From: Lachnospiraceae bacterium
GTDB taxonomy: Bacteria > Bacillota > Clostridia > Lachnospirales > Lachnospiraceae
Assembly: GCA_029008875.1 (NCBI GenBank)
Contig: JAQXJP010000010.1
Span: 1-64,000, forward strand
DNA: 64,000 nucleotides
Direction of reading: 5' to 3'
Below are positions 1-64,000 of the stretch, one piece after another (within the stretch, counting starts at the first letter, position 1; each line of letters begins with the position of its first letter). The translations under genes and the position numbers were made by a program. The notes under the pieces were generated by a model. It saw nothing but the letters and a program-made list of their open reading frames with translations, was not told where the DNA came from and ran no database searches.

Positions 1-222
1 GTGGACGGCACGTCTTAGAGCCAGTTAGTGTTCGAAGCCTTACTCCGTCCCGGGCAAACAAAGGCGTCGTGGTGTTCACGGGTTGTCGTACAGTAATAAG
101 AAGCACAGGCCGCGCCTAGAAAACTACGATTCACAAAGCGGCTCCGCAAGGGGGTTGCGCGAGTGTGCGGCGGGAGGCCTCGGGGTGAGGGGTGCAGTGG
201 CCGGGGGAAGGGGCGGGACGGT
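1..222. repeat. Truncated, degenerate half of the long palindromic element
   Basis: The first ~135 bases closely match the right arm of the 582-bp palindromic element elsewhere in the window (from about 55016), including the blocks around CTTAGAGCCAGTTAGTG and GCCTAGAAAACTACGAT. After about 140 the match weakens. The part that should carry the family end (GGAACGTCCCCAC) is only a G-rich relic, GGGACGGTGGG, near 214-224. The left half would lie outside the window. An 81-codon reading frame inside it has no ribosome binding site and its counterparts in the other copies are not conserved as protein, so no gene is called. It lies just beyond the terminator of the next minus-strand gene, the same gene-end position as other copies. 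Confidence 0.75.
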
Positions 223-230
223 GGGAAATA

Positions 231-259
231 AAAAGAGACTGCCTGACGCAGTCTCTTTT
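231..259 (-). terminator. Intrinsic terminator of the sugar-sensor GGDEF gene
   Basis: A perfect 12-bp stem (AAAAGAGACTGC paired with GCAGTCTCTTTT, five-base loop) begins 8 bp past the stop codon of the minus-strand gene and ends in a T run on that strand. It is nearly symmetrical and could work in both directions. Confidence 0.85.
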
Positions 260-267
260 GAGAAATA

Positions 268-2172
268 TTATATGGTTCGATTTGCTTTTTTGGCTTTTTT
301 CACCTCATACATCCGCTCGTCCGCCTGATTGATGTAATCGTTCATGTTCATGGTGGGCTCATCGGTGGTAATCACATAACCCATGCTGGCCTCGATGCAA
401 AATCCGGTGTTGCGGATGCTGCGCTCCATGGCGATCTCACGGTTAAGCTTCTTGACAAATCGTTCTGCCTTCTGCTTGTCGTAATTCGGGACCAGAATCA
501 CGAACTCATCGCCACCGTAGCGCATGGCGATTCCGTCATCGGGACAGCAGTTCATAATTGCCGTGGCGATTGCACGGATGGCAATGTTGCCCATGTCGTG
601 GCCGAAGGTGTCGTTAATGTATTTGAGACGATCCAAATCCACAAACATGATCATGAGAGCCTCCCCCGCATTTCTGCACTGCTCAAAGAGGGGCACGGCA
701 AGCTTCTGATAAGCCATGCGGTTGTACATTCCGGTCAGAGAATCCCGGATGTAGAGTTTGGACAACTCCTGGTTCATTTTGTTGAGGATAATGCGGTGAT
801 ACATATTTTCCATGGCCTCCGCAATGACATTGAGGGCCTCAAACAGCATCTGCGACATCAGGTAATCGCAATTCTTGAATACCACATATCCCACTTCACG
901 GTCACGGAAATGTAACGGGGAGAACAGATACAAATTCCCGCTGGAGGAATCCTCCCCTCCCGGAACCAGCTCTCCCGGTTTTCTGGTCTTAAGATCCAGC
1001 ACCTTATCCCCCGCACATGCCAACAGCACATCCAGGCAATCCGGGTAACCCTCGGTGCGGTACTCCTCCTCCCCCGCCACATCCAGCTGGGGAAGTTCAT
1101 TGCAATCCGCAATCTCCTGGTTCACCAGAATGTACATCTCGTCGCAGTTCAGCTTCGTCAGATGGGTGGGGATGCAGGTCATCATCTCCTGAAAACTGTT
1201 ACAATTTATCAATTCTCTCTTCAGAAGAAGCATCTCGTTGGATATCTTGCGGTCACTGTTTTCAAGCATAATGCGGTCATTGACATATCTGCCCCTCTGG
1301 GTCGGCTCCGGATTTACGCAGCCGCAACTCTCCTGAAAAATACATCTTGCCTCAATGAGCGAAACCCGCTCCGCATCCCCCTGTTCCCAAATGGTGTGCA
1401 GCTTATCCATGGCTGCATATGCAATCTCCTCACGGATAAATCCGGCGGTGGTGATTCTCGGGCTGTAATAGGAGGCCTTATCAAAATTGTCATATCCGGT
1501 CACCAGAAAATCCCTGGGCACGTATAGCCCCTTGCTCTGGGCCTGCTGGCAAACCCCCACCGCAATATTGTCGTTGGCGCACACAAACGCCTCCGGCATC
1601 AAGCCGTTTTGATAGAAATGCGCGAAAGCCTCCACACCGGTATCAATCTCAAAGTTCCCGAAATAAATCCGTGACTCCTCACAGGGAATTCCATGTTCCC
1701 GAAGCGCATCCCTGTAAGCACTCAGTCGATCCATACTCTCACAATTTTCCTCCGGCCCGGCAATAAAGTTCAGCGTTTTGCAGCCGTGAACCTCAATCAG
1801 ATGGTTGACCATTCTCTTCATGGCAGCGTAATTGTTGGTTCCCGCGTAATAAAACTGCGGGACATCCTCCAGCAGGGAAACCGTAGGAACCCCGGCTTCC
1901 TCCACTCTGGCGACGATACGCCGTTTCAGTTCCACATCGGATATGTTCGTCAATTCCAGAATAATTCCGTCAAATGTCCTCAAATCCGGAAGATTAAAGA
2001 TATTGTATTCTCCCAAATTGTACTTTTCATCCAGACTGTAATTTCCGAAGCTATTAAAAAAATACAAATTAATATCACAATTGTGGTCTGCGATATACTG
2101 TCTACAGCCCCCAACCCATGCGTAATTGATATACTTCTTCCATCCATCCGCGATGATTGCAACTTTTTTCAT
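268..2172 (-). CDS. LacI-type sugar-binding sensor fused to GGDEF diguanylate cyclase
   Basis: A 634-residue protein. Residues 1 to about 290 resemble the periplasmic-binding-protein-like effector domain of LacI-family regulators (starting KKVAIIADG, with FNFIAG-type and VTGYDNFD-type strands), but there is no DNA-binding headpiece, signal peptide or membrane segment. The middle part (about 310-460) has no clear assignment. The C-terminal ~170 residues are a GGDEF domain with an intact RYGGDEFVIL active site, so it should make c-di-GMP. The inferred role is a cytoplasmic cyclase responding to a sugar or similar small molecule. The start at 2172 is chosen because AGGGGGG lies 5-6 bases upstream; the open frame runs 7 codons further without a better site. 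It is a single-gene unit. Confidence 0.85.
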   Translation of the reverse strand: MKKVAIIADGWKKYINYAWVGGCRQYIADHNCDINLYFFNSFGNYSLDEKYNLGEYNIFNLPDLRTFDGIILELTNISDVELKRRIVARVEEAGVPTVSLLEDVPQFYYAGTNNYAAMKRMVNHLIEVHGCKTLNFIAGPEENCESMDRLSAYRDALREHGIPCEESRIYFGNFEIDTGVEAFAHFYQNGLMPEAFVCANDNIAVGVCQQAQSKGLYVPRDFLVTGYDNFDKASYYSPRITTAGFIREEIAYAAMDKLHTIWEQGDAERVSLIEARCIFQESCGCVNPEPTQRGRYVNDRIMLENSDRKISNEMLLLKRELINCNSFQEMMTCIPTHLTKLNCDEMYILVNQEIADCNELPQLDVAGEEEYRTEGYPDCLDVLLACAGDKVLDLKTRKPGELVPGGEDSSSGNLYLFSPLHFRDREVGYVVFKNCDYLMSQMLFEALNVIAEAMENMYHRIILNKMNQELSKLYIRDSLTGMYNRMAYQKLAVPLFEQCRNAGEALMIMFVDLDRLKYINDTFGHDMGNIAIRAIATAIMNCCPDDGIAMRYGGDEFVILVPNYDKQKAERFVKKLNREIAMERSIRNTGFCIEASMGYVITTDEPTMNMNDYINQADERMYEVKKAKKANRTI

Positions 2173-2303
2173 ATGGTCCCCCCTGACACACATTACTCCT
2201 GTGTCAATTATAATGTATTTTGTGTCAATTGACCATAATTTTTTTCGAAAACCACTCTATCTGCGACGCTGTTTTCCTTTTTTAAAAACAATTTATTTTT
2301 TTC

Positions 2304-2332
2304 TTGCAATGGAGTTCGTGTTATGTTAATAT
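2304..2332 (+). promoter_or_regulatory. Promoter of tRNA-Leu
   Basis: TTGCAA and TAATAT are separated by 17 bases and end 13 bases before the tRNA. Confidence 0.6.
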
Positions 2333-2345
2333 ACTTCTTGTTCGA

Positions 2346-2428
2346 GCCGGCGTGTCGGAATGGCAGACGAGGCAGACTCAAAATCTGTTGTGGGCAACCA
2401 CGTATGGGTTCAAGTCCCATCGCCGGCA
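2346..2428 (+). tRNA. tRNA-Leu (CAA)
   Basis: Acceptor arms GCCGGCG and CGCCGGC pair perfectly. The anticodon stem CAGA/TCTG encloses the loop CTCAAAA, giving anticodon CAA. There is a long variable arm typical of class II tRNAs and a normal TTCAAGT-type T-loop. CCA is not encoded. A terminator follows at once, so it is a single-tRNA unit. Confidence 0.95.
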
Positions 2429-2436
2429 TCACACAC

Positions 2437-2464
2437 AAAAAGCAGGACTGATGTCCTGCTTTTT
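2437..2464. terminator. Bidirectional terminator between tRNA-Leu and lysA
   Basis: A 12-bp stem AAAAAGCAGGAC/GTCCTGCTTTTT with a four-base loop is followed by T runs on both strands. It serves tRNA-Leu (+) and lysA (-). Confidence 0.85.
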
Positions 2465-2472
2465 TCTTTTTT

Positions 2473-3741
2473 CTATTTTACGATTTTGATATCATCGAAG
2501 CAGTCAAAGGTTGCAAAATAGTCTGCCGGTGTCTCCGCCCGGCGAATCAGCTGCACGCTTTTGTCCTCCTTGAGCAGAAGCTCCGCGGAGCGAAGTCGGC
2601 CGTTGTAGTTATACCCCATGGAGAAGCCGTGGGCTCCGGTATCGTGAATCACCAGGTAATCTCCCATATCAATCTTGGGCAGTTTGCGGTCAATGGCAAA
2701 TTTATCGCAATTCTCGCACAAAGATCCCACCACATCGTAGGTCTGATCACACTCTACATCCTCTTTTCCAAGCACGGTAATATGATGATAAGAGCCGTAA
2801 ATTGCCGGTCTCATCAAATTCGCGGCGCAGGCATCCACACCGATATACTCCTTGTATATGTGCTTCTCATGGATTGCTTTGGTCACCAGGCATCCGTACG
2901 GAGCCAGCATAAATCTGCCCATCTCAGAGAAGATGGCAACATCCCCCATGCCCGCCGGTACCAAGACCTCGTCAAAAGCCTTGTGGACACCCTCCCCGAT
3001 GGCATAGATGTCATTCGGTGTCTGATCCGGAGAGTAGGGAACCCCCACACCACCGGACAGGTTTACAAACGCGATATCGCATCCTGTTTTATCCCGCAAA
3101 TCCACAACCAACTCAAACAGCTGCTTTGCCAGCTTCGGATAATACTCGTTGGTCACGGTGTTGCTTGCCAAAAAGGCATGGATACCGAACTTCTTGGCAC
3201 CCTTGCTCTTTAAAATCTTGTACGCTTCGACAATCTGCTCGTAGGTCATGCCATACTTGGAATCCCCCGGGTTGTCCATAATTCCGTTGCTGAGTTCAAA
3301 AACCCCGCCCGGATTGTACCGGCAACTTATGGTCTCCGGAATATGGCCGATGGTTTCCTCCAGAAAATCGATGTGGGTAAAATCGTCCAGGTTGATGATT
3401 GCCCCAAGCTTGTCCGCATAGGCAAATTCCTCTGCAGGCGTGTCGTTGGAGGAAAACATAATATGATCGCCGGTAATTCCGCAGGCTTCCGACAGCATCA
3501 ACTCCGTATAGGAAGAACAATCGCATCCGCAATCATACTCATTCAGAATCTTCAAGATGTATGGATTGGGGGTAGCCTTCACCGCGAAATACTCCCGGAA
3601 ACCTTTGTTCCATGCAAACGCTTCCTTGACTGCCTTGGCATTCTCGCGAATCCCATGCTCGTCATACAAATGAAAGGGTGTCGGAAATGTCTGAACCATC
3701 TCTTCCACCTGTGATTTCGTTACGAAAGGTGTCTTCTTCAT
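2473..3741 (-). CDS. lysA: Diaminopimelate decarboxylase
   Basis: A 422-residue PLP enzyme that decarboxylates meso-diaminopimelate to lysine, the last step of lysine synthesis. It has the fold-III decarboxylase layout: the PLP lysine in EYFAVKATPNP near residue 53, a glycine-rich phosphate-binding NLSGGVG, SEMGR, and the substrate-binding CENCD motif near residue 345 contributed across the dimer. Length is normal. The start is supported by AAGGAG 8 bases upstream. It stands alone; no other lysine-pathway gene is in the window. Related arginine/ornithine and nonaminated decarboxylases share the fold, so substrate is known only at family level. Confidence 0.85.
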   Translation of the reverse strand: MKKTPFVTKSQVEEMVQTFPTPFHLYDEHGIRENAKAVKEAFAWNKGFREYFAVKATPNPYILKILNEYDCGCDCSSYTELMLSEACGITGDHIMFSSNDTPAEEFAYADKLGAIINLDDFTHIDFLEETIGHIPETISCRYNPGGVFELSNGIMDNPGDSKYGMTYEQIVEAYKILKSKGAKKFGIHAFLASNTVTNEYYPKLAKQLFELVVDLRDKTGCDIAFVNLSGGVGVPYSPDQTPNDIYAIGEGVHKAFDEVLVPAGMGDVAIFSEMGRFMLAPYGCLVTKAIHEKHIYKEYIGVDACAANLMRPAIYGSYHHITVLGKEDVECDQTYDVVGSLCENCDKFAIDRKLPKIDMGDYLVIHDTGAHGFSMGYNYNGRLRSAELLLKEDKSVQLIRRAETPADYFATFDCFDDIKIVK

Positions 3742-3854
3742 GTTTGTTCTCCTTACTTTCTCACATTAACGCAATATATCGATTATGCTACAACATTTTT
3801 TTCCCATTTTCAAGGTGAATTCCACAAAAAAAATGTCATTTTTTTAGAAAAAAA

Positions 3855-3871
3855 TACCATAATATATGGTA
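3855..3871. promoter_or_regulatory. Palindrome in the lysA / transglycosylase divergent region
   Basis: TACCATA and TATGGTA are perfect inverted repeats around a 3-base centre, about 50 bp upstream of the transglycosylase start and 115 bp upstream of lysA. It is A/T-rich, overlaps TATGGTAATAT that could act as a -10 region, and may be an operator. No regulator can be named. Confidence 0.3.
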
Positions 3872-3921
3872 ATATTGAAGAAAATGATCACCAATGACGA
3901 TATATCCTGCAGGAGGATATC

Positions 3922-4797
3922 ATGAAAATTTCCATTGTAAATCAAATTGACACAACAATATATGGAGGAACCGCCGTATCCCGGCCCGATGAGGAGACGG
4001 AAGCAAGCTTTTCCGATATCTTAAATTCCGAAATTGCGTCAGCGGCAGAATCAGCACCTAAAACGGGACAGGAAGCCGAGTCGGAAGATACAGCCGACGA
4101 CGCCCTCTCCGCATTAGGCGCTGCAGAGCAAAATGCCCTTGCCATCGACGCTGCAATCGCCCAGGCAAAGGCATTGGGGAAGAGTGGTCTGTCCGTCTAT
4201 TCCAGCGAGGCCCGCGCCCTTGGAATCGTGCCCATCAACAGTTACTCCAGCGATTCTGCCTCCCGCAGCACATCCACCTGGTCCGGTTCCGCCGAAGATA
4301 CCGTCGCAAGCTACTCCGCAGAACTCGCCGCACTGTGCGACAAGTACTCCGAATACACTCGGGAGCTTGTGGCATACTCCGGGGATACAGCCGGTTCCTA
4401 CGAGGGAAGTTTGAGTTGTTCGGAGGAACTCAATTCCTATTTTGATGAAGCGGCACAGACCTACAATGTGGATGTCAAATTGTTAAAATCCGTGGCCAAA
4501 GCGGAATCCGGATTTCGCCCCGATGCAGTCAGCAGCGCCGGCGCCATCGGTGTCATGCAGCTCATGCCCGCAACTGCAGCCGGTCTGGGTGTCACGGATG
4601 CAACAGATGCGCACCAAAACATCATGGGAGGTGCCAAATATTTATCACAACTTCTGGACAAATACGACGGAGATGTCACCCTGGCCCTTGCCTCCTACAA
4701 TGCCGGAGGCTCCAGAGTGGACCAGTACGGTGGGATTCCCCCTTACGACGAGACCAGAACCTACGTGGTTCGGGTACTGGGATATTACGAATCCTGA
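3922..4797 (+). CDS. Lytic transglycosylase (SLT domain) with disordered N-terminus, no signal peptide
   Basis: 291 residues. The last ~110 residues are an SLT/goose-lysozyme-like domain: the catalytic glutamate in AKAESGF, then GAIGVMQLMPATA, and ALASYNAGG. It would cleave peptidoglycan glycan strands. Residues 1-170 are low-complexity, rich in Ala, Ser, Glu and Asp, with no hydrophobic signal sequence. Family knowledge suggests two possibilities: an N-terminal signal for flagellar type III export, as for FlgJ-like rod enzymes, or another non-classical route. The start has a strong AGGAGG 5 bases upstream. The next gene in the same direction encodes an EF-hand protein, also without a signal peptide. 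Confidence 0.85.
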   Translation: MKISIVNQIDTTIYGGTAVSRPDEETEASFSDILNSEIASAAESAPKTGQEAESEDTADDALSALGAAEQNALAIDAAIAQAKALGKSGLSVYSSEARALGIVPINSYSSDSASRSTSTWSGSAEDTVASYSAELAALCDKYSEYTRELVAYSGDTAGSYEGSLSCSEELNSYFDEAAQTYNVDVKLLKSVAKAESGFRPDAVSSAGAIGVMQLMPATAAGLGVTDATDAHQNIMGGAKYLSQLLDKYDGDVTLALASYNAGGSRVDQYGGIPPYDETRTYVVRVLGYYES

Positions 4798-5059
4798 CCC
4801 ATTGTATCGCACACTTCATATATTTGCTTACACAAACATTGCCCGGAGGGTTATCTTTTCAGGATATCCCTCCGATATTTATGTTGTAAGCAAAGTGAAT
4901 GGCCATACAAGATGTCTTACAAAACGATAAGTTATGAGAACGGACAGACCAGGGACGGTGTTGCAAGGGAACGGATACTTTTTGCATCATCGTTTTTTTA
5001 TTTCTTTTTACACGGATGCAGCTAGAAATAATCGGTTCGTCCCAAAAAGGGGTGAATGG

Positions 5060-6055
5060 ATGATTATTCAATCAAGCAATATGCAAACGGCGTCTGCGCG
5101 CAACTACACCAACCGCACCTACAGCTACACCGGCGTACAGGTGTTAAATGACGGAGGGCAAAAGAACGGGCAGACCTTTTCCGACATTGTCGGAGACTTT
5201 CAAAACACGCAGAGTGTTCGCTCGGCAAGCTTAAGCGAGCGGTTGCAATCGGTACATCAGATTCGCAGCCAGGCAATCAACTACTTATTGCAGTTGTTGT
5301 TCGGAGGGAAATCCGGGAAAACCCATCTAAGTTCGGCCTTATCCGGTTCCACGGAAACGGGAACCTTATCCGGCGAGAACTACATCATGCAGACCATGCG
5401 TCACACTTCCTACTTTCGTATGGAAGAAAATGAAACCACAAGTTTTTCCGCACAGGGATCCGTCGTCACCGCGGACGGACGACAGTTGGATTTCAATCTG
5501 CAGCTGACTCTCTCCCGCTCCTTCGTGGAGGAAACCCAGAGTTTTGTGGATTACACCCAGCCGGTTCTCTGCGACCCGCTGGTCATCCAGCTCGATGGTT
5601 CAGTTCCATCCATATCCGACCAGAAGTTCACGTTCGATTTGGACGCTGACGGTGCTTCGGAGGAGATTTCCCTTCTGGGCGAAGGTAATGCTTTTCTCGC
5701 TCTGGACAAAAACGATGACGGTATCATCAACGACGGAAGCGAACTGTTTGGTGTGCAAAGCGGAAACGGTTTTGCCGACCTGGCCGCCTACGATATCGAC
5801 AAAAACGGATGGATCGACGAGGCGGACGAAATTTTTGACAGACTGAAGGTGTGGTGCAAGGATGAAAAGGGCAACGATAAGCTTCTGACGCTGAAAGAAG
5901 CCGGCGTGGGCGCAATTTATCTGGACAGCAGAAGCACTCCCTTCTCTTTCCGGAACGAGGAGAACGCCACCAATGCCGTGGCCCGGCGCACCGGCATGTT
6001 CCTGTACGAAAACGGCAACTGTGGAACCATCCAGCAGTTGGATATGGCGACCTGA
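5060..6055 (+). CDS. EF-hand-like calcium-binding protein of unknown function
   Basis: 331 residues, not recognised as a named family. The C-terminal half has three acidic loops of EF-hand/dockerin type: FDLDADGASEEIS, LDKNDDGIINDGSE and YDIDKNGWIDEADE, with Asp/Asn at alternating positions that could bind calcium. This resembles C-terminal parts of some secreted adhesin-like proteins. The N-terminal ~110 residues are polar, with a stretch SERLQSVHQIRSQAINYLLQLLF that may be helical. There is no signal peptide. The start at 5060 is preferred because AAAGGGGTG precedes it; an open frame reaches back to 4934 without a good site. It follows the transglycosylase by 262 bp, a gap holding an imperfect CGGAGGG/CCCTCCG hairpin at 4844-4874 without a T run. 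Confidence 0.65.
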   Translation: MIIQSSNMQTASARNYTNRTYSYTGVQVLNDGGQKNGQTFSDIVGDFQNTQSVRSASLSERLQSVHQIRSQAINYLLQLLFGGKSGKTHLSSALSGSTETGTLSGENYIMQTMRHTSYFRMEENETTSFSAQGSVVTADGRQLDFNLQLTLSRSFVEETQSFVDYTQPVLCDPLVIQLDGSVPSISDQKFTFDLDADGASEEISLLGEGNAFLALDKNDDGIINDGSELFGVQSGNGFADLAAYDIDKNGWIDEADEIFDRLKVWCKDEKGNDKLLTLKEAGVGAIYLDSRSTPFSFRNEENATNAVARRTGMFLYENGNCGTIQQLDMAT

Positions 6056-6149
6056 CCATATGCCGCAACCTGCTTTGCCGAAAAGGACTCGCCAAGGCAG
6101 ATAACATTAACTCAATTTGACTTTATGATTATGATTCGACTTTTCTAAC

Positions 6150-6200
6150 AAAAATCCGACTTGGGAGGTATCATATCGCTTCCTTTAAGTCGGATTTTTT
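6150..6200 (+). terminator. Intrinsic terminator after the EF-hand gene
   Basis: AAAAATCCGACTT pairs with AAGTCGGATTTTT across a 23-base loop and is followed by T residues. It lies about 95 bp past the stop codon. Confidence 0.8.
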
Positions 6201-6329
6201 GCATGAATTTCTTCTCTTTTCTCAGTGAGGCGGCATCGTTGTCTTGAGTGACATGCTGGCCAACATTTTGGCCTACAGCGTTACGAACGCCGACGACAAC
6301 TAAAAATTCTACCGATTCCTTTCTCCTTC
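6201..6329. other. Unassigned stretch before tRNA-Gly
   Basis: Nothing is recognised here. The only coding-like trace is a 16-codon frame from 6253 to 6303 (MLANILAYSVTNADDN) with no ribosome binding site and a stop just upstream in frame. It may be the tail of a lost gene or chance. Confidence 0.2.
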
Positions 6330-6357
6330 TTGAAATTTATAATTTTCGTGTTATAAT
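6330..6357 (+). promoter_or_regulatory. Promoter of tRNA-Gly
   Basis: TTGAAA and TATAAT are separated by 16 bases and end 9 bases before the tRNA. Confidence 0.6.
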
Positions 6358-6366
6358 AAGTCTCAT

Positions 6367-6437
6367 GCAGATATGGTTCATCGGTAGAACGCTAGCTTCC
6401 CAAGCTGGAAAGGCGGGTTCGACTCCCGTTATCTGCT
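6367..6437 (+). tRNA. tRNA-Gly (CCC)
   Basis: Acceptor arms GCAGATA/TATCTGC pair fully. The anticodon stem CTAGC/GCTGG closes the loop TTCCCAA, giving CCC. The T-arm GCGGG-TTCGACT-CCCGT is normal. CCA is not encoded. Confidence 0.93.
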
Positions 6438-6484
6438 TTTTTCATGCGAACTATTTTTGTACAAAATTTTCACCAAAAAATTGC

Positions 6485-6513
6485 TTGACATCCTTTCCTC
6501 CATATAGTACCAT
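6485..6513 (+). promoter_or_regulatory. Promoter of tRNA-Thr
   Basis: A consensus TTGACA is followed after 17 bases by TACCAT, about 30 bases before the tRNA. tRNA-Thr therefore seems to be transcribed separately from tRNA-Gly. Confidence 0.65.
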
Positions 6514-6543
6514 ATACCTCGTTGAGGCTTTCTCAACAGAAAT

Positions 6544-6616
6544 GCTGATATAGCTCAGGTGGTAGAGCGCTACATTGGTAATGTAGAGGTCACGGGTCCG
6601 ACTCCCGTTATCAGCT
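6544..6616 (+). tRNA. tRNA-Thr (GGT)
   Basis: Acceptor arms GCTGATA/TATCAGC pair perfectly. Anticodon stem CTACA/TGTAG closes loop TTGGTAA, giving GGT. D-arm and T-arm are canonical and CCA is not encoded. Confidence 0.95.
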
Positions 6617-6623
6617 CTGAAAT

Positions 6624-6669
6624 AAATCCCTTGAAAATAGCTGATAAAGTTATTTCCAAGGGATTTTTT
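6624..6669 (+). terminator. Terminator of tRNA-Thr
   Basis: AAATCCCTTG pairs with CAAGGGATTT, extended by AAAATA/TTATTT, followed by a T run. The hairpin starts 7 bp after the tRNA. Confidence 0.85.
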
Positions 6670-6692
6670 GTTATCTGATTGCATCGGGTTAT

Positions 6693-7182
6693 TTACTTTT
6701 CCAGTTTTGGATAGCCATCCCGAAGCCCCAGCTGATTCTCCTGATAGATTCGATCCATGCAGTAGTTCACCTTGTGGTTATACTCAATGATTTCCAGCAT
6801 CACTTCATCGGAGATCTCCCCCTCCGGGAAATAATATACAGCGTCGGAGATACAGATGGCCACTCCCTCACCGGTATAATCCGAGGGTTCCCGGATTATG
6901 GTCACTTCCGATGTGGGATATAATCCCTCCTTTTCATATTTCACCTTCAATTCATCGTACCGGCTCTTCTCTTCCTTCGTGAATGGTCTGCAGAAATCCC
7001 CACTGATTTCAGAATTATTGCTCCTGCTCTTCCTCTGTGAAAGGTCGGCTCAACTCGGTTGTCTCTCCCACCGTTGAGATCTCAAAAATTTCCTCCTGCT
7101 CTTCTTTGCTGAGTTCCTCCATCCGTTGCCGGTAAGTCTTTACAGTTTCCACGGCCAAGACCGTGATTCCGGATACCTCATA
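6693..7182 (-). pseudogene. Decayed small gene of unknown function with a partly repeated block
   Basis: Two minus-strand pieces in different frames look like parts of one gene. The upstream piece (7182 down to a stop at 7015) reads ...SKEEQEEIFEISTVGE... and ends in SRPFTEEEQEQ. The downstream piece (about 6995 to 6693) reads CRPFTKEEKSRYDELKVKYE and runs to PKLEK. RPFT[EK]EE occurs at the end of one and the start of the other, so the break coincides with a partial duplication or a one-base shift. The upstream piece has no start codon with a ribosome binding site, and the downstream frame could only begin at a TTG (6950). An intact 85-residue protein from 6950 is the alternative. No family is recognised; the product would be acidic and soluble. 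Confidence 0.5.
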
Positions 7183-7192
7183 AAAAAATTTC

Positions 7193-7226
7193 CATAAAAA
7201 AAGACCAGTTCGAAAACTGATCTTTC
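7193..7226 (-). terminator. Terminator of the PAS-GGDEF-EAL gene
   Basis: On the minus strand AAAGATCAGTT pairs with AACTGGTCTTT around TTCG (one G-T pair) and is followed by seven T residues, 13 bp past the stop codon. Confidence 0.85.
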
Positions 7227-7238
7227 TTTAAAAACCGC

Positions 7239-8915
7239 CTATCGTTCCATATTCTTTTGCAACAGTTCTTCGAATTCTTCCAATCTGACAGGACGTGAAA
7301 AATAATATCCCTGATGCCATGTGGCACCGTAGGGTTTCAGATATTCCAGCACTTCCTCATCCTCCACGCCCTCGATGCAGGTCTCCAGACCGGCACGTTG
7401 CGCAAACTCTACAATGGACTGCACAAGAGCCTGATTGAAGGGCTTGTTACGAATATCCCTCACAAAGGACATATCGATCTTGAGTTCATCCACAGGCAGT
7501 TCCAGCGCCACCTGGAGGGAGGCGTTCCCTGTCCCGAAATCGTCCATGGCCACCTTGATTCCGCTGGATTTGAAAAACTCAATCTCTCCCCGCAGGAAAT
7601 CAATATCCAATTCCCGGCATCGCTCCGTAAGTTCCATGCAGAACTGGCTTGCGGGCACTCCGGACATCTCCAGAATCTGAAGCACGCTGGTCCTAAACTC
7701 GCTTCGTACAATCTGGGTTGCGGAAATATTCACATTCACAAAAAATCCCGGCTTTATCCTGCTGATCTCCGCCACATCATGAAGCGCCTGACGGATAATC
7801 CAATTCCCCAGTTCAAAAATACAGGGATCCTTCTCCAGCCAGTCGATAAACACCGCCGGGGACACCACCCCGTAAGGATCCTGCGCCCACCGAAGCAGGG
7901 CTTCCATCCCCTTGATCTCTCCGGTGCTTGCGTCCGCGATGGGTTGATAGCACAAATAGAATCCGCTACAATTCTCCACCGCACTTTTATGGATGACACT
8001 CATAAGCTCCAACTGGTCTTTTCCATTGCCCATCTCATCATTGAAAATCAACAAATTTCCGTGGTGTGCATGCTTGGATAAGTTTAGAGAATAGGCGAGA
8101 CGGCTCTTCACCGAGTTCGCATCCAATGTGTAGTTGTCCAAAAACATGGCTCCGGCAGAAGCCCGAAGCGGCACCTTGGTATCCTTAAGATAGATGCGGT
8201 TGTCCAGTGCCCCTACCACATCCCGGTAAAATCCTTTCAGTTCGTCCCTGGACATCTGTTCAAAAACTACTGCAAACTTCGCTCCCGACAAGCGGTAGAC
8301 CACCCCGCGATTGTACACGATAAACCGCAGTTCATCGGCCACCCTTTCCAGCAATTTGTCCGCGTACTCCGAACCGTACATCACATTCATATGGCTGAAA
8401 TTGTCGATTCCGATCTTGATTGCAACCGCCTGTTTCCTCTGCTTCAACATTTTCTCAATGTCCTGAGAGAAACGGATTCCTGTATACAATCCCGTCACGG
8501 AATCGATATCATCCGGGATTCCGTGATTGCCGTACTCCACCAGCAGATAACGGTTCTCCCCGTTTGAATCCTGAATCATCTTGCACATGGCACGAATTAA
8601 AATATTCTCACGGGAAGCCGTGGTGACGCGGTACTCCAGGGGCACATCCAGATCAATGCCCTTCATTCGGTCCAGGAACCCCTGACGATATTTTTCTGTA
8701 TCATTTGGATAAATGGTCAAAATTGGTTTTTCCTTCGCATATTCCTGGAAATTGCCGTCAATCCCAAACATATCCACCGCATTTTGAGACCACCATGTCT
8801 TGCCGGTCTTTAAATCCGTGATTGATATGTAGGATCTCTGTGATATCTCCGCAACTGCATCCACAATCTGGAAGGTATATTCTCCGATTTCTTCCCATAA
8901 TTTATTCTTTTTCAT
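7239..8915 (-). CDS. PAS - degenerate GGDEF - EAL c-di-GMP phosphodiesterase
   Basis: 558 cytoplasmic residues. An N-terminal PAS-like sensor covers about 25-140. A GGDEF domain (about 145-300) has RLSGAKFAVVFE where the active site should read GGDEF, so it is presumably inactive and perhaps binds GTP as a regulator. The EAL domain (about 310-555) keeps its catalytic set: EALLRW, NVNISATQ, ELTE, MDDFGTG, ELKID, EGVE and the HQGYYFSRP end. It should hydrolyse c-di-GMP to pGpG. The start at 8915 has GAGG 7-8 bases upstream; a 10-codon upstream extension lacks a site. Single gene with its own terminator. Confidence 0.88.
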   Translation of the reverse strand: MKKNKLWEEIGEYTFQIVDAVAEISQRSYISITDLKTGKTWWSQNAVDMFGIDGNFQEYAKEKPILTIYPNDTEKYRQGFLDRMKGIDLDVPLEYRVTTASRENILIRAMCKMIQDSNGENRYLLVEYGNHGIPDDIDSVTGLYTGIRFSQDIEKMLKQRKQAVAIKIGIDNFSHMNVMYGSEYADKLLERVADELRFIVYNRGVVYRLSGAKFAVVFEQMSRDELKGFYRDVVGALDNRIYLKDTKVPLRASAGAMFLDNYTLDANSVKSRLAYSLNLSKHAHHGNLLIFNDEMGNGKDQLELMSVIHKSAVENCSGFYLCYQPIADASTGEIKGMEALLRWAQDPYGVVSPAVFIDWLEKDPCIFELGNWIIRQALHDVAEISRIKPGFFVNVNISATQIVRSEFRTSVLQILEMSGVPASQFCMELTERCRELDIDFLRGEIEFFKSSGIKVAMDDFGTGNASLQVALELPVDELKIDMSFVRDIRNKPFNQALVQSIVEFAQRAGLETCIEGVEDEEVLEYLKPYGATWHQGYYFSRPVRLEEFEELLQKNMER

Positions 8916-9109
8916 AAACTTGCCTCTTATAGTGACAAAAACCACGTCGTGCGGTACTAATTATATACCTACTTGTTACCATTTGACAATTCTTTTGGCT
9001 TTTATTTCATCTGGTCTTATATTTTTCGTCCATTTTGGCTATTGTTATAATGTCAGTCATGAATATAATGACACATAAATCAATCATTTTTACAAAAGGA
9101 GTATCAATT

Positions 9110-9691
9110 ATGAGAAATGAAACAACCAGAAAAGTAATCTTTACCGCCATGATGGCAGCACTGTCATACGTCGTATTTACCTTTTTACAGTTTAAAATCA
9201 TGCTTCCGGGCGGAGACGCAACCTCCATTCATCTCGGAAATGCAGTTTGTGTTCTCGCAGCCCTTCTTCTCGGCGGCGTGTGGGGCGGTCTCGGCGGCGC
9301 GCTGGGCATGACCATCGGCGACCTTTTTGATCCGATTTACATTGTCTATGCGCCCAAGACTTTCATCCTGAAGTTCTGCATCGGATTGATTGTTGGACTC
9401 GTGGCTCACAAGATTGGACACATCACCCAGATCAACGACACCAAGAAGGTGTTGAAGTGGGTCATCATCGCCACCGTAAGCGGACTGCTCTTCAATGTCA
9501 TCTTTGATCCGCTTGTGGGATATTTCTACAAGCTTGTCATTCTCGGAAAGCCGGCAGCGGAGCTTACCTTGGCTTGGAATATCACCGCCACCTCCATCAA
9601 TGCGGTTCTTTCCAGCATTGTTGCCGTAATCGTTTACATGGCACTTCGCCCCGTCTTGAAAAAAAGCAACCTGTTTATCGAAATCAAATAA
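9110..9691 (+). CDS. ECF transporter substrate-binding (S) component
   Basis: A 193-residue integral membrane protein with about six hydrophobic segments and the short charged N-terminus (RNETTRKVIFTAMMAALSYV) typical of energy-coupling factor S components of the riboflavin/thiamin type. Such proteins bind a vitamin and work with a shared EcfA-EcfA'-EcfT module encoded elsewhere. The substrate cannot be read from the sequence. The start at 9110 has AAAGGAG 9 bases upstream; TATAAT lies at 9046-9051. No known vitamin riboswitch is recognisable in the short leader. The gene is followed by a Nudix gene in the same direction after 64 bp. Confidence 0.75.
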   Translation: MRNETTRKVIFTAMMAALSYVVFTFLQFKIMLPGGDATSIHLGNAVCVLAALLLGGVWGGLGGALGMTIGDLFDPIYIVYAPKTFILKFCIGLIVGLVAHKIGHITQINDTKKVLKWVIIATVSGLLFNVIFDPLVGYFYKLVILGKPAAELTLAWNITATSINAVLSSIVAVIVYMALRPVLKKSNLFIEIK

Positions 9692-9755
9692 GCCAATTTT
9701 TGGTTGTATTTTCGACTCTCTTGTGCAACAATAGTTGCAACGAGGAGCGGTACGT

Positions 9756-10262
9756 ATGAAAAACTTATTGGTAATGGATTCAAAGGACTACACCGACGAC
9801 ATGCCGGTTTTTGAGAAGTACTCCGTCCGGGCAATCATCTGCCGGGACGGAAAATATGCCATGCAGATGTCAGGAGCCGGGGAATACAAGATTCCCGGCG
9901 GCTGTGTGGAGAGCGGCGAAGATTTTGTTGTCGCCCTGAAACGGGAGGTACAAGAAGAGACCGGACTCATTCTGATTCCGGCCTCCGTGAGAGAAATCGG
10001 TGAGATAACCGAGATACGGCGGGATGTGTTCGATGCATCCACCAAGTATATCTGTCATTCACTCTTCTATTTTTGTGATGTCACGGATGAAGTCACCGAC
10101 ACCTGTATGACGGAATCGGAGATTGCAAAAGGCTTCCACCCAACCTGGGCGGATCTGGATACCATCATAGATGCCAATCGCCGATTGCTCACCGAAACCT
10201 GGACACAGCGTGACACTGTTTTTCTGGAACTGTTGAGAGATAAAATCGATAAAAAAGGATAG
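9756..10262 (+). CDS. Nudix hydrolase
   Basis: 168 residues with a complete Nudix box, GGCVESGEDF...REVQEETGL, in which the two glutamates of REVQEE bind the catalytic metal. The family cleaves nucleoside diphosphates linked to another group; the true substrate is unknown. GAGGAG lies 8 bases before the start at 9756, while an upstream in-frame start at 9735 lacks a site. It shares a terminator with the convergent phosphoesterase gene. Confidence 0.85.
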   Translation: MKNLLVMDSKDYTDDMPVFEKYSVRAIICRDGKYAMQMSGAGEYKIPGGCVESGEDFVVALKREVQEETGLILIPASVREIGEITEIRRDVFDASTKYICHSLFYFCDVTDEVTDTCMTESEIAKGFHPTWADLDTIIDANRRLLTETWTQRDTVFLELLRDKIDKKG

Positions 10263-10284
10263 AACCTCGTTCTATCCTTTTTTG
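10252..10284. terminator. Bidirectional terminator between Nudix and phosphoesterase genes
   Basis: AAAAAGGATAGAAC pairs with GTTCTATCCTTTTT around a three-base loop. It overlaps the Nudix stop codon and lies 15 bp past the opposing gene. Confidence 0.88.
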
Positions 10285-10298
10285 TTTGCGGACGGCAA

Positions 10299-10889
10299 TT
10301 AAATCTCTACAATCACCTTCTCATAGGCGTTAATCACACAGGTCTCCCCCACCATATCCTTGCGGGACATCTGGTGACCGTAACTCAAATGCAAATGTCC
10401 GTGCACAAAATATTTGGGCTGAAATTCCCTAATCAAATCATTGAACACTTCAAACCCCTGGTGACACAAATCGTCCCCGTCATGAATTCCCCTTGCCGGG
10501 GCATGGGTCACTACAATGTCCACACCCTTATTCCACTTGATGGCGCGGCGCAATTTTTTTACCCGCTTTTCCATCTCTTTTTCCGTATACTGGTTCATCC
10601 CAAGGTTGTACCTCATACATCCGCCAAGTCCCACGATTCGCACCCCATTAAACTTATACAGGGAGTCCTCGATACAGATGCACCCCTCCGGTGGATTCAT
10701 CTGATACTTATCATCGTGATTCCCCCTGACATACAATACCGGAATGGAAGTCATCGTCGTGAGAAAAGACAGGTAGGACGGACTCAAATCCCCACAGGAT
10801 ATGATGATGTCGATATCCTCGAAATCTTCTTTTCGGAAAAAGTCCCAATAAGACTTTACCTCTTCATCTGCCAAAAAAAGTATTTTCAT
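10299..10889 (-). CDS. Metallophosphoesterase family protein
   Basis: 196 residues with calcineurin-like motifs: CGDLSP, the GNHD signature (VRGNHDD), THAPARG and VHGHLH. The usual first motif DxH is replaced by ADEE near residue 8-10, so one metal-ligand histidine is absent and catalysis, if retained, would use an altered site. Its start codon follows the stop of the ParB-like/BMP gene with no gap (10890/10889), so translation is probably coupled and the two proteins may work together. Substrate is unknown. Confidence 0.75.
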   Translation of the reverse strand: MKILFLADEEVKSYWDFFRKEDFEDIDIIISCGDLSPSYLSFLTTMTSIPVLYVRGNHDDKYQMNPPEGCICIEDSLYKFNGVRIVGLGGCMRYNLGMNQYTEKEMEKRVKKLRRAIKWNKGVDIVVTHAPARGIHDGDDLCHQGFEVFNDLIREFQPKYFVHGHLHLSYGHQMSRKDMVGETCVINAYEKVIVEI

Positions 10890-12794
10890 CTATTTCGTTT
10901 CCTCTACACCCTTTAGTTCAACCACAGCCTTCGCCCCATCAACCAGTTCCCCAATTGCCGGGATGGTTCCGATCACATTCTCCACCAGCCAGTCCATCTT
11001 CATGATGTCCTCCGGCTTCATCTTGTGACGGGCTTTATTTTTCAGTGTTCCGTCCTGCGCATAAATTTCATCGTCAAAGGGTGCCACCTCGCCGTCTCGC
11101 ACATCCTTCTTGCTGTGCTCCGCAAGGCGCTTTACTCCCCTCGGCACATTGTTGGAGCAAATCAGATCAATCACTCCTGCGGACATTCCCCACCAGTAAT
11201 TCAGCGCGCGGCCCTCGGCGTTGCCCTCGGACTGGTATGCGCCGTAGAGAATACTCTGAATCATCTTCTCATAGAACACTCCCCAATTCCAGAGAGGCAT
11301 TACCAGATTGGTGGCGCCCCCATCGTCATAGCGATAAAGCCCGAACTGTCTGGAGGCATCATTGGGTGTAATCATATCCTGGTCGGACACATAGTGGATA
11401 TCGTTTTCCCGCAAAAATCTGTCCTTGTCAAAATCCTTCTTGGTGGACCATTCCAGATAAATCTTCGCCCGGGGATTGGTAAGTGATGCTCCCAGCGCAA
11501 ACGCGTTGATGTTGGCGATCATTCCGTAGATCGGATAATCCGCGATGTAGGCAATCTTGTCATTCTCCGCCATGGAGCCTGCAATCATGCCGCTGATAAA
11601 CTTTGCCTCATACATGCGGGCATAGTAAGTTCTGACATATTTGTGAGGCGTATTCAGTGAACAGTTTAGAATCTGAACCTCCGGGTGCTCCACCGCAACC
11701 TTCAGACTGTGCTCCATCATCTGAGGTGCCACGCAAAACACAATGCTGGCTCCCTGTGCAATCACGTCCTCCAGAACCTGTGTGATATTCTCTTCGTTCA
11801 CATCATCCACACAGATGGTCTCCATCTTGTCCGGAAAGGTTTCCTCCAAGTAGTTGCGCCCCAGCTCATGGGCATAAATCCAGTCGGAAGTCTCCGGCTT
11901 TTTCGGATATAGAAAGGCCACTTTATACCTCTTGGTGGATTCCGGAATGAAGTAGGACAGCAATCCCTTCTTCTCCGACACCTCCTTGGGTTCCATCACC
12001 AGGCCCACGCGGTGTTTCTCCCCCATCATGAGAATTTCGCTCCAGGCCTTTGTCACATGCAGATTGTACTCACTGCCGGGCATCTGAAGCACTGTCTCAT
12101 ATCCGTACACGCTGATGAATGCCAAAATGGCATCCCCCAGCTTGATGGAGAGCTTCTCCCCTCCGCGGAATTTATATGCCCTGGTGAAATAGAACAGAAC
12201 ACGGTTAAAATCCTCTCTTGTCTGCTCATCCCACTTTCCGGTCTTACCCATGACCTCAAGAAGCTTTTGGCTGTTTCCCAGCTTGGTAAATTCCAGAGAA
12301 TTCAGCCCCGTGATCTCGGAAAACTTCATAAACTCATAGTACTGACGGATATCCTCATCCTCCGTGAGTTTGGGGATCTTCCGCGTCACGATTGCAGGGA
12401 TGGATACCGCCTTGAAGTATTTGAGCACGCTGACGCGCTTATTCCCCTCCACCACATAGTAGCGGTTCATGTATTCATAAGCTATAATCGGATCCCGGAT
12501 CCCCTCTGTCACCTGTGCGTCCGCAAGGTTCGCCCACTTGAAACCGAATTCCGTACCCGGTTCCAAAATCGGCATAAAGTTGGCGGCGAAGGCCTGAGTT
12601 CTGCCTCTGGTACTTGTTCCCACCACAAAATCCAGAGGAACCTGCACCAGCCCCAGGGGCTGCTCCGTCTGCATCTCTTCCCGCGGCAATATGTCATCCA
12701 ACACCGGCAGATACGGGAATCTGCCACGGGCCACGCATGCCTTGTATTCCTTTTTTCCCAGCTTGTAAGCCTCTAAATATTCATTGTCACCCAT
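10890..12794 (-). CDS. Cytoplasmic fusion: ParB-like N-terminal domain plus BMP nucleoside-binding domain
   Basis: 634 residues, no signal peptide or membrane segment. Residues about 45-150 look like the ParB/sulfiredoxin fold: an early VPLDFVVGT strand, then DPIIAYEYMNRYYVVEGNKRVSVL, matching the ParB pattern PI.V.....Y.lv.G.RR..A. Residues about 290-530 resemble the basic-membrane-protein (Bmp/Med) periplasmic-type binding fold, beginning RYKVAFLYPKKPETSDW and containing YARMYEAKFISGMIAG. BMP proteins usually bind purine nucleosides outside the cell as lipoproteins; this one must act in the cytoplasm. The role is inferred only: nucleoside or nucleotide sensing. AAGGAG precedes the start. 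It is directly followed by the phosphoesterase gene. Confidence 0.7.
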   Translation of the reverse strand: MGDNEYLEAYKLGKKEYKACVARGRFPYLPVLDDILPREEMQTEQPLGLVQVPLDFVVGTSTRGRTQAFAANFMPILEPGTEFGFKWANLADAQVTEGIRDPIIAYEYMNRYYVVEGNKRVSVLKYFKAVSIPAIVTRKIPKLTEDEDIRQYYEFMKFSEITGLNSLEFTKLGNSQKLLEVMGKTGKWDEQTREDFNRVLFYFTRAYKFRGGEKLSIKLGDAILAFISVYGYETVLQMPGSEYNLHVTKAWSEILMMGEKHRVGLVMEPKEVSEKKGLLSYFIPESTKRYKVAFLYPKKPETSDWIYAHELGRNYLEETFPDKMETICVDDVNEENITQVLEDVIAQGASIVFCVAPQMMEHSLKVAVEHPEVQILNCSLNTPHKYVRTYYARMYEAKFISGMIAGSMAENDKIAYIADYPIYGMIANINAFALGASLTNPRAKIYLEWSTKKDFDKDRFLRENDIHYVSDQDMITPNDASRQFGLYRYDDGGATNLVMPLWNWGVFYEKMIQSILYGAYQSEGNAEGRALNYWWGMSAGVIDLICSNNVPRGVKRLAEHSKKDVRDGEVAPFDDEIYAQDGTLKNKARHKMKPEDIMKMDWLVENVIGTIPAIGELVDGAKAVVELKGVEETK

Positions 12795-12936
12795 TCTTCC
12801 ATCTCCTTATCTACCCCTAATTTTATCACACTAGTGCATATTTACCAGTTATTTTAAAAAAATATCAAATATTTTCTTTTCTAATCGCAACTTCTCTGTT
12901 ATAATTAAACAGGAATATCATATACGGAGGTATTTA

Positions 12937-13515
12937 ATGGAGGGTATTACAAAAGAGCAAGCCGATCTCATCGGTGAGGTTGCCAATATTTGCACGGGTA
13001 ACGCAGCGACAACTCTCAGCCTGATGCTCGGTAAAGCGACAAACATTACGACTCCGGTTGTGGAGGTTCTCTCCAATGAGGAGGAACTGCAACAAGAGAA
13101 TCGTATCCTTGTGAAAGTACCTTACACCAAGGGACTTGACGGCACCAATCTCATGATTCTCAAAGAGCATGATGCGTTGGTCATCGCCAGCCTTCTCATG
13201 GGCGGTGACGGTACGGATGTATCTCAGATGGCTTTCGATGATTTAACCCTTTCGGCAGTCTCCGAAGCCATGAATCAAATGTGCGGCACAATTGCCACCT
13301 CGATGGCGGCACTGTTGGACAAGCCCACTGACATCGGTTTTCCGCTTGTCAATTCTCGGTACAAGAAGACCTTTGAGATTCCCGAGGAATTGTGCAACGG
13401 TACAGACATTGTAAAAGTAATCTTTTCGCTTACTGTCGGCGACCTAATTGACAGTGAACTGATGCAGTTATATCCACTCAGCATCGTAAAACAGATTCTT
13501 AAGGAGGACAGATAA
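12937..13515 (+). CDS. cheC: CheC-type CheY-P phosphatase
   Basis: 192 residues of the CheC/CheX/FliY phosphatase family, which dephosphorylates CheY-P during chemotactic adaptation. Both active-site ExxN pairs of CheC are present: E14/N17 in IGEVANICTGNA and E110/N113 in SEAMNQMCGT. There is no C-terminal FliN domain, which argues against full-length FliY. ACGGAGG lies 7-8 bases upstream of the start, with TATAAT at 12900-12905. The stop codon touches the cheY start codon, so the phosphatase and its substrate are made together. Confidence 0.85.
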   Translation: MEGITKEQADLIGEVANICTGNAATTLSLMLGKATNITTPVVEVLSNEEELQQENRILVKVPYTKGLDGTNLMILKEHDALVIASLLMGGDGTDVSQMAFDDLTLSAVSEAMNQMCGTIATSMAALLDKPTDIGFPLVNSRYKKTFEIPEELCNGTDIVKVIFSLTVGDLIDSELMQLYPLSIVKQILKEDR

Positions 13516-13875
13516 ATGGCAAAAATATTGATCGTCGATGATGCAGCATTCATGAGAATGATGCTCAAGGACATTCTGACAAAGGGTGGTTTTGAAATCG
13601 CAGGGGAGGCAGCAGATGGCAACGAGGCTGTTGCAAAATATGCGGAACTCAAGCCGGATCTTGTTACCCTCGACATCACCATGCCAAACAAAGACGGAAT
13701 TCAGGCTTTGAAGGATATCAAGGCAGCCGATCCCAACGCTGTGTGCGTAATGTGTTCCGCAATGGGTCAGCAGTCCATGGTTATCGAGGCAATTCAGTCA
13801 GGTGCCAAGGACTTCATCGTCAAGCCGTTCCAAGCTGATCGTGTCATCGAGTCAATTCGCAAGATTCTTGGATAA
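13516..13875 (+). CDS. cheY: CheY-like single-domain response regulator
   Basis: 119 residues forming one receiver domain and nothing else. The acidic pocket D8/D9, phosphoacceptor D53 in TLDITMP, the conserved Ser in MCSAMG and Lys in FIVKPF are all present. It should be phosphorylated by CheA (not in this window) and act on the flagellar motor or on a partner. It begins immediately after cheC and is followed after 16 bp by a diguanylate cyclase gene. Confidence 0.92.
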   Translation: MAKILIVDDAAFMRMMLKDILTKGGFEIAGEAADGNEAVAKYAELKPDLVTLDITMPNKDGIQALKDIKAADPNAVCVMCSAMGQQSMVIEAIQSGAKDFIVKPFQADRVIESIRKILG

Positions 13876-13891
13876 TCAGAGGTACTGTCTT

Positions 13892-15205
13892 ATGCGAAAA
13901 AACTATTCCGGCATCTCACATGCCCTCGCAAAAATGACAGTACTTCCTCTTTTACTATTTGGAATTTGTACGATGCTCTTCAGCTTCTTCTGGATTCAAT
14001 CCTCCATGGAGGCTGAAGTGCACAGCGAGTTGGAGTCCATTGCCGGCACCGCGATTCTCGCCTATGACGGACTTTATCCCGGGGATTACAGCAGGTACGG
14101 CGACGAGAATGACCTCCTCTTCACCAAGGGTGACACTATTCTCAATTCCAATTACAATTTCATGGATTCGCTTAAAGAAAGCACCGGTATTGATTTCACT
14201 CTGTTTTATGACAATATCCGAGTCATCACCACCCTTTGTTCCGATGGTGACGACCGAATTGTTGGCACCTTTGCCAACGAGCAGATTGTCGCAGATGTGA
14301 TAGATCAGAATGCCAGTGCTTTTTATACTAATGTGGATATCTTCGGCAAATCCTACTACTGCTACTATGCGCCACTTTATAACAGCGACGGCACCTGTAT
14401 CGGCATGTTGGCAGCGGTGATGCCCTCCGCACAGGTTCGAGTCCTGATTGTGAAAGCAACCCTTCCGATTTTTGCCTTGACTTTGGTGGCGGCAATTTTC
14501 GCAGGGATTTGGTCCTTCTCCTATTCCAAACAGTTAGTGGCTGTCATTCAGAAATTAACCGGCGCATTCGAGAAAGTCTCCAAAGGCAAGTTCTCAAATA
14601 CGGTTCCGGCGGAACTGTTGTCCCGCAAAGACGAATTCGGTTCCATGTCCCATTCCCTGGTGGATATGCAGGCGTCCCTTCGCACGCTGGTGGAACAGGA
14701 TATGTTGACCGGGCTCCACAATCGCCGCTTCGGGCAGCAGAAGTTGGATTACGTCATCGAAAACACCAGGGGAACCAACCGCGGCTTCTCCATCGCCCTG
14801 GGCGATATTGACTTTTTCAAGAAATTTAACGACACCTACGGTCACAATTGCGGGGACTACGTCCTCAAAAGCGTTGCCTCCATTATGAAGGATACCGTCA
14901 AGGATCACGGTTATTGTGTCCGCTGGGGCGGAGAAGAATTCCTCATCGTGTTCACAAACGGCACCTACGAGGACCACAGAACCGTGATGCAGTCCCTCAT
15001 AGAGAACATCCGCAATCACCGGATGGAATATGAAGGGCAGACCCTTGCCGTCACCATGACCTTCGGATTGATCGACGCATCCGACTATGAATCCTCGGAC
15101 GCCATGACGAGTAAGGTGGATGAACTGCTCTACCAGGGCAAACAGAACGGACGCAACCGCCTGGTCACCCTGGAGGACGAGGATCTTCCCAATCCATTAA
15201 GGTAA
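13892..15205 (+). CDS. Membrane sensor diguanylate cyclase (Cache-like - HAMP-like - GGDEF)
   Basis: 437 residues. A membrane segment at about 12-36 and another at about 190-215 flank a ~150-residue extracellular sensor of single-Cache type (IDFTLFYDN.RVITT, YYCYYAPL). A HAMP-like linker (KLTGAFEKVSKGKF) leads to a GGDEF domain with active RWGGEEFLIVF. It should make c-di-GMP in response to an outside signal. AGAGG precedes the start at 13892; an open frame extends 30 codons upstream into cheY. Its position behind cheC-cheY suggests a link between chemotaxis signalling and c-di-GMP. Confidence 0.88.
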   Translation: MRKNYSGISHALAKMTVLPLLLFGICTMLFSFFWIQSSMEAEVHSELESIAGTAILAYDGLYPGDYSRYGDENDLLFTKGDTILNSNYNFMDSLKESTGIDFTLFYDNIRVITTLCSDGDDRIVGTFANEQIVADVIDQNASAFYTNVDIFGKSYYCYYAPLYNSDGTCIGMLAAVMPSAQVRVLIVKATLPIFALTLVAAIFAGIWSFSYSKQLVAVIQKLTGAFEKVSKGKFSNTVPAELLSRKDEFGSMSHSLVDMQASLRTLVEQDMLTGLHNRRFGQQKLDYVIENTRGTNRGFSIALGDIDFFKKFNDTYGHNCGDYVLKSVASIMKDTVKDHGYCVRWGGEEFLIVFTNGTYEDHRTVMQSLIENIRNHRMEYEGQTLAVTMTFGLIDASDYESSDAMTSKVDELLYQGKQNGRNRLVTLEDEDLPNPLR

Positions 15206-15235
15206 CGGGATGCTTGACATACGAGAATATAAACA

Positions 15236-15275
15236 GACCTCCGATTGTTAGATTTTTATCTAACCCTCGGAGGTC
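15236..15275. terminator. Hairpin between convergent cyclase and mecA genes
   Basis: GACCTCCGA pairs with TCGGAGGTC, and inside the loop TTAGAT pairs with ATCTAA. T runs are weak on both sides, so it is a probable but imperfect two-way terminator. Confidence 0.55.
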
Positions 15276-15328
15276 ATTATATTCCATCATTTCTTTTCCA
15301 TTTTCTAACTGCGGCAGGTATATTCCCC

Positions 15329-16039
15329 TCACAGCTGCCGCAGCTGCTCGATGGCGTGTGCTTTCATAATCAGTTTTCCGTGCTCCTTCAAATGGGCAAT
15401 CTTATCCGCTCCCACCTGAATGTTGCAGGCAAACTCATCCGCAAGCAGGGACATTCGCTCCACCTGTTTTTCCATACAGTCGGACACATCCATGATCAGA
15501 TGATATTCCCCCTTGTATTTGTACAATGCGTTCTGCGGGATATCCTCCACAGCCACATTTTTTGCAAACTCCACCAGATTCTCCATGTCGGAAAAGGTAA
15601 GATCCACCACAATGTTGACCGTCTCCATATAGTCCAGCGCCGTTCCCCGGCCCGCGGCTTCCATTGCTTCCTGTGCCCTTTTCCCGGCGTTCTCCAACTC
15701 CGCAGACACCTTCCTCATCTCTTCCCACTTTTCCTGGGGAATGGAATTCAATATTCCGTTGACGATGTCCTTCAAATGCTCCGCCATTCCGCTTACCGGA
15801 TGTTCGGAAAAAGTCAGTGCCACCGTATGATCCGGCAAAAAGTCCGCGCGGACGGTCTTGATTCCCATATCGAATTTCATCTGGAATTCCTGTTCCGCGA
15901 GGTCAAAGATGTGATTCATAAATTCTTGAGTGCGCGCGCCATTAGTCAAAATATCATCCACGGAATATCCCAGTTCATCGATTTCCTGTTCGCTGATAAT
16001 ACATTTGATGGTGTGCTCCCCCACCTTCGAAAACTTCAT
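15329..16039 (-). CDS. mecA: MecA-type adaptor for the ClpC protease
   Basis: 236 residues matching the MecA family over its length: an N-terminal target-binding part (MKFSKVGEHTIKCIISEQEIDELGY), a variable middle and a C-terminal ClpC-binding domain (TFSDMENLVEFAKNV, YHLIMDVSD). MecA delivers substrates to ClpCP, in Bacillus including the competence factor ComK. It starts 1 bp after the sigH stop codon, so both are translated from one message. It is the last gene of the cysE operon. Confidence 0.88.
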   Translation of the reverse strand: MKFSKVGEHTIKCIISEQEIDELGYSVDDILTNGARTQEFMNHIFDLAEQEFQMKFDMGIKTVRADFLPDHTVALTFSEHPVSGMAEHLKDIVNGILNSIPQEKWEEMRKVSAELENAGKRAQEAMEAAGRGTALDYMETVNIVVDLTFSDMENLVEFAKNVAVEDIPQNALYKYKGEYHLIMDVSDCMEKQVERMSLLADEFACNIQVGADKIAHLKEHGKLIMKAHAIEQLRQL

Positions 16040-16040
16040 A

Positions 16041-16664
16041 TCAATCCTCCGATTTCACTTCCGTACATTTCTGACGTATCCGTTGAAAAGCATTGTCTAT
16101 GGATTTCGGCGTTTTGTCAAGTACTTTGGCAATCTCCGTGTAGCTCATTCCATCCAGAAACAATTCCAGCACCTGCCGCTCCAGCCTGCTCAATTTTTTC
16201 TCCAGACGCTCAAAAAACAATTTTTTCTCCGCCTGCTGAAAAAAAGCCTCCTCCGGCATTGTTGCATCCAATTTTCCGATTTTTTCCTCCATGGAAAATT
16301 CGTCCTCATCCGCATCTGAAGTGAGGGACACCGCTTCATTGAGAAAACGATTTTTATCCGCCCCTGCTCGTTTGGTGGCATCAATCAGATCCCGGTTGAT
16401 GCACATGGTCGCAAAGGTGCTGAACTTTGTATTCTTCCCTGCCACATACTTGGTAACCGCCTGGTACATGGCAATCATCCCCTCCTGAATCAGATCATTT
16501 TGATCCCCACCGATGAGATAGAAGGCGTTGGACAATTTCAGCACCAACGGCTTGTATTTCTCCAGTAAATAGGTCATAATCTGATTCTTCAGTTCCTTGT
16601 CGCTGTCACTGTCGTGATATTTTTCTACCAGTTCTTCATCTGTGTATAAGGATAAGTCTACCAC
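16041..16664 (-). CDS. sigH: Sigma-70 family factor of the SigH (Spo0H) type
   Basis: 207 residues with sigma region 2 (YLIGGDQNDLIQEGMIAMYQAV; then FSTFATMCINRDLIDATK) and region 4 (LSRLERQVLELFLDGMSYTEIAKVLDKTPKSIDNAFQRIRQK). SigH drives entry into sporulation. A GTG at 16664 is preferred because GGGGG lies 5 bases upstream; the in-frame TTG at 16676 has no site. Gene order cysS-mrnC-rlmB-sigH is the same as in Bacillus, apart from the missing yacP-like gene. Confidence 0.85.
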   Translation of the reverse strand: MVDLSLYTDEELVEKYHDSDSDKELKNQIMTYLLEKYKPLVLKLSNAFYLIGGDQNDLIQEGMIAMYQAVTKYVAGKNTKFSTFATMCINRDLIDATKRAGADKNRFLNEAVSLTSDADEDEFSMEEKIGKLDATMPEEAFFQQAEKKLFFERLEKKLSRLERQVLELFLDGMSYTEIAKVLDKTPKSIDNAFQRIRQKCTEVKSED

Positions 16665-16703
16665 AAAAACCCCCAAGTTTCGATATTTGCAGAGAGAAGA
16701 AAT

Positions 16704-17465
16704 TTATTTACCCAGTCTCTGTCTCACAATCTCATATGCCAACACCCCGGCGGCAACCGAAGCGTTGAGGGAATCGATATCCCCCTTCATCGGGATGGAG
16801 GCAATCATATCGCAGTTCTCGCGAACCAACTTGCTGACACCCTCCCCCTCATTTCCGATCACCAGCCCGATGGGCCCGGTCAGGTTCAAATCATACATAG
16901 CAGTTCCGCCCATATCCGCGCAGACAAACCACATGCCCTGTTCCTTCAACTCCTTGATGGTGCTTGTGATGTTGGTTACCTTGGCAACCGGCGTGTAATG
17001 AATGGCCCCGGCAGAAGTTTTCGCCACAGTGGGTGTCAGTCCCACCGCTCTGCGCTTTGGGATAATTACTCCGTGAGCGCCACACAAATTGGCGGTACGG
17101 ATAATCGCTCCCAGATTGTGGGGATCCTCGATGCCATCCAGAATAAATACAAAAGGGGGCTCCCCCTTCTGTCTTGCCAGCTCCAGAATATCCTCCACCT
17201 CCGCATAGTGGTACGCAGCGGTGATGGCGATCACCCCCTGGTGATGGCCGGTCTCGGACAACTGATCCAATCGCTCCTTGCTCACAAAATTCAAGATGGT
17301 ATCGCCTTTTCTGGCCTCCCGCACGATGGTGCGCACCGGCCCGTCCTGGCATCCGTCGAGAACATATATCTTGTCAATCGTTTTTCCGGAACGAAAAGCC
17401 TCCAGGACCGCATTGCGCCCCTCGATTTTGCTTTCGGTTACGGCATTTATCTCCTCATGTTCCAT
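16704..17465 (-). CDS. rlmB: 23S rRNA (guanosine-2'-O-)-methyltransferase, SpoU/TrmH family
   Basis: 253 residues. The N-terminal substrate-binding domain (IEGRNAVLEAFRSG) precedes a SPOUT knot domain with the three family motifs: DGIEDPHNLGAIIRTA, LVIGNEGEGVS and IPMKGDIDSLNASVAAGVL. It should methylate the 2'-OH of 23S rRNA G2251 (E. coli numbering). It begins 10 bp after the mrnC stop codon. Confidence 0.9.
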   Translation of the reverse strand: MEHEEINAVTESKIEGRNAVLEAFRSGKTIDKIYVLDGCQDGPVRTIVREARKGDTILNFVSKERLDQLSETGHHQGVIAITAAYHYAEVEDILELARQKGEPPFVFILDGIEDPHNLGAIIRTANLCGAHGVIIPKRRAVGLTPTVAKTSAGAIHYTPVAKVTNITSTIKELKEQGMWFVCADMGGTAMYDLNLTGPIGLVIGNEGEGVSKLVRENCDMIASIPMKGDIDSLNASVAAGVLAYEIVRQRLGK

Positions 17466-17475
17466 GATGATCTCC

Positions 17476-17910
17476 TTACAATTTCAATTCCAGACGTTCC
17501 ACCGCCGTCTTGGTCAGCTCCAGAATCCGGTCAAATCGGTCGTTCAGGTACAGATATCCCATCAATGCTTCAAAGCCTGTGGCATTGCGATAGTCCGACA
17601 TGGTGGCATTTTTGGCCATGGTTGGGGATTTCGCATTGCGTCCCCTCCGGTACACTTCCGCTTCCTCCTCCGACAGCATGGGCTCCAGAACACGAATCAT
17701 CTCCGCCTGTGTGTGGGCCTTGACCACCTCGCTGGTGCGCCGGTGCAGCTGGCTGGCCCTGGTATTGCCGCGGCCCACAACCACGGATCGAATCACCAAA
17801 TCGAAGATTCCGTCCCCAATGTAGGCCAAAGCCAGTGGAGAATAAGTGCGAATATCCACCTCTTTGACTCCAAAACATTCACGAATATATGAATCAATCC
17901 CTTTTTCCAT
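17476..17910 (-). CDS. mrnC: Mini-ribonuclease III
   Basis: 144 residues: an RNase III catalytic domain without the double-stranded RNA-binding domain, which matures 23S rRNA ends. LALAYIGDGIFDLVIR carries the catalytic acidic residues, and ATGFEALMGYLYL is the second conserved block. The start codon overlaps the cysS stop codon (TAATG), giving coupled translation; GGGAG lies 9-10 bases upstream. Confidence 0.9.
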   Translation of the reverse strand: MEKGIDSYIRECFGVKEVDIRTYSPLALAYIGDGIFDLVIRSVVVGRGNTRASQLHRRTSEVVKAHTQAEMIRVLEPMLSEEEAEVYRRGRNAKSPTMAKNATMSDYRNATGFEALMGYLYLNDRFDRILELTKTAVERLELKL

Positions 17911-19337
17911 TACACGAGCTCCCAAACCACGCCTTCTCTTGTATCCTTGATTGCGACGCCACGGTCCAACAGTTCTGCCCGGATTGCATCCGCCTTGGCA
18001 AAATCTTTCTCCTTCTTCGCTGCGGCACGCTCCGCAATCTTCTCATTGATGAATGCCTCCAGCTCCGCATCCACATTGCAGCCTGCCTCCTTGCTCTCCT
18101 CTGCAGCCTGGAGCAGATTCAGAGACAGCACATAATCAAAGTCCTTGATTAGTTCCAGCTTTGTCTTATCATTGATATCGGCTTTCAACAGGTCATAGAT
18201 AACAGTGATTGCCATGGATGTGTTCAAATCGCTCTTCAAGGCCTCCTCGAACTTGGTCCGAAACTCCCGGTATCCCTTCTCGTCCACGGAACCTTCATCC
18301 CTCAATTCACCAATCTTTTTGGCGAGCTTCTGGTACACGGTAGCCATGCTGTCCAACACTTCATAGGAAAATTCCAAGGGCTTCCGATAGTGGGACTGCA
18401 GGCAGAACAGGCGGTACACCAAAGGATTGTATCCCTTTTCCTCCAACAGGGAAACGGTGAGGAAATCCCCCTTTGACTTGCTCATTTTTCCGGATTTATC
18501 ATTCAGATGATGCACGTGGAACCAGTAGTTGCACCACTTGTGCCCCAGATAGGACTCAGACTGTGCAATCTCGTTGGTGTGATGGGGGAAGATATTGTCC
18601 ACGCCACCGCAATGAATATCCATATACTCTCCCAAATGCTTCATGCTGATGCAGGAGCACTCAATGTGCCAGCCCGGATATCCCACGCCCCATGGGCTAT
18701 CCCACTTCAGTGCCTGATCCTCAAACTTGGACTTGGTGAACCACAATACAAAATCATTCTTATTTTTTTTGTTTGCATCCTCCTGCACGTCATCGCGAAC
18801 TCCCACCATCATCTGCTCTTTTTCCACCGCGGATGAGAACACGAAATAGTCGGAGAGCTTGCTGGTGTCAAAGTACACGTTGCCCCCCGCCTGATATGCG
18901 TATCCCTTTTCCAACAGCACCTCTATCATGTGAATAAATTCATCGATGCAGTTTGTTGCAGGCTCCACCACATCGGGGCGCTTGATGTTCAGCTTCTCGC
19001 AATCCCGGAAAAAGGCATCCGTGTAAAACTGAGCCACTTCCATGACGGTCTTATGCTCGCGCTTGGCACCTTTGAGCATCTTGTCTTCGCCGGTGTCCGC
19101 ATCGCTGGACAAATGTCCCACGTCAGTAATATTCATAACACGCTTTACATCATATCCCACAAATCGGAGGGATTTTTCCAACACATCCTCCATGATGTAA
19201 CTGCGCAGATTTCCGATATGGGCAAAGTGATATACGGTGGGACCGCATGTGTACATTGCAATCTTGCCCTCCTCATTGGGCACGATCGTCTCCACCTGTC
19301 TTGTCAGCGTATTATAGATGCGAAAATTATTCTCCAT
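17910..19337 (-). CDS. cysS: Cysteinyl-tRNA synthetase
   Basis: 475 residues, a complete class I synthetase that charges tRNA-Cys. HIGNLRSYIMEDVL is the HIGH region (TVYHFAHIGN), KMSKSKGDF is the KMSKS loop, and zinc ligands are seen in MYTCGPTVY, ECSCIS and the following His residues. It lies 13 bp behind cysE and is controlled with it by the cysteine T-box. Confidence 0.95.
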   Translation of the reverse strand: MENNFRIYNTLTRQVETIVPNEEGKIAMYTCGPTVYHFAHIGNLRSYIMEDVLEKSLRFVGYDVKRVMNITDVGHLSSDADTGEDKMLKGAKREHKTVMEVAQFYTDAFFRDCEKLNIKRPDVVEPATNCIDEFIHMIEVLLEKGYAYQAGGNVYFDTSKLSDYFVFSSAVEKEQMMVGVRDDVQEDANKKNKNDFVLWFTKSKFEDQALKWDSPWGVGYPGWHIECSCISMKHLGEYMDIHCGGVDNIFPHHTNEIAQSESYLGHKWCNYWFHVHHLNDKSGKMSKSKGDFLTVSLLEEKGYNPLVYRLFCLQSHYRKPLEFSYEVLDSMATVYQKLAKKIGELRDEGSVDEKGYREFRTKFEEALKSDLNTSMAITVIYDLLKADINDKTKLELIKDFDYVLSLNLLQAAEESKEAGCNVDAELEAFINEKIAERAAAKKEKDFAKADAIRAELLDRGVAIKDTREGVVWELV

Positions 19338-19350
19338 GTCTGTTCTCCCT

Positions 19351-20031
19351 CTATTCGTTTCTCATAATCATTTCTTCCAATGTGCGGATTTGATTTTCCA
19401 TATCCACAATCCGGCCAAGCAACTGGTCCGTGCTCAGTTCCAAACTGCTCAGCTCATCCAGAACCGGATCCGGCAGATGCGTCTGATCCATCTCCTCCTG
19501 GGGAAGCGCCACATTGTCCCGCTTTACCACGCGTCCCGGCACTCCCACCACCGTGGAATTGGGCGGCACCTCCTCCAGCACCACACTTCCGGCTCCAATC
19601 TTGCTGTTGTCCCCGATCTTGAAGGACCCAAGAATCTTGGCTCCGGCACTCACCATCACATTGTTGCCCAGGGTGGGATGTCTCTTGCCGTGCTCCTTGC
19701 CGGTTCCTCCCAGTGTCACCCCCTGATAGAGGGTACAGTTGTCACCGATGATGGTGGTCTCGCCAATGATGACCCCGGAACCGTGATCGATGAAGAAGCC
19801 CTTTCCGATTTCCGCCCCCGGATGAATCTCAATCCCTGTCCTTCTCGCCGCTCTCTGGGAGATGAATCTCGCCCAGAAATAGTGCCCTTTCTTGTACAAC
19901 TTGTGCGCTCTCCGGTAACTCAACATCACTTTAAAACTTGGGTACAAAAATACCTCCATGTTGGAATGGATTGCCGGATCCCTTTCCTTGATCACCGCAA
20001 TCTCTTCCTTTACATTTTTAAAAAATGCCAT
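19351..20031 (-). CDS. cysE: Serine O-acetyltransferase
   Basis: 226 residues. A left-handed beta-helix acetyltransferase making O-acetylserine, the carbon precursor of cysteine. The catalytic histidine region (FFIDHGSGVIIGETTIIGDN) and the hexapeptide repeats (NNVMVSAGAKILGSFKIGDNSKIGAGSVVL) are clear. The shorter EpsC-like form is expected in Gram-positive bacteria. A polar, coil-like C-terminal extension (DELSSLELSTDQLLGRIVDMENQIRTLEEM) follows. It is first in the operon, behind a T-box. Confidence 0.93.
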   Translation of the reverse strand: MAFFKNVKEEIAVIKERDPAIHSNMEVFLYPSFKVMLSYRRAHKLYKKGHYFWARFISQRAARRTGIEIHPGAEIGKGFFIDHGSGVIIGETTIIGDNCTLYQGVTLGGTGKEHGKRHPTLGNNVMVSAGAKILGSFKIGDNSKIGAGSVVLEEVPPNSTVVGVPGRVVKRDNVALPQEEMDQTHLPDPVLDELSSLELSTDQLLGRIVDMENQIRTLEEMIMRNE

Positions 20032-20103
20032 TTCAACAACCTCTGATTTTTATTAAGTATGTTATCTGCTTTCTGATATTTCTCTTTCGATATTTTCCCC
20101 GAC

Positions 20104-20400
20104 AAAAAAAGGACTACTTCCTCCCTAAGAGACGAAGTAATCCGCGGTTCCACTCTTGTTCCCGGCACAGTCAAATCCGTGTTCTTCGACCATCCCGGCT
20201 CATCGACCTATAACGTATGTCACACGTACCCGACTAACCGGCAGCAGAACTTGTATCATGCTCTGTCTCCGTCTCATCGGATCAGCTTGCGGATGCACTT
20301 GGGAAGCGATAAGTAAGAACTGCTCTAAGCCGATGGCAATTCCTCTCTGTTACTTACCGGATGCTTCTTACTCTTTCCGTTCACAGCCTTTTCCTTTTCT
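20104..20400 (-). promoter_or_regulatory. Cysteine-specific T-box leader upstream of cysE
   Basis: The minus-strand leader has the invariant T-box sequence AGAGTGGAACCGCGG (20142-20156), followed by a terminator GGATTACTTC/GAAGTAGTCC (20111-20143) with a seven-T tail (20104-20110). A Stem I with AGAGAGGAA-like apical sequence lies upstream. The likely specifier is TGC (20295-20297, in AAGTGCATCC), the cysteine codon, matching the genes behind it. Uncharged tRNA-Cys should bind and prevent termination, raising cysE-cysS expression when cysteine is short. The remaining ~60 bp to cysE and ~80 bp to ispF hold nothing recognised. Confidence 0.92.
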
Positions 20401-20483
20401 CATTTAGTTTATGCACGAAAATCGGTTTTGTCAAGATTTTTCAAGATTTTCGCCCCCCTTTTGAGGCTCCTTGGGATCCCTGA

Positions 20484-21017
20484 CTACTGTCTGGAACATC
20501 CGCCGCAATTGGCACAGTTTCCTCCGATCGCCTGACTTCCCTCATAGAAATCGGAGAGCATGCAGATTGCCTGGGAGGAAATGCCCTCCTCCGTCCCGGT
20601 AAAGCCAAGCCCCTCCTCCGTAGTGGCCTTCACGTTGATCTGGTCCGGTGCCAGGTGAAGTGTTTTTGCAATGTTTTCCTCCATCTGCGGGATAAAAGGG
20701 CGAAGCTTCGGCTTCTGGGCGATGATGGTGGCATCGATATTGCCGATGACAAACCCCTTCTGCTCCAGCAAATCTCCAACATGCTCCAGAAGCTTCAGGC
20801 TGGAAATCCCCTTGTAAGCCGGATCCGTATCCGGAAAGTGCTTGCCGATATCCCCCAGTGCAGCCGCGCCCAACAGCGCATCCATGATGGCATGCAACAG
20901 CACATCCGCATCGGAATGTCCCAGAAGGCCCTTGACATGGGGCACCTTCACGCCCCCCAGAATCAAGTCTCTTCCCTCAACCAATTTGTGCACATCATAG
21001 CCCATTCCTACTCTCAT
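20484..21017 (-). CDS. ispF: 2-C-methyl-D-erythritol 2,4-cyclodiphosphate synthase
   Basis: 177 residues; catalyses the ring-closing step of the MEP isoprenoid pathway. The metal ligands D8 and H10 (GYDVHKLV) and H42 ([14 protein letters not shown]) and the downstream [13 protein letters not shown] are present. The core ends near residue 158, the normal family length. A further ~20 residues finish in [11 protein letters not shown], a CxxCxxC cluster not expected in IspF. It lies 26 bp behind the MATE gene and is likely co-transcribed with it. Confidence 0.92.
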
Positions 21018-21043
21018 TCTCTGCGTTCCTTTCTATCAACATT

Positions 21044-22405
21044 CTATGCGTAATGTTCTTTTTTCGATATCAAAACCCCATGGGTCCAATCCACCTTGAT
21101 CAGATAGATCAAAAAGATGATGGAACTCAAGCTCCATGTCAGCGGGTACGCCCAAAAGATGGTCCAGATTTCCGGAATCAAATAGGTGATTACGGTTACA
21201 TAGGTGATTCGGATCACACACCAGCATCCCAGCATGACAAACATGGGAACGGTAGACCTGCCTGCACCCCGCAGTATTCCTGCGGATATGTGTGAAAAAG
21301 CAAGAAGAAAGTAGAAGGGGGCTACCGTTCTCGCCCACATCACCCCGTACTGAACCGCATTCTGATTGTCGCTAAACAGCGCCACCAGGTTCGGTACGAA
21401 AATGTACATAAACACGCCAATCACTTCCGCCATCACAAGGGTACATATGATTCCGAACTTTGCACCCTTTTTTACCCGTTCCTCCCGGTTGGCTCCGATA
21501 TTCTGGCCGATGAAGGTGGTCATTGCCATGGAGAAACAAGTAATCGGAAGGAAGGTAAATCCATCCAGTTTCGAGTATGCCCCGCATCCTGCCATGGCAT
21601 CCGCACCAAAGAAATTGATGTTGGACTGAATCACCACATTGGAAATGGAGATGATGGAGTTCTGCAGACCGGAGGGAAGCCCTACCTGAAGAATCTGTCG
21701 CAGGATTGCCCCGTCGAACCGCACCTCGTTCCAATGAACCTGGTAGATATCCCGGGTCATCATCAGTCTGCGCATACACAGCACAACACTGAGGAATTGG
21801 GAAATCACCGTGGCCAGCGCCGCATATTCCACGCCCAGCCGCAAAATTCCGTTGAATACAATATCCAACACAATATTCACAACGGAGGAGAATATCAAAT
21901 AGTACAACGGGTGCTTACTGTCCCCCACCGCCTGCAGGATTCCCATGCACACATTGTACATGACAATTGCCATGGAGCCAAGGAAATACACTCTCGTGTA
22001 CCAAATCGCATCCCGCAGAACCTCCGCCGGTGTCCCCATCCATCGCAATATCTGTGGGGTGAACACAACCCCCAGGGCCGTCATCAACACCCCGCAAAGC
22101 AATCCGAAGGCGATATCCGTATGGATAGCCCTTCGCACACTGTTATAATCCTTCGCGCCGTAATACTGGGCGATTACCACCCCGGCGCCCAGTGCGGTTC
22201 CGTTGAAAAAGCCAACCAGCAAAAACGTCAGACTTCCTGTGGAGGATACCGCCGCAAGGGCGTCGCTCCCGAGGAAATTCCCCACAATCAGTGAATCCGC
22301 CATGTTGTATAATTGTTGAAATAAATTCCCGAGGAATACCGGAATTGCAAAAAGAATCACCTTTTTTACAATGGATCCCTCCGTCATATCCTTACTCGAC
22401 TGCAT
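21044..22405 (-). CDS. MATE-family multidrug/toxin exporter
   Basis: 453 residues with about 12 membrane segments. The typical MATE opening is present (TEGSIVKKVILFAIPVFLG, then LYNMADSLIVGNFLGSDALAAVS) and the second-half repeat GLPSGLQNSIISISNVVIQSNINFFGADAMAG. Such proteins export cationic compounds with Na+ or H+ exchange. Substrate unknown. Followed closely by ispF. Confidence 0.88.
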   Translation of the reverse strand: MQSSKDMTEGSIVKKVILFAIPVFLGNLFQQLYNMADSLIVGNFLGSDALAAVSSTGSLTFLLVGFFNGTALGAGVVIAQYYGAKDYNSVRRAIHTDIAFGLLCGVLMTALGVVFTPQILRWMGTPAEVLRDAIWYTRVYFLGSMAIVMYNVCMGILQAVGDSKHPLYYLIFSSVVNIVLDIVFNGILRLGVEYAALATVISQFLSVVLCMRRLMMTRDIYQVHWNEVRFDGAILRQILQVGLPSGLQNSIISISNVVIQSNINFFGADAMAGCGAYSKLDGFTFLPITCFSMAMTTFIGQNIGANREERVKKGAKFGIICTLVMAEVIGVFMYIFVPNLVALFSDNQNAVQYGVMWARTVAPFYFLLAFSHISAGILRGAGRSTVPMFVMLGCWCVIRITYVTVITYLIPEIWTIFWAYPLTWSLSSIIFLIYLIKVDWTHGVLISKKEHYA

Positions 22406-22435
22406 CCCAATCCCCTTAAGCGCATGTCACAACCC

Positions 22436-22464
22436 AAAAGGAGGCTGTTGTCACAGCCCCCTCA
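22436..22464 (-). terminator. Terminator of pta
   Basis: On the minus strand GGGGGCTGT pairs with ACAGCCTCC around GAC(A), followed by TTTTGGG. It lies about 80 bp past the pta stop codon. Confidence 0.65.
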
Positions 22465-22543
22465 TTCGTCTCGATTTGATTGTATGAGCGGCACCGACTT
22501 CCACAGACATACATGATGCTTCCGCGGTGCCCGGTTTCTATTA

Positions 22544-23527
22544 TTATGCAAGTGCTGCAGTGATGATTGCCATGGAATAAACTTCCGCTGCATTACATCC
22601 TCTTGACAGGTCATTAATCGGAGCGTTAAGTCCCAGAAGAATGGGTCCGTATGCACTGAAGTTACCCAGGCGCTGTGCAATCTTGTAACCGATATTTCCG
22701 GCATTGATATCCGGGAAGATAAAGGTGTTTGCGTAGCCTGCCACGTTGGACTGCGGGCACTTGGTGCGAGCAACTCTCGGAGAAACCGCCGCGTCAAATT
22801 GCATCTCACCGTCAATCACCAGATCCGGATACTTTTCCTTTGCCTTGTGGCATGCGTTGCGCATCTTATCCACATCCTCGCCCTTTCCGGAGCCGAAGGT
22901 GGAATAGCTCAAAAAGGCAATCTTCGGGTCAACACCGAAAATTTTGGCGCAGGCTGCGGTCTCACCTGCAATCTCAACCAACTCATCCTCTGTGGGATGA
23001 ATATTGATTGCACAATCTCCCATGGCAAACACTTCGTTGTCACCGGTAGCAGCCGCACGAACCAAAATAAAGCATGAGGATACGATGGTGTTACCCGGTT
23101 TGGTCTTAATCAGCTGAAGTGCCGGGCGAACGGTGTCTGCGGTAGAATATGTAGCGCCGCCAAGAAGGGCATCTGCCACGCCCATCTTCACAAGCATGGT
23201 ACCGAAATAGTTGGCTGCGGAGAGGGTTTCCCTCGCCTGTTCCGGAGTCACTCCCTTGCTCTTACGGAGTTCGCAGAACAATTCCACCATCTCGTCCATC
23301 TTATCATAATTCTCCGGGTCCACAATCTCGGCGCCGCGGATATTGAATCCGGCCTCCTCCGCAACCGTACGAATCTTATCGGAATTGCCGATCAAAATCG
23401 GGTGAAGGAAAGTTCCTGCCAACAGGCGGGAAGCCGCCTCCAGAATACGTGGATCCTCCCCCTCTGTAAATACAATCTTCTTCGGATTCTTCTTCAAAAT
23501 GTCAATTAATTGTCCAAAACCAAACAT
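22544..23527 (-). CDS. pta: Phosphate acetyltransferase
   Basis: 327 residues; interconverts acetyl-CoA and acetyl phosphate. Typical short Pta form, starting with KKIVFTEGEDPRILEA and holding SAANYFGTMLVKMGVADALLGGA and the C-terminal substrate loop (DINAGNIGYKIAQRLG). In many Clostridia acetate kinase follows directly, but here the next gene downstream is ispF's MATE neighbour, so ackA must be elsewhere. It appears to be a single-gene unit. Confidence 0.92.
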   Translation of the reverse strand: MFGFGQLIDILKKNPKKIVFTEGEDPRILEAASRLLAGTFLHPILIGNSDKIRTVAEEAGFNIRGAEIVDPENYDKMDEMVELFCELRKSKGVTPEQARETLSAANYFGTMLVKMGVADALLGGATYSTADTVRPALQLIKTKPGNTIVSSCFILVRAAATGDNEVFAMGDCAINIHPTEDELVEIAGETAACAKIFGVDPKIAFLSYSTFGSGKGEDVDKMRNACHKAKEKYPDLVIDGEMQFDAAVSPRVARTKCPQSNVAGYANTFIFPDINAGNIGYKIAQRLGNFSAYGPILLGLNAPINDLSRGCNAAEVYSMAIITAALA

Positions 23528-23647
23528 GATTTATACTCTCCTTCGTTCAATAATCTTTCTTTTGTCCGCAGATTATTCTATACCCCTTGTATACAAAATT
23601 CAATGACTTCCCGTGTTCAAATTCGAGAACATCTTGTTAAAAAATTA

Positions 23648-24793
23648 TCATTTGGTTTCTGCACTTTTTTTCTCAATTTTGCGGCCTTTTTTGGCGGCAA
23701 ATTGTCTGGGTGTCCGCTTGTGTTCCCATGCACATTTCATAAAAAGTGCAAGTCCTTCGCCGATCAATTTCTTAGACTCCTCATCCATATTCCTCATGGT
23801 GTTCAACGCAATTTTGGAATTCTCGGCCCAGTTTCCCCGCAAATCCTGTAAGGTCTTGGCGCTGGTATTGCCAATCAGGGAGTAGATTGCCTCCACAAAC
23901 AGCTCCCTCTGCTTTGCATCCGTCTTCCCGTACCATTCCTTGAGGGTCTGATCGAAGGCATGACTTCTGCTGGTCACATCCTTCTCGTAGCAGAAATCCG
24001 GCCCTGTCACTTCCCATGTGTACACATTGTGCTGAAAGGGTCCGTAGTCCAGACTGTGAACGACGCTGTGCTCCTCCAGATGGCCCAGAAGCATTCCCAC
24101 CAGAGAATCCTGGGGCACGTAGGTCTTGATTTTTTCCCGAACCCTGGCGTAGCCTTCCGTGTCGAGGGCCTCCTCGTAAAATCCGGGGCCGTCATAATCA
24201 TAGATGCACCGAATTCTCCTTTGTATGCACTCCGAGGTATACGCCGCAGCGTACACCGCCACATTCCCCCCCTTGGAATGACCGCACAGAATCAGATCTC
24301 CCCGATGCCGTCCCGCGAAGTCCTCCAGATATTCCTTGGCCCGCTCCTGGGAAGAGATGGGAAATACGAAGCCCATATTCAAATCTTCCTTCCATCCCAG
24401 AAGAGTATTGTCCGTCCCCCGGTATGCGATGCAGTATGCATCCTCCATCTTTATGGTTATGGCAGAAAACTGCGTCTCGCTCTCCTCCTCATACAGATCG
24501 ATATAGTTGCCAATCTGCAGATTCCCGTACCGCGCGCTGCTCGCCATCCTGTCAAGAAGCTGCAAATCCTCCCGGTACAGCACGTGGGATTCCACGTCCT
24601 CACAGGCCAGCAATTTGTCTGCCACCTTGGCCAGCGGTACAAATTTGTCCTGCCTTTGCTCCATCACCATCCCAAAGGGCAGGTAACTGAATCTCGCGAA
24701 AATCATTCCATCAATCTGATTCATGGGGTCCTGCTCCATGGTCAGATCTCCACGCCATGTTAAGTAATCAAATAAGGTTGTGTTATGTTCCAT
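23648..24793 (-). CDS. Lipase-like alpha/beta hydrolase (Mbeg1/DUF2974 type)
   Basis: 381 residues without signal peptide. The start NTTLFDYLTWRGDLTMEQDPMNQID is characteristic of the Mbeg1-like (DUF2974) family. The nucleophile elbow is GHSKGG (Ser near residue 186) in LILCGHSKGGNVAVYAA; the following YDYDGPGF carries a possible catalytic Asp. Physiological substrate unknown. The C-terminal end is strongly basic (RTPRQFAAKKGRKIEKKSAETK). AGGAG lies 11 bases before the start; just upstream is a sequence like the end of the palindromic element family. Confidence 0.75.
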   Translation of the reverse strand: MEHNTTLFDYLTWRGDLTMEQDPMNQIDGMIFARFSYLPFGMVMEQRQDKFVPLAKVADKLLACEDVESHVLYREDLQLLDRMASSARYGNLQIGNYIDLYEEESETQFSAITIKMEDAYCIAYRGTDNTLLGWKEDLNMGFVFPISSQERAKEYLEDFAGRHRGDLILCGHSKGGNVAVYAAAYTSECIQRRIRCIYDYDGPGFYEEALDTEGYARVREKIKTYVPQDSLVGMLLGHLEEHSVVHSLDYGPFQHNVYTWEVTGPDFCYEKDVTSRSHAFDQTLKEWYGKTDAKQRELFVEAIYSLIGNTSAKTLQDLRGNWAENSKIALNTMRNMDEESKKLIGEGLALFMKCAWEHKRTPRQFAAKKGRKIEKKSAETK

Positions 24794-24815
24794 TGAGGGA
24801 TGCTCCTTTTCATCA

Positions 24816-24840
24816 GGGACGCTTCTTTTGTCGCGGTCCC
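24816..24840. repeat. Possible degenerate end of the palindromic element family
   Basis: GGGACGCTTCTTTTGTCGCG followed by GTCCC resembles the family end GGGACGTTCCTTTTGTCACG with three or four changes. It lies 22-47 bp upstream of the lipase-like start codon, in the same orientation and place relative to the ribosome binding site as the intact end upstream of ychF. It also forms a GGGAC/GTCCC hairpin, so a chance match is possible. Confidence 0.35.
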
Positions 24841-24862
24841 GAGAATAGAGATATTATACCAC

Positions 24863-24899
24863 AAAAAAACCACACAAACCAACCGGTCTGTGTGGTTTC
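24863..24899 (-). terminator. Terminator of metY
   Basis: On the minus strand AAACCACACAGACC pairs with GGTTTGTGTGGTTT, followed by a T run, about 28 bp past the stop codon. Confidence 0.88.
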
Positions 24900-24926
24900 T
24901 TAATTATATTATACTTATTATTCTTG

Positions 24927-26237
24927 CTAATCTTCCAAAGCCTTGAATGCCTCTGCCAAATCCTCAATGATGTCATCGATGTTCTCCGTTCCGATGGAGA
25001 GACGAATGGTGTTCGGCTTGATTCCCTGATCCAAAAGTTCCGCCTCGTTGCACTCGGAATGGGTGGTGGAGGCCGGGTGAATGGCAAGAGACTTCACATC
25101 CGCCACATTGGCCAGGAGTGAGAACAACTCCAGATTGTCGATAAACTTCTGTGCCTCCTTGGCACCGCCCTTGATCTCAAAGGTGAAGATGGAGCCTCCT
25201 CCGTTGGGGAAATACTTGCGGTACAGTTCCTGCTGCACCGGGTCATCGGAGAGTGACGGGTGATTCACATGCTCCACAAGGGGCTGCTCACTCAGGAATT
25301 TTGCAACCTTAAGTGCGTTCTCCACATGTCGCTCCACCCGGAGGGATAAGGTCTCAAGTCCCTGCAGGAAAATGAATGCGTGAACCGGTGACAATGTGGC
25401 TCCGGTATCACGGAGCAGAATAGCCCGGATGTAGGTTGCAAATGCAGCCGGAGCGCAATCCTTTGCAAAGCTTACACCATGGTAGGATACGTTTGGCTCC
25501 ACCAGCCACGGCCACTTGTCATTCTGTGTCCAATCGAATTTTCCGCTGTCCACAACAACTCCGCCGATTGCGGTTCCGTGTCCTCCGATAAACTTGGTTG
25601 CGGAGTGAACCACAATGTCCGCGCCGTATTCAATGGGGCGGACCAGATAAGGAGTTGCAAAGGTATTATCCACGATGAGCGGAATTCCCGCCTCGTGAGC
25701 AATGTTCGCAATTCTCTCAATATCCACTACCTCCGAATTCGGATTGCCCAAAGTCTCAATCTGAATTGCCTTGGTGTTCGGCTGAATTGCCGCCTTGATT
25801 CCTTCATAGTCAAAGGGGTCTACGAAGGTTGCATCAATCCCGTAATCCGGCAGGGTGTGCGCCAGCAGATTGTAGGTGCCACCATAGATATTTTTCGCAG
25901 CCACGATATGGTCTCCCGCATGAGCAACCGTCTGGAATGCGTACGCCAGAGCTGCCGCTCCGGATCCCACCGCGATGGCTGCCACGCCACCCTCCAGGGC
26001 TGCGATTCTAGCCTCGAAGGTTCCCTGAGTGGGGTTGGTCAATCGTCCGTAGATATTGCCGGCATCCCGAAGTCCGAATCGGTCCGCTGCATGCTCACTG
26101 TTGTGGAACACGTAGGAGGATGTCAGATAAATGGGCACTGCTCTGGCGTCAGTAACCGGGTCCGGCTGCTCCTGCCCTACATGTAACTGTAACGTCTCGA
26201 ATTTTAAGTTTCTTTCTGCATATGGTTTCTTGCTCAT
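24927..26237 (-). CDS. metY: O-acetylhomoserine sulfhydrylase
   Basis: 436 residues of the Cys/Met-metabolism PLP enzyme family. It should convert O-acetylhomoserine and sulfide to homocysteine, feeding methionine synthase (metH, 25 kb away). Seen: opening FETLQLHVGQEQPDP typical of MetY, GSGAAALAYAF, DNTFATPYLVRPIEYGADIVVHSATKF with the PLP lysine in SATKFIGGHG, and HPASTTHSE. Start 26237 has AAGGAG 9 bases upstream; an open frame extends 44 codons further without support. An O-succinylhomoserine enzyme is less likely. Confidence 0.9.
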   Translation of the reverse strand: MSKKPYAERNLKFETLQLHVGQEQPDPVTDARAVPIYLTSSYVFHNSEHAADRFGLRDAGNIYGRLTNPTQGTFEARIAALEGGVAAIAVGSGAAALAYAFQTVAHAGDHIVAAKNIYGGTYNLLAHTLPDYGIDATFVDPFDYEGIKAAIQPNTKAIQIETLGNPNSEVVDIERIANIAHEAGIPLIVDNTFATPYLVRPIEYGADIVVHSATKFIGGHGTAIGGVVVDSGKFDWTQNDKWPWLVEPNVSYHGVSFAKDCAPAAFATYIRAILLRDTGATLSPVHAFIFLQGLETLSLRVERHVENALKVAKFLSEQPLVEHVNHPSLSDDPVQQELYRKYFPNGGGSIFTFEIKGGAKEAQKFIDNLELFSLLANVADVKSLAIHPASTTHSECNEAELLDQGIKPNTIRLSIGTENIDDIIEDLAEAFKALED

Positions 26238-26309
26238 AGTGGTAATCTCCTTTTCTTCTCTGCTTTCTGCGATGTATCTGTGCTTTCGCTTTATCTCTAA
26301 CCTGTGTAT

Positions 26310-26339
26310 ATCATACCAACTTCGTAGGAAAAGTGTTAA
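26310..26339 (-). promoter_or_regulatory. Promoter of metY
   Basis: TTAACA and TATGAT on the minus strand are 18 bases apart, about 70 bp before the start codon. The leader is too short for a SAM riboswitch and shows none. Confidence 0.5.
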
Positions 26340-26377
26340 TACTTTAAATTTATAGTCGGCTATAACCAAAACTTATT

Positions 26378-26843
26378 GTGGGGACGTTCCTTTCGACACG
26401 ACCATCGCCCTTTGGCTCGGGGGCCAGCCCTCTGCCTCTGCTGACACCACCCTTCCGCTTCCACCACCACGCACACGCGCAGGCACTTGCCGAAACCGCT
26501 TTGTGAATCGTAGTTTTCTAGGCGCGGCCTGTGCTTCTTATTACTGTACGACAACCTGTGAACACCACGACGCCTTTGTTTGCCCTGGACGGAGTAAGTA
26601 TTCTGAAGAAAAACTCCACCCTCGGGCAAACAAAGACGCCGTGGTGTCCACATCTTGGCGGACAGTAAGTATAAAGAGAAGCATAGGCAAGCCGTCAGAA
26701 AACAAGATGAAACAAATAGGTTTCGGCAAGTGCCTGCGCGTGTGCGTGGTGGTGGAAGCGGAAGGGTGGTGACATAACTATGGCAGAGGGCCACTTCTCC
26801 CCGAGCCAAAGGGCGATGGTCGTGCCAAAAGGAACGTCCCCAC
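26378..26843. repeat. 466-bp long palindromic element (RAYT-type ends)
   Basis: The two halves are near-complete inverted copies: from outside in, GTGGGGACGTTCCTTT and its complement; CCATCGCCCTTTGGCTCGG; ACCACCCTTCCGCTTCCACC followed by CACGCACACGCGCAGGCACT; and GCCTTTGTTTGCCC. The centre is near 26605-26615. Only short spacers differ between the arms. The same ends flank the RAYT transposase gene at 62 kb. It begins past the metY promoter and ends 5 bp from the stop codon of the nucleotidase fusion gene. Open frames inside (up to 149 codons) follow from the palindrome and are not called as genes. It explains the 600-bp gene-free stretch here. Confidence 0.92.
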
Positions 26844-26848
26844 GTATG

Positions 26849-27898
26849 CTACATATAGGAAAGCAATGCCTGAACGCCACCATTGTTCCGGTTGTCGATG
26901 ACATAATCACAGATTTGCCGATTTCGCTTCTCAGCGTCGATGGAAAGGATGCGAAGAGTCTTCTCCTCCACGGAGAAATCCTCCTCCACAATATTTTGAA
27001 TCAAGAATTCCTTGTCCCGGTCAATGAAAATAATAGCTGTCGGGAAATGCCGCTTCATGGCGATGGCTCCGCACATATCCAAAGGCATAACCGCACATTT
27101 CCCTTGGTCCAGCACCGCCTGTATCTCTTCCTTCTTAGTCCCGTACTTAATCCCGGCATACATGGTCTTTTCAAAAAAGGATTGCTTATCAAATTCCTCC
27201 TCCGAGATATAGTGATGCTTGCTGCTCCTCTTGGTGCAGTAGGTCTTGGGGCTTGCGAAACCATCCATCTCGCAGAGTTTTGCGGCAATCTCCGTCTTGC
27301 CGGACCCGGAAGGGCCCACAAGGGCAAGCACACTGGGAGTTTCGATTTTGCCCCCCTTGGTGTGGGAAGCGCGAATAATCTGACGCACCAGAGACACGAA
27401 TTCCGACAGTTCATTGACCGTCAAAAGCCCCGTCATCTTCCAGTTCCAGGGCTTGCGCATCATAACCGGATAGGTCGCGGGGGTCTCCAACACGTTGTGA
27501 ATGGCATCATCCAGAATAATATCAAACTGCACCAGATTTTTTGCTGTTCCCAAAATGATATTTTCGTGTGGCAGTTCCGGGAACTCCTTCAGGATTTGCC
27601 TCGCGCGAATCCCCATAAATTCCGGGGCGATGGCTGTGATAAAATACACATCCGCAATCTCCATCAGCTTTCGAACTGCCTTTTTGTTCTTCTCCGGCAC
27701 ATGCTGACGGTAGTACAGTTCCTCATCCCCATAAAATTCCTTGATCACGGAAGCCCGCCCGGTATTCTCCCAACTGTCAATCTCCTCGAGGGTGAGGGGC
27801 GGATCCATCTCATATTTCTCATTTGCCATCTTGATTGCGATGCTGTTGAAGGGTGCTGTCACATCATCCCAATCCAAACCAATTTTCGGTCGTAACAT
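26849..27898 (-). CDS. Fusion of HAD 5'-nucleotidase-like and guanylate-kinase-like domains
   Basis: 349 residues. Residues 1 to about 165 resemble the 5'(3')-deoxyribonucleotidase branch of the HAD family: nucleophile motif GLDWDDVTAPF, threonine motif FITAIAPEF and acidic motif IILDDAIHNV. Residues about 185-349 resemble guanylate kinase: P-loop VGPSGSGKTEIA, then TYCTKRSSKHHYIS in the place of the GMP-binding TTR...Y block, and a final IDNRNN like the kinase VNNDD end. The combination suggests nucleotide editing or a kinase/phosphatase pair; the true substrates are unknown. Start 27898 has AGAGG 5 bases upstream, better than 27910. The stop codon is 5 bp from the palindromic element. Confidence 0.7.
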   Translation of the reverse strand: MLRPKIGLDWDDVTAPFNSIAIKMANEKYEMDPPLTLEEIDSWENTGRASVIKEFYGDEELYYRQHVPEKNKKAVRKLMEIADVYFITAIAPEFMGIRARQILKEFPELPHENIILGTAKNLVQFDIILDDAIHNVLETPATYPVMMRKPWNWKMTGLLTVNELSEFVSLVRQIIRASHTKGGKIETPSVLALVGPSGSGKTEIAAKLCEMDGFASPKTYCTKRSSKHHYISEEEFDKQSFFEKTMYAGIKYGTKKEEIQAVLDQGKCAVMPLDMCGAIAMKRHFPTAIIFIDRDKEFLIQNIVEEDFSVEEKTLRILSIDAEKRNRQICDYVIDNRNNGGVQALLSYM

Positions 27899-27946
27899 AA
27901 AACCTCTCATTCCTGTTCCCGCAGAATTCCATCCCCGGAAACAAAT

Positions 27947-29068
27947 CTAACGTATGATATAGTACAATCCCAAGAGCACTGCCAGAAAAACCAGATTGAG
28001 CAGCGTAAAAATGCCGATATATCGGCCAGCCCTGCTATTCTCATCCCTACAGTAACACTTGAAAGAAATCAGACTGGCCATGGAAGCAATCAGGGTTCCA
28101 AGGCCTCCGATATTGACACCGATAATTAAATCAGAAATATTGTCCGTAAAACCGGCCAACAGAACAGTGGCAGGAACATTGCTAATTACCTGGCTGGTTC
28201 CCACCGCCACCAGCACCTCGTTTCCTCTGGTCAGATTCATAAGTCCCTGGCTGATTGCCGGAATTCTTGCCAGATTGCCTACAAACACAAACAAAAAAAC
28301 AAAAGTAAACAGCAGACAATAATCCGCTTTTTTCAAAGTTCCGCGGTCCATACAGGCAATCCCCGCAATCACAATCCCCAGTGTCACCAAATAGGGAACC
28401 ACCCGCAGAACGGTCAACATGCACGCCGCAAAAAGCAACAGGTAACCCACAAGCTGAACCATCCATTTTTTATCCCGCTTCTGCCCACGATTTCGACTCT
28501 CCGTTCCCGTTGGCTCTGCCCCAATCAGCGCGGCGGTGGCAATCACCAAAAACAGCAGCGAAACCATGGAATAGGGCAACGTAACCCTGACGAAATCCAT
28601 CATAGACATATCGTGGGTGGAATACAAATACAAGTTATGGGGATTGCCGATGGGTGTCAGCATGCTCCCCAGATTGGCCGCGATGGTCTCCAGCACTACC
28701 ACCGGAATCGTGTACTTCTCCAGGTGGGACATCACCAGCACCTCCATGACGAAGGGCACAAAGGTGAGAAGCGCCACATCGTTGGTAATCACCATGCTGA
28801 GGAAAAAATTGAGAAGCACAAACACCAGTGCCAGTCCCCGGGCTGTCCTGGTCTTGTCAATCAGCATCTGTCCGATGACCGCAAAAACTCCAAGTCCCCG
28901 AAGACCTGCCACCACAAGCATCAGGCTCAGCAAAATCCCAAGGGTGCGGCAATCGATATAACCCGCATATTCCGGGCCCGGTTTCACAAAAAATAAGCTT
29001 ATTACCGCCAGCACCAGAGATACCAGCATCACAATTTCCCGTTTTGCAAATTCCTTCACTTTCACCAT
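27947..29068 (-). CDS. SLC13/ArsB-type anion permease
   Basis: 373 residues with about 10 membrane segments. ANLGSMLTPIGNPHNLYLY is the signature loop of the ArsB/NhaD/CitT ion transporter superfamily, and its pseudo-repeat SQVISNVPATVLLAGF appears in the second half. Such proteins move anions (citrate, arsenite, other carboxylates) or Na+/H+; the substrate cannot be told. Shorter than the usual ~420-430 residues. It lies 48 bp upstream of the nucleotidase fusion and may share its message. Confidence 0.75.
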   Translation of the reverse strand: MVKVKEFAKREIVMLVSLVLAVISLFFVKPGPEYAGYIDCRTLGILLSLMLVVAGLRGLGVFAVIGQMLIDKTRTARGLALVFVLLNFFLSMVITNDVALLTFVPFVMEVLVMSHLEKYTIPVVVLETIAANLGSMLTPIGNPHNLYLYSTHDMSMMDFVRVTLPYSMVSLLFLVIATAALIGAEPTGTESRNRGQKRDKKWMVQLVGYLLLFAACMLTVLRVVPYLVTLGIVIAGIACMDRGTLKKADYCLLFTFVFLFVFVGNLARIPAISQGLMNLTRGNEVLVAVGTSQVISNVPATVLLAGFTDNISDLIIGVNIGGLGTLIASMASLISFKCYCRDENSRAGRYIGIFTLLNLVFLAVLLGLYYIIR

Positions 29069-29140
29069 TAGTCAATCTCCAAGAATTTACTATTCGTTGC
29101 TCTGTTATTATACCACACCCCCGTATGCGATAAAAAGACA

Positions 29141-29182
29141 AAAAGAAAAAGGCTGATCCACAAATTGTAGATCAACCTTTTC
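29141..29182 (-). terminator. Terminator of the GH16 gene
   Basis: On the minus strand AAAGGTTGATC pairs with GATCAGCCTTT (one G-T-type mismatch) across an 11-base loop and ends in a T run, about 12 bp past the stop codon. Confidence 0.8.
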
Positions 29183-29193
29183 GGAGAGGAAAA

Positions 29194-32100
29194 CTATTTA
29201 TTTTTCTTCTTTGATAATCCAAAGAACAAGCCAGCTAAAATCACACCGATTCCCGCCAACACCGCAAAAAGAATCGGCAGATTGTTTCCCCGGTTTTCTT
29301 CAGTCGCAGCCGTTGCCGCGAGAGGATCTTCCCCTTCCGCAATTACTTTTTCATCTTCTGCTGCATTTGTCTCTTCCTTCGTTTCTTCCACTGCTGTTTC
29401 CGGAGCAGCTTCCCCGGTCTGCCCACTCTCGGTCTGTACCGTCACCGTGTTCCGGCGCCTTGCAGTGTTCATGGCAACCGTGCCGGTTTCAACATTTCCG
29501 GTGCTCTGCGCTTCTTTATTCTCTGCAGATGCAGGATTCTTCTCTGCTCCTGTTGTCTGATTGTTTTCAGACGTCTTTGTATCCTCTTGGTTCTGCTTAT
29601 CTCCCGGAGTCTTGTCATTTCCCTGCTTCTCGTCTTCGGTGTCTTTTTCCGGCTCTTCCGGATTTTCCAGAATTTCCTCCTTTTCACCCTCGCCCGTTTC
29701 CGCTTTCACAAGATTTATCGATACGTTCTTGAACCGGAAGGTTGCGTTGTCGGCAGCGCTGTTTCCCAGTCCAAATACCAGATGAACATTCTCTATCGTT
29801 GCATCTGCAACAAAGGTGGTTTCATAATGTTCAAAATCTCCTGACCCATCATAGGTAACCGTCTTTTCCGAACCATTGTATACTTTCCAGCTGCCGCCAT
29901 TCTCCTGAATGATATACTGGAATGTACGATTGGAATTTCCCTCCAGCATATAATCAAAGGATACGGTATATTTCTGCCCTGCAACCAATTTGAAATCATC
30001 GCTTATAATCTGCGGAGAATACCAGGTTCCACCGCTGACTGCATTGTTCAGCGCATATTCGTCTCCGTTTTTATCGATGGCAAGTGCCATTCCACCGCCA
30101 TTGTCTCCCTTCCATGAGGAGGTGCTTCCCAGCGGATTCTCATCGATTGCCGGTCCTTGGTTGACCCCATACATGGATACATTATCTACCTGAACCTCTG
30201 CATCCTTTCCAAACATGAGAACCAGTGCGGCATTTGCGACATCCTCTTTTAACTCTATGGTTATGGTTTTTTCCGCCATACCGTTTGCCGCTTTATATGC
30301 AACGGTTGTCATTTCCACGCGGTCCTTCAGAACCACCTCGCCATTCTTCTCCGTGGTGGTATAGATTCCTACCGATACCGTGGTATCTTCCTTTGCAAAC
30401 ACATCGAGAGGAACGATGTAAGTATCGGCAACAAGATTCAATCCCGGCTGGAAGATTCTTGGCATCTTTCCTTCTTCCGCGGAAATCTGAGCGCGGCGCT
30501 CATAGTACTTCACACCGTCTGCAATCTTCTCATAATTTGTCTTGGAGGCGATGTCGACAACAGACACGTCACCCTCCGCAATCTTTTCCGTTGTATAACG
30601 CGGGATGGAAACATCGGTTCCGCTATCTGTTCTCCAATATCCGAAATGCCCACTTCCCTGATCGAAGCTTCCGTTGTAGATAAAGTTTCCGTCTGCGAGA
30701 GTTCCTCTCTTGCTCTCCTCTCTTGCGAGGCTGTCCGGATTCACCACTTCCACCTTGACATTTGACAGGTATACGCTTCCGGTTCCCGCCGCACCCAAAT
30801 TAAACTCGATACGGCAGTTTTCAAAGTCCTCCGTCTGATCGATCAGGAAGGAATAGCTTTCCGCTTCATCTTTTAATACAAATTGAGAAATACCGTATGT
30901 GCTCCATCCGGCGTATTCCTTGGAGTCACAATTCACCGTTTTTCCTACCAATCCATCCTGCGCGTAGGCATCAAAGCTCACCTTGTATACATATCCGGCC
31001 TTCGCATCGTAGTGTCCGATAAGCTGCACGGAGTAATCCTGCCCACCGGCTTTTGCCACATCCACCTTGTGCCATACTTTGCCGTCCGCGTCCACCACCA
31101 CAGTGGCTGATGCAGAAGCATCATTCTGTGTGGAAAGATACCACTTGTCTGTTCCGATTGCTGCGGCATCATTGTGTCCGCCTGCTGTTGCGTCCAAATT
31201 GTCTGCTGCAATCTCTGCGATCTGATTGATTCCCGCAAGTTCTTTCCAGTTGTCGTTTGCGGCACCGGATGCGGTTTTGTCCACAGACTCCGCATATCCT
31301 TCTGTCTTCTGGAAGCAGCGCACATAATCCACATACATGTTGATGTCGCCCTTAAAATTCGCCTTATTTGCTGCTCCGCCAAACTGGCCGCTGTCAACAG
31401 CAAGATTTAACAGAATATAGAACGGCTGATCAAAGGGAGCATCAAAGCTGAGTTCATCGGAAGCTCCTGCAAATCCACTCTCCCAATTGGACAAAGTCTT
31501 GATTGCTTTTCCGTCATAATACCAGGTAATCTGTCCCGGCTCCCAATCAACCGCATATGTATGGAAGTAGGAAATATCAGTGTCAAGCTCCACGTATCCG
31601 CTTCCCTTGTACACATGTGCCGGTGCACCCCAGTGAAGTGTTCCGCATGCCTGATTCACATTGGTTCCCGTGGTTTCCATAATGTCAAGTTCCCCGGATA
31701 CCGGCCATCCGCCATATATTTCTGTGCTCTGAGGCAGCATCCAGAATGCAGGCCACGCGCCCTGTGTTGCCGGAAGCGCAATTCTGGACTCGATATATCC
31801 GTAGGTTGTGTTAAACAAACCTTCCGTTGCGGAAGTGGTGCGAATGCGTGCGGAAGTGTATTTCTTTGATCCCTCTCCCCCGTATACATAACCACCATCT
31901 TCGTATGAGGCAGTAATTCGAAGGACGCCGTCGCCTTCCTGGTCGCCATCCAAATCTTCATTTACTGCGATATTCTTCTTGTCATTGGTATAGCACTGGA
32001 GCTCGTTATTTCCCCAGCCGTAATTTCCACAGTCGGTGGATCCGTCTCCCAGCTGGTAAGCCCAATTATTCAGATTCAGTCCTGTGCCTGGGTCTACCTT

Positions 32101-33414
32101 ATCATCCTCGTAATTTCCGTCGAATTCATCCGCCCAAATCAGCTCATATCCGTCTTTTGTGAGGCCCGGATCTGCATAATCGTTGGCGGCGTTATCCTCC
32201 TTCGCCAGAAAATCGTGCTCCTTCCCCTGCGACGCACCGGAACCGCCTTCCAATCCATTCTCATTGGCAGACTTCTCGCAGTATCCTGCATATGGGATGT
32301 CTTCTTCTATCTCATAGATTGCAAAATCCTGAATTGTCACAAAGTGATCGCCCACTTTATATGCGTCATTGTTCTCAATCATTCCAAGACCCGCAAACAC
32401 TCTTGCCGCCTCAACGGTTTCCTCCATCTTTCCCGTAAAAAGTGTAACTGTGGCACGCGTATTTGCTTTTAATTCATATCGATAATCCTCCACAATCGGG
32501 GTATAGCTTGAATCCTCGACATGTAGCATGGTCTTCTTGTTTTTGCTGGAAGTAATATCATATGAAATTACATAGTTCTTTCCCTCTTCCAGTGTTAAGC
32601 CGGCCTGTACTCTTGTCTGGTACGCTTCATAGCCCTCATAACCGGAAATATCAAAGGTTGCGCTGTTGTTGTCATACGAAGTGACATCCGCGCTTGACCA
32701 CTCTACCCAATCCTCATGGACCGCCTCAAAGGTGGTTGCAAGATTTTCCGAAGCCTTTGTGTAAGCCGGTACCTGCGAAGTGCCTTCCTCCTGCTCTCCG
32801 CCACCTGTCGCCCGATACTCTGAGAACTTCATATTCTTCACGATTGTCGTTCCCTCTCCCAGGAAGGAAAGATCAAAAAACGGGCTCACATTCTTGCGGC
32901 TTGTGGGGATGACAACGTGCTTTGTCTCCCCTGCGACAAGAGGGATGTCCGTCATTCCCTCATCCGTGATCAGTTTATATTTTAATATTCCATCCCTTTC
33001 TGATGTGATATCAAAAGCAAGGGCATTATCATCCGATGTTGCTGTGAGTTCCTTGAGCCCCCACTGCACGGCCCACGCAGAACCTCCAAAGCGGTCTCCC
33101 GTTATGGTTGCCGTATTTCCGGAAAAATCAAAGGTGACGTTCTGATCACCTCCCCAACCCCCATCGCTCTCCGAACGGTAGGTTGAAGCCGTTCCTGTTT
33201 CAAAGTTTACATAAATTTCCGTTTCGAACACAGTGACTGTTCCGTCACTATTTTCCCTTGCACCGTGTGTGTCAGACTTGCTGGCATACTGATTCTGTGT
33301 CTCAGCTGCGATTACAATCACACTGCCAGGGTCCACAGCCGGTGCTGCCGAGATTATCATGGTAGTTGCAAGAACCAACGACAATCCCATTTTTACAACC
33401 CGCATCTTCTTCAT
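29194..33414 (-). CDS. Secreted, membrane-anchored GH16 endo-beta-glucanase with carbohydrate-binding modules
   Basis: 1406 residues. A signal peptide (MKKMRVVKMGLSLVLATTMIISAAPA) is followed by two binding-module-like beta domains (about 40-200 and 235-395), a glycoside hydrolase family 16 domain (about 425-702) with catalytic GELDIME near residue 575, and three more CBM4/9-like domains (about 720-1255). A Glu/Lys/Thr-rich linker (1260-1375), a membrane segment (about 1378-1400) and KKKNK end the protein. There is no LPxTG, so anchoring is by the membrane. It should cut beta-1,3 or mixed-linkage glucans at the surface. GAGGAGG precedes the start at 33414; the 12 upstream codons are unsupported. 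The ~225 bp upstream is A/T-rich and otherwise unassigned. Confidence 0.9.
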   Translation of the reverse strand: MKKMRVVKMGLSLVLATTMIISAAPAVDPGSVIVIAAETQNQYASKSDTHGARENSDGTVTVFETEIYVNFETGTASTYRSESDGGWGGDQNVTFDFSGNTATITGDRFGGSAWAVQWGLKELTATSDDNALAFDITSERDGILKYKLITDEGMTDIPLVAGETKHVVIPTSRKNVSPFFDLSFLGEGTTIVKNMKFSEYRATGGGEQEEGTSQVPAYTKASENLATTFEAVHEDWVEWSSADVTSYDNNSATFDISGYEGYEAYQTRVQAGLTLEEGKNYVISYDITSSKNKKTMLHVEDSSYTPIVEDYRYELKANTRATVTLFTGKMEETVEAARVFAGLGMIENNDAYKVGDHFVTIQDFAIYEIEEDIPYAGYCEKSANENGLEGGSGASQGKEHDFLAKEDNAANDYADPGLTKDGYELIWADEFDGNYEDDKVDPGTGLNLNNWAYQLGDGSTDCGNYGWGNNELQCYTNDKKNIAVNEDLDGDQEGDGVLRITASYEDGGYVYGGEGSKKYTSARIRTTSATEGLFNTTYGYIESRIALPATQGAWPAFWMLPQSTEIYGGWPVSGELDIMETTGTNVNQACGTLHWGAPAHVYKGSGYVELDTDISYFHTYAVDWEPGQITWYYDGKAIKTLSNWESGFAGASDELSFDAPFDQPFYILLNLAVDSGQFGGAANKANFKGDINMYVDYVRCFQKTEGYAESVDKTASGAANDNWKELAGINQIAEIAADNLDATAGGHNDAAAIGTDKWYLSTQNDASASATVVVDADGKVWHKVDVAKAGGQDYSVQLIGHYDAKAGYVYKVSFDAYAQDGLVGKTVNCDSKEYAGWSTYGISQFVLKDEAESYSFLIDQTEDFENCRIEFNLGAAGTGSVYLSNVKVEVVNPDSLAREESKRGTLADGNFIYNGSFDQGSGHFGYWRTDSGTDVSIPRYTTEKIAEGDVSVVDIASKTNYEKIADGVKYYERRAQISAEEGKMPRIFQPGLNLVADTYIVPLDVFAKEDTTVSVGIYTTTEKNGEVVLKDRVEMTTVAYKAANGMAEKTITIELKEDVANAALVLMFGKDAEVQVDNVSMYGVNQGPAIDENPLGSTSSWKGDNGGGMALAIDKNGDEYALNNAVSGGTWYSPQIISDDFKLVAGQKYTVSFDYMLEGNSNRTFQYIIQENGGSWKVYNGSEKTVTYDGSGDFEHYETTFVADATIENVHLVFGLGNSAADNATFRFKNVSINLVKAETGEGEKEEILENPEEPEKDTEDEKQGNDKTPGDKQNQEDTKTSENNQTTGAEKNPASAENKEAQSTGNVETGTVAMNTARRRNTVTVQTESGQTGEAAPETAVEETKEETNAAEDEKVIAEGEDPLAATAATEENRGNNLPILFAVLAGIGVILAGLFFGLSKKKNK

Positions 33415-33608
33415 TATGTGTAACCTCCTCAAAAATTGTAAGTCCACCATAACTCATGAAGATTTCTTTTTTCAGTTTCCAAATTTATAAAAAAGTGTCC
33501 TTTTTTTAGTTGAATTTTCGCCTTTTTTACAGATTCGTTACCGTGGTACCAGGATTCTGTTTTTGTCTAGTTCTAATATCCCATCGCACTTCCTGTCCCA
33601 AAACACAC

Positions 33609-33639
33609 AAAAAAAAGCCTTGATCAATCAAGACTTTTA
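33609..33639 (-). terminator. Terminator of the tRNA-Val/tRNA-Met unit
   Basis: On the minus strand AAAAGTCTTGA pairs with TCAAGGCTTTT around TTGA, followed by a T run, just past tRNA-Met. Confidence 0.85.
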
Positions 33640-33642
33640 AAG

Positions 33643-33716
33643 TAGCGAGAGAGAGACTTGAACTCTCAACCTCCCGGGTATGAACCGGACGCTCTAGCCA
33701 GTTGAGCCATCTCGCC
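33643..33716 (-). tRNA. tRNA-Met (CAT)
   Basis: Acceptor arms GGCGAGA/TCTCGCT pair with one G-T. The anticodon loop TTCATAC gives CAT. A standard acceptor pair and no GGG/CCC anticodon-stem run favour elongator Met over initiator; an Ile (lysidine) tRNA is less likely. CCA is not encoded. It lies 12 bp behind tRNA-Val. Confidence 0.88.
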
Positions 33717-33728
33717 ATATTTATGAAA

Positions 33729-33801
33729 TGGGACCTATAGGGCTCGAACCTATGACCCTCTGCTTGTAAGGCAGATGCTCTCCCAGCTGAGCTAAGATCC
33801 C
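33729..33801 (-). tRNA. tRNA-Val (TAC)
   Basis: Acceptor arms GGGATCT/AGGTCCC pair with one G-T. The anticodon stem CTGCC/GGCAG closes loop TTACAAG, giving TAC. D- and T-arms are canonical and CCA is not encoded. First gene of a two-tRNA unit with tRNA-Met. Confidence 0.93.
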
Positions 33802-33904
33802 ATTTTGTTGTCGGCCGGTTTAGCCGACCGACTTGATTATTATATATTGGACATGTGCAAATGTCAATCTCTTTTTGAAACTTTTTTCGTAAGAAAGAAA
33901 AATG

Positions 33905-34516
33905 TTATAAGGACAAAATCGTCACAAGAAAATTCATGGTACCATGCAGCATCCAACTTGGCAAAATGGATTCGCCACATCTTTTTTCGTTCAGCCATCC
34001 CTGGTACCATCCAAACGCCCCCGGGAGAATTGTCAACAGCACCACAACAACGAAATTGTGCGTGACAAACCCAAACGGAATCCCATGTAACAAACCAAAT
34101 AATAATGCCTGCACAAGATTGCCTGCGCCAAAGCCAAATCGGTCTTTTATTCTTTTCAGAATAAACCCTCTGAACAGGATTTCTTCAGCCAAACCGGTGC
34201 GGATGTATGCATAAACCAAAGCAGCCGGTATCGCCTCAATTCCCATTCCGGCAAATTGACTGCCTGCAGTAGTTATCTCGTTTGAGACAAAAAATATGCA
34301 AGCATAATTCAGCACGCAATACACAATCGCAGCGAGAACTGTAATCCCCAGAGTAAATATGATATTTTTAATGTGTGTTATTCTTTTTATTCCAATCCAT
34401 TCGAAGAAATTGCATTTTTTTCTGGCCGTAATCCCCCACCATAGGAAGGGAATCAGCGAAAAAAGCAACAATTGCATAACCGCACCCAGCAACTCGTTCA
34501 AAAAAGAACCAATCAT
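33905..34516 (-). CDS. CPBP-family intramembrane metalloprotease
   Basis: 203 residues with about six membrane segments and the three motifs of CAAX-protease/bacteriocin-processing (Abi) proteins: EEILFRG near residue 115, LFGLLHG, and SWMLHGTMN. The glutamates and histidines would form the metal site inside the membrane. Members act in prenyl-protein processing, bacteriocin immunity or stress; the role here is unknown. GGAGGG lies 7 bases before 34516, so the 14 upstream codons are not used. It is 43 bp behind an XRE regulator, apparently in one operon with it and a DUF2975 protein. Confidence 0.85.
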   Translation of the reverse strand: MIGSFLNELLGAVMQLLLFSLIPFLWWGITARKKCNFFEWIGIKRITHIKNIIFTLGITVLAAIVYCVLNYACIFFVSNEITTAGSQFAGMGIEAIPAALVYAYIRTGLAEEILFRGFILKRIKDRFGFGAGNLVQALLFGLLHGIPFGFVTHNFVVVVLLTILPGAFGWYQGWLNEKRCGESILPSWMLHGTMNFLVTILSL

Positions 34517-34559
34517 TTTATCGCCCTCCAAACTCAAATTGCATTCCATCATATGCAAT

Positions 34560-34775
34560 TCATTCTATAGTTTTATCGTACTCCAGGATATCTCCGGGCT
34601 GGCAGTCCAGTGCCTCACAGATTGCCTCCAGCGTAGAAAAGCGAATCGCGCTGATTTTCCCTGTTTTCATCTTCGACAAATTCACATTGCTCACTCCGAC
34701 TTTATCTGACAGATCCTTCAAGGACATCTTGCGGTCTGCCATCACCCGATCCAAACGAAGAATAATTTTTCCCAT
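34560..34775 (-). CDS. Small Cro/CI-type (XRE) regulator
   Basis: 71 residues, essentially a single helix-turn-helix domain (MSLKDLSDKVGVSNVNLSKMKTG). This compact YozG-like type is regularly found next to DUF2975 membrane proteins, as here (11 bp gap). AAGGAG precedes the start. It probably controls its own operon; a palindrome upstream at 35609 is one candidate site. Confidence 0.85.
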   Translation of the reverse strand: MGKIILRLDRVMADRKMSLKDLSDKVGVSNVNLSKMKTGKISAIRFSTLEAICEALDCQPGDILEYDKTIE

Positions 34776-34786
34776 AAGTTGCTCCT

Positions 34787-35500
34787 TTACAATGTCTCAT
34801 CGGATTCCTGCTGCAATACCGCACCGTACTTGAAAATGTAGGTCAGTGCCAAAATCACCAGCACAATAATCAACATGCTCAAATCAATCGACACATTCAT
34901 GCCGAAATTCCCCGCCATCAGGGAGGAAATCAATGAGTTGGTGATGCTGCTCAATATTACCCAAGGAATCAAAGAGAAGGCGAAATTGCGCATCTTCACG
35001 ATAACATTCTCATCGAAGGGGGAATCGCACCGCTCGATTGCCTTGCACAAAAATCCAGCAAAAAACAGGGATACCATGGTCATGGTCAGGGACAACAATG
35101 CGCAGATCAGAACGTATACCAAATCATGCAGGCTCACTTTTTGAATTGTCTCCCCGTTTGTGGAAATGGTCAGAACATCGTCCTCCACGGAAAACTGATC
35201 AAAGGTGACCTTGCCACCATTGGTGCTGATGGTCATGTTTCCGCTCTCCGCAATTTTTCCGGAATTGATCAACTCCACATCCTCCTCGGAAAAATGTTGA
35301 CCGATTGCTGCCAGATTAATCTCTGCCACTCCCTGGATCCCCATTTGAAACTGTACAAAATCCTTGGGCATACATGCCATAGAAAAAGTGCCAAGCAACG
35401 TTCCCGCCAATGCTATTCCGCATAGAATCTTGGCGATCAGGGTAATTATCCTTCCCGCCTTTCCCATTTTATTAATTTTTACAATCGCTTCTGTTTTCAT
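34787..35500 (-). CDS. DUF2975-type membrane protein
   Basis: 237 residues with four hydrophobic segments (about 20-45, 125-150, 170-190 and 205-225) and a polar loop of ~75 residues between the first two. The layout and the partner XRE gene fit the DUF2975 family; function is unknown, perhaps signal input to the regulator. GGAGG lies 8 bases before the second ATG (35500), which is preferred over 35515. Confidence 0.7.
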   Translation of the reverse strand: MKTEAIVKINKMGKAGRIITLIAKILCGIALAGTLLGTFSMACMPKDFVQFQMGIQGVAEINLAAIGQHFSEEDVELINSGKIAESGNMTISTNGGKVTFDQFSVEDDVLTISTNGETIQKVSLHDLVYVLICALLSLTMTMVSLFFAGFLCKAIERCDSPFDENVIVKMRNFAFSLIPWVILSSITNSLISSLMAGNFGMNVSIDLSMLIIVLVILALTYIFKYGAVLQQESDETL

Positions 35501-35608
35501 ACTTTCATCCTCCATGAAAAAATTGATGTGTATCTCCTGTCGCGCGACATATTTGAAAAAAGATAATTAATTATCGTTTATCGATAATCTCATTATACAC
35601 GCCAAATT

Positions 35609-35640
35609 ATGTTTGTCAACAACTTTTTAACGACAAACAT
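35609..35640. promoter_or_regulatory. Inverted repeat between divergent XRE units
   Basis: ATGTTTGTC (35609-35617) and GACAAACAT (35632-35640) are perfect inverted repeats, 14 bp apart, in the A/T-rich divergent region of the DUF2975/XRE operon and the XRE membrane protein gene. Nearby, ATTATCG/CGATAAT-type inverted repeats lie at 35566-35590. Either could be an operator for one of the two XRE proteins. Confidence 0.45.
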
Positions 35641-35719
35641 TAATTTCTCGTTATAGTGGATTGCTAATTTTTTTTGAAACTGATACGATGAAAGCACCAA
35701 AGAGAAGGATGGGGTGCTT

Positions 35720-36580
35720 ATGGATAAGAAGAAAACAGGTAATCTGATTAAAGAAGCTAGAACAAAGAAAAAATATACGCAAAGTGAATTAGGTGATTTG
35801 CTCGGGGTAAGTAATAAAGCTGTTTCAAGATGGGAAAAAGGAGAAACCTTTCCTGATGCTGGCATTTTGGAAAATTTAGCGGCTGTACTGGATGTTCGTA
35901 TCCAAGATATTGTCACAGGGGGCGCAGAAGTGAATAATGATGGTGCCAAATTACTGCAAAACGAAACGCAACGAAACTTGATAAGAAACAGTTTGTTGAT
36001 TGCAGTTATTCTCTGTTGTTTTATTTCGGGATGTTCCGCATTGAGTAATAAATGTATGTTTGATTCACCCCCTGTTTATATTATTTTCATGGTTTTTTCA
36101 TTTGCTTTGACATTGGTTGGTTGCGCTCTACAAAATGATACCGATAAAAAAAAGAGTAATAAGTTTTGTAGGTGTACAAAGATAGTTGCATTGATTTCAT
36201 TTCTGTGGATCATCTTATTAACTTGGTGTGTATTTATCATGTTTATCAATGGTCATATTCCTTTTGGAATGGAATTATCATCTATAGGCCCATTCATTAA
36301 TTGGCAGTTGATAGGTTTGTTTACGCTAAATCTGGCGATGAATGTTTTGGAAATATTCAGGTATAAAAGATGCGATGAAGCAATTCACCGGGGATGGTTT
36401 ATTTCGATTGCAACAATGTATTTGACAGTTTTATATGGTGATTTATTACACAGAATGATTTCCATTCAGGGGGCAATGGAAAGTCTTATATTTAGAACAG
36501 TTATAGTAGTGATTGTTACAGGGATATCTTTGGTAGTGGCAAAGATAATAAAGGATAGAGAATTAACAAAAAGTATATAA
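35720..36580 (+). CDS. XRE-type regulator with membrane domain
   Basis: 286 residues. An N-terminal Cro/CI helix-turn-helix (IKEARTKKKYTQSELGDLLGVSNKAVSRWEKGETFPD) is followed by about six hydrophobic segments from residue 95 on, so it is a membrane-bound regulator. Such proteins are common beside transport and cell-envelope genes in Firmicutes. The DNA is markedly more A/T-rich than its neighbours, which suggests it was acquired. The start is either ATG 35720 or GTG 35714; 35720 is preferred because GGATGGGG lies just upstream. It faces the DUF2975 operon. Confidence 0.75.
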   Translation: MDKKKTGNLIKEARTKKKYTQSELGDLLGVSNKAVSRWEKGETFPDAGILENLAAVLDVRIQDIVTGGAEVNNDGAKLLQNETQRNLIRNSLLIAVILCCFISGCSALSNKCMFDSPPVYIIFMVFSFALTLVGCALQNDTDKKKSNKFCRCTKIVALISFLWIILLTWCVFIMFINGHIPFGMELSSIGPFINWQLIGLFTLNLAMNVLEIFRYKRCDEAIHRGWFISIATMYLTVLYGDLLHRMISIQGAMESLIFRTVIVVIVTGISLVVAKIIKDRELTKSI

Positions 36581-36581
36581 C

Positions 36582-36622
36582 AAAAAGGGGGCCGGCATCT
36601 CTGCCGAACCCCCTTTTGCTTT
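36582..36622. terminator. Bidirectional terminator between XRE gene and giant surface protein gene
   Basis: AAAAAGGGGG and CCCCCTTTT pair, extended inside by GGCA/TGCC around TCTC, with T runs on both strands. Confidence 0.88.
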
Positions 36623-36661
36623 TACGATTTCATTGCAAACATAAACGCCTGCTCGAATTAT

Positions 36662-39600
36662 TTAGAATGCGCTCCGTCTGCGCTTTCTGGATGTGTAGAT
36701 AAAGAATGCTGCCGCAAAAAGTATCAACATAATCGCCAGACAGATTCCCACGATTACTCCCGGATGGATTCCCTCGCCGGGATTCAGTTCGGAGATATCT
36801 ACCCCCGATACATCCTCATCGGTGTAGAGGATCGCGTAGGTGGAGAACCGATCTGTCCTAATGGTAATGGTCGTTGCATCATCATCCAAATCTTCCAAGA
36901 TGGTGCAGGTTCCTTCATGATTTCTCATAATGAAGAAGGTTCGATTCTCATGATACAGATTTTCAGGAACATCCAGTACCATTTCCAGTTCTTCATTCAA
37001 TTCATGCAACTGCTCCCATTCTCCATCTCCCACTCGGCTTTCCACGATAATTTCCACGTAGCAACCAAACTCCAAGCCGTCTAAGGACTGTTCATATGTC
37101 TGGAACTGTTTTTGCATGACATTCTTATCGTCTTCCGCCACATCCTCGGTTACTCTGGCAATATAGCTTCGAACCTCCGCTGTTTTACCCGCTTGAATCT
37201 CTTCGATTTGTTCCGGAGTAAAGCAAGCAGTGAGGATATCCTGCAGATTGCCTGAGATTCTTCCGCCTTCGGATGTGGCATGGATATAGATTTCACCTTC
37301 GGAGAGCTGTACCTGTACATTTCCGGTTATGGTAATATCCGCAGCCTCTTCCACAGTCTCGATTTGTACTATCTGTGCCTCCTGTGCATCGGTTTCATTT
37401 CCGGATTCGTCCTCGGTTTCATTACTGTTGTCATCCGGTTCCGTCGCTGTTTCCGGCTCCTTCTGGGTTCCGGTGGAAGGCTTTTTGCCTGTAGTTTCGG
37501 CCGGAGTCTCCTCTACCTCTTCCGTCGGCGGAATGACCTCCGGCGTTGTATCGGAATCACTGCTTGAACTGTCGGACTGTGGCGGTGTAGGCTTCGGAAG
37601 GTTCAGGCTTGCGCCAAATCCAACCAGATTTCCTTCCTCATCCAAAACCGGCGTCAAAACCGTATAACCGCTTGCAGAAAGTTTGGTGATATAGTTTTCC
37701 TCCTCGTCCTGGGTTGTCTTATCCAGAACAATCGAGGTGCCTTTTCCACTTGGTGTAATCTTGGTGGTACTCTGTGTCGTGGTCTGGTTATTCATGGTAA
37801 GTGGCTCATTCACCACCAATCCGTTGCTTCCGGTTCCCATCGCCACAGAAAGCTTTGTGCCCTCCTTGATATCAAGCACATCACCGTCCGCTGCTTTCAT
37901 CATCTCGTAGCCGGCATCTTCTGATCCGGAACTCTGCACGGTATTGCCGTCGATGGTCATGGTCTTGGCGCCTTCCACAATCAGGGAACTGTTGGCACTT
38001 GCATTGCCATTGTCCACCAGTGTGATATCATTCGGAGCATTTACCACAAATTTTGTTTCGGCGTTGCCGGTCTTGTAGGTTTCGCTACCGATCTGTACTT
38101 CCGCGTTGGGATTCGTCACCCCAATGATTGGATTGCCGTTTTCATTTCCGATTAAGGTCATTCCACCTTCCGGAGCCGTGTAAACGGTGTCTCCCACCTT
38201 TACGGATTCTCCCGCTCCCAGATCATAACTGTAGTTTTCCTTATTGAAGCTGGAAGGATCAATGGAAGGCACACTGGCACTCTCCTCCGGCACAATGGTG
38301 CTTGTCACCAATTTTCCGGATTGTCCATTCACCGTAAGTGTTCCGTTCTGCTCTGCGGTGTATACAATTCCTCCAACCGTAATCTGCTCGCCTGCCTTCA
38401 ATGTAATTGACAAGTTTCCGGTTTCATCAATGGTAACCTGTTTGTCCTCTGTCACATCTGCAGGAACTTTGATTTCCACGCCCTTTCCTGTGGACTTATC
38501 GCCGATTGTCACATTGCCGCCTGCGGGTACAGTAACCTTGGGTTTTGCAGTCCCCGCCGCCTTTTCTACATCGATTGGCAGATTTCCGTTGGTAGAGATG
38601 GTAACACCACCCGTTGTCCCCGTCGGGAAGGTGAGATTTCCGTTAGCCAGTTCCATATTGATTCCGTCATTGGCCGTTTCTGAGTCAACCGTCACCTCTC
38701 CGGTATCGGCATTTACGGAAAGCTTATAGGTACCTTCGCTATCCTTGTTGGTATAGGTTCCGGTTCCGATTTTTAAGGTATCTCCGCAAGTGGCCTCGAT
38801 TGCGCCGTCCTCGGAAACCGTAATGCTGCTTCCGGTCTTCACTTCCAAAACGCCACCGCTCTCCTGCAAAAGGTTCACGCCGCAATTCTCCTGCGTAATC
38901 ACGGTTCCTTTTGTGAGGATGGGTCTTCCGATGTGGTCGATGGTCAATGTGAAGGACTTATCGGCCGGAGTCTTGTAGGTAACGCCGTCAATGGTAACCT
39001 CTTTTCCGGCTTCCACAGACACAGCCACGCCTTTTTCCGTCACCTTCATGGAGACGCCCTCTCCTCCGGCCACTTCTATCTCTTTTTGGCCTGCCTGAAA
39101 ACCAATGGAACTGTCCGGTCCAAGTTTGATACTTCCGTCTGTCTCAACGGTATAAGTTGCTTTGTCAGTACCCGGATTCTTAAAGGTCACTGCAGAGCCC
39201 GGAGCTCCCGGGACGGACAAGTCAAACTGTCCTTTCGCACTTACCTCAAAATCCGTTGTACCATTGTCTTTTACTTTTACAGAAACAGTTGACCCTGCCG
39301 CCCCGGAATTGGTTACGCAGACGCCATTTACATTGATGCCTTCCTTCGGTGTTTTTCCGCCGTCTAATGCTACTGCTCCCTTTTTCAACGTACTGCCGGT
39401 CTCTGTCATATTGATGAGTGTATTGTCCTCAGTTGTTGTGTATTCCATACCATTGATAACAACCTTATCGCCGGTCTCTGACAGAGTCACATCTGCGCTT
39501 CCATCCGTTTTCGGTTTTACAGAGACGCTCTCGTTCGGTGCTCCTGCCGGAACGCCAATGCTATTATGTGCCTGTTTCTTTGTAGCGCCTTCTCCTGTTC

Positions 39601-42600
39601 CCACAGTCACTTCACTATCGATGTCCACAGCACCATTTTGGGGCACGGTAATGGTTCCGTCGCTTGCCACGGTAGGAGCCTCTGTACCTTTGCTGGTAAT
39701 GGTAGCTTTTTCTTCTTCGTCAAAAAGCTCCGACTCTTCCCCATGTTCTATGGTATTGAAAATGACATCGATTGCACTGTTCTTATCCAGTTTTACAGCC
39801 CCGCTTGTCAAAGTGGGAATTCCGGTCTCCGGGTCGTACGCCAGACCTGTATCATCCGCTACTGCGGTGTAACTGCTCTTTTTGCCGTTTCTGTCTATCT
39901 CTATGATTTCGTCCTGTGAAAGTTCCACGTTGCCATCCGCATCCACGGTAGCGGAACCCTGCTTGCCGGTGATCACATCTCCACCCGCCAGGCCAAGCTT
40001 CTGTCCTTCCGGAATTTCCGTCTTTCCGCTTTCCAATATCGGAGTTCCGTCTGTGCCTACGGCAATCACAAGTTCCTCGCCGGGTTGGCGTCCACTCTCC
40101 CCGCCTTCTGTGGTGGGTCGGCCCTTGTTGACATACAGGGCGCCGTTAATCTCAATGCTACCGCCTTCGGGCGCTGTAATCTCCACGCCGTTTTCAGATG
40201 GGCAGATTGTTGCTCCACCCGCGCCGGAGCCGATGGTTGTCTGGGAATTGCCCTGCTTGAAGGTCACATCGGAATTTTCCGGAATCATCAGACTTCCGCT
40301 ATTGTCCAACTTGTAGTCGGTGGTTTCTGCCCCCGGATTGGAAAAAGTCATACTTGCCCCGGAGGTCTGATCTGTCATGGTAAATCCACCATTTTTCGGC
40401 ACTGTTACTTTTGTATTTCCGTCTTCCCCAATCGCAACTTCACAGGGATTGGAACCGGAATTCTTCACTTCTGTTCCGTTTACATTCACCTTGTCGGAGG
40501 GATTAAGATTGACTCCACCATCCATTAACTCTACGCCATCGGCACCCGGTGCCAAAACGGTATCGTCGGTGGATGCTTTGTACTCTTTTCCGTCAATGAT
40601 TACCTTATCATCTGCTTTTTGTACCGTGATGGTTCCCTCGGTGGGATCAATGATGACATTGCCCTGATTGCTTTCCGGAACCTCCACGCCGACTTTGTTG
40701 CCAAGGAAATCCACGGAAACCTCCTGCCCTTTGGGCACACTCATATCGGAATTCAGAGAGACTCCCTGATCGGACACACTAAAGTCTGCCTTCGTATCTC
40801 CCGGATTGGTAAAGGAAACCGGATCTTTTCCTTCCTCCTGATAAGTGAAGGACTTGCCGCCACCCACGCTGACTTCGGTATCTTTTCCCTCCGTCATGGC
40901 GAGCTTGATTGGCTCATCCCCGGTGTTGGTAAAGGTGACTCCATTAGAGTCGGTTACCGACTGTCCCGGTTTCAGCTCCACACCACCATCGGACACCGTT
41001 ACCTTCGGTGTTCCGTCCTTAGAAGTGGAAATATCAAAGGTGGTATCATAATCTCCGATGGTATACTCATCATCTCCTATTTTTACCTGATTTCCGGGTT
41101 CCGCCTTCACCTCCAGGCCGCTGCCATCCTCCTTCGGTGTGATTTCTGCCGGAAGGTTGGCCGGCTCGCCCTTGGGAACAGACACCTTAAACGCATCGTC
41201 GCCCTCACCGATGGTAGCCTCGGCACCATCCGGAACGCTAATCTTATTTTCGTCGTTTACCGTCACGGACTCGTTTCCGTCCGTAGTTGTGTTGGAAACC
41301 TTCTCCCCGTTCGGAAGCGTGATTGTTCCGTCCTTCGGAACCTGAACAGAGCCCTCCTCCAACTGCACTTCAGGCTTCTGCGTAGCCCCACCTTCCGTGT
41401 CGTCGGACTCACTGGGTTTGATCACCAACTTCGTAGTGTCATCGCTTGTGGTAAAGGTCGTATCACCAACCTTGATATCATTGTTGGCCTCCTCAGACTC
41501 GATTACGACTCCGCCTTCCCCTTTGCTGATGGTTGTTTTTCCTGGGTTTGTACTGCTGGTCTCAATGGTTGTCTCCTGATTCTCACCGAGAGATACCTTT
41601 AAGTCATACTCGGTTCCGTCGCTGATAATTACCTTATCTTCGGAAGTCAGTTCTCCGGAATGAATTCCATATTCCTTTTCCCCCGGACAGGTAACATAGG
41701 TTACGGAATGATTCGGGTCCCCGTCAGGACTGATGGTAATTGCGGAGGTTGGCTCCGTTGTGGTTACGGTGGCCTTGGTTACGTCATCCCCTGCCGTTAC
41801 CGTAATGGGCTTATTGGCCGTAACCTTGGCATCATCCACATCCACAGAGACGTTGCTGTCGTCCGTCGCCGGTGTTGCGGTAATCTGGCCCTTCAACAGC
41901 TCTACGGTACCGTCCGGGGAAGCATTGATCTTAGAATTTTCATCCGCCTCAATCGTCGAACCATCATTTGCAATAATGGTAACGCCTTCTTTTAGCACCG
42001 TATTGCTTCCTGTGATTTCACTGATTGCAGAACCAACCATATAAATTTTGTCGCCGGAAGCGGTATCCGCTGCCGCGATTGCTTCCGCAAGGGTACCATA
42101 TTCCGTTCTTGTACCACTTGGTTTTACAACAATCGCTTCCGGGAGTGTGTAGGTAAATAATACACCTCCAAGGTCTAATTCAATACGACGGTCCCCCTTG
42201 CTGTAATCGATTGCTGTATCCTTAAATATCAGACTCTTTATGGTATAACTTCCAATTGTGATGGTAAGGTCAACCTCTTGAACAGAATTTTTGTCTGCTG
42301 ATAACTGCAAATCATTTAAGCTTGCTTTAATATTACCGGCTTTAAAGGTTTGAGAAGCCGTATAAGAATAAATATTATATGGTCCTGCATGCTGAACGCC
42401 TCCATTACAGCACCAATAGTACCATAAACTTCCCTCCAATGCTATTTTTCCGGGGTTACAATCATCAAATCCTTGTCCTTTTTGCTGTATGGCTACATTC
42501 CAGCCACTGGAATCATTCTGATAAGTAACCAAGGCTGAATTTTTTGGAAGACCTGCAACTGCAATTGTATTACTATCCGTAGTAGTCATAGTTCCTACAG

Positions 42601-45600
42601 ATGAGTGAATCATCAACAATTTCGTTCCATAAGACGGATAACCTGTCAATTTTTTTACACCGGCATAAAGTGTTCCCGTTGCATTCGGATCCGGATCCGG
42701 TTCCTTAAACTGTGCCGTATAGACTGCATTTCCTGTAACTGTTATTTCTCTTGTTGCACTCGTATCTCCATCGTTCCACTGGGCAAACTGATAGCCAGAT
42801 GCAGGTGTTGCTTTAATCGTAACCGTACTGCCCACTTCATATTTTCCACCTGAAGCGCCTGGAGAAGAAGCTGTTATTGCTGCCGTTCCCCTAACATTAT
42901 TAGAAGTCCCAACGGAAATACTATACTTCTTTTTCGTAAATTCTGCTGTATATTCATAATCGTTTGTCGCTGTAAAGGTATATATCAAATCAGGACTTAC
43001 AATCCTTCCAGTTTTAACATCCTTCCAGCCTGTGAACTCATATTCCTCTGCATTCGTAAGTGTTGCTTTTAACGTAACCTGTGCATTATATTTTACAGTT
43101 GTATTGATTGCCGTCGTACTTCCGGCTCCGGTTCCGATTGCAACCGTACCCGCCATCTCTTCTGTGGCTGTACTAAGTTTTACATTCTCCGGTTTTACAA
43201 CAATCGCACAGTTTGCTTTCGGTCCAACCACATAATAACTTACAGCATTTGGTTGCCACACCGCATAACTGGAATTTGCAGCACTGTAAAACTTCTCCAT
43301 GCTGATTGCATTAGAAGTAAACTGCACCGGTACAGTCATTGTAGGTGCTGTCGCAGTTTCAATTCCGATTCTGCTTCCAGTCAGCGTGTTATTTACATTG
43401 ATATAGTTGGTACTATTGTTTCCAACATAAATATCTGCTGCACGATTCGTGCTAAAATTCACGGCACCACCAATATAAAGTCTACCGGCTCCTGCATTTC
43501 GGATTCCATACGCCTTGTAGCCGGAATTTCCGGAAATGGTACCGCCGGTCATGGTAATCACACCGCTGTTATTGTAAATGCCCGCATTTTTGCTATTGAC
43601 AATGGAGCCACCGGTCATGGTGAAGCTCGTTCCCCTGCTTGTGGAGCCACCGATGTACACACCGTAATTGGCACCATCAATAGCACCGGATGTCATTTTG
43701 ATTGTTTCACTATAGCCGGAATTGCAATAGATACCATAGGAGAAGGATCCGGTTACACCTCCGCCCAGAATCTGAATTTCCGCTCCGTTTGTAGCATATA
43801 TTCCATAGGTTTCGCTTCCGCCTCTGCTTATGGCACCTCCCTTGAGGAACACCTTTGCCCATGAGCCGCTTGCATAAACGACGTAACTGCTATTCGGTGC
43901 CGAAATGGTACCGCCACCTCTTGTATCGTGGATATATACGTAACCATCCTTGACATCGATGGCAGGCTTCCCGGATGCCCCATAAATGTGATGTCCGTTC
44001 AAGTCCAGATTCAATGTCTGTCCGTTCTTTAAGTACAGTCTGTCCGAATTGGAGTAGATGCTGCGCCTACTAATCTCAATATCATCCGCCAGCTTGATGT
44101 TAACTGTTCCGGACTTGCTGTATACCGCTTTGTACAGACTGGTCCAGGAAGATACCAGCTTATAGCTTGAGAGTCTACAGGTACACGTGTAGAGGGAAAA
44201 ATGCTCCGGATTAAAGGATAAATCCTCTCCCTCCACGCTCGCATTCATGGCCTGGGCCGTTTCCATGGCATCGTCAATATAGTACACCTCCATGGTCTGC
44301 TCTGTATCAGTCTCTTCCCCTGCATCTTCCACCGTGAGTTCAGGAACTACCTGCCGGAAGGTAACCGTTACCGCATCCTGAGCACTCATTCCCTCCGGAA
44401 TCTCCGGTTGGATTTCCTTGCCCTTCTTATCCAACACCGTGATATCAAAGGTGATGGTCTTCTCCACTATGTTCTGGCTTTCCTCATCCCCGCATGCCTC
44501 ATCCAGATTATTCTGAATTGCATTCTCAATTTTCGCGATGCTGGCCTCATCTTCCACTTTCGTCACGGACAGGGTCGCGTCTTCCGGAAATACGCCCGGC
44601 GCGGCTGTCAAGGTAATGGCAATATCATCCACTGTCTCAGACAGACAAAGTGTGGTAGGCTCCATAACCTGCACCTTGATGGTCAGAGCTGCGATTCCGT
44701 CGGTATGCACCTCGTACCCGTCATAGGTTGTAGGAAGTTCCGCTGTAAAAATATATTCTCCCGGTGTCTTGCCGTCATATTCCGCACAATTCCAGGTAAG
44801 CGGAAGCTGCACGGTCTCTGTCCGCACATACTGCGGAGTTCCTGCTTCTTTGGTGCCATCTGCACCCTCAACCTCTGTAGCTTCCTCTGCCGCCTCCGGA
44901 GTCTCGGTTGCTGTGATTTCCTCGGTTGTTCCCGCGGTTGTCGCCTCATTTGTCCCGGCTTCCCCTGCTGTATCGGTTCCCGCTGCAGCATCGGAAGGTG
45001 TCGTGGTCTCCCCTGCCGTTGGAACAGTTGTCTCCGGTGCATCGGTTGTCCCGGTAGGTTCCGTCACGCCCTGTGTATCCGTATTATCCGCTGATGAAAG
45101 TACGTTCTCATCCTGGGTGGAATTCTGGCCGTCCGCCCCATCCGGCACTGCGGATTGTACAACAGGAACGTCCACTGCCTCCACCTCTGCTGCCGGAAGC
45201 TGCTCCTCCCCGGCTGCTCCTGTCTGCTCCGAAGGAAGCTGACCTGCATCGGTTCCGTCCACCGCTGTCTGCTCCGCGATTTCAGAGGATGCTTCACCCG
45301 CTTCCACTGCCTCTATACTGTAAAAATCCAAGATTGCCGTCACAGATTCCGGCAAAGGAACATCGCTCTTGTCGGTTCCATAGGACACGGTGACGGTATC
45401 CTCAACAGACTCCAGCTCCGTCAGTTCATAAAATCCCTTTTCTCTCTGCGTCATGGCAAAGGCTGTCAGGTCAATGCTCGTAATCACCAAGGCCGCTGTC
45501 ATCACCAACGCCACTGCTTTTGCAAAGCGCTCCTGCACGCGCAGTCCAATTAACGCATACAAAAACAGATTGTATACGAAAATGAATACTGCCAAAAATG

Positions 45601-45742
45601 CAAGCATTGGGTAGCGCAGAAGCTTGTGTTTTCTACCAAAGCCCGCCAAAACATGTATGGTTTCCTTTTTGGCGGCACGGAACGGTTCCATTGCCTGATA
45701 CACTTTTTCATACCGTTCTTTGCTTAATTGTCTTTTGTTCAT
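36662..45742 (-). CDS. Giant cell-surface protein of 3026 residues with beta-helix and tandem modules
   Basis: Order seen: a cytoplasmic-like start of ~45 residues; two hydrophobic stretches (about 48-70 and 78-100) that may act as a long export signal; a Thr/Ala/Glu-rich region (150-310); beta-sandwich-like part; a parallel beta-helix (about 600-770, repeated TMTGGxI and xGIYxxxG turns); two InlB-type repeats (about 875-1020, ending AEFTKK and AQFKEP); about ten related modules (1230-2640) sharing [IV]-[DNG]-G-x-x-Y-x-[TA], VPKxG and F[TS]NPG; a Pro/Thr/Glu linker; a conserved C-terminal domain; a membrane segment and SRKRRRSAF. No sortase motif. The inferred role is adhesion or a surface fibre. 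Start 45742 has GGAGGG 8 bases upstream. Three TTGTCCC boxes precede it. Confidence 0.85.
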   Translation of the reverse strand: MNKRQLSKERYEKVYQAMEPFRAAKKETIHVLAGFGRKHKLLRYPMLAFLAVFIFVYNLFLYALIGLRVQERFAKAVALVMTAALVITSIDLTAFAMTQREKGFYELTELESVEDTVTVSYGTDKSDVPLPESVTAILDFYSIEAVEAGEASSEIAEQTAVDGTDAGQLPSEQTGAAGEEQLPAAEVEAVDVPVVQSAVPDGADGQNSTQDENVLSSADNTDTQGVTEPTGTTDAPETTVPTAGETTTPSDAAAGTDTAGEAGTNEATTAGTTEEITATETPEAAEEATEVEGADGTKEAGTPQYVRTETVQLPLTWNCAEYDGKTPGEYIFTAELPTTYDGYEVHTDGIAALTIKVQVMEPTTLCLSETVDDIAITLTAAPGVFPEDATLSVTKVEDEASIAKIENAIQNNLDEACGDEESQNIVEKTITFDITVLDKKGKEIQPEIPEGMSAQDAVTVTFRQVVPELTVEDAGEETDTEQTMEVYYIDDAMETAQAMNASVEGEDLSFNPEHFSLYTCTCRLSSYKLVSSWTSLYKAVYSKSGTVNIKLADDIEISRRSIYSNSDRLYLKNGQTLNLDLNGHHIYGASGKPAIDVKDGYVYIHDTRGGGTISAPNSSYVVYASGSWAKVFLKGGAISRGGSETYGIYATNGAEIQILGGGVTGSFSYGIYCNSGYSETIKMTSGAIDGANYGVYIGGSTSRGTSFTMTGGSIVNSKNAGIYNNSGVITMTGGTISGNSGYKAYGIRNAGAGRLYIGGAVNFSTNRAADIYVGNNSTNYINVNNTLTGSRIGIETATAPTMTVPVQFTSNAISMEKFYSAANSSYAVWQPNAVSYYVVGPKANCAIVVKPENVKLSTATEEMAGTVAIGTGAGSTTAINTTVKYNAQVTLKATLTNAEEYEFTGWKDVKTGRIVSPDLIYTFTATNDYEYTAEFTKKKYSISVGTSNNVRGTAAITASSPGASGGKYEVGSTVTIKATPASGYQFAQWNDGDTSATREITVTGNAVYTAQFKEPDPDPNATGTLYAGVKKLTGYPSYGTKLLMIHSSVGTMTTTDSNTIAVAGLPKNSALVTYQNDSSGWNVAIQQKGQGFDDCNPGKIALEGSLWYYWCCNGGVQHAGPYNIYSYTASQTFKAGNIKASLNDLQLSADKNSVQEVDLTITIGSYTIKSLIFKDTAIDYSKGDRRIELDLGGVLFTYTLPEAIVVKPSGTRTEYGTLAEAIAAADTASGDKIYMVGSAISEITGSNTVLKEGVTIIANDGSTIEADENSKINASPDGTVELLKGQITATPATDDSNVSVDVDDAKVTANKPITVTAGDDVTKATVTTTEPTSAITISPDGDPNHSVTYVTCPGEKEYGIHSGELTSEDKVIISDGTEYDLKVSLGENQETTIETSSTNPGKTTISKGEGGVVIESEEANNDIKVGDTTFTTSDDTTKLVIKPSESDDTEGGATQKPEVQLEEGSVQVPKDGTITLPNGEKVSNTTTDGNESVTVNDENKISVPDGAEATIGEGDDAFKVSVPKGEPANLPAEITPKEDGSGLEVKAEPGNQVKIGDDEYTIGDYDTTFDISTSKDGTPKVTVSDGGVELKPGQSVTDSNGVTFTNTGDEPIKLAMTEGKDTEVSVGGGKSFTYQEEGKDPVSFTNPGDTKADFSVSDQGVSLNSDMSVPKGQEVSVDFLGNKVGVEVPESNQGNVIIDPTEGTITVQKADDKVIIDGKEYKASTDDTVLAPGADGVELMDGGVNLNPSDKVNVNGTEVKNSGSNPCEVAIGEDGNTKVTVPKNGGFTMTDQTSGASMTFSNPGAETTDYKLDNSGSLMIPENSDVTFKQGNSQTTIGSGAGGATICPSENGVEITAPEGGSIEINGALYVNKGRPTTEGGESGRQPGEELVIAVGTDGTPILESGKTEIPEGQKLGLAGGDVITGKQGSATVDADGNVELSQDEIIEIDRNGKKSSYTAVADDTGLAYDPETGIPTLTSGAVKLDKNSAIDVIFNTIEHGEESELFDEEEKATITSKGTEAPTVASDGTITVPQNGAVDIDSEVTVGTGEGATKKQAHNSIGVPAGAPNESVSVKPKTDGSADVTLSETGDKVVINGMEYTTTEDNTLINMTETGSTLKKGAVALDGGKTPKEGINVNGVCVTNSGAAGSTVSVKVKDNGTTDFEVSAKGQFDLSVPGAPGSAVTFKNPGTDKATYTVETDGSIKLGPDSSIGFQAGQKEIEVAGGEGVSMKVTEKGVAVSVEAGKEVTIDGVTYKTPADKSFTLTIDHIGRPILTKGTVITQENCGVNLLQESGGVLEVKTGSSITVSEDGAIEATCGDTLKIGTGTYTNKDSEGTYKLSVNADTGEVTVDSETANDGINMELANGNLTFPTGTTGGVTISTNGNLPIDVEKAAGTAKPKVTVPAGGNVTIGDKSTGKGVEIKVPADVTEDKQVTIDETGNLSITLKAGEQITVGGIVYTAEQNGTLTVNGQSGKLVTSTIVPEESASVPSIDPSSFNKENYSYDLGAGESVKVGDTVYTAPEGGMTLIGNENGNPIIGVTNPNAEVQIGSETYKTGNAETKFVVNAPNDITLVDNGNASANSSLIVEGAKTMTIDGNTVQSSGSEDAGYEMMKAADGDVLDIKEGTKLSVAMGTGSNGLVVNEPLTMNNQTTTQSTTKITPSGKGTSIVLDKTTQDEEENYITKLSASGYTVLTPVLDEEGNLVGFGASLNLPKPTPPQSDSSSSDSDTTPEVIPPTEEVEETPAETTGKKPSTGTQKEPETATEPDDNSNETEDESGNETDAQEAQIVQIETVEEAADITITGNVQVQLSEGEIYIHATSEGGRISGNLQDILTACFTPEQIEEIQAGKTAEVRSYIARVTEDVAEDDKNVMQKQFQTYEQSLDGLEFGCYVEIIVESRVGDGEWEQLHELNEELEMVLDVPENLYHENRTFFIMRNHEGTCTILEDLDDDATTITIRTDRFSTYAILYTDEDVSGVDISELNPGEGIHPGVIVGICLAIMLILFAAAFFIYTSRKRRRSAF

Positions 45743-45835
45743 ATGCATTTCCCTCCAAATACCGCATATTCTATCGCCGATACTTTGAATGAATCTTCAT
45801 CTCTTCTAAGGGCATGGATATCCATGCTTTCCATT

Positions 45836-45881
45836 ATCTTATCATTCCGAATGGGACAACAATGGGACAAAAGAGGGACAA
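45836..45881 (-). promoter_or_regulatory. Three 11-bp-spaced TTGTCCC boxes and -10 of the giant surface protein gene
   Basis: On the minus strand TTGTCCC occurs at 45881-45875, 45870-45864 and 45859-45853, exactly 11 bp apart. After another 11 bases comes TAAGAT (45841-45836), preceded by TGA, i.e. an extended -10. No -35 box is seen, as expected if an activator on the boxes recruits RNA polymerase. The outermost box also forms a small GGGAC/GTCCC hairpin at 45875-45888 that may help end the preceding transcript. Confidence 0.7.
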
Positions 45882-45899
45882 AAGTCCCAAAAAACGATA

Positions 45900-48416
45900 T
45901 TATTTTTTCAAAATGCGATGTCTTCCGACAAATAATCCCGACAAAACTGCAACAGTACTCAGCAAAAGGAATGCCCACAGCATCAGAGCATCGTCCTCTC
46001 CTGTCTTTGGCGATTCCAGTGTGACAGACCCATTCTCCGACTGGTTTGGTTCCTCTGACTGTTCGGGATTCTCGAATTCCGTCGGATTCTGTGAAGAGCC
46101 TTGCTGTGTATTCCCGCTATCATTCCTTGGAATATTAACGGTAATGACACAGATAACGGTATTTCCTTCCGCAGTGGTTCCTGTTATCGCACAGGTTCCG
46201 TTTCCAACTGCAGTTACCTTTCCGTTCCCATCAACAGTAGCAATACTGGGATCGCCGGATACCCAGCTGATGATTGCGCTCCCGGATGTGATGATGTCCG
46301 TCAAGTCCATCGTTTCTCCGGCGCCATTCAGCGTTCGGCTCACACTTCCGGAAAATCTTGCATAGTAGGTATTCACTTTCTCCTTCACTTCGGTATAGCT
46401 ATATGTTTCGTTTGTGGAAATCAAGTTGCCGTCATTATCATACCAGCCCAAAAACCGATATCCCGTTGCGGCAGTCGCCTTGACGGTTACGGTTTCGTTC
46501 GTTGTGGCATGGTAAGCTTTCCCACCATTTGCGTTAAATGTAGCATTATAATTGGGATTTGATGCATCTGTGACACTTGTGATCTCCAAAGTTCCGCCAC
46601 TTTCCGAATTCACACATGCGCTATCGCTGCTCAATTGCGGAATGAACGCCTGTCGCCAACGCCACTGTGCTACCAAAACAAGTCCTTTGTGGGCATTGGC
46701 ATAGGAAACCACCGAAGTCCCCCCTGGTTCCCAAGTTGCCTTCGTTGCATTGCCGCTCGTATTCGCTATTTGATCGACTCCTCCATTCCATATTTTAAAA
46801 TCCTGTGCCGTTCCACTCGTCGAATAATCACAGGCTATCGTATGTGTTGCCGGGAGCACCAATGTCCCCAATTGTTCGGCATTGACCGGTGATATTCCTA
46901 CCGGAGTATTACCAGAATCACCGGTCAATAGCCAACCCATAAACTTCCATCCGTCATTTTGACCTTCCGCCGCATGGGACACATAAGGAGAAATAAATGT
47001 AAGGTTTTCCCCATCCGCAACCGGTTTGAAACTATATACATTCGCCGCCTCCGAAGTATTATAGGTTCGTTCAACCGTGTACGGTTTTCCGCCATTTGCA
47101 TCATAGGTTACCGTGGGACTCTTGATAAAGACGAATTGCAGATCCGTTGCAGAAATCAGATTGTCAATATTCTTGGTATAAACAGTATCTCCTTCCGAAT
47201 TTGTTGTTACCGTCCACTCGGATTTTTGAAAAAACACAGTCTGCGGATTTCCGCTTGCATCCTGCTTTGTATAGTACATTCCAACAAATTCACATCCGGC
47301 AGCCGCATCGGCACTCTTTACAACTGCCTTAACTTCAATGGATTCTCCATCTACTGCATATGTCATCAGTTTTTTCTCTGGAGTAACTGTATTACTCTCT
47401 TCTCCGACCACTCCACTTCCATGGAGGGTTGTACTTCCTGATAATGGATAGTAAATCCGAAAATTTACATTATCAAGGAAGTTTCCATAAGTTTTTTGTT
47501 TGTTGACATCTACTGTAGAGCCATCGCATCCTACAGAAACGAATCCAAACAGTGTTTTCTCTTGATCTCTCGGTACAGTATAGAGATAATACTTACTCAT
47601 ATCTATTGCTGTATTACCAGATTCATCGGTTCTTATGGCAGATCCTTCTGCATTGGAACCATATTTGCTCCATGGATTTTCGGTCATGCCACTTGCCGCC
47701 TTACTGTCCGCCATAATCCAGATATGCCATTCCTCAGTATAAACAGTGCTTGGAATCAGACTAAATGCATTATTATCTGCATTATCCTCAAACCCACCAC
47801 TTGCTGCGAATTTTTTGCTGTAAACAATAAGTTGTTCTCCTAATCCCGCACTGGTTTTTACTGAAGTCTCTCCCTGATCAATCAGCCAGTCTATCATCTG
47901 CATGAACTGGTCTCTTCCATCAGCACTTGGTTTTGATGGACTAACAGTCTGTGCAGGTCCAATCACAAGTGCCATGGTATCCGTACCATTACGGGCACCA
48001 TGATCCAATCCCCATTCGTAGATACTGGATGGTGTTGTACTGACAGTCTGATATAAGGTACTTTCTTGTTCTGCATTCAGCTCCGCGGCAACACTTCCTT
48101 CTGTAGGAGATAATGTTATGCCGGTAATATATTTCGTATTTGTTTTTAACAATTCAATTTTTCCATCCGTTGCTGTGGTATTCCATGCAGAAACCAAACT
48201 TTGATCTGGCTGTGCATAGTAACCATCTTTCCACGTTATGCTACTATTAAAGTCCTCAAAACTGCCATTCTGCAGTTTTCTGTTATCTGTTTCATCTGCA
48301 TATGCGATCCCCAGGTTTACACCTGTGCTCATGCCCATAATCAGGCAGAAACCCAACAAAAAGATAAATATTTTGAGAGCCTTAAGACTTTTCTTTTGTT
48401 TTTTTGTGCCACACAT
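45900..48416 (-). CDS. Secreted repeat protein with SPKTG cell-wall sorting signal
   Basis: 838 residues. A signal peptide (KIFIFLLGFCLIMGMSTGVNLGIAYA) is followed by a jelly-roll-like N-terminal domain starting LQNGSFEDF (about 40-320), then beta domains with the InlB/MucBP flavour (VTYDANGGKPYTVERTY, ATGYRFLGWYDNDGNLIS), and a bacterial Ig-like (Big_2) domain (about 695-765, ISWVSGDPSIATVDGNGKVTAV). The end is a Ser/Asn/Glu linker, SPKTG near residue 803, a 19-residue hydrophobic stretch and RHRILKK. SPKTG matches the (S/P)PxTG type recognised by clostridial class B sortase; no sortase gene is in the window. AGGAG is 9 bases upstream. The inferred role is adhesion or matrix formation, co-regulated with the giant protein. 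Confidence 0.85.
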   Translation of the reverse strand: MCGTKKQKKSLKALKIFIFLLGFCLIMGMSTGVNLGIAYADETDNRKLQNGSFEDFNSSITWKDGYYAQPDQSLVSAWNTTATDGKIELLKTNTKYITGITLSPTEGSVAAELNAEQESTLYQTVSTTPSSIYEWGLDHGARNGTDTMALVIGPAQTVSPSKPSADGRDQFMQMIDWLIDQGETSVKTSAGLGEQLIVYSKKFAASGGFEDNADNNAFSLIPSTVYTEEWHIWIMADSKAASGMTENPWSKYGSNAEGSAIRTDESGNTAIDMSKYYLYTVPRDQEKTLFGFVSVGCDGSTVDVNKQKTYGNFLDNVNFRIYYPLSGSTTLHGSGVVGEESNTVTPEKKLMTYAVDGESIEVKAVVKSADAAAGCEFVGMYYTKQDASGNPQTVFFQKSEWTVTTNSEGDTVYTKNIDNLISATDLQFVFIKSPTVTYDANGGKPYTVERTYNTSEAANVYSFKPVADGENLTFISPYVSHAAEGQNDGWKFMGWLLTGDSGNTPVGISPVNAEQLGTLVLPATHTIACDYSTSGTAQDFKIWNGGVDQIANTSGNATKATWEPGGTSVVSYANAHKGLVLVAQWRWRQAFIPQLSSDSACVNSESGGTLEITSVTDASNPNYNATFNANGGKAYHATTNETVTVKATAATGYRFLGWYDNDGNLISTNETYSYTEVKEKVNTYYARFSGSVSRTLNGAGETMDLTDIITSGSAIISWVSGDPSIATVDGNGKVTAVGNGTCAITGTTAEGNTVICVITVNIPRNDSGNTQQGSSQNPTEFENPEQSEEPNQSENGSVTLESPKTGEDDALMLWAFLLLSTVAVLSGLFVGRHRILKK

Positions 48417-48447
48417 TTATTTTGCTCCTAATTTACGAAATCGTTTC

Positions 48448-48482
48448 ATTTTACAACACGATATAGGACAAAAAAGGGACAA
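48448..48482 (-). promoter_or_regulatory. Two 11-bp-spaced TTGTCC[CT] boxes and -10 of the SPKTG protein gene
   Basis: On the minus strand TTGTCCC (48482-48476) and TTGTCCT (48471-48465) are exactly 11 bp apart. After 11 bases follows TAAAAT (48453-48448). The geometry is identical to that at the giant gene. The outer box touches the T run of the regulator gene's terminator. Confidence 0.7.
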
Positions 48483-48524
48483 AAAAAGTGGGAAAACTCG
48501 CGATTGCTCATTTTCCCACTTTTT
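48483..48524 (-). terminator. Terminator of the two-component regulator gene
   Basis: A perfect 14-bp stem AAAAAGTGGGAAAA/TTTTCCCACTTTTT with a 14-base loop lies 2 bp past the stop codon and ends in T residues. It separates the regulator gene from the surface-protein promoter. Confidence 0.9.
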
Positions 48525-48525
48525 C

Positions 48526-49332
48526 TCATTCCCTATTCGATATTTCCACAAATCTGCCAATCATTCCCTCTGCCCAACTGTACTGGCTCATGTATTCCCC
48601 TTGGAAAAGGTTGATGGCATAGGGCAGTCCCTTCAGATAGTCCGCCGCATCGCAACTTACCTTGCTGATGTCCACCCCGTACAGATTCCTCCCTTTGATT
48701 AATATATCCTCCGCATGAATGCTCTGAAGCGTCGTCCGGAGGCTTCGGTAAATCTTGCTGAGATAATCCTGGGTTTTCAGGTCGTATTCCTGATTTTCAA
48801 ACAGGATGGCGGCAATCTCTTTTCTCGTCACTGTTGCCCCGCCTCTGCTGACCAGATATGCCAGGAGTTCCTTTGCTTTCGATCGTTCGAATTCCACCGG
48901 CTTCCCGTTGTACAGCACCTCAAAATTGCCGAAGGTTCGGATGACCAGTTGGTGGCTATCCGCAAGAGGATGAAGCAGATTATCCATTTCCTGCGCCACC
49001 TGCTCTGCCCTCACCGGTTTCGTCAGATAGCCACTGGCATGAATAGAAATTGCCTGCCGCATGTATTCCGAATAACCTGTCACAAAAATTATATTAATCT
49101 TCGGAGAAATTCCTTTTAGTTTTCTGGCCAACTCCAGCCCCGTCATTTCCCGCATTTCAATGTCGAGGAATGCGATGTCCACCGGGTTATCCCGGGCGTA
49201 CAAAAGCGCCTGTTCCGTGCTTCGGAAGCCTTCCAACTGCAATTCACACTTTCGCGCTGAAGTTGCCTCCCGAATGGCATCCATCAAAACGGAAAGCGCC
49301 GCATGTTCATCATCTACCGCAATAATATGCAT
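48526..49332 (-). CDS. Response regulator with SARP-like output domain
   Basis: 268 residues. Residues 1-120 are a receiver domain with D7/D8, phosphoacceptor D57 (AFLDIEM) and the lysine in YLTKPV. Residues about 128-268 begin VIRTFGNFEVLYNGKPVEFERSKAKELLAYLVSRGGATVTRKEIAAILF, the winged-helix start of SARP/AfsR-type activators, and end with a short BTAD-like helical part (YAINLFQGEYMSQYSWAEGMI). SARP proteins bind direct heptamer repeats 11 bp apart near the -10 box and recruit polymerase; such repeats lie before both downstream surface-protein genes. It follows its histidine kinase by 32 bp. Confidence 0.85.
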   Translation of the reverse strand: MHIIAVDDEHAALSVLMDAIREATSARKCELQLEGFRSTEQALLYARDNPVDIAFLDIEMREMTGLELARKLKGISPKINIIFVTGYSEYMRQAISIHASGYLTKPVRAEQVAQEMDNLLHPLADSHQLVIRTFGNFEVLYNGKPVEFERSKAKELLAYLVSRGGATVTRKEIAAILFENQEYDLKTQDYLSKIYRSLRTTLQSIHAEDILIKGRNLYGVDISKVSCDAADYLKGLPYAINLFQGEYMSQYSWAEGMIGRFVEISNRE

Positions 49333-49364
49333 GTTCTCTCCCCACGTTTTTCCCGCGTATCTTT

Positions 49365-51107
49365 CTATTGATTCTTTGGTATCATAATGGTTGCTGTGGT
49401 TCCTTTTCCCGGTTCACTGGAGATGTCAAGTGTAGCATGGCTCATCTCCCACAGTCGGCTTCTCACATTTGCGATGCCGATATGGGTTTTTCCATCCTCC
49501 GCTTGCTGATTCACATCAAATCCCACTCCGTTATCCGCGACAATCACCTCGTAACAATCCTCTTTTTCCCGGGTTCCGATAACTACGGTTCCTCCGCTTG
49601 GCACTTTCCCGACACCGTGTTTCACCGCATTTTCCACCAGAGGTTGTATGGTCAGGGAGGGAATGCGAAAATCCATGGTCTGTATGTCATAGGTTATCTG
49701 CAGTTCTTCTTCAAAGCGCATCTTCTCCAGCGACAGGTAAATCTTGATGTGCTTCAATTCCATCTCAAAAGGTACCGGTGTCTTCTGCTTCAGGGAATCC
49801 ATGTTGCCCCTCAGGTAGTCTGCGAAATCGTTAATCGCCCGCTTTGCCCCATCCGGATCTTTCCCGCACAGATAGGCGATGCTGGTTAAGGAATTATACA
49901 GAAAATGGGGCTGAATCTGGCTTAACATAATAGAGACCCTGCCTTCCATCAATTCGGCTTCCTGCTCGGAAAGCTTTTTCTCCCACTCAATATAGCTCTT
50001 AATGATCCCAATTCCCGTCCACCACACATAAATCTGGAAGGCAAGCAATGAGAAAAACAGGTCCACAGAGTTGCCTTTGACGTAATAGGCGACCACATCC
50101 ATGGCGATTCCCACCACGCAAATCCACAGGATTTTGCCATTTTTGCTTTTCTTATATTTGATTCTGTCATATACCGCTATGGAGATGGTAAGCAGTATTC
50201 CCAGAAGAATCAGAACATGTATGATGATGAGATTCTCTCTGATATCTGCAAGTCCAAGCATTTGCGCCGCAAGCACAAGCAGACATACCACCGAGCTTAG
50301 TACGCAGAAAATATCTAACAGCATATAGTCCTTTTCATAGAGGAATGTCTGCAGCATTTTTAAAAGGGGCACTACTCCAACCATCAGCATGGTTACCGAC
50401 AGGTAAAAAAGTAAGGTTGCATTTGCCGGAAACAATATGGGTGAAAACCAGGTATCCGTCAGCCTCCAGATTCCCAGCATAACCGAAAATGCGCCAAGCG
50501 CCCACAGATTGCTCTTCTGCTTTTTGGTAAGGATATGGTAGCAGGCAATTCCCAGAAAAACCAGGCCAATCAAAATCGAAACCAAGCTGAGGCCAATCTG
50601 CCAACCGTCTTTTTTTGCCTGCATTCGGACAATCCCAAACTTCGACCCTTCGTAGAAGGTTATCGTCCGGTTGACCGAGGTTTGATACACCGGAATCACA
50701 TCCACCTGGACCTGCTTTTCCGCATCCTCCGCAAAAAGAGGAACCATTGCCCAGTCACATCCCAGTGTCTTTCCAATCCGCTTTTCATCCGCAGGAAATG
50801 CGCGATATATCAGCTCATCGTCCAGGTACACCTTCACATATTGGTGTACATAATAAAATGCCAGGGAGGTATCCCCTTCGATAGACTCCGGCAATGTCCA
50901 TGTGTACACCTTCCTGATTCCAAGGGGCGTATCCGCATCCGCCACATCCTGACATTGGTACTCGTCTACAGTCACCAATCCAAGATCGTTTCTTGCCTGA
51001 TATTCATCTTTCTTTTCGTTGACTCCGATCAAAAGAAGCAACACTGTCACCCCCACAAGTGTGAGAATATACAGTACTGTTGCCGCTCTCTTCATTCTCT
51101 TATGCAT
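49365..51107 (-). CDS. LytS/YehU-class sensor histidine kinase with 7TM-DISM-like sensor
   Basis: 580 residues. A first membrane segment (about 8-27) and an extracellular ~140-residue beta domain (VYLDDELIYRAF, like the 7TMR-DISM extracellular region) precede about seven membrane segments (170-375). The His_kinase region has MLSQIQPHFLYNSLTSIAYL with the phospho-accepting histidine near residue 401, and an ATPase domain (PLVENAVKHG, VADNGVGF, GIGIANVRSRL-type). It should phosphorylate the adjacent response regulator on an extracellular cue, possibly a carbohydrate, which is inferred from the sensor class. It lies 42 bp downstream of metH and may be partly read through from it. Confidence 0.88.
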   Translation of the reverse strand: MHKRMKRAATVLYILTLVGVTVLLLLIGVNEKKDEYQARNDLGLVTVDEYQCQDVADADTPLGIRKVYTWTLPESIEGDTSLAFYYVHQYVKVYLDDELIYRAFPADEKRIGKTLGCDWAMVPLFAEDAEKQVQVDVIPVYQTSVNRTITFYEGSKFGIVRMQAKKDGWQIGLSLVSILIGLVFLGIACYHILTKKQKSNLWALGAFSVMLGIWRLTDTWFSPILFPANATLLFYLSVTMLMVGVVPLLKMLQTFLYEKDYMLLDIFCVLSSVVCLLVLAAQMLGLADIRENLIIIHVLILLGILLTISIAVYDRIKYKKSKNGKILWICVVGIAMDVVAYYVKGNSVDLFFSLLAFQIYVWWTGIGIIKSYIEWEKKLSEQEAELMEGRVSIMLSQIQPHFLYNSLTSIAYLCGKDPDGAKRAINDFADYLRGNMDSLKQKTPVPFEMELKHIKIYLSLEKMRFEEELQITYDIQTMDFRIPSLTIQPLVENAVKHGVGKVPSGGTVVIGTREKEDCYEVIVADNGVGFDVNQQAEDGKTHIGIANVRSRLWEMSHATLDISSEPGKGTTATIMIPKNQ

Positions 51108-51149
51108 ATCGCCTTGTATGATAGTTTTCCTCTCTTATGTGTGCAAACA

Positions 51150-53630
51150 CTACTCTGCCAGTAAACGCTCCACCAACTTCACGCAGTCCGCCGCATCCTT
51201 GGAATACCCGTCGGCTCCGATTTCATCCGCGAAGCTCTGGGTAATGCAAGCTCCGCCGATGATTACCTTGCTCCGGCAGCCCTTCGCCTTACAGATTTCT
51301 ATCACATCCTGCATGCGCATCATGGTGGTGGTCATAAGCGCGGAGAGCCCGATAATCGCCGCATTTTCTCTCATGGCGGTCTCCACAATATCCTCGCAGG
51401 GCACATCCTTGCCCATATCGATCACTTGGTAGCCGTAATTTTTCAGCATCAGCACCACCAGGTTCTTGCCGATATCGTGGATGTCCCCCTCCACTGTGGC
51501 GATGACCAGGGTGGGCATGTCCTCCCCATTCCCCTTTCGCTCCATAAGGGGCTCCAAATAATCGATGGCCTGCTTCATGGTGTTGGCACTTCCGATTAGC
51601 TGGGGGAGGAAATATTTTTTCCGGTTGAACAGTTCTCCCACCTCGTTGATGGCCGGAATCAGATATTGATTGATGATGTCATCCGGGGTCATTCCCTGAT
51701 CCAACACCGCTTTTACATTGTCCAGAACCGTTCCTTTATTGCCCTTTAACACATCCACAAACACCGGATGGGTCTTTATGGACTCGTCCACCAAGAACGT
51801 AGCGCTCTCCTCCTGCCCTGGTGCCTCCTTTGTCACAGTATCCGCTAACACCACAGGCTGTGGTTTTTTCTGTTCCTCTTCCCGTTTCTCCGCCAGCATA
51901 TTCATACGCTCAATGTAGCGGATGTCGCTTTCCGGACGATTCATCAGCATATCCGAAGCAAACGCCGCATTCATCAAAAGCTCCTGGGAGGGATTGGCAA
52001 TGGCCATGGTCAGACCCTTGCTGATTGCCATGGTCAAAAAGGCGGTGTTGACATAGATCCTCTCCGGCAGTCCGAAAGAGATGTTGGAAAGTCCGCAGAT
52101 GGTGGGAAGTTTGCGAACCTCCTTACAATAGGAAATCGTGTCGTAGCACTCTCTCGCCGCGTTGGGGTTGGCACCGATGGTGGCAACCAGACCGTCCACC
52201 ACAATATCCTCGTGGGCGATTCCCAGTTCCATCGCTCTGGCATATACCTCCTCAATGATATCCTGCTTCTGTTGTGCGTTCTCCGGCAGTCCCGCATCGG
52301 ACAGGGGAAGAAGGATGAACATGGCTCCGTATTTCGCGGCCAGAGGCAACAGTTTGTCCACCTTCTCCGATTCCAGGGAGATGGAGTTGATCAATGCCCG
52401 CCCCGGATAGATGCGGAGCGCTTCCTCGATGACATCCACATGGCTGGAATCAATGCAGAGGGGACAGTCCACGGTGGAGGAAACCTCGTAGATGACCTTC
52501 TTCATCATCTCCAGCTCATCGATTCCGTTCATGCCCATATTGATATCCAAAATCTTGGCGCCGTTCTCCTCCTGCTCCATGGCCATCTGGCGCACAAGAT
52601 CCAGTTTTCCCTCTTTCAATTCCGCTTGCAATTTCTTCTTGCCCGTGGGGTTGATGCGCTCACCCACCACAAGGAAACCATCGTCCAGGGTGATCTCCAC
52701 ACAGGCGCGCTCGGAGGTCAGAATTCTCCTGTGCCGCTCCAGCGGCTTGTGCAATTCCATTCCTCTCACAGCCTCGCTGAGAGCCTTGATGTGGTCCGGT
52801 CTGGTTCCGCAGCATCCGCCCACAATGGCAGCCCCCGCCTGAACCAGCGCGACTCCCGCCTTGGCAAACTCCTCCGGGGTCATGCGGTAAATGGTCTTGC
52901 GTCCCTCCAACTCCGGAAGTCCCGCATTGGGTTTCGCCAGAATGGGGATGGTGGCGTACTCCGCCATCTGCGCCACAATGGGCACCATCTCCATGGGGCC
53001 GGTGGAACAGTTGATACCGATCACGTCAACACCCAGAGATTGCAGCACAACAACCGCCGTCTTGGGCTCCGTTCCAAACAGAGTTCGCCCGTCCTCATTG
53101 TATGTCAAAGAAACCATAATGGGCAGATTGCTCACCTCGCGAATGGCAAACACCGCGGCCCTGCACTCCTGAAGGCTCATCATGGTCTCCACCACAAACA
53201 GATCCACACCGACTGCAGCCAACACACTTGCCTGCTCCTTGTAGACCTCCACCAACTCCTCAAACATCAGGTCCCCCAGCGGGAACAACTGCTGTCCGGT
53301 CATGGTCATATCACCCGCCAGCAGAGCCTTATCGCCCACCGCTTCCCGGGACAATTGCACCAACTGGGTGTTCATCTCCACCAACTGATCCTGCAATCCG
53401 TATTCTGCCAATTTGATGCGGTTTCCGGTGAAGGTCGGTGTATACACGATGTTGCTTCCCGCTTCCACATAACGCCGCTGCAGATCGATCATCACGTCCC
53501 GATGTTGTAATATCCACTGTTCCGGGCACACTCCCATTGGCATACCCGCCTCCATCAAATTGGTTCCGGTAGCGCCGTCAAGTATGACCGGTCCCTGTTC
53601 GATTATCTTTTTCAATTCCTGTTTTGTCAT
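51150..53630 (-). CDS. metH: Cobalamin-dependent methionine synthase, short form
   Basis: 826 residues. Domains in order: homocysteine-binding barrel (DGATGTNLMEAGMP; zinc ligands in INCSTGP and GGCCGTRPDHI), methyl-tetrahydrofolate-binding pterin domain (GERINPTGKKK...DINMG), cap domain and B12-binding domain with VEGDIHDIGKN (the DxHxxG cobalt-ligand histidine). It transfers a methyl group from methyltetrahydrofolate to homocysteine. The C-terminal SAM-dependent reactivation domain of the E. coli enzyme is missing, as usual in Clostridia, where a separate protein does this. GGAG precedes the start at 53630; 36 further upstream codons are unsupported. No B12 or SAM riboswitch is recognised upstream. 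Confidence 0.92.
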   Translation of the reverse strand: MTKQELKKIIEQGPVILDGATGTNLMEAGMPMGVCPEQWILQHRDVMIDLQRRYVEAGSNIVYTPTFTGNRIKLAEYGLQDQLVEMNTQLVQLSREAVGDKALLAGDMTMTGQQLFPLGDLMFEELVEVYKEQASVLAAVGVDLFVVETMMSLQECRAAVFAIREVSNLPIMVSLTYNEDGRTLFGTEPKTAVVVLQSLGVDVIGINCSTGPMEMVPIVAQMAEYATIPILAKPNAGLPELEGRKTIYRMTPEEFAKAGVALVQAGAAIVGGCCGTRPDHIKALSEAVRGMELHKPLERHRRILTSERACVEITLDDGFLVVGERINPTGKKKLQAELKEGKLDLVRQMAMEQEENGAKILDINMGMNGIDELEMMKKVIYEVSSTVDCPLCIDSSHVDVIEEALRIYPGRALINSISLESEKVDKLLPLAAKYGAMFILLPLSDAGLPENAQQKQDIIEEVYARAMELGIAHEDIVVDGLVATIGANPNAARECYDTISYCKEVRKLPTICGLSNISFGLPERIYVNTAFLTMAISKGLTMAIANPSQELLMNAAFASDMLMNRPESDIRYIERMNMLAEKREEEQKKPQPVVLADTVTKEAPGQEESATFLVDESIKTHPVFVDVLKGNKGTVLDNVKAVLDQGMTPDDIINQYLIPAINEVGELFNRKKYFLPQLIGSANTMKQAIDYLEPLMERKGNGEDMPTLVIATVEGDIHDIGKNLVVLMLKNYGYQVIDMGKDVPCEDIVETAMRENAAIIGLSALMTTTMMRMQDVIEICKAKGCRSKVIIGGACITQSFADEIGADGYSKDAADCVKLVERLLAE

Positions 53631-53777
53631 AATCCGCTCCATTGTATAAATCCTATTCATATACACCGATAAGTATAGCATTCCCATACCTTTTTTTCCA
53701 AACAATTTTTCATAAGACACAACTTCGTTTTCCCGCAACTTCTCCTTCTCTTCCTGCGCCCCGGATTCTGATAAAAA

Positions 53778-53806
53778 TTGAATTTTCCGAAAAAGTTATA
53801 TATAAT
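53778..53806 (+). promoter_or_regulatory. Promoter of the Cof-type HAD gene
   Basis: TTGAAT and TATAAT are 17 bases apart and end 30 bp before the start codon. Confidence 0.65.
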
Positions 53807-53836
53807 GTAGCAAGCAATTTATCAGGAGGAAAAATT

Positions 53837-54676
53837 ATGAGCGATATCAAGTTGGTCGCTTTAGACTTAGACGGAACTTTGTTCGACAACAGTAGCAGGA
53901 TCAGCGCCGGCAATCTCGCCGCCATCAAAGAGGCCTGCGATCAAGGGGTGTATGTGGTTCTCTCCACCGGCCGCCCCTATCAGGGACTTCCCTTTGACCA
54001 GATTAAGGGGAGCGGCATTGCCTATGCCATTACCACCAACGGGAGCGCCGTATATGAAATCGAAGGCAAAAAATGCATTTTCGAGGACAGCATGCCGCCG
54101 TCCCTCACCCTTCCGATCATCCGCCATCTCTTGACCCTGGATATCCACATGGATGCATTTGTCCACGGCATTGCCTACACCCCGGAAAAGTGCGTGGCTG
54201 CAGGCAATAAGATCAATGCACCGGAAGTTTTGAAAAAATATATTCTCGAGACCCGAACCCGGGTGGCAGACATGGTTGACTTTGTGGAGAGCAATCAGCA
54301 CAACATTCAGAAAATGACCCTCAACTTCTACCCCGATGCGAACGGGATTCTGGTGGACCGGGCCGTTGCCCACGAGTTTTTGCTGTCCCGCCCGGAGATC
54401 GAATGTGTCAGCGGCGGTTACAACAATTTGGAATTTACCAAGCGGGGCGTGGATAAGGGAGTAGGGCTTCGCGCCCTGGCCGATTACCTTGGCATTCCCA
54501 TGTCACAGACCATGGCCATCGGGGACACCGGCAATGACGTGAAGATCATTCAGGCAGCCGGCTTCGGCGTTGCTATGGGAAATGCCACGGAGGATGTGCT
54601 GGCCGTCGCCGACGCTGTGACCCTCACCAACGTGGAGGACGGAGTCGCTGCCGCCCTCCGCAAGTACGTGCTGTAG
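53837..54676 (+). CDS. Cof-type HAD-IIB phosphatase
   Basis: 279 residues. Motif I DLDGTLFDNSS with the catalytic Asp, motif II STGRP, a class IIB cap insertion, and motif IV GDTGNDVKIIQAAGFGVAMGNA. Members dephosphorylate sugar phosphates or cofactors; substrate unknown. AGGAGG lies 7-8 bases before 53837; the open frame reaches 65 codons further upstream without support. The stop codon is 7 bp from the 582-bp palindromic element. Confidence 0.88.
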   Translation: MSDIKLVALDLDGTLFDNSSRISAGNLAAIKEACDQGVYVVLSTGRPYQGLPFDQIKGSGIAYAITTNGSAVYEIEGKKCIFEDSMPPSLTLPIIRHLLTLDIHMDAFVHGIAYTPEKCVAAGNKINAPEVLKKYILETRTRVADMVDFVESNQHNIQKMTLNFYPDANGILVDRAVAHEFLLSRPEIECVSGGYNNLEFTKRGVDKGVGLRALADYLGIPMSQTMAIGDTGNDVKIIQAAGFGVAMGNATEDVLAVADAVTLTNVEDGVAAALRKYVL

Positions 54677-54683
54677 GCATGCC

Positions 54684-55265
54684 GTGGGGACGTTCCTTTT
54701 GTCACGACCAGCGCCCTTTGGCTCGGGGCTGCCCCTCTCTTTCACCAGGTAACTCTATCCGACACCACTGCGTCCACCACAGATACCCGTTGTGACCGGT
54801 TTGTACAATCTTGTTTTCTAACGGCTTGTCTGTGTTTCTTTTTATTTTTACAGTACGCCAAAACGTGGACACCACGGCGTATTTGTTTGTCAGGGACGGA
54901 GTATTTCTGCAGAATACTTACTGGCTCTTGACGTACCCGGACACTGATACCACCGCGGCGAGGACCTGTTTGACCGAAGGGAGTTCCACAGCCGCGGTTA
55001 TTTTCATAAAAGAAGTGGACGGGTACGTCTTAGAGCCAGTTAGTGTTCGAAGCCTTACTCCGCCCCTGGCAAACAAAGACGTCGCGGTGTTCACGAGTTG
55101 TCGTACAGCAAATTAGAAACACAGACTACGCCTAGAAAACTACGATCTCCAAACCGGTCACAACGGGTATCTGTGGTGGACGCATTGGTGTCGATTGGAG
55201 TCTTTTGAGAAGAGGGGCAGCCCCGAGCCAAAGGGCGCTGGTCGTGACAAAAGGAACGTCCCCAC
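54684..55265. repeat. 582-bp long palindromic element (RAYT-type ends)
   Basis: Both ends read GTGGGGACGTTCCTTTTGTC inwards, then CACGACCAGCGCCCTTTGGC. Further matching arms include GCGTCCACCACAGATACCCG followed by TTGTGACCGGTTTG, GTGTTTCT, and a GGAGTA...ACTGGCTCT block. The palindrome continues to a centre near 54975. It shares the end and the GCCTAGAAAACTACGAT/GTTTGCC blocks with the 466-bp copy, but has an extra internal section of roughly 120 bp. It fills the space between two convergent genes, 7 bp and 4 bp from their stop codons, and as RNA would form a very long hairpin that could end both transcripts. A 101-codon frame inside is not called. Confidence 0.92.
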
Positions 55266-55269
55266 GATT

Positions 55270-56412
55270 CTACAGTTCGCGCAGCAGATAGAGGCTCTCC
55301 TTGAGCACGCGGATGGTGTAGTCCACCTCCTGTCTGGTGTTCTCCACCCCCAGGGTAAAGCGCACCGTTCCCGGTGCGTACCGCTCCGGCACGCGGATTG
55401 CCTCAATGACGTGGGACAGCCGGCTCTTTCCCGTGTTGCAGGCCGATCCCGCAGATGCACAGATTCCGGACTCCTCCAGCAGTATCAACAAGGTTGACGC
55501 CTCCACATCCGCAAAACTGATATTTACATTTCCCGGAAGGCGATTGTACGAGCCGTTCAGCCGACAATCCGGACATTCGTAAAGAATTCTCCCAATCATA
55601 TAGTCACGAAGTCTGGAGACATACTCCATACTTTTTTCCATTTGATTCACCGATATGGACAGGGCTTCCGCCATACCCACAATTCCGGCCACATTCTCAG
55701 TTCCAGCCCGCTTCCCTTTCTCCTGGCTCCCGCCATGGATAAAGGAGGGGATTTCCACACTTTTTCTCACAAATAAAAAACCAACCCCTTTGGGTCCGTG
55801 GAACTTGTGTGCGCTGGCGCTCAAGGCGTCCACCGACAATTTTTTCAACGAAACCGGAATCTGCCCCACGGCCTGCACGGCATCCGTGTGGAACAGACCG
55901 CCCCGGGCGTGGACCAGTCTGCAGATATCCTCGATGGGTTCAATGGTTCCAATCTCATTATTTCCGTACATGATTGACACCAGATTCATCTTCGGTCCCA
56001 TGGCCTCCGCCACCGCATTTGGATGGACAATTCCCTTCTCATCCGGGTTCACATAGGACACGGAATATCCCAATTCCTCCAAAAAAGAGCAGGAATTCAG
56101 CACCGCATGATGCTCGATGGTGTCCGTGACAATCTCAATTCCTTTGTTTTTATATTCCCCCGCAATACTTTTTATCACCCAATTGTCCGCCTCGCTGCCG
56201 CCGGATGTAAAATAGATCTCCTCCGGGCTCGCATCCATCATCTGCGCAATCTTCTCCCTCGCCTCCTCAATGGCCGCCTTCGCCTGCTTGGCACCATCGT
56301 AGTGCGCGGACGCATTCATGTATTTTTCCTGCATATATGGTTCCATCACCCGCTGCACCCGGGGCCACATGGTCGTGGTGGCAGCATGATCGAAATAAAT
56401 CTCTTTCTTCAT
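55270..56412 (-). CDS. Cysteine desulfurase (NifS/IscS-like)
   Basis: 380 residues. A PLP enzyme taking sulfur from cysteine for Fe-S clusters or tRNA thiolation. It has YFDHAATTTMWPRV, TSGGSEADNW, IEHHAVLNSC, and the PLP lysine in SASAHKFHGPKG. The catalytic cysteine loop reads GSACNTGKSRLSHV rather than the usual GSACSSG...PSHV, a variation near the nucleophile. No iscU/nifU or thiI neighbour is seen. AGGAGG precedes the start at 56412. Its stop codon is 4 bp from the palindromic element, and it is divergent from a flippase gene 55 bp away. Confidence 0.88.
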   Translation of the reverse strand: MKKEIYFDHAATTTMWPRVQRVMEPYMQEKYMNASAHYDGAKQAKAAIEEAREKIAQMMDASPEEIYFTSGGSEADNWVIKSIAGEYKNKGIEIVTDTIEHHAVLNSCSFLEELGYSVSYVNPDEKGIVHPNAVAEAMGPKMNLVSIMYGNNEIGTIEPIEDICRLVHARGGLFHTDAVQAVGQIPVSLKKLSVDALSASAHKFHGPKGVGFLFVRKSVEIPSFIHGGSQEKGKRAGTENVAGIVGMAEALSISVNQMEKSMEYVSRLRDYMIGRILYECPDCRLNGSYNRLPGNVNISFADVEASTLLILLEESGICASAGSACNTGKSRLSHVIEAIRVPERYAPGTVRFTLGVENTRQEVDYTIRVLKESLYLLREL

Positions 56413-56467
56413 ATCCGGCCTCCTTCTCTCATACACTGGATATTAAGATTTGATATGAGAGTTTCCC

Positions 56468-57841
56468 ATGAAAAAATATCAAAAACTCAAAAACCCACTG
56501 TTGTTTGGCACCCTGCTTCTCACCGCCTCCGGTGTGCTGTGCCGTGTTATAGGTTTTCTATATAGAATATTCCTCTCCCGCACAATCGGTGCCAAGGAGC
56601 TGGGAATCTACCAGTTGGTTTTTCCCATATCCGTACTGCTGCTCTCCCTGTGTTCCTCCGGCATCCAGACCGCCATCTCCAATTTTGTGGCGGGGCGAAA
56701 TGCCAAAAAAGACAATTCCCTTCCAAGCAGCCGGTGCATCCTTGGCGTGGGCTTCCTCTTCGCCGGCACCCTAAGTGTCCTGTTCACCCTTCTGCTTTGG
56801 AACAATGCAGAATTTTTTGCAGAATTGCTTCTGGATGATATCGCATACAGCGATCATCTGCGCATCGTTGCCCTCTACACGGTTCCGGCCTCCGTCCACG
56901 CCTGTATCGACGGCTTCTACTACGGGAAAAAGCAGGCCGTGGTTCCCTCCCTCTCCCAATTTCTCGAACAGTTGGGGAGAGTGGTTGGCGTCTATATCAT
57001 CCACCTGGTGGTGTCAGAAAACGGAGGGACCCTGTCAGCTGCCCATGCCCTCTGGGGCCTTGTGATTGGGGAACTCTTCGGGCTTTTGACCGGCCTGATT
57101 TCCTTTTACTTTCTCCCGGGCGTCGGGCGCACCGCCTCCCACCCCCGGTCCCTGCGCGAAAAAGCTGTGTCCCTTCAAAAGGCTGCCGGGGAAGCCCTCC
57201 GCTTTGCCCCCAGGATGCTGGCTTACTCCGTTCCGCTTATGTTCAATCATACCCTGCTGCACCTCTGCAGCTGCGCGGAAAACATGATGATCCCCGGTCA
57301 GCTACAGCGCTACGGATACTCCTCCTCCCAGGCACTGGAGATCTTTGGCATACTGTCCGGCATGGTGATCTCCGTTATCTTTTTCCCATGCGTTCTCACC
57401 AACTCCATGTCCGTGCTACTGCTTCCCGCCATCTCGGAGGCCAAGGCTGTTGGGGATGCAGACAAAATTCATTCCTATGTCCGACGGAGCGTGGTGTACG
57501 GCTTATTGATTGCTTTTTTCTTTACCCTCGCCTTCCTGTGCACCGGGCATTTTATCGGCGACATCCTCTTCGACAATGCCACCGCCGGGTCCATGATTTG
57601 CCGGCTCTCCTGGATTTGCCCCTTCCTGTTTGTGCACAGCCTGTTTTCCGGGATTCTGCAAGGGTTGGGCAAGGTGGGGCAGGTGCTGTTTATCAATATT
57701 CTCTCCTTCGGAATTCGTGTGGGAGCCCTGTTTCTTCTGGTTCCCGCGTACGGGGAAGCCGCCCTGATGTGGGGGATGATATTGGCACAATTTTTCTGTG
57801 TGGTGGCCGATTTGTTCACGGTTTGGAAAATAAGAATTTAG
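56468..57841 (+). CDS. SpoVB/MurJ-like lipid flippase of the MOP superfamily
   Basis: 457 residues with about 14 membrane segments. It begins LLFGTLLLTASGVLCRVIGFLYRIFLSRTIGAKELGIYQLVFPI, characteristic of SpoVB/polysaccharide transporter proteins, which flip lipid-linked peptidoglycan or polysaccharide precursors; SpoVB acts in spore cortex formation. Which substrate applies here is not decided by sequence. The ribosome binding site before 56468 is weak (GAG only). Single gene. Confidence 0.8.
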   Translation: MKKYQKLKNPLLFGTLLLTASGVLCRVIGFLYRIFLSRTIGAKELGIYQLVFPISVLLLSLCSSGIQTAISNFVAGRNAKKDNSLPSSRCILGVGFLFAGTLSVLFTLLLWNNAEFFAELLLDDIAYSDHLRIVALYTVPASVHACIDGFYYGKKQAVVPSLSQFLEQLGRVVGVYIIHLVVSENGGTLSAAHALWGLVIGELFGLLTGLISFYFLPGVGRTASHPRSLREKAVSLQKAAGEALRFAPRMLAYSVPLMFNHTLLHLCSCAENMMIPGQLQRYGYSSSQALEIFGILSGMVISVIFFPCVLTNSMSVLLLPAISEAKAVGDADKIHSYVRRSVVYGLLIAFFFTLAFLCTGHFIGDILFDNATAGSMICRLSWICPFLFVHSLFSGILQGLGKVGQVLFINILSFGIRVGALFLLVPAYGEAALMWGMILAQFFCVVADLFTVWKIRI

Positions 57842-57854
57842 GTGATAGGATGAC

Positions 57855-57901
57855 AAAAAAAGAACCCCCTTATCTTCCACTGCAAGTGGAAAATAAGGGG
57901 G
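57855..57901. terminator. Strong terminator between flippase gene and efp
   Basis: CCCCCTTAT pairs with ATAAGGGGG and inside CCACT pairs with AGTGG around GCA. On the minus strand it is followed by TTCTTTTTTT, so it mainly serves efp. Confidence 0.9.
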
Positions 57902-57933
57902 TGAAAATCGGATTTCTTCAAAAAGTATTCGGA

Positions 57934-58491
57934 TTATACTCTTGACAGGTACTCCTCGGTACGTGTGTCAATCTTGATAACGTCGCCCTGCTCAACGAAC
58001 AAAGGAACCATAACCTTCGCTCCGGTCTCAACAATTGCAGGCTTGGTAGCACCGGTAGCGGTATCTCCCTTGAAGCCCGGCTCTGTATCGGTGACCTGAA
58101 GTTCTACAAACAATGGTGGCTCAACTGCGAACACATTGCCGTTGTGAGAACAAATCTTGCACATCTCATTCTCTTTTACGAACTTGAGAGCATCGCCCAC
58201 AGAATCTTTTGCGAGATCAATCTGGTCGTAGGTCTCTACATCCATGAAATGATAGAAATCATCATCTGCGTATAAATACTGCATATCCTTGCGGTCGATA
58301 CGGGCAGTAGGACACTTCTCGGTAGGACGGAAGGTCTTCTCAACCACACCACCACTGATGATATTCTTTAACTTGGTACGGACAAACGCTGCACCTTTAC
58401 CCGGCTTTACATGCTGAAATTCAATAATCTGATAAATGTTTCCTTCGTACTCGATGGTAACACCGTTTCTAAAATCTCCTGCTGAAATCAC
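57934..58491 (-). CDS. efp: Elongation factor P
   Basis: 185 residues, full length for EF-P, which relieves ribosome stalling at proline runs. It opens [43 protein letters not shown]; the loop K in PGKGAAF is the modification site region. The KOW-like N domain and two OB folds are complete, ending [10 protein letters not shown]. The start is GTG at 58491 with AAGGAGG upstream. It has its own promoter and terminator. Confidence 0.95.
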
Positions 58492-58540
58492 TCGATTTTT
58501 CCTCCTTAACTATGCGAGCAAAATGCTCTCTCGTTGTTCC

Positions 58541-58569
58541 ATTTTACAATAAAAACATGGAGTTTTCAA
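58541..58569 (-). promoter_or_regulatory. Promoter of efp
   Basis: On the minus strand TTGAAA and TAAAAT are separated by 17 bases and end 49 bp before the efp start. Confidence 0.75.
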
Positions 58570-58573
58570 CCCT

Positions 58574-59020
58574 TTATTTATTACGGCTTTCGATTTCCGC
58601 AAACATGGCCACGCGGGGCTCATGGCGTCCTCCCAAAAATTCCGCTTCCAGATACGCCCGCACAATGTCCTTGGCAAGCTCAATTCCCACGATACGCGCG
58701 CCGAAGGCGATAATATTGGCATTGTTGTGCTCCTTCACCAGATGGGCGGTGGTCACATCCGAACACACTGCTGCCCGCACACCGTTCACCTTGTTGGCTG
58801 CGATGGAGATTCCCACTCCGGTTCCGCAAATTAAAATTCCGCAATCATACTCTCCGGAGGCCACTGCACGTCCCACTTTCTCGCCGTACTCCGGATAATT
58901 CACGCTCTCGTTGGTGTCCGTTCCGAAATTCACCACCTCGTGGCCCAACTCCTTCACATACTCCATAATCGCGTTTTTCATCTCCACTGCTGCGTGATCA
59001 TTTCCAATTGCAATCTTCAT
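58574..59020 (-). CDS. rpiB: Ribose 5-phosphate isomerase B
   Basis: 148 residues; interconverts ribose 5-phosphate and ribulose 5-phosphate. IAIGNDHAAVEMK and GILICGTGVGISIAANK (with the catalytic Cys) are family signatures, and RAYLEAEFLGGRHEPRV ends the core. Sugar isomerases LacA/LacB are related, but no lactose/galactose cluster is present. It lies 18 bp behind yqeG. Confidence 0.92.
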   Translation of the reverse strand: MKIAIGNDHAAVEMKNAIMEYVKELGHEVVNFGTDTNESVNYPEYGEKVGRAVASGEYDCGILICGTGVGISIAANKVNGVRAAVCSDVTTAHLVKEHNNANIIAFGARIVGIELAKDIVRAYLEAEFLGGRHEPRVAMFAEIESRNK

Positions 59021-59038
59021 TCTAATCGCTCCTATCCA

Positions 59039-59569
59039 TTATTTATGACTCGACTCGTACTTGTATCCGAAAAGTCTACCGTGTAATTTATAACACGCAA
59101 TGATAGGTTTTTCAAGGAAACGTTTCAAAACAATTTGTATTTCTTCCTTCGGATGAATGGGTTTCACCAAAATCGTGCGGATTCCCGCCAGATTTGCCCC
59201 CATCACATCGGTAAAAATCTGATCTCCCACAAAGATGGTGTTGCTCGTGTCGGTTCCCAACCGCTGCATGGCCTTCCGATATCCTGCCGGGTGGGGTTTT
59301 CCCGCCTTGTACATGTAGTTGACCTGCACGGCGTCATTGAACATTTTTACCCGCGGCTCCTTGTTGTTGGAAAGCAGCATACAGGAGAAGCCAAGCTCCT
59401 TCAGATGCGCAAACAAAGAAATCGCCCGCTCATCAGCAGGCGCTCCATGGGGAACCAGCGTATTGTCAATGTCAAAAATCACTCCGCGGTACCCCTCCTT
59501 ATACAGTTTGTCAAAATCAATTACGTAAGTAGATTCGAGATACTCTCCCGGGTAGAAAAAACTACACAT
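59039..59569 (-). CDS. yqeG: YqeG-family HAD phosphatase
   Basis: 176 residues. HAD class IIIA with motif I GVIFDIDNTLVPHG, SNNKEPRV, and GKPHPAGYRKAMQRLGTD...FVGDQIFTDVMGAN. The E. coli/B. subtilis relatives are phosphatases, possibly of phosphatidylglycerol phosphate. GAGG precedes the start. It lies 16 bp behind an unknown small gene and 18 bp before rpiB. Confidence 0.88.
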   Translation of the reverse strand: MCSFFYPGEYLESTYVIDFDKLYKEGYRGVIFDIDNTLVPHGAPADERAISLFAHLKELGFSCMLLSNNKEPRVKMFNDAVQVNYMYKAGKPHPAGYRKAMQRLGTDTSNTIFVGDQIFTDVMGANLAGIRTILVKPIHPKEEIQIVLKRFLEKPIIACYKLHGRLFGYKYESSHK

Positions 59570-59585
59570 GCTTACATCCTCTCAT

Positions 59586-59996
59586 TTACAGAGAAAAGTT
59601 CTCTCCGGAACGCAAAACTACATCCTGCGGATCCTTCGCCTTGACAGATACGGATACCTCCGTTCCCACAAAGTACTGATACTGCTGCAACAACTGATCC
59701 TTATCCAGATCGCTGACTGCCTTGCTGATATCCAGGGAGGCGATATCGCTGTCTGCGCCCTTGAGATCAAAGGTCTCATCCGGTTTGTACTGCTGCGCAA
59801 AATCGTAGGAATCGAAGGTCTGCCCGGCTGCAAAAGCGGCAATCTCCTGTTCCTGTCGCTTGGCCTGCTCCGGGTCAATCTCCTGGGCCCTGGTCTCCTG
59901 CTGTGCAGCGGCAATCTGCTGATTCCGCAGTTCGTTGAGCTTTATGGAATTGTACTGATAAAAGCCCTCATAGGGGCGAATGCCAGATACGTTCAT
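59586..59996 (-). CDS. Small conserved-looking protein of unknown function
   Basis: 136 residues, not recognised as a named family. It starts MNVSGIRPYEGFYQYNSIKLNELRNQQIAAAQQE, continues in a Gln/Glu-rich helix, and ends in an acidic part DISKAVSDLDKDQLLQQYQYFVG. No signal peptide or membrane segment. A ribosome binding site (GGAGAAAAGG) precedes it and codon use fits its neighbours, so it is probably real. Its polar, flexible start recalls type III flagellar substrates such as the transglycosylase at 3.9 kb; this is a guess. Confidence 0.6.
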   Translation of the reverse strand: MNVSGIRPYEGFYQYNSIKLNELRNQQIAAAQQETRAQEIDPEQAKRQEQEIAAFAAGQTFDSYDFAQQYKPDETFDLKGADSDIASLDISKAVSDLDKDQLLQQYQYFVGTEVSVSVKAKDPQDVVLRSGENFSL

Positions 59997-60019
59997 CCTT
60001 TTCTCCGATTATTTACTGA

Positions 60020-60472
60020 TTATTTATCCAACATCTTCTTGAGTTCGTTCATAAAGGTGTTGACATCCTTGAATTCGCGGTACACGGAAGCAAATCGAAC
60101 ATATGCTACCTGATCCAAATCCTTCATCTTATCCATGAGGAGCTCCCCGATTACAGTACTCGGAATCTCCTTCTCTTCCCGGTTAAAAATTTCCGTCTCA
60201 ACATCGTCAATCAGTTTTGTGATCTGGGCAGTTGAAACAGGACGTTTATGGCAGGCACGAAGCACACCGCCCTCAATTTTGCTGCGATCATACTGTTCCC
60301 GGTTATTGTCCTTCTTGATGACAATCAGTGGAATTGTCTCAACCTTCTCATACGTTGTAAAACGCTTGCCGCAGTCATCGCAAAGTCGACGTCTGCGAAT
60401 GGAATTGTTGTCGTCCGCCGGTCTTGAGTCGATTACTCGTGTATTCTCACTACTGCAAAATGGACACTTCAT
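60020..60472 (-). CDS. nrdR: NrdR repressor of ribonucleotide reductase genes
   Basis: 150 residues. A zinc ribbon (CPFCSSENTRVIDSRP...RRRRLCDDCGKRFTTYE) followed by an ATP-cone domain (VIKKDNNREQYDRSKIEGGVLRACHKRPVS). NrdR senses dATP/ATP and represses nrd genes by binding paired NrdR boxes. GGAGGG lies just before the start. No nrd gene is in the window. Confidence 0.95.
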   Translation of the reverse strand: MKCPFCSSENTRVIDSRPADDNNSIRRRRLCDDCGKRFTTYEKVETIPLIVIKKDNNREQYDRSKIEGGVLRACHKRPVSTAQITKLIDDVETEIFNREEKEIPSTVIGELLMDKMKDLDQVAYVRFASVYREFKDVNTFMNELKKMLDK

Positions 60473-60580
60473 GATTTACCCTCCGTTTACCCGAAAATGT
60501 ATATACACATACATAATTCAGTATAACTTTCTTCCATTTTCTTGTCAACAAAGCCATACCAAATATTGTGGTTGCGGTCT

Positions 60581-60835
60581 CTAAATCTTGTGGCGCATCT
60601 CACAATCCCGTACGTCTGCAAGTATTATATCGGGTCCGATTCGGCAAATCTTAACCCAGGGAATCCAAATATCATACTCTCTGCACAGGAATCCCATATA
60701 TTTTCCGGGCCCGGGGACAATGATTGCCAGAATCTTTCCGCAATCGCAATCGATATCCAGATCCTTCACCGTTCCCAGACATTTACAATCATTCACATTG
60801 ACAACTTCTTTGTTGCATAAATCAGAAAAACGCAT
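60581..60835 (-). CDS. ymxH: YlmC/YmxH-type PRC-barrel protein
   Basis: 84 residues of the YlmC/YmxH family, small PRC-barrel proteins linked to sporulation in Firmicutes. MRFSDLCNKEVVNVNDCKCLGTVKDLDIDCDCGKILAIIVPGPG carries the barrel start and a Cys pair. AGGAGG precedes the start codon, but both are inside a hairpin (60829-60867). It follows ychF by 60 bp and precedes nrdR. Confidence 0.85.
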   Translation of the reverse strand: MRFSDLCNKEVVNVNDCKCLGTVKDLDIDCDCGKILAIIVPGPGKYMGFLCREYDIWIPWVKICRIGPDIILADVRDCEMRHKI

Positions 60836-60867
60836 AGAACCGACCTCCTATGGTCATTCTATGCGTT
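60829..60867 (-). promoter_or_regulatory. Terminator-like hairpin enclosing the ymxH ribosome binding site and start
   Basis: AACGCATAGAA and TTCTATGCGTT are perfect 11-bp arms; inside, GACC pairs with GGTC around the AGGA of the ribosome binding site. The start codon lies within the right arm (CTATGCG) and five T residues follow. As RNA it would hide the translation start, and it has the form of an intrinsic terminator for ychF. Confidence 0.6.
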
Positions 60868-60895
60868 CTCATTCTGTTTTGTGAAAAAAGCCGAC

Positions 60896-61996
60896 TTACA
60901 CATTGAAGCGGAACAAAATGACATCCCCGTCTTTTACCACGTAATCTTTTCCTTCCATGCCCACGATTCCTTTTTCCCTGGCTGCGGCAAGGCTTCCGTT
61001 ATCCAGCAAATCCTGATAATTCACCACTTCAGCCTTGATAAATCCACGCTCGAAATCCGTGTGAATCTTGCCGGCGGCCTGGGGTGCCTTGGTTCCCTTC
61101 TTGATGGTCCATGCACGGCACTCATCCTCCCCCGCTGTCAGAAAACTGATGAGTCCCAGCAAATCGTAACTTGCTGCAACAAGCTTATCCAAACCGGAAG
61201 ATTCCACGCCGAGGTCTGCAAGAAACTCTTCTTTTTCCTCGTCGGAAAGCTCTGACAATTCCTCTTCCAGACGGGCAGACACCACAAAGCACTGGGAGCC
61301 CTCCTCCGCTGCAAGCTTGCGAACTGCTGCGACATGTGCATTGCCGGCTCCGTCGTCCGCCAAATCATCCTCCGCAACGTTAGCCGCATAGATGGTTGGT
61401 TTTGCGGTGAGGAGATTGTAGCTTGCAAACCAAGCCTGCATATCCTCATCCTCCGGGACCTCAAAGGTACGAGCCATCTTGCTGGCCTCCAGATGTGCCT
61501 TCACGGCTTCCAACAGTTCCATCTCCTTGGCTAGGGTCTTGTCCATGCGAGCCTGTTTGGCAACCTTGGCAATTCTCCTCTCAAGAATCTCAAGGTCGGA
61601 AAAGATCAGCTCGATATTGATGGTCTCGATATCTCTTGCCGGATCCACGCTTCCATCAACGTGTACCACATTGCCATCCTCGAAGCAACGCACCACATGC
61701 ACAATCGCATCAACCTCGCGAATGTTGGCCAGGAACTGGTTCCCAAGCCCTTCCCCCTTTGATGCTCCCTTTACAAGACCTGCAATGTCAACGAATTCGA
61801 TTACAGCCGGTGTCACCTTCTTGGTGTGATACATTTCGCCGAGCAATTCGATTCGCTTGTCCGGTACTGTTACAATTCCCACGTTTGGATCAATCGTCGC
61901 AAACGGGTAGTTTGCCGCAAGTGCTCCGGCCTTTGTCAATGAATTGAATAATGTACTTTTTCCAACGTTAGGCAAACCCACGATTCCCAGTTTCAT
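60896..61996 (-). CDS. ychF: YchF/OLA1-type ATPase
   Basis: 366 residues. An Obg-family protein with P-loop [47 protein letters not shown], NMxE-type specificity motif (YAANVAEDD) that favours ATP over GTP, and the C-terminal TGS domain ([39 protein letters not shown]). It associates with ribosomes and redox stress. AAAGGAG lies 7 bases before 61996. Upstream codons in the same frame are translated repeat sequence and are not part of the gene. The repeat end begins only 3 bp beyond this ribosome binding site. Confidence 0.95.
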
Positions 61997-62009
61997 TTTT
62001 CTCTCCTTT

Positions 62010-62051
62010 GTGGGGACGTTCCTTTTGTCACGACCAGCGCCCTTTGGCTCG
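62010..62051. repeat. Left inverted end of the RAYT unit
   Basis: GTGGGGACGTTCCTTTTGTC followed by CACGACCAGCGCCCTTTGGC is identical to the left end of the 582-bp element over 40 bases, then diverges after CTCG. Confidence 0.9.
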
Positions 62052-62310
62052 CTGTTTTGAATCATGCTCCCCAGAATATTCCATGTTATCTTACAAAAAA
62101 TCTAAACCTTGTAAATGCTACCACAGAAATTAAAAAAACTCAACATATTGGTATTTACTTTTCGCAAAAAAGTTATATTATAGAGTCATAGGATTCACAC
62201 CCTATTTCTATCATTCATTTGGTATTTTCTACCTTATGAATTCATTTAAAATCTGGTGTTTCAACCATTTTTCCACTTGTACCATCAAATAGATATCGGA
62301 GGGATTATTA

Positions 62311-63087
62311 TTGTCTAGACACGCACGAAAAAAATCTTCTATTCAGACTTACCATGTTGTAATCAAGGGGGCCGACCGGCAATTGCTTTTTGAAGAATCC
62401 AAAGACTATCTCAAATATTTGGATATATTGAAATATTATAAAGAAAAATTCGATTTTGAAATCTACGCATATTGTCTTATGTCGAATCATGTTCATCTGT
62501 TGATCCACCATCCTGTCGGGACCTCTCTTGAAACCATTTTCCGCCACATTAACACAACATATGCCGGTTGGTTTAATCTAAAATATGACCGTACCGGTTT
62601 TGTTCAAGATGGCCGCTATTTCAGTGAGCCGGTTGAAACGGCCGGTTATCTCCTCACCGTAGTTCGATACATTCATTACAATCCCACAAAAGCAGGACTG
62701 GAAATAAGGCCGGGAGCAGCTTACCTTTGGAGTAGCTACAATGATTACATAAATGGATTTTCCGATTTAACGGATACGGGTTATATTCTCAAGTTGCTTG
62801 GCACACAAGAACAATACATTGCCTTGCATAATATTGTCCCGGATGATGATTGCTTCGATATACATCAAGCACGAAAAAGACTACCGGATGATGTGGCCAA
62901 GGATATGATTGAGGGCTTATGCAGTTGCAAGAGCGTGACAGATTTCCAGCGATTGTCACTGATAGACCGTGATAAAAATATCCTTTTATTGCACGAAAAA
63001 GGTATCTCAATCCGACAGTTAAACCGACTTACCGGGACACCTCGTGGAGTAATCAATCGCATTATTACCCAAGAGAACCCTGAATGA
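62311..63087 (+). CDS. REP-associated tyrosine transposase (RAYT), Y1/HUH family
   Basis: 258 residues. The HUH pair is H60/H62 (LMSNHVHLLIH) and the catalytic tyrosine is probably Y120 in VVRYIHYNPTKAGL, the hallmark RAYT block. A C-terminal part (SLIDRDKNILLLHEKGISIRQLNRLTGTPRGVINRII) looks like a DnaA-type helix-turn-helix present in some RAYT groups. These enzymes cut single-stranded REP hairpins and are thought to mobilise REPs. It uses a TTG start with GGAGGG 7 bases upstream; low-GC composition unlike its neighbours. Intact and probably functional. Confidence 0.92.
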   Translation: MSRHARKKSSIQTYHVVIKGADRQLLFEESKDYLKYLDILKYYKEKFDFEIYAYCLMSNHVHLLIHHPVGTSLETIFRHINTTYAGWFNLKYDRTGFVQDGRYFSEPVETAGYLLTVVRYIHYNPTKAGLEIRPGAAYLWSSYNDYINGFSDLTDTGYILKLLGTQEQYIALHNIVPDDDCFDIHQARKRLPDDVAKDMIEGLCSCKSVTDFQRLSLIDRDKNILLLHEKGISIRQLNRLTGTPRGVINRIITQENPE

Positions 63088-63108
63088 GCAAGGTATGAAC
63101 TGACCAGT

Positions 63109-63160
63109 GGGCTATGGTCGTGACAAAGGGCGATGGTCGTGACAAAAGGAACGTCCCTAC
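63109..63160. repeat. Right inverted end of the RAYT unit, with an internal duplication
   Basis: The complement of the family end is present (GGTCGTGACAAAAGGAACGT then CCCTAC), with one change (CCCCAC to CCCTAC). The inner part is duplicated: TATGGTCGTGACAAAGGGCG followed by ATGGTCGTGACAAAAGG. The changed base creates the TAG stop codon of the adenine deaminase gene. Confidence 0.85.
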
Positions 63161-64000
63161 ACCAGCTCAAACTTCTCCACATCTACCACCCCGCATGGAG
63201 TTAATTTCAGTGCTGGGATCACCGGCAAGCTGCAAAATGACAAGGTCATAAACGGGTCAATGTCCCGATTTACCCCGAGCTGATACGCGGCATTCTTCAC
63301 CCGCTCCATCTGCTCTTTGGCCTCCTTCACAGGAAGGGTACACATGAGACCTGCAATGGGCAGAGCAAGTTCTTCCAGGATCTTGCCATCCTGTACAACC
63401 ACCATACCGCCCTGCATGTTTTTGATTTCATTCACCGCCATTGCCATATCCTCTTCCGTTGCCCCGATGACAATAATATTGTGAGAATCATGTGCAACAC
63501 TTGTAGCCACGGCACCGCTTTTTAGTCCGTAGCCCTTGGCAAATGCCACGCCAATGTGCCCGGTATGGTGATGGCGTTCCACCACTGCCAGTTTCAGAAT
63601 GTCTTTGCTCACATCGATGTGGTCCGTCTCCCCCTCATCGGTAGTAATAATTTCTCCGGGGATAAGTCCAATCGTTTTTTCTTTTGCCCTTTTGATAGAA
63701 AAATCATCCGGTGTAACCTTTGCAACATTTACCGAATTCAGGATTGTAGAACGAATCGCGCTCTTATCCAGTTGCTTTTCCTCATTCAAAATCCAATTTT
63801 CCTGTAAATCCGCTACCAGCTTTCCCGCTTTGTACACGGAATGAATTTTTACTGTTTCAAAATCATCCAGCACAACGATATCGGCCACATAACCGGGGGA
63901 GATGGCTCCATGGGTTTGCAGCCGGAAGTATCTTGCCGCATTGTAGGAAGCCACCTTATAAGCAATGACCGGGTCCACGCCCAATAGAATCGCCTTTCGA
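63157..64000 (-). CDS. ade: Adenine deaminase, C-terminal part (5' end outside window)
   Basis: At least 281 residues; the start is beyond the window edge (frame continues through RKAILLGVDPV). Features of Ade of the amidohydrolase family: HGAISPGYVADIVVLDDFETV, then the C-terminal domain VVERHHHTGHIGVAFAKGYGLKSGAVATSVAHDSHNIIVIGA and GGMVVVQDGK. It deaminates adenine to hypoxanthine. The last codons and stop lie in the end of the RAYT unit, so the C-terminal residues after VEKFEL may have been changed by the insertion. Confidence 0.9.
   Translation of the reverse strand, partial: RKAILLGVDPVIAYKVASYNAARYFRLQTHGAISPGYVADIVVLDDFETVKIHSVYKAGKLVADLQENWILNEEKQLDKSAIRSTILNSVNVAKVTPDDFSIKRAKEKTIGLIPGEIITTDEGETDHIDVSKDILKLAVVERHHHTGHIGVAFAKGYGLKSGAVATSVAHDSHNIIVIGATEEDMAMAVNEIKNMQGGMVVVQDGKILEELALPIAGLMCTLPVKEAKEQMERVKNAAYQLGVNRDIDPFMTLSFCSLPVIPALKLTPCGVVDVEKFELV

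Follow-up and report, generated by a model that had tools for sequence, protein, structure and literature searches.

Regulators of LytTR systems use tandem direct repeats as their targets, and the response regulators of COG3947, the 'SAPR family', combine a receiver with a SARP-like winged helix. The SAPR family has been named and found in 8.4% of 628 species (PMC7046781), with no DNA site for it given in the available part of that article. The SARP AfsR is an activator, which recognizes direct repeats of 11 bp immediately before the -10 with one protomer on each repeat and tolerates a poor -35; its two 11-bp repeats are centred at -29.5, its residue T88 contacts bases, and the definition of SARPs places the 3' repeat 8 bp from the -10 (PMC10936776). 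The pho box is made of 11-bp repeats, each with a 7-bp word CTGTCAT plus 4 bp (PMC2648988).

Using the whole stretch of 64,000 nucleotides (hereafter the window) from a Lachnospiraceae bacterium, which is Agathobacter-like and not a Clostridium as the word 'clostridium' in the first-pass annotation might suggest, we analysed a locus in which a sensor-regulator pair very probably switches on two large predicted surface proteins through words repeated every 11 bp. The features of this locus are as follows.

49365..51107, minus strand: LytS-class membrane sensor kinase, 580 aa (PF06580 His_kinase plus HATPase_c, Pfam E 2e-20 and 5e-12)
48526..49332, minus strand: response regulator, 268 aa (Response_reg PF00072, E 1.3e-18; Trans_reg_C, E 0.019, below cut-off)
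48727..48777, minus strand: recognition-helix codons, residues 186-202 KTQDYLSKIYRSLRTTL, with Y190 and K193, placed by alignment to AfsR
48482..48525, minus strand: strong terminator-like hairpin between the regulator gene and the SPKTG-gene array (RNA fold -23.6 kcal/mol, z -5.9)
48476..48482, minus strand: heptamer 1 of the SPKTG-gene array, TTGTCCC (motif positions)
48465..48471, minus strand: heptamer 2 of the SPKTG-gene array, TTGTCCT (motif positions)
48448..48453, minus strand: -10 element TAAAAT of the SPKTG gene
45900..48416, minus strand: target gene 1, predicted surface protein of 838 aa (Big_2 and InlB B-repeat-like domains, C-terminal SPKTG sortase-type motif)
45875..45881, minus strand: heptamer 1 of the giant-gene array, TTGTCCC, which doubles as the 3' arm of the hairpin GGGAC-TTTT-GTCCC
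45864..45870, minus strand: heptamer 2 of the giant-gene array, TTGTCCC, kept in the nearest relative
45853..45859, minus strand: heptamer 3 of the giant-gene array, TTGTCCC, which is CTGTCCC in the nearest relative
45836..45841, minus strand: giant-gene -10 element, TAAGAT, preceded by the TG of an extended -10 (TGA-TAAGAT)
36662..45748, minus strand: target gene 2, predicted membrane-attached surface protein of 3028 aa (InlB B-repeat-like domains)

The three heptamers before the giant gene and the two before the SPKTG gene, described in the first-pass annotation as TTGTCCC or TTGTCCT at 11-bp steps, were all confirmed at their exact positions, and the coordinates bear out the claim that each array is followed by 11 nt and then by a -10-like hexamer. 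The last heptamer is separated by ATTCGGAATGA (11 nt) from TAAGAT, located 87 nt upstream of the ATG of the 3028-aa ORF, and by ATATCGTGTTG (11 nt) from TAAAAT, located 31 nt upstream of the 838-aa ORF. The distance from the last repeat to the -10 is 11 bp when the heptamer TTGTCCC is taken as the unit, and 8 bp when the 11-mer TTTGTCCCATT is used; direct repeats 11 or 22 bp apart near the -10, by which SARP sites are recognized, are present in both arrays. The sigma-70 scan for -35/-10 pairs listed no -35 partner for either -10, in agreement with the proposed absence of the -35 at both promoters. A single TTGTCCY is not rare in the window (23 vs 21.5 expected), and the heptamer alone was rejected as a signal because its frequency is that of chance.

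The prediction of a LytS-class kinase and a receiver protein nearby agrees well with the PF06580 and PF00072 matches. The position of the pair had to be corrected: it precedes both targets in the same orientation, with the hairpin between the regulator gene and the SPKTG-gene array. A relative of this kinase adjoins the regulator on the same strand at 73 of the 89 loci checked. Alignments indicate that the regulator consists of a receiver, an OmpR/SARP-like winged helix and a conserved GEYMSQYSWAE tail. The PF00072 receiver was detected in all 47 family members, with D57 invariant in the family alignment, and the Trans_reg_C winged helix in 39 of the 47 at E<=0.1 (best 1.6e-5), the window regulator scoring 15.4 bits against a cut-off of 26.2. 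The C-terminal profile of the family gave weak matches to DrrB (E 0.0065), AfsR (0.024) and EmbR (0.061); the NCBIfam AfsR model matched 9 of 18 members at E<=1, also weakly (best 0.0018), and the PhoB model 3 of 18 C-terminal parts (best 0.00038). The LytTR output domain was not among the five Pfam families matched by the window regulator at E<=0.1. The family is present in about one-third (49/150) of the sampled family genomes.

The regulator is predicted to read the TTGTCC arrays before both surface-protein genes, and this prediction is supported by the boxes of a relative, the exclusivity of the sites in the host genome, and the recurrence of the layout in the family together with covariation of the recognition helix. 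In the host assembly (2.63 Mb, 93% complete), TTGTCCY-N4-TTGTCCY gave 3 matches (overlapping pairs), all at the two promoters, and its backwards control gave 0; the crowd of unrelated occurrences that would have spoken against the proposal was thus not observed. After inclusion of the -10 and up to 3 mismatches, the only sites with 0 mismatches were again these two, none had 1 mismatch and 5 had 2 mismatches; the overall count, 117, differs little from the control's 96, and therefore the remaining matches are mostly chance. Since the assembly has no exact site outside the two arrays, the regulon probably consists of just the two adjacent surface-protein genes. In the nearest relative, with a regulator 81% identical, the array footprint is kept in the corresponding giant-gene promoter beside the regulator gene, including both box 2 and box 3 and their spacing from the -10.

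The same layout is found again in numerous relatives within this little-studied family of regulators, where the repeated word varies with the residues that read the DNA. Among 102 loci of homologous regulators, searched with units of equal length, the period of 11 was seen at 41 sites, spread over 30 loci, with the window's distance to the -10, vs at most 6 sites for all other periods from 6 to 22 and at most 15 for a core dinucleotide other than GT [the 102 loci include the window, L128 (taken because it matched TTGTCC) and 11 loci of genomes that had pattern or control matches, and regulators below 150 bits (L146-L151) were left out]. In 58 further loci, the period of 11 gave 17 sites in 14 loci, and other periods from 7 to 16 at most 2. 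A de novo search of the gene-upstream regions at 79 regulator loci, open to repeats of any hexamer, gave 32-47 per bin for the period of 11 at spacings 8-13, and 3-16 per bin for the other tested periods. The recurrence is partial: no canonical array was found even at >=6/11 in 68 of the 102 loci, nor in any of the 12 actinobacterial and 6 Treponema loci among them (by record title), and a TGTCC pair at 11 bp was absent from 14 of the 24 K193 loci in the 80-locus set. The architecture thus turned out to be no lone oddity; the regulator is one member of a widespread family.

The period, the -10 distance and the genome-wide controls led us to reject a chance origin of the arrays. They also bear on the idea that the terminators and T-tracts at the ends of the upstream genes produced the repeats as a by-product. 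A short hairpin does have the first giant-gene box as its 3' arm, and the SPKTG-gene array starts in a T-tract behind the strong hairpin. However, the relative retains boxes 2 and 3 together with the -10 gap, promoters in other genomes show the same layout built from different words, and the family-wide period and -10 distance largely refute this origin, which we regard as extremely improbable.

At the sites found at >=6/11, bases 4 and 5 of the -10, which were not selected for, are each A in 36 of 42, vs 1008 and 1006 of 2710 for background TANNNT, and an extended -10 TG precedes 21 of the 42 vs 243 of 2710 in the background (of 45 sites, three TAATCT sites in L064, L066 and L076 were dropped as shifted registers; that in L064 may be genuine). 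Transcription could start from the 21 extended -10 elements in the absence of a -35, and the sequence alone does not tell whether regulation is positive or negative, so that the regulator might bind the arrays as a repressor, its boxes covering the RNA polymerase site, the extended -10 providing basal activity and the signal lifting repression. Repression is nevertheless unlikely, for many loci keep a constant interval between the end of the array and the -10, as in the activator AfsR, and the scan lists no -35 to compete for. Activation is the reading that we prefer, with good confidence: the kinase-driven regulator would replace the -35 on TTGTCC arrays and recruit RNA polymerase. Judging from the domains, the LytS-class kinase would phosphorylate the receiver-winged-helix regulator; protomers may then bind side by side on the TTGTCC boxes upstream of the -10, one per 11-bp repeat, that is, per DNA turn; and, as the geometry suggests, the bound protomers would take the place of the missing -35 and recruit RNA polymerase in the manner of the SARP AfsR and PhoB.

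The boxes might instead be read by another OmpR/PhoB-type regulator of the same cell, such as PhoB/PhoP, the neighbouring regulator being a bystander; PhoB boxes are likewise built as 7+4, and their word CTGTCAT is similar (PMC2648988). This is very improbable, because the exact sites occur nowhere else in the host assembly, unlike those of a global regulon, the regulator is present wherever the pattern was found, and the type of box goes with the local regulator's recognition helix. The full-length regulator is encoded in each of the 9 genomes where the exact TTGTCC promoter pattern occurs, vs 3 of 9 genomes with control matches only and a base rate of 49 of 150. The exact-pattern count across 397 genomes (12 vs 9 in the backwards control) was rejected as proof, and is informative only jointly with the presence of the regulator.

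As to the recognition helix, YxxK goes with TTGTC, YxxN with TTGTG and the lack of Tyr with TTGTT. Residue 193 covaries with box base 5 to a degree reached in 0 of 2000 shuffles (24 clusters), and the association of K193 with C5 gave Fisher values of 8e-4 (24 clusters) and 0.023 (14 clusters). On new loci, this helix-to-box rule gave 8 right bases out of 10 predicted (shuffle p 0.0016), the two failures, L228 and L238, both having poor boxes. Other departures are L236, with T where C is predicted in one of three arrays; L136 (YLSK), with a TTGTAAC array; and, among the pattern genomes, G192 and G253, which carry K193 without Tyr190 so that the rule would give T and not C, and G362, without K193. 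K193 is among the strongest covarying residues and aligns with AfsR T88. Residues outside the helix (150, 156 and 84) are also high in the covariation scan, 150 being top by z, and therefore shared ancestry contributes to the covariation; the tree-independent pairs, 1 on starred branches and 4 on all, are too few for a test. The evidence tips slightly towards a general reading, in which residues 190 and 193 would determine the fifth base of the box (C for Y..K, G for Y..N and T where Tyr is lacking) in a large gut-bacterial class of LytS-class kinases and receiver-winged-helix regulators activating -35-less promoters via 11-bp TTTGTnn arrays; because these two residues would set that base, specificity would be readable from sequence.

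The 838-aa protein ends in SPKTG and a membrane tail. Eight large proteins downstream of arrays, hand-picked for the Pfam scan and hence not giving a rate, all match Flg_new, Flg_new_2, Big_2 or Cna_B (that of L056 below cut-off). The expected enrichment of signal peptides behind arrays was not significant under a crude hydrophobicity rule (15/29 vs 292/717 neighbours, p 0.16). No DNA sites of this regulator family were found among the matches listed in the literature searched, in the parts available. The operator layout and the helix-to-box rule would make orphan systems predictable regulons. If the general reading is true, knowing the regulator alone could allow its regulon to be predicted, in several cases giant surface proteins carrying InlB/Big/Cna repeats; this reading would reveal gut-commensal surface proteins under signal control, and provide a natural variant set for studying specificity change in OmpR/SARP winged helices.

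Among the known systems, the LytS/LytTR systems share the kinase class (PF06580), but the window output domain is winged-helix-like with no LytTR match. The COG3947 'SAPR family', compared by description only, has the same receiver plus SARP-like winged helix. PhoB/OmpR response regulators share the receiver, the winged helix and the 11-bp repeats of 7+4; unlike them, the window winged helix is below the Pfam Trans_reg_C cut-off, the partner kinase is LytS-class and the box varies from one family member to another. SARPs (Streptomyces AfsR, ActII-ORF4) have a related winged helix, as indicated by the weak profile match to AfsR and EmbR, and 11-bp direct repeats near the -10, and window K193 aligns with the base-contacting T88 of AfsR. 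In contrast to SARPs, which are found in actinomycete antibiotic clusters, the window family occurs in Lachnospiraceae and relatives, with a receiver domain, a LytS-class kinase and a TTGTNN box, often with an extended -10. BTAD was absent from the 25 most widely matched of the 30 Pfam families matched at E<=0.1 by the 47 members (families ordered by member count, each of the remaining 5 matching at most one member), and the regulator alignment has only about 45 residues beyond the winged helix. The label 'SARP-type' proposed at first is therefore retained for the way of working and withdrawn for membership, no BTAD having been found in the 47 members and PhoB sites also being 7+4. From the array/-10 geometry together with the helix-box covariation, the regulator, not a SARP by its domain content, appears to work like a SARP or PhoB activator.

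The arrays, spacings and -10 elements that the first-pass annotation had described, namely TTGTCCC/T heptamers at 11-bp steps, three before the gene for a giant 3028-aa protein and two before the gene for an 838-aa protein ending in SPKTG, were matched exactly on re-reading the window sequence. The neighbouring features are as follows.

36662-45748, minus strand: gene for the 3028-aa protein
45809-45830: palindrome around CATGGATATCCATG in the giant-gene 5′ leader
45875-45888, minus strand: GGGAC-TTTT-GTCCC hairpin, its 3′ arm also being heptamer 1 of the giant-gene array, followed by a short T-rich tail
48526-49332, minus strand: regulator gene (receiver domain plus divergent winged helix)
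49365-51107, minus strand: LytS-class kinase gene
51150-53738, minus strand: cobalamin-dependent methionine-synthase-like gene (S-methyl_trans, Pterin_bind, B12-binding), ending 42 nt upstream of the kinase gene

A single TTGTCCY heptamer is about as common in the window as chance predicts (23, against 21.5 expected). When the spaced pair TTGTCCY-N4-TTGTCCY was searched for in the whole 2.63-Mb assembly (93% complete), as the first-pass annotation had proposed, three overlapping matches were obtained, all at the two promoters, and none for the backwards control. With the -10 included, the pattern was found without mismatch at the two promoters only, with one mismatch nowhere and with two mismatches at five sites. 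A sigma-70 scan listed no -35/-10 pair at either promoter. Since the regulator gene and the SPKTG array are separated by a strong hairpin resembling a terminator (-23.6 kcal/mol, z -5.9), the SPKTG gene probably needs its own promoter; the GGGAC-TTTT-GTCCC hairpin is possibly the terminator of this gene.

In the genome G045, which encodes a regulator 81% identical to that of the window, the regulator gene is again followed by a gene for a giant protein, of at least 3288 aa because the ORF runs past the region compared. Comparison of the corresponding promoters indicated that boxes 2 and 3 (TTGTCCC, CTGTCCC), the 11-nt gap and the extended -10 are kept there, with box 1 degenerate (TTCTCC) and the flanks less conserved than these elements.

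The same layout was recognized across loci carrying a homologous regulator. In the best 80 of 262 related loci, the commonest distance between paired TGTCC words is 11 bp (16 matches in 13 loci; 0-8 for every other distance between 5 and 39), and TTGTCC-N5-TTGTCC-N12-TANNNT with up to 2 mismatches tops the period-by-distance grid (15 matches in 8 loci; next, 7). A word-free scan of 79 loci for hexamers repeated ahead of TANNNT in the regions upstream of genes gave 32-47 per bin for period 11 (spacings 8-13) and 3-16 for other periods. When units of equal length were required (at least 7/11 identical, GT core), 102 loci yielded 41 sites in 30 loci at period 11, at most 6 at any other period from 6 to 22, and at most 15 with any other core dinucleotide (TT). 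Among 42 sites with arrays of at least 6/11 (three TAATCT registers excluded), -10 bases 4 and 5, which played no part in site selection, are A in 36 each (background TANNNT: 1008 and 1006 of 2710), and an extended -10 TG is present in 21, against 243 of 2710. The canonical array (at least 6/11) was absent from 68 of the 102 loci, including 12/12 actinobacterial and 6/6 Treponema loci (taxon by record title), and the TGTCC pair at 11 bp from 14 of the 24 loci in the 80-locus set whose regulator carries Lys193 (K193); there must also be different spacings, remote targets or different words.

In loci L050, L051, L094 and L143 it is the regulator gene that has arrays before it, which suggests autoregulation. 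L143 (8521-9297 plus upstream) has two arrays in a row ahead of one regulator gene, one of TTGTCT and one of TGCAAC repeats; this difference in words suggests cross-control by a second regulator. The TTGTGTCC arrays in L105 (9063-9794) and L109 (8970-9677) face away from the regulator, toward another gene whose start is receiver-like by eye.

The box varies between regulators, tracking the recognition helix (residues 186-202): YxxK goes with TTGTC(C/T), YxxN with TTGTG(A/T)C, YxxQ with TTGTAAG or TTGTCAT, and absence of Tyr190 with TTGTTG, the exception being L136 (YLSK helix, TTGTAAC). In a column scan against box base 5 over 24 clusters, residues 150, 193 and 190 ranked highest, and the value for residue 193 was reached by 0 of 2000 shuffles; since residues 156 and 84 follow, part of the covariation is shared ancestry. 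Tabulating K193 against C5 gave 5/1/1/17 for the 24 clusters (p 8e-4) and 4/1/1/8 when 14 clusters were used (p 0.023). A tree from which the helix was left out, with many inner branches poorly supported, requires at least four changes for K193 and places L128 (YLKK, TTGTCCC) near L095 and L046 (YLKN, TTGTGAC); its starred branches gave one independent pair.

The rule that residues 190/193 predict box base 5 (YxxK, C; YxxN, G; no Tyr, T) was fixed in writing before 58 of 67 further listed loci were scanned, the other nine being already used or, for G103, apparently the same as L043. Period 11 gave 17 sites in 14 of these loci, and other periods from 7 to 16 at most 2. The base was correct, by majority of downstream units, in 8 of the 10 new loci with both array and prediction (shuffle p 0.0016); the misses, L228 and L238, both have poor boxes, and in L236 one of three arrays is off. 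For a subset picked afterwards, in which both units have a TGT core, the rule was correct in 6/6. Four further loci with arrays received no prediction; L181, with a regulator identical to an earlier one and no array, stands outside the count, and a helix-less fragment in L237 was excluded.

In 397 genomes of the family, the exact pattern gave 12 matches in 9 genomes and the backwards control 9 in 9. A full-length regulator was detected in all nine pattern genomes versus three control genomes (G107, G191, G381; the G409 match is a receiver only), the base rate being 49/150 in a scan that scored fewer candidates per genome. K193 regulators are present in 8/9 pattern genomes versus 38/102 regulators in general; contrary to the rule, those of G192 and G253 lack Tyr190. 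Because G362 is without K193 and the G253 site is intragenic, the matches in these two may be due to chance. Seven of the nine have site and regulator on separate contigs; the two lie on a single contig only in G150 and the window's genome. In G192, locus L131 (9341-10661) carries two TTGTCC promoters followed by a pair of similar 69-aa ORFs of unknown function.

Judged from sequence, both targets resemble large surface proteins: Big_2 and Flg_new_2 were matched in the 838-aa protein, which ends in SPKTG, and Flg_new_2 in the 3028-aa protein, which has a membrane segment at its C-terminus. The latter ends in this segment with a basic tail and, unlike its SPKTG neighbour, has no sortase motif there by eye; the window's genome has four sortase matches, none on the window's contig. 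Signal peptides are not significantly enriched behind arrays (15/29 versus 292/717), and the greater length of downstream proteins is only marginally significant (median 536 versus 373 aa, p 0.044).

In 73 of 89 loci a kinase related to that of the window is encoded on the same strand, next to the regulator. For the window, the nearest relative is from an uncultured Agathobacter, a member of the Lachnospiraceae. Response_reg was detected in 47/47 relatives and Trans_reg_C in 39/47 (E<=0.1). The C-terminal profile matched DrrB (0.0065), AfsR (0.024) and EmbR (0.061) weakly in PDB, and of the NCBIfam models, at E<=1, that for AfsR was matched by 9 of 18 members (best 0.0018) and that for PhoB by 3 (best 0.00038). 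Given these matches, and with BTAD absent among the families listed for the 47 relatives, the proposed SARP-type assignment holds as predicted kinship with OmpR/SARP winged helices, but not as SARP by domain content. By profile alignment, with residue numbering counted by hand, K193 stands opposite AfsR T88, for which a passage of PMC10936776 describes hydrogen bonds to G-36(t) or A-25(t) in the repeats; assuming the -10 at -12 to -7, box base 5 falls at -26, no more than 1 bp from the contact made by AfsR. What is new is the operator layout across the family of LytS-linked winged-helix regulators, together with a likely helix-to-box code. The mechanism class is already known. Very probably the window arrays serve the regulator as working promoters, operating like SARP/PhoB sites.
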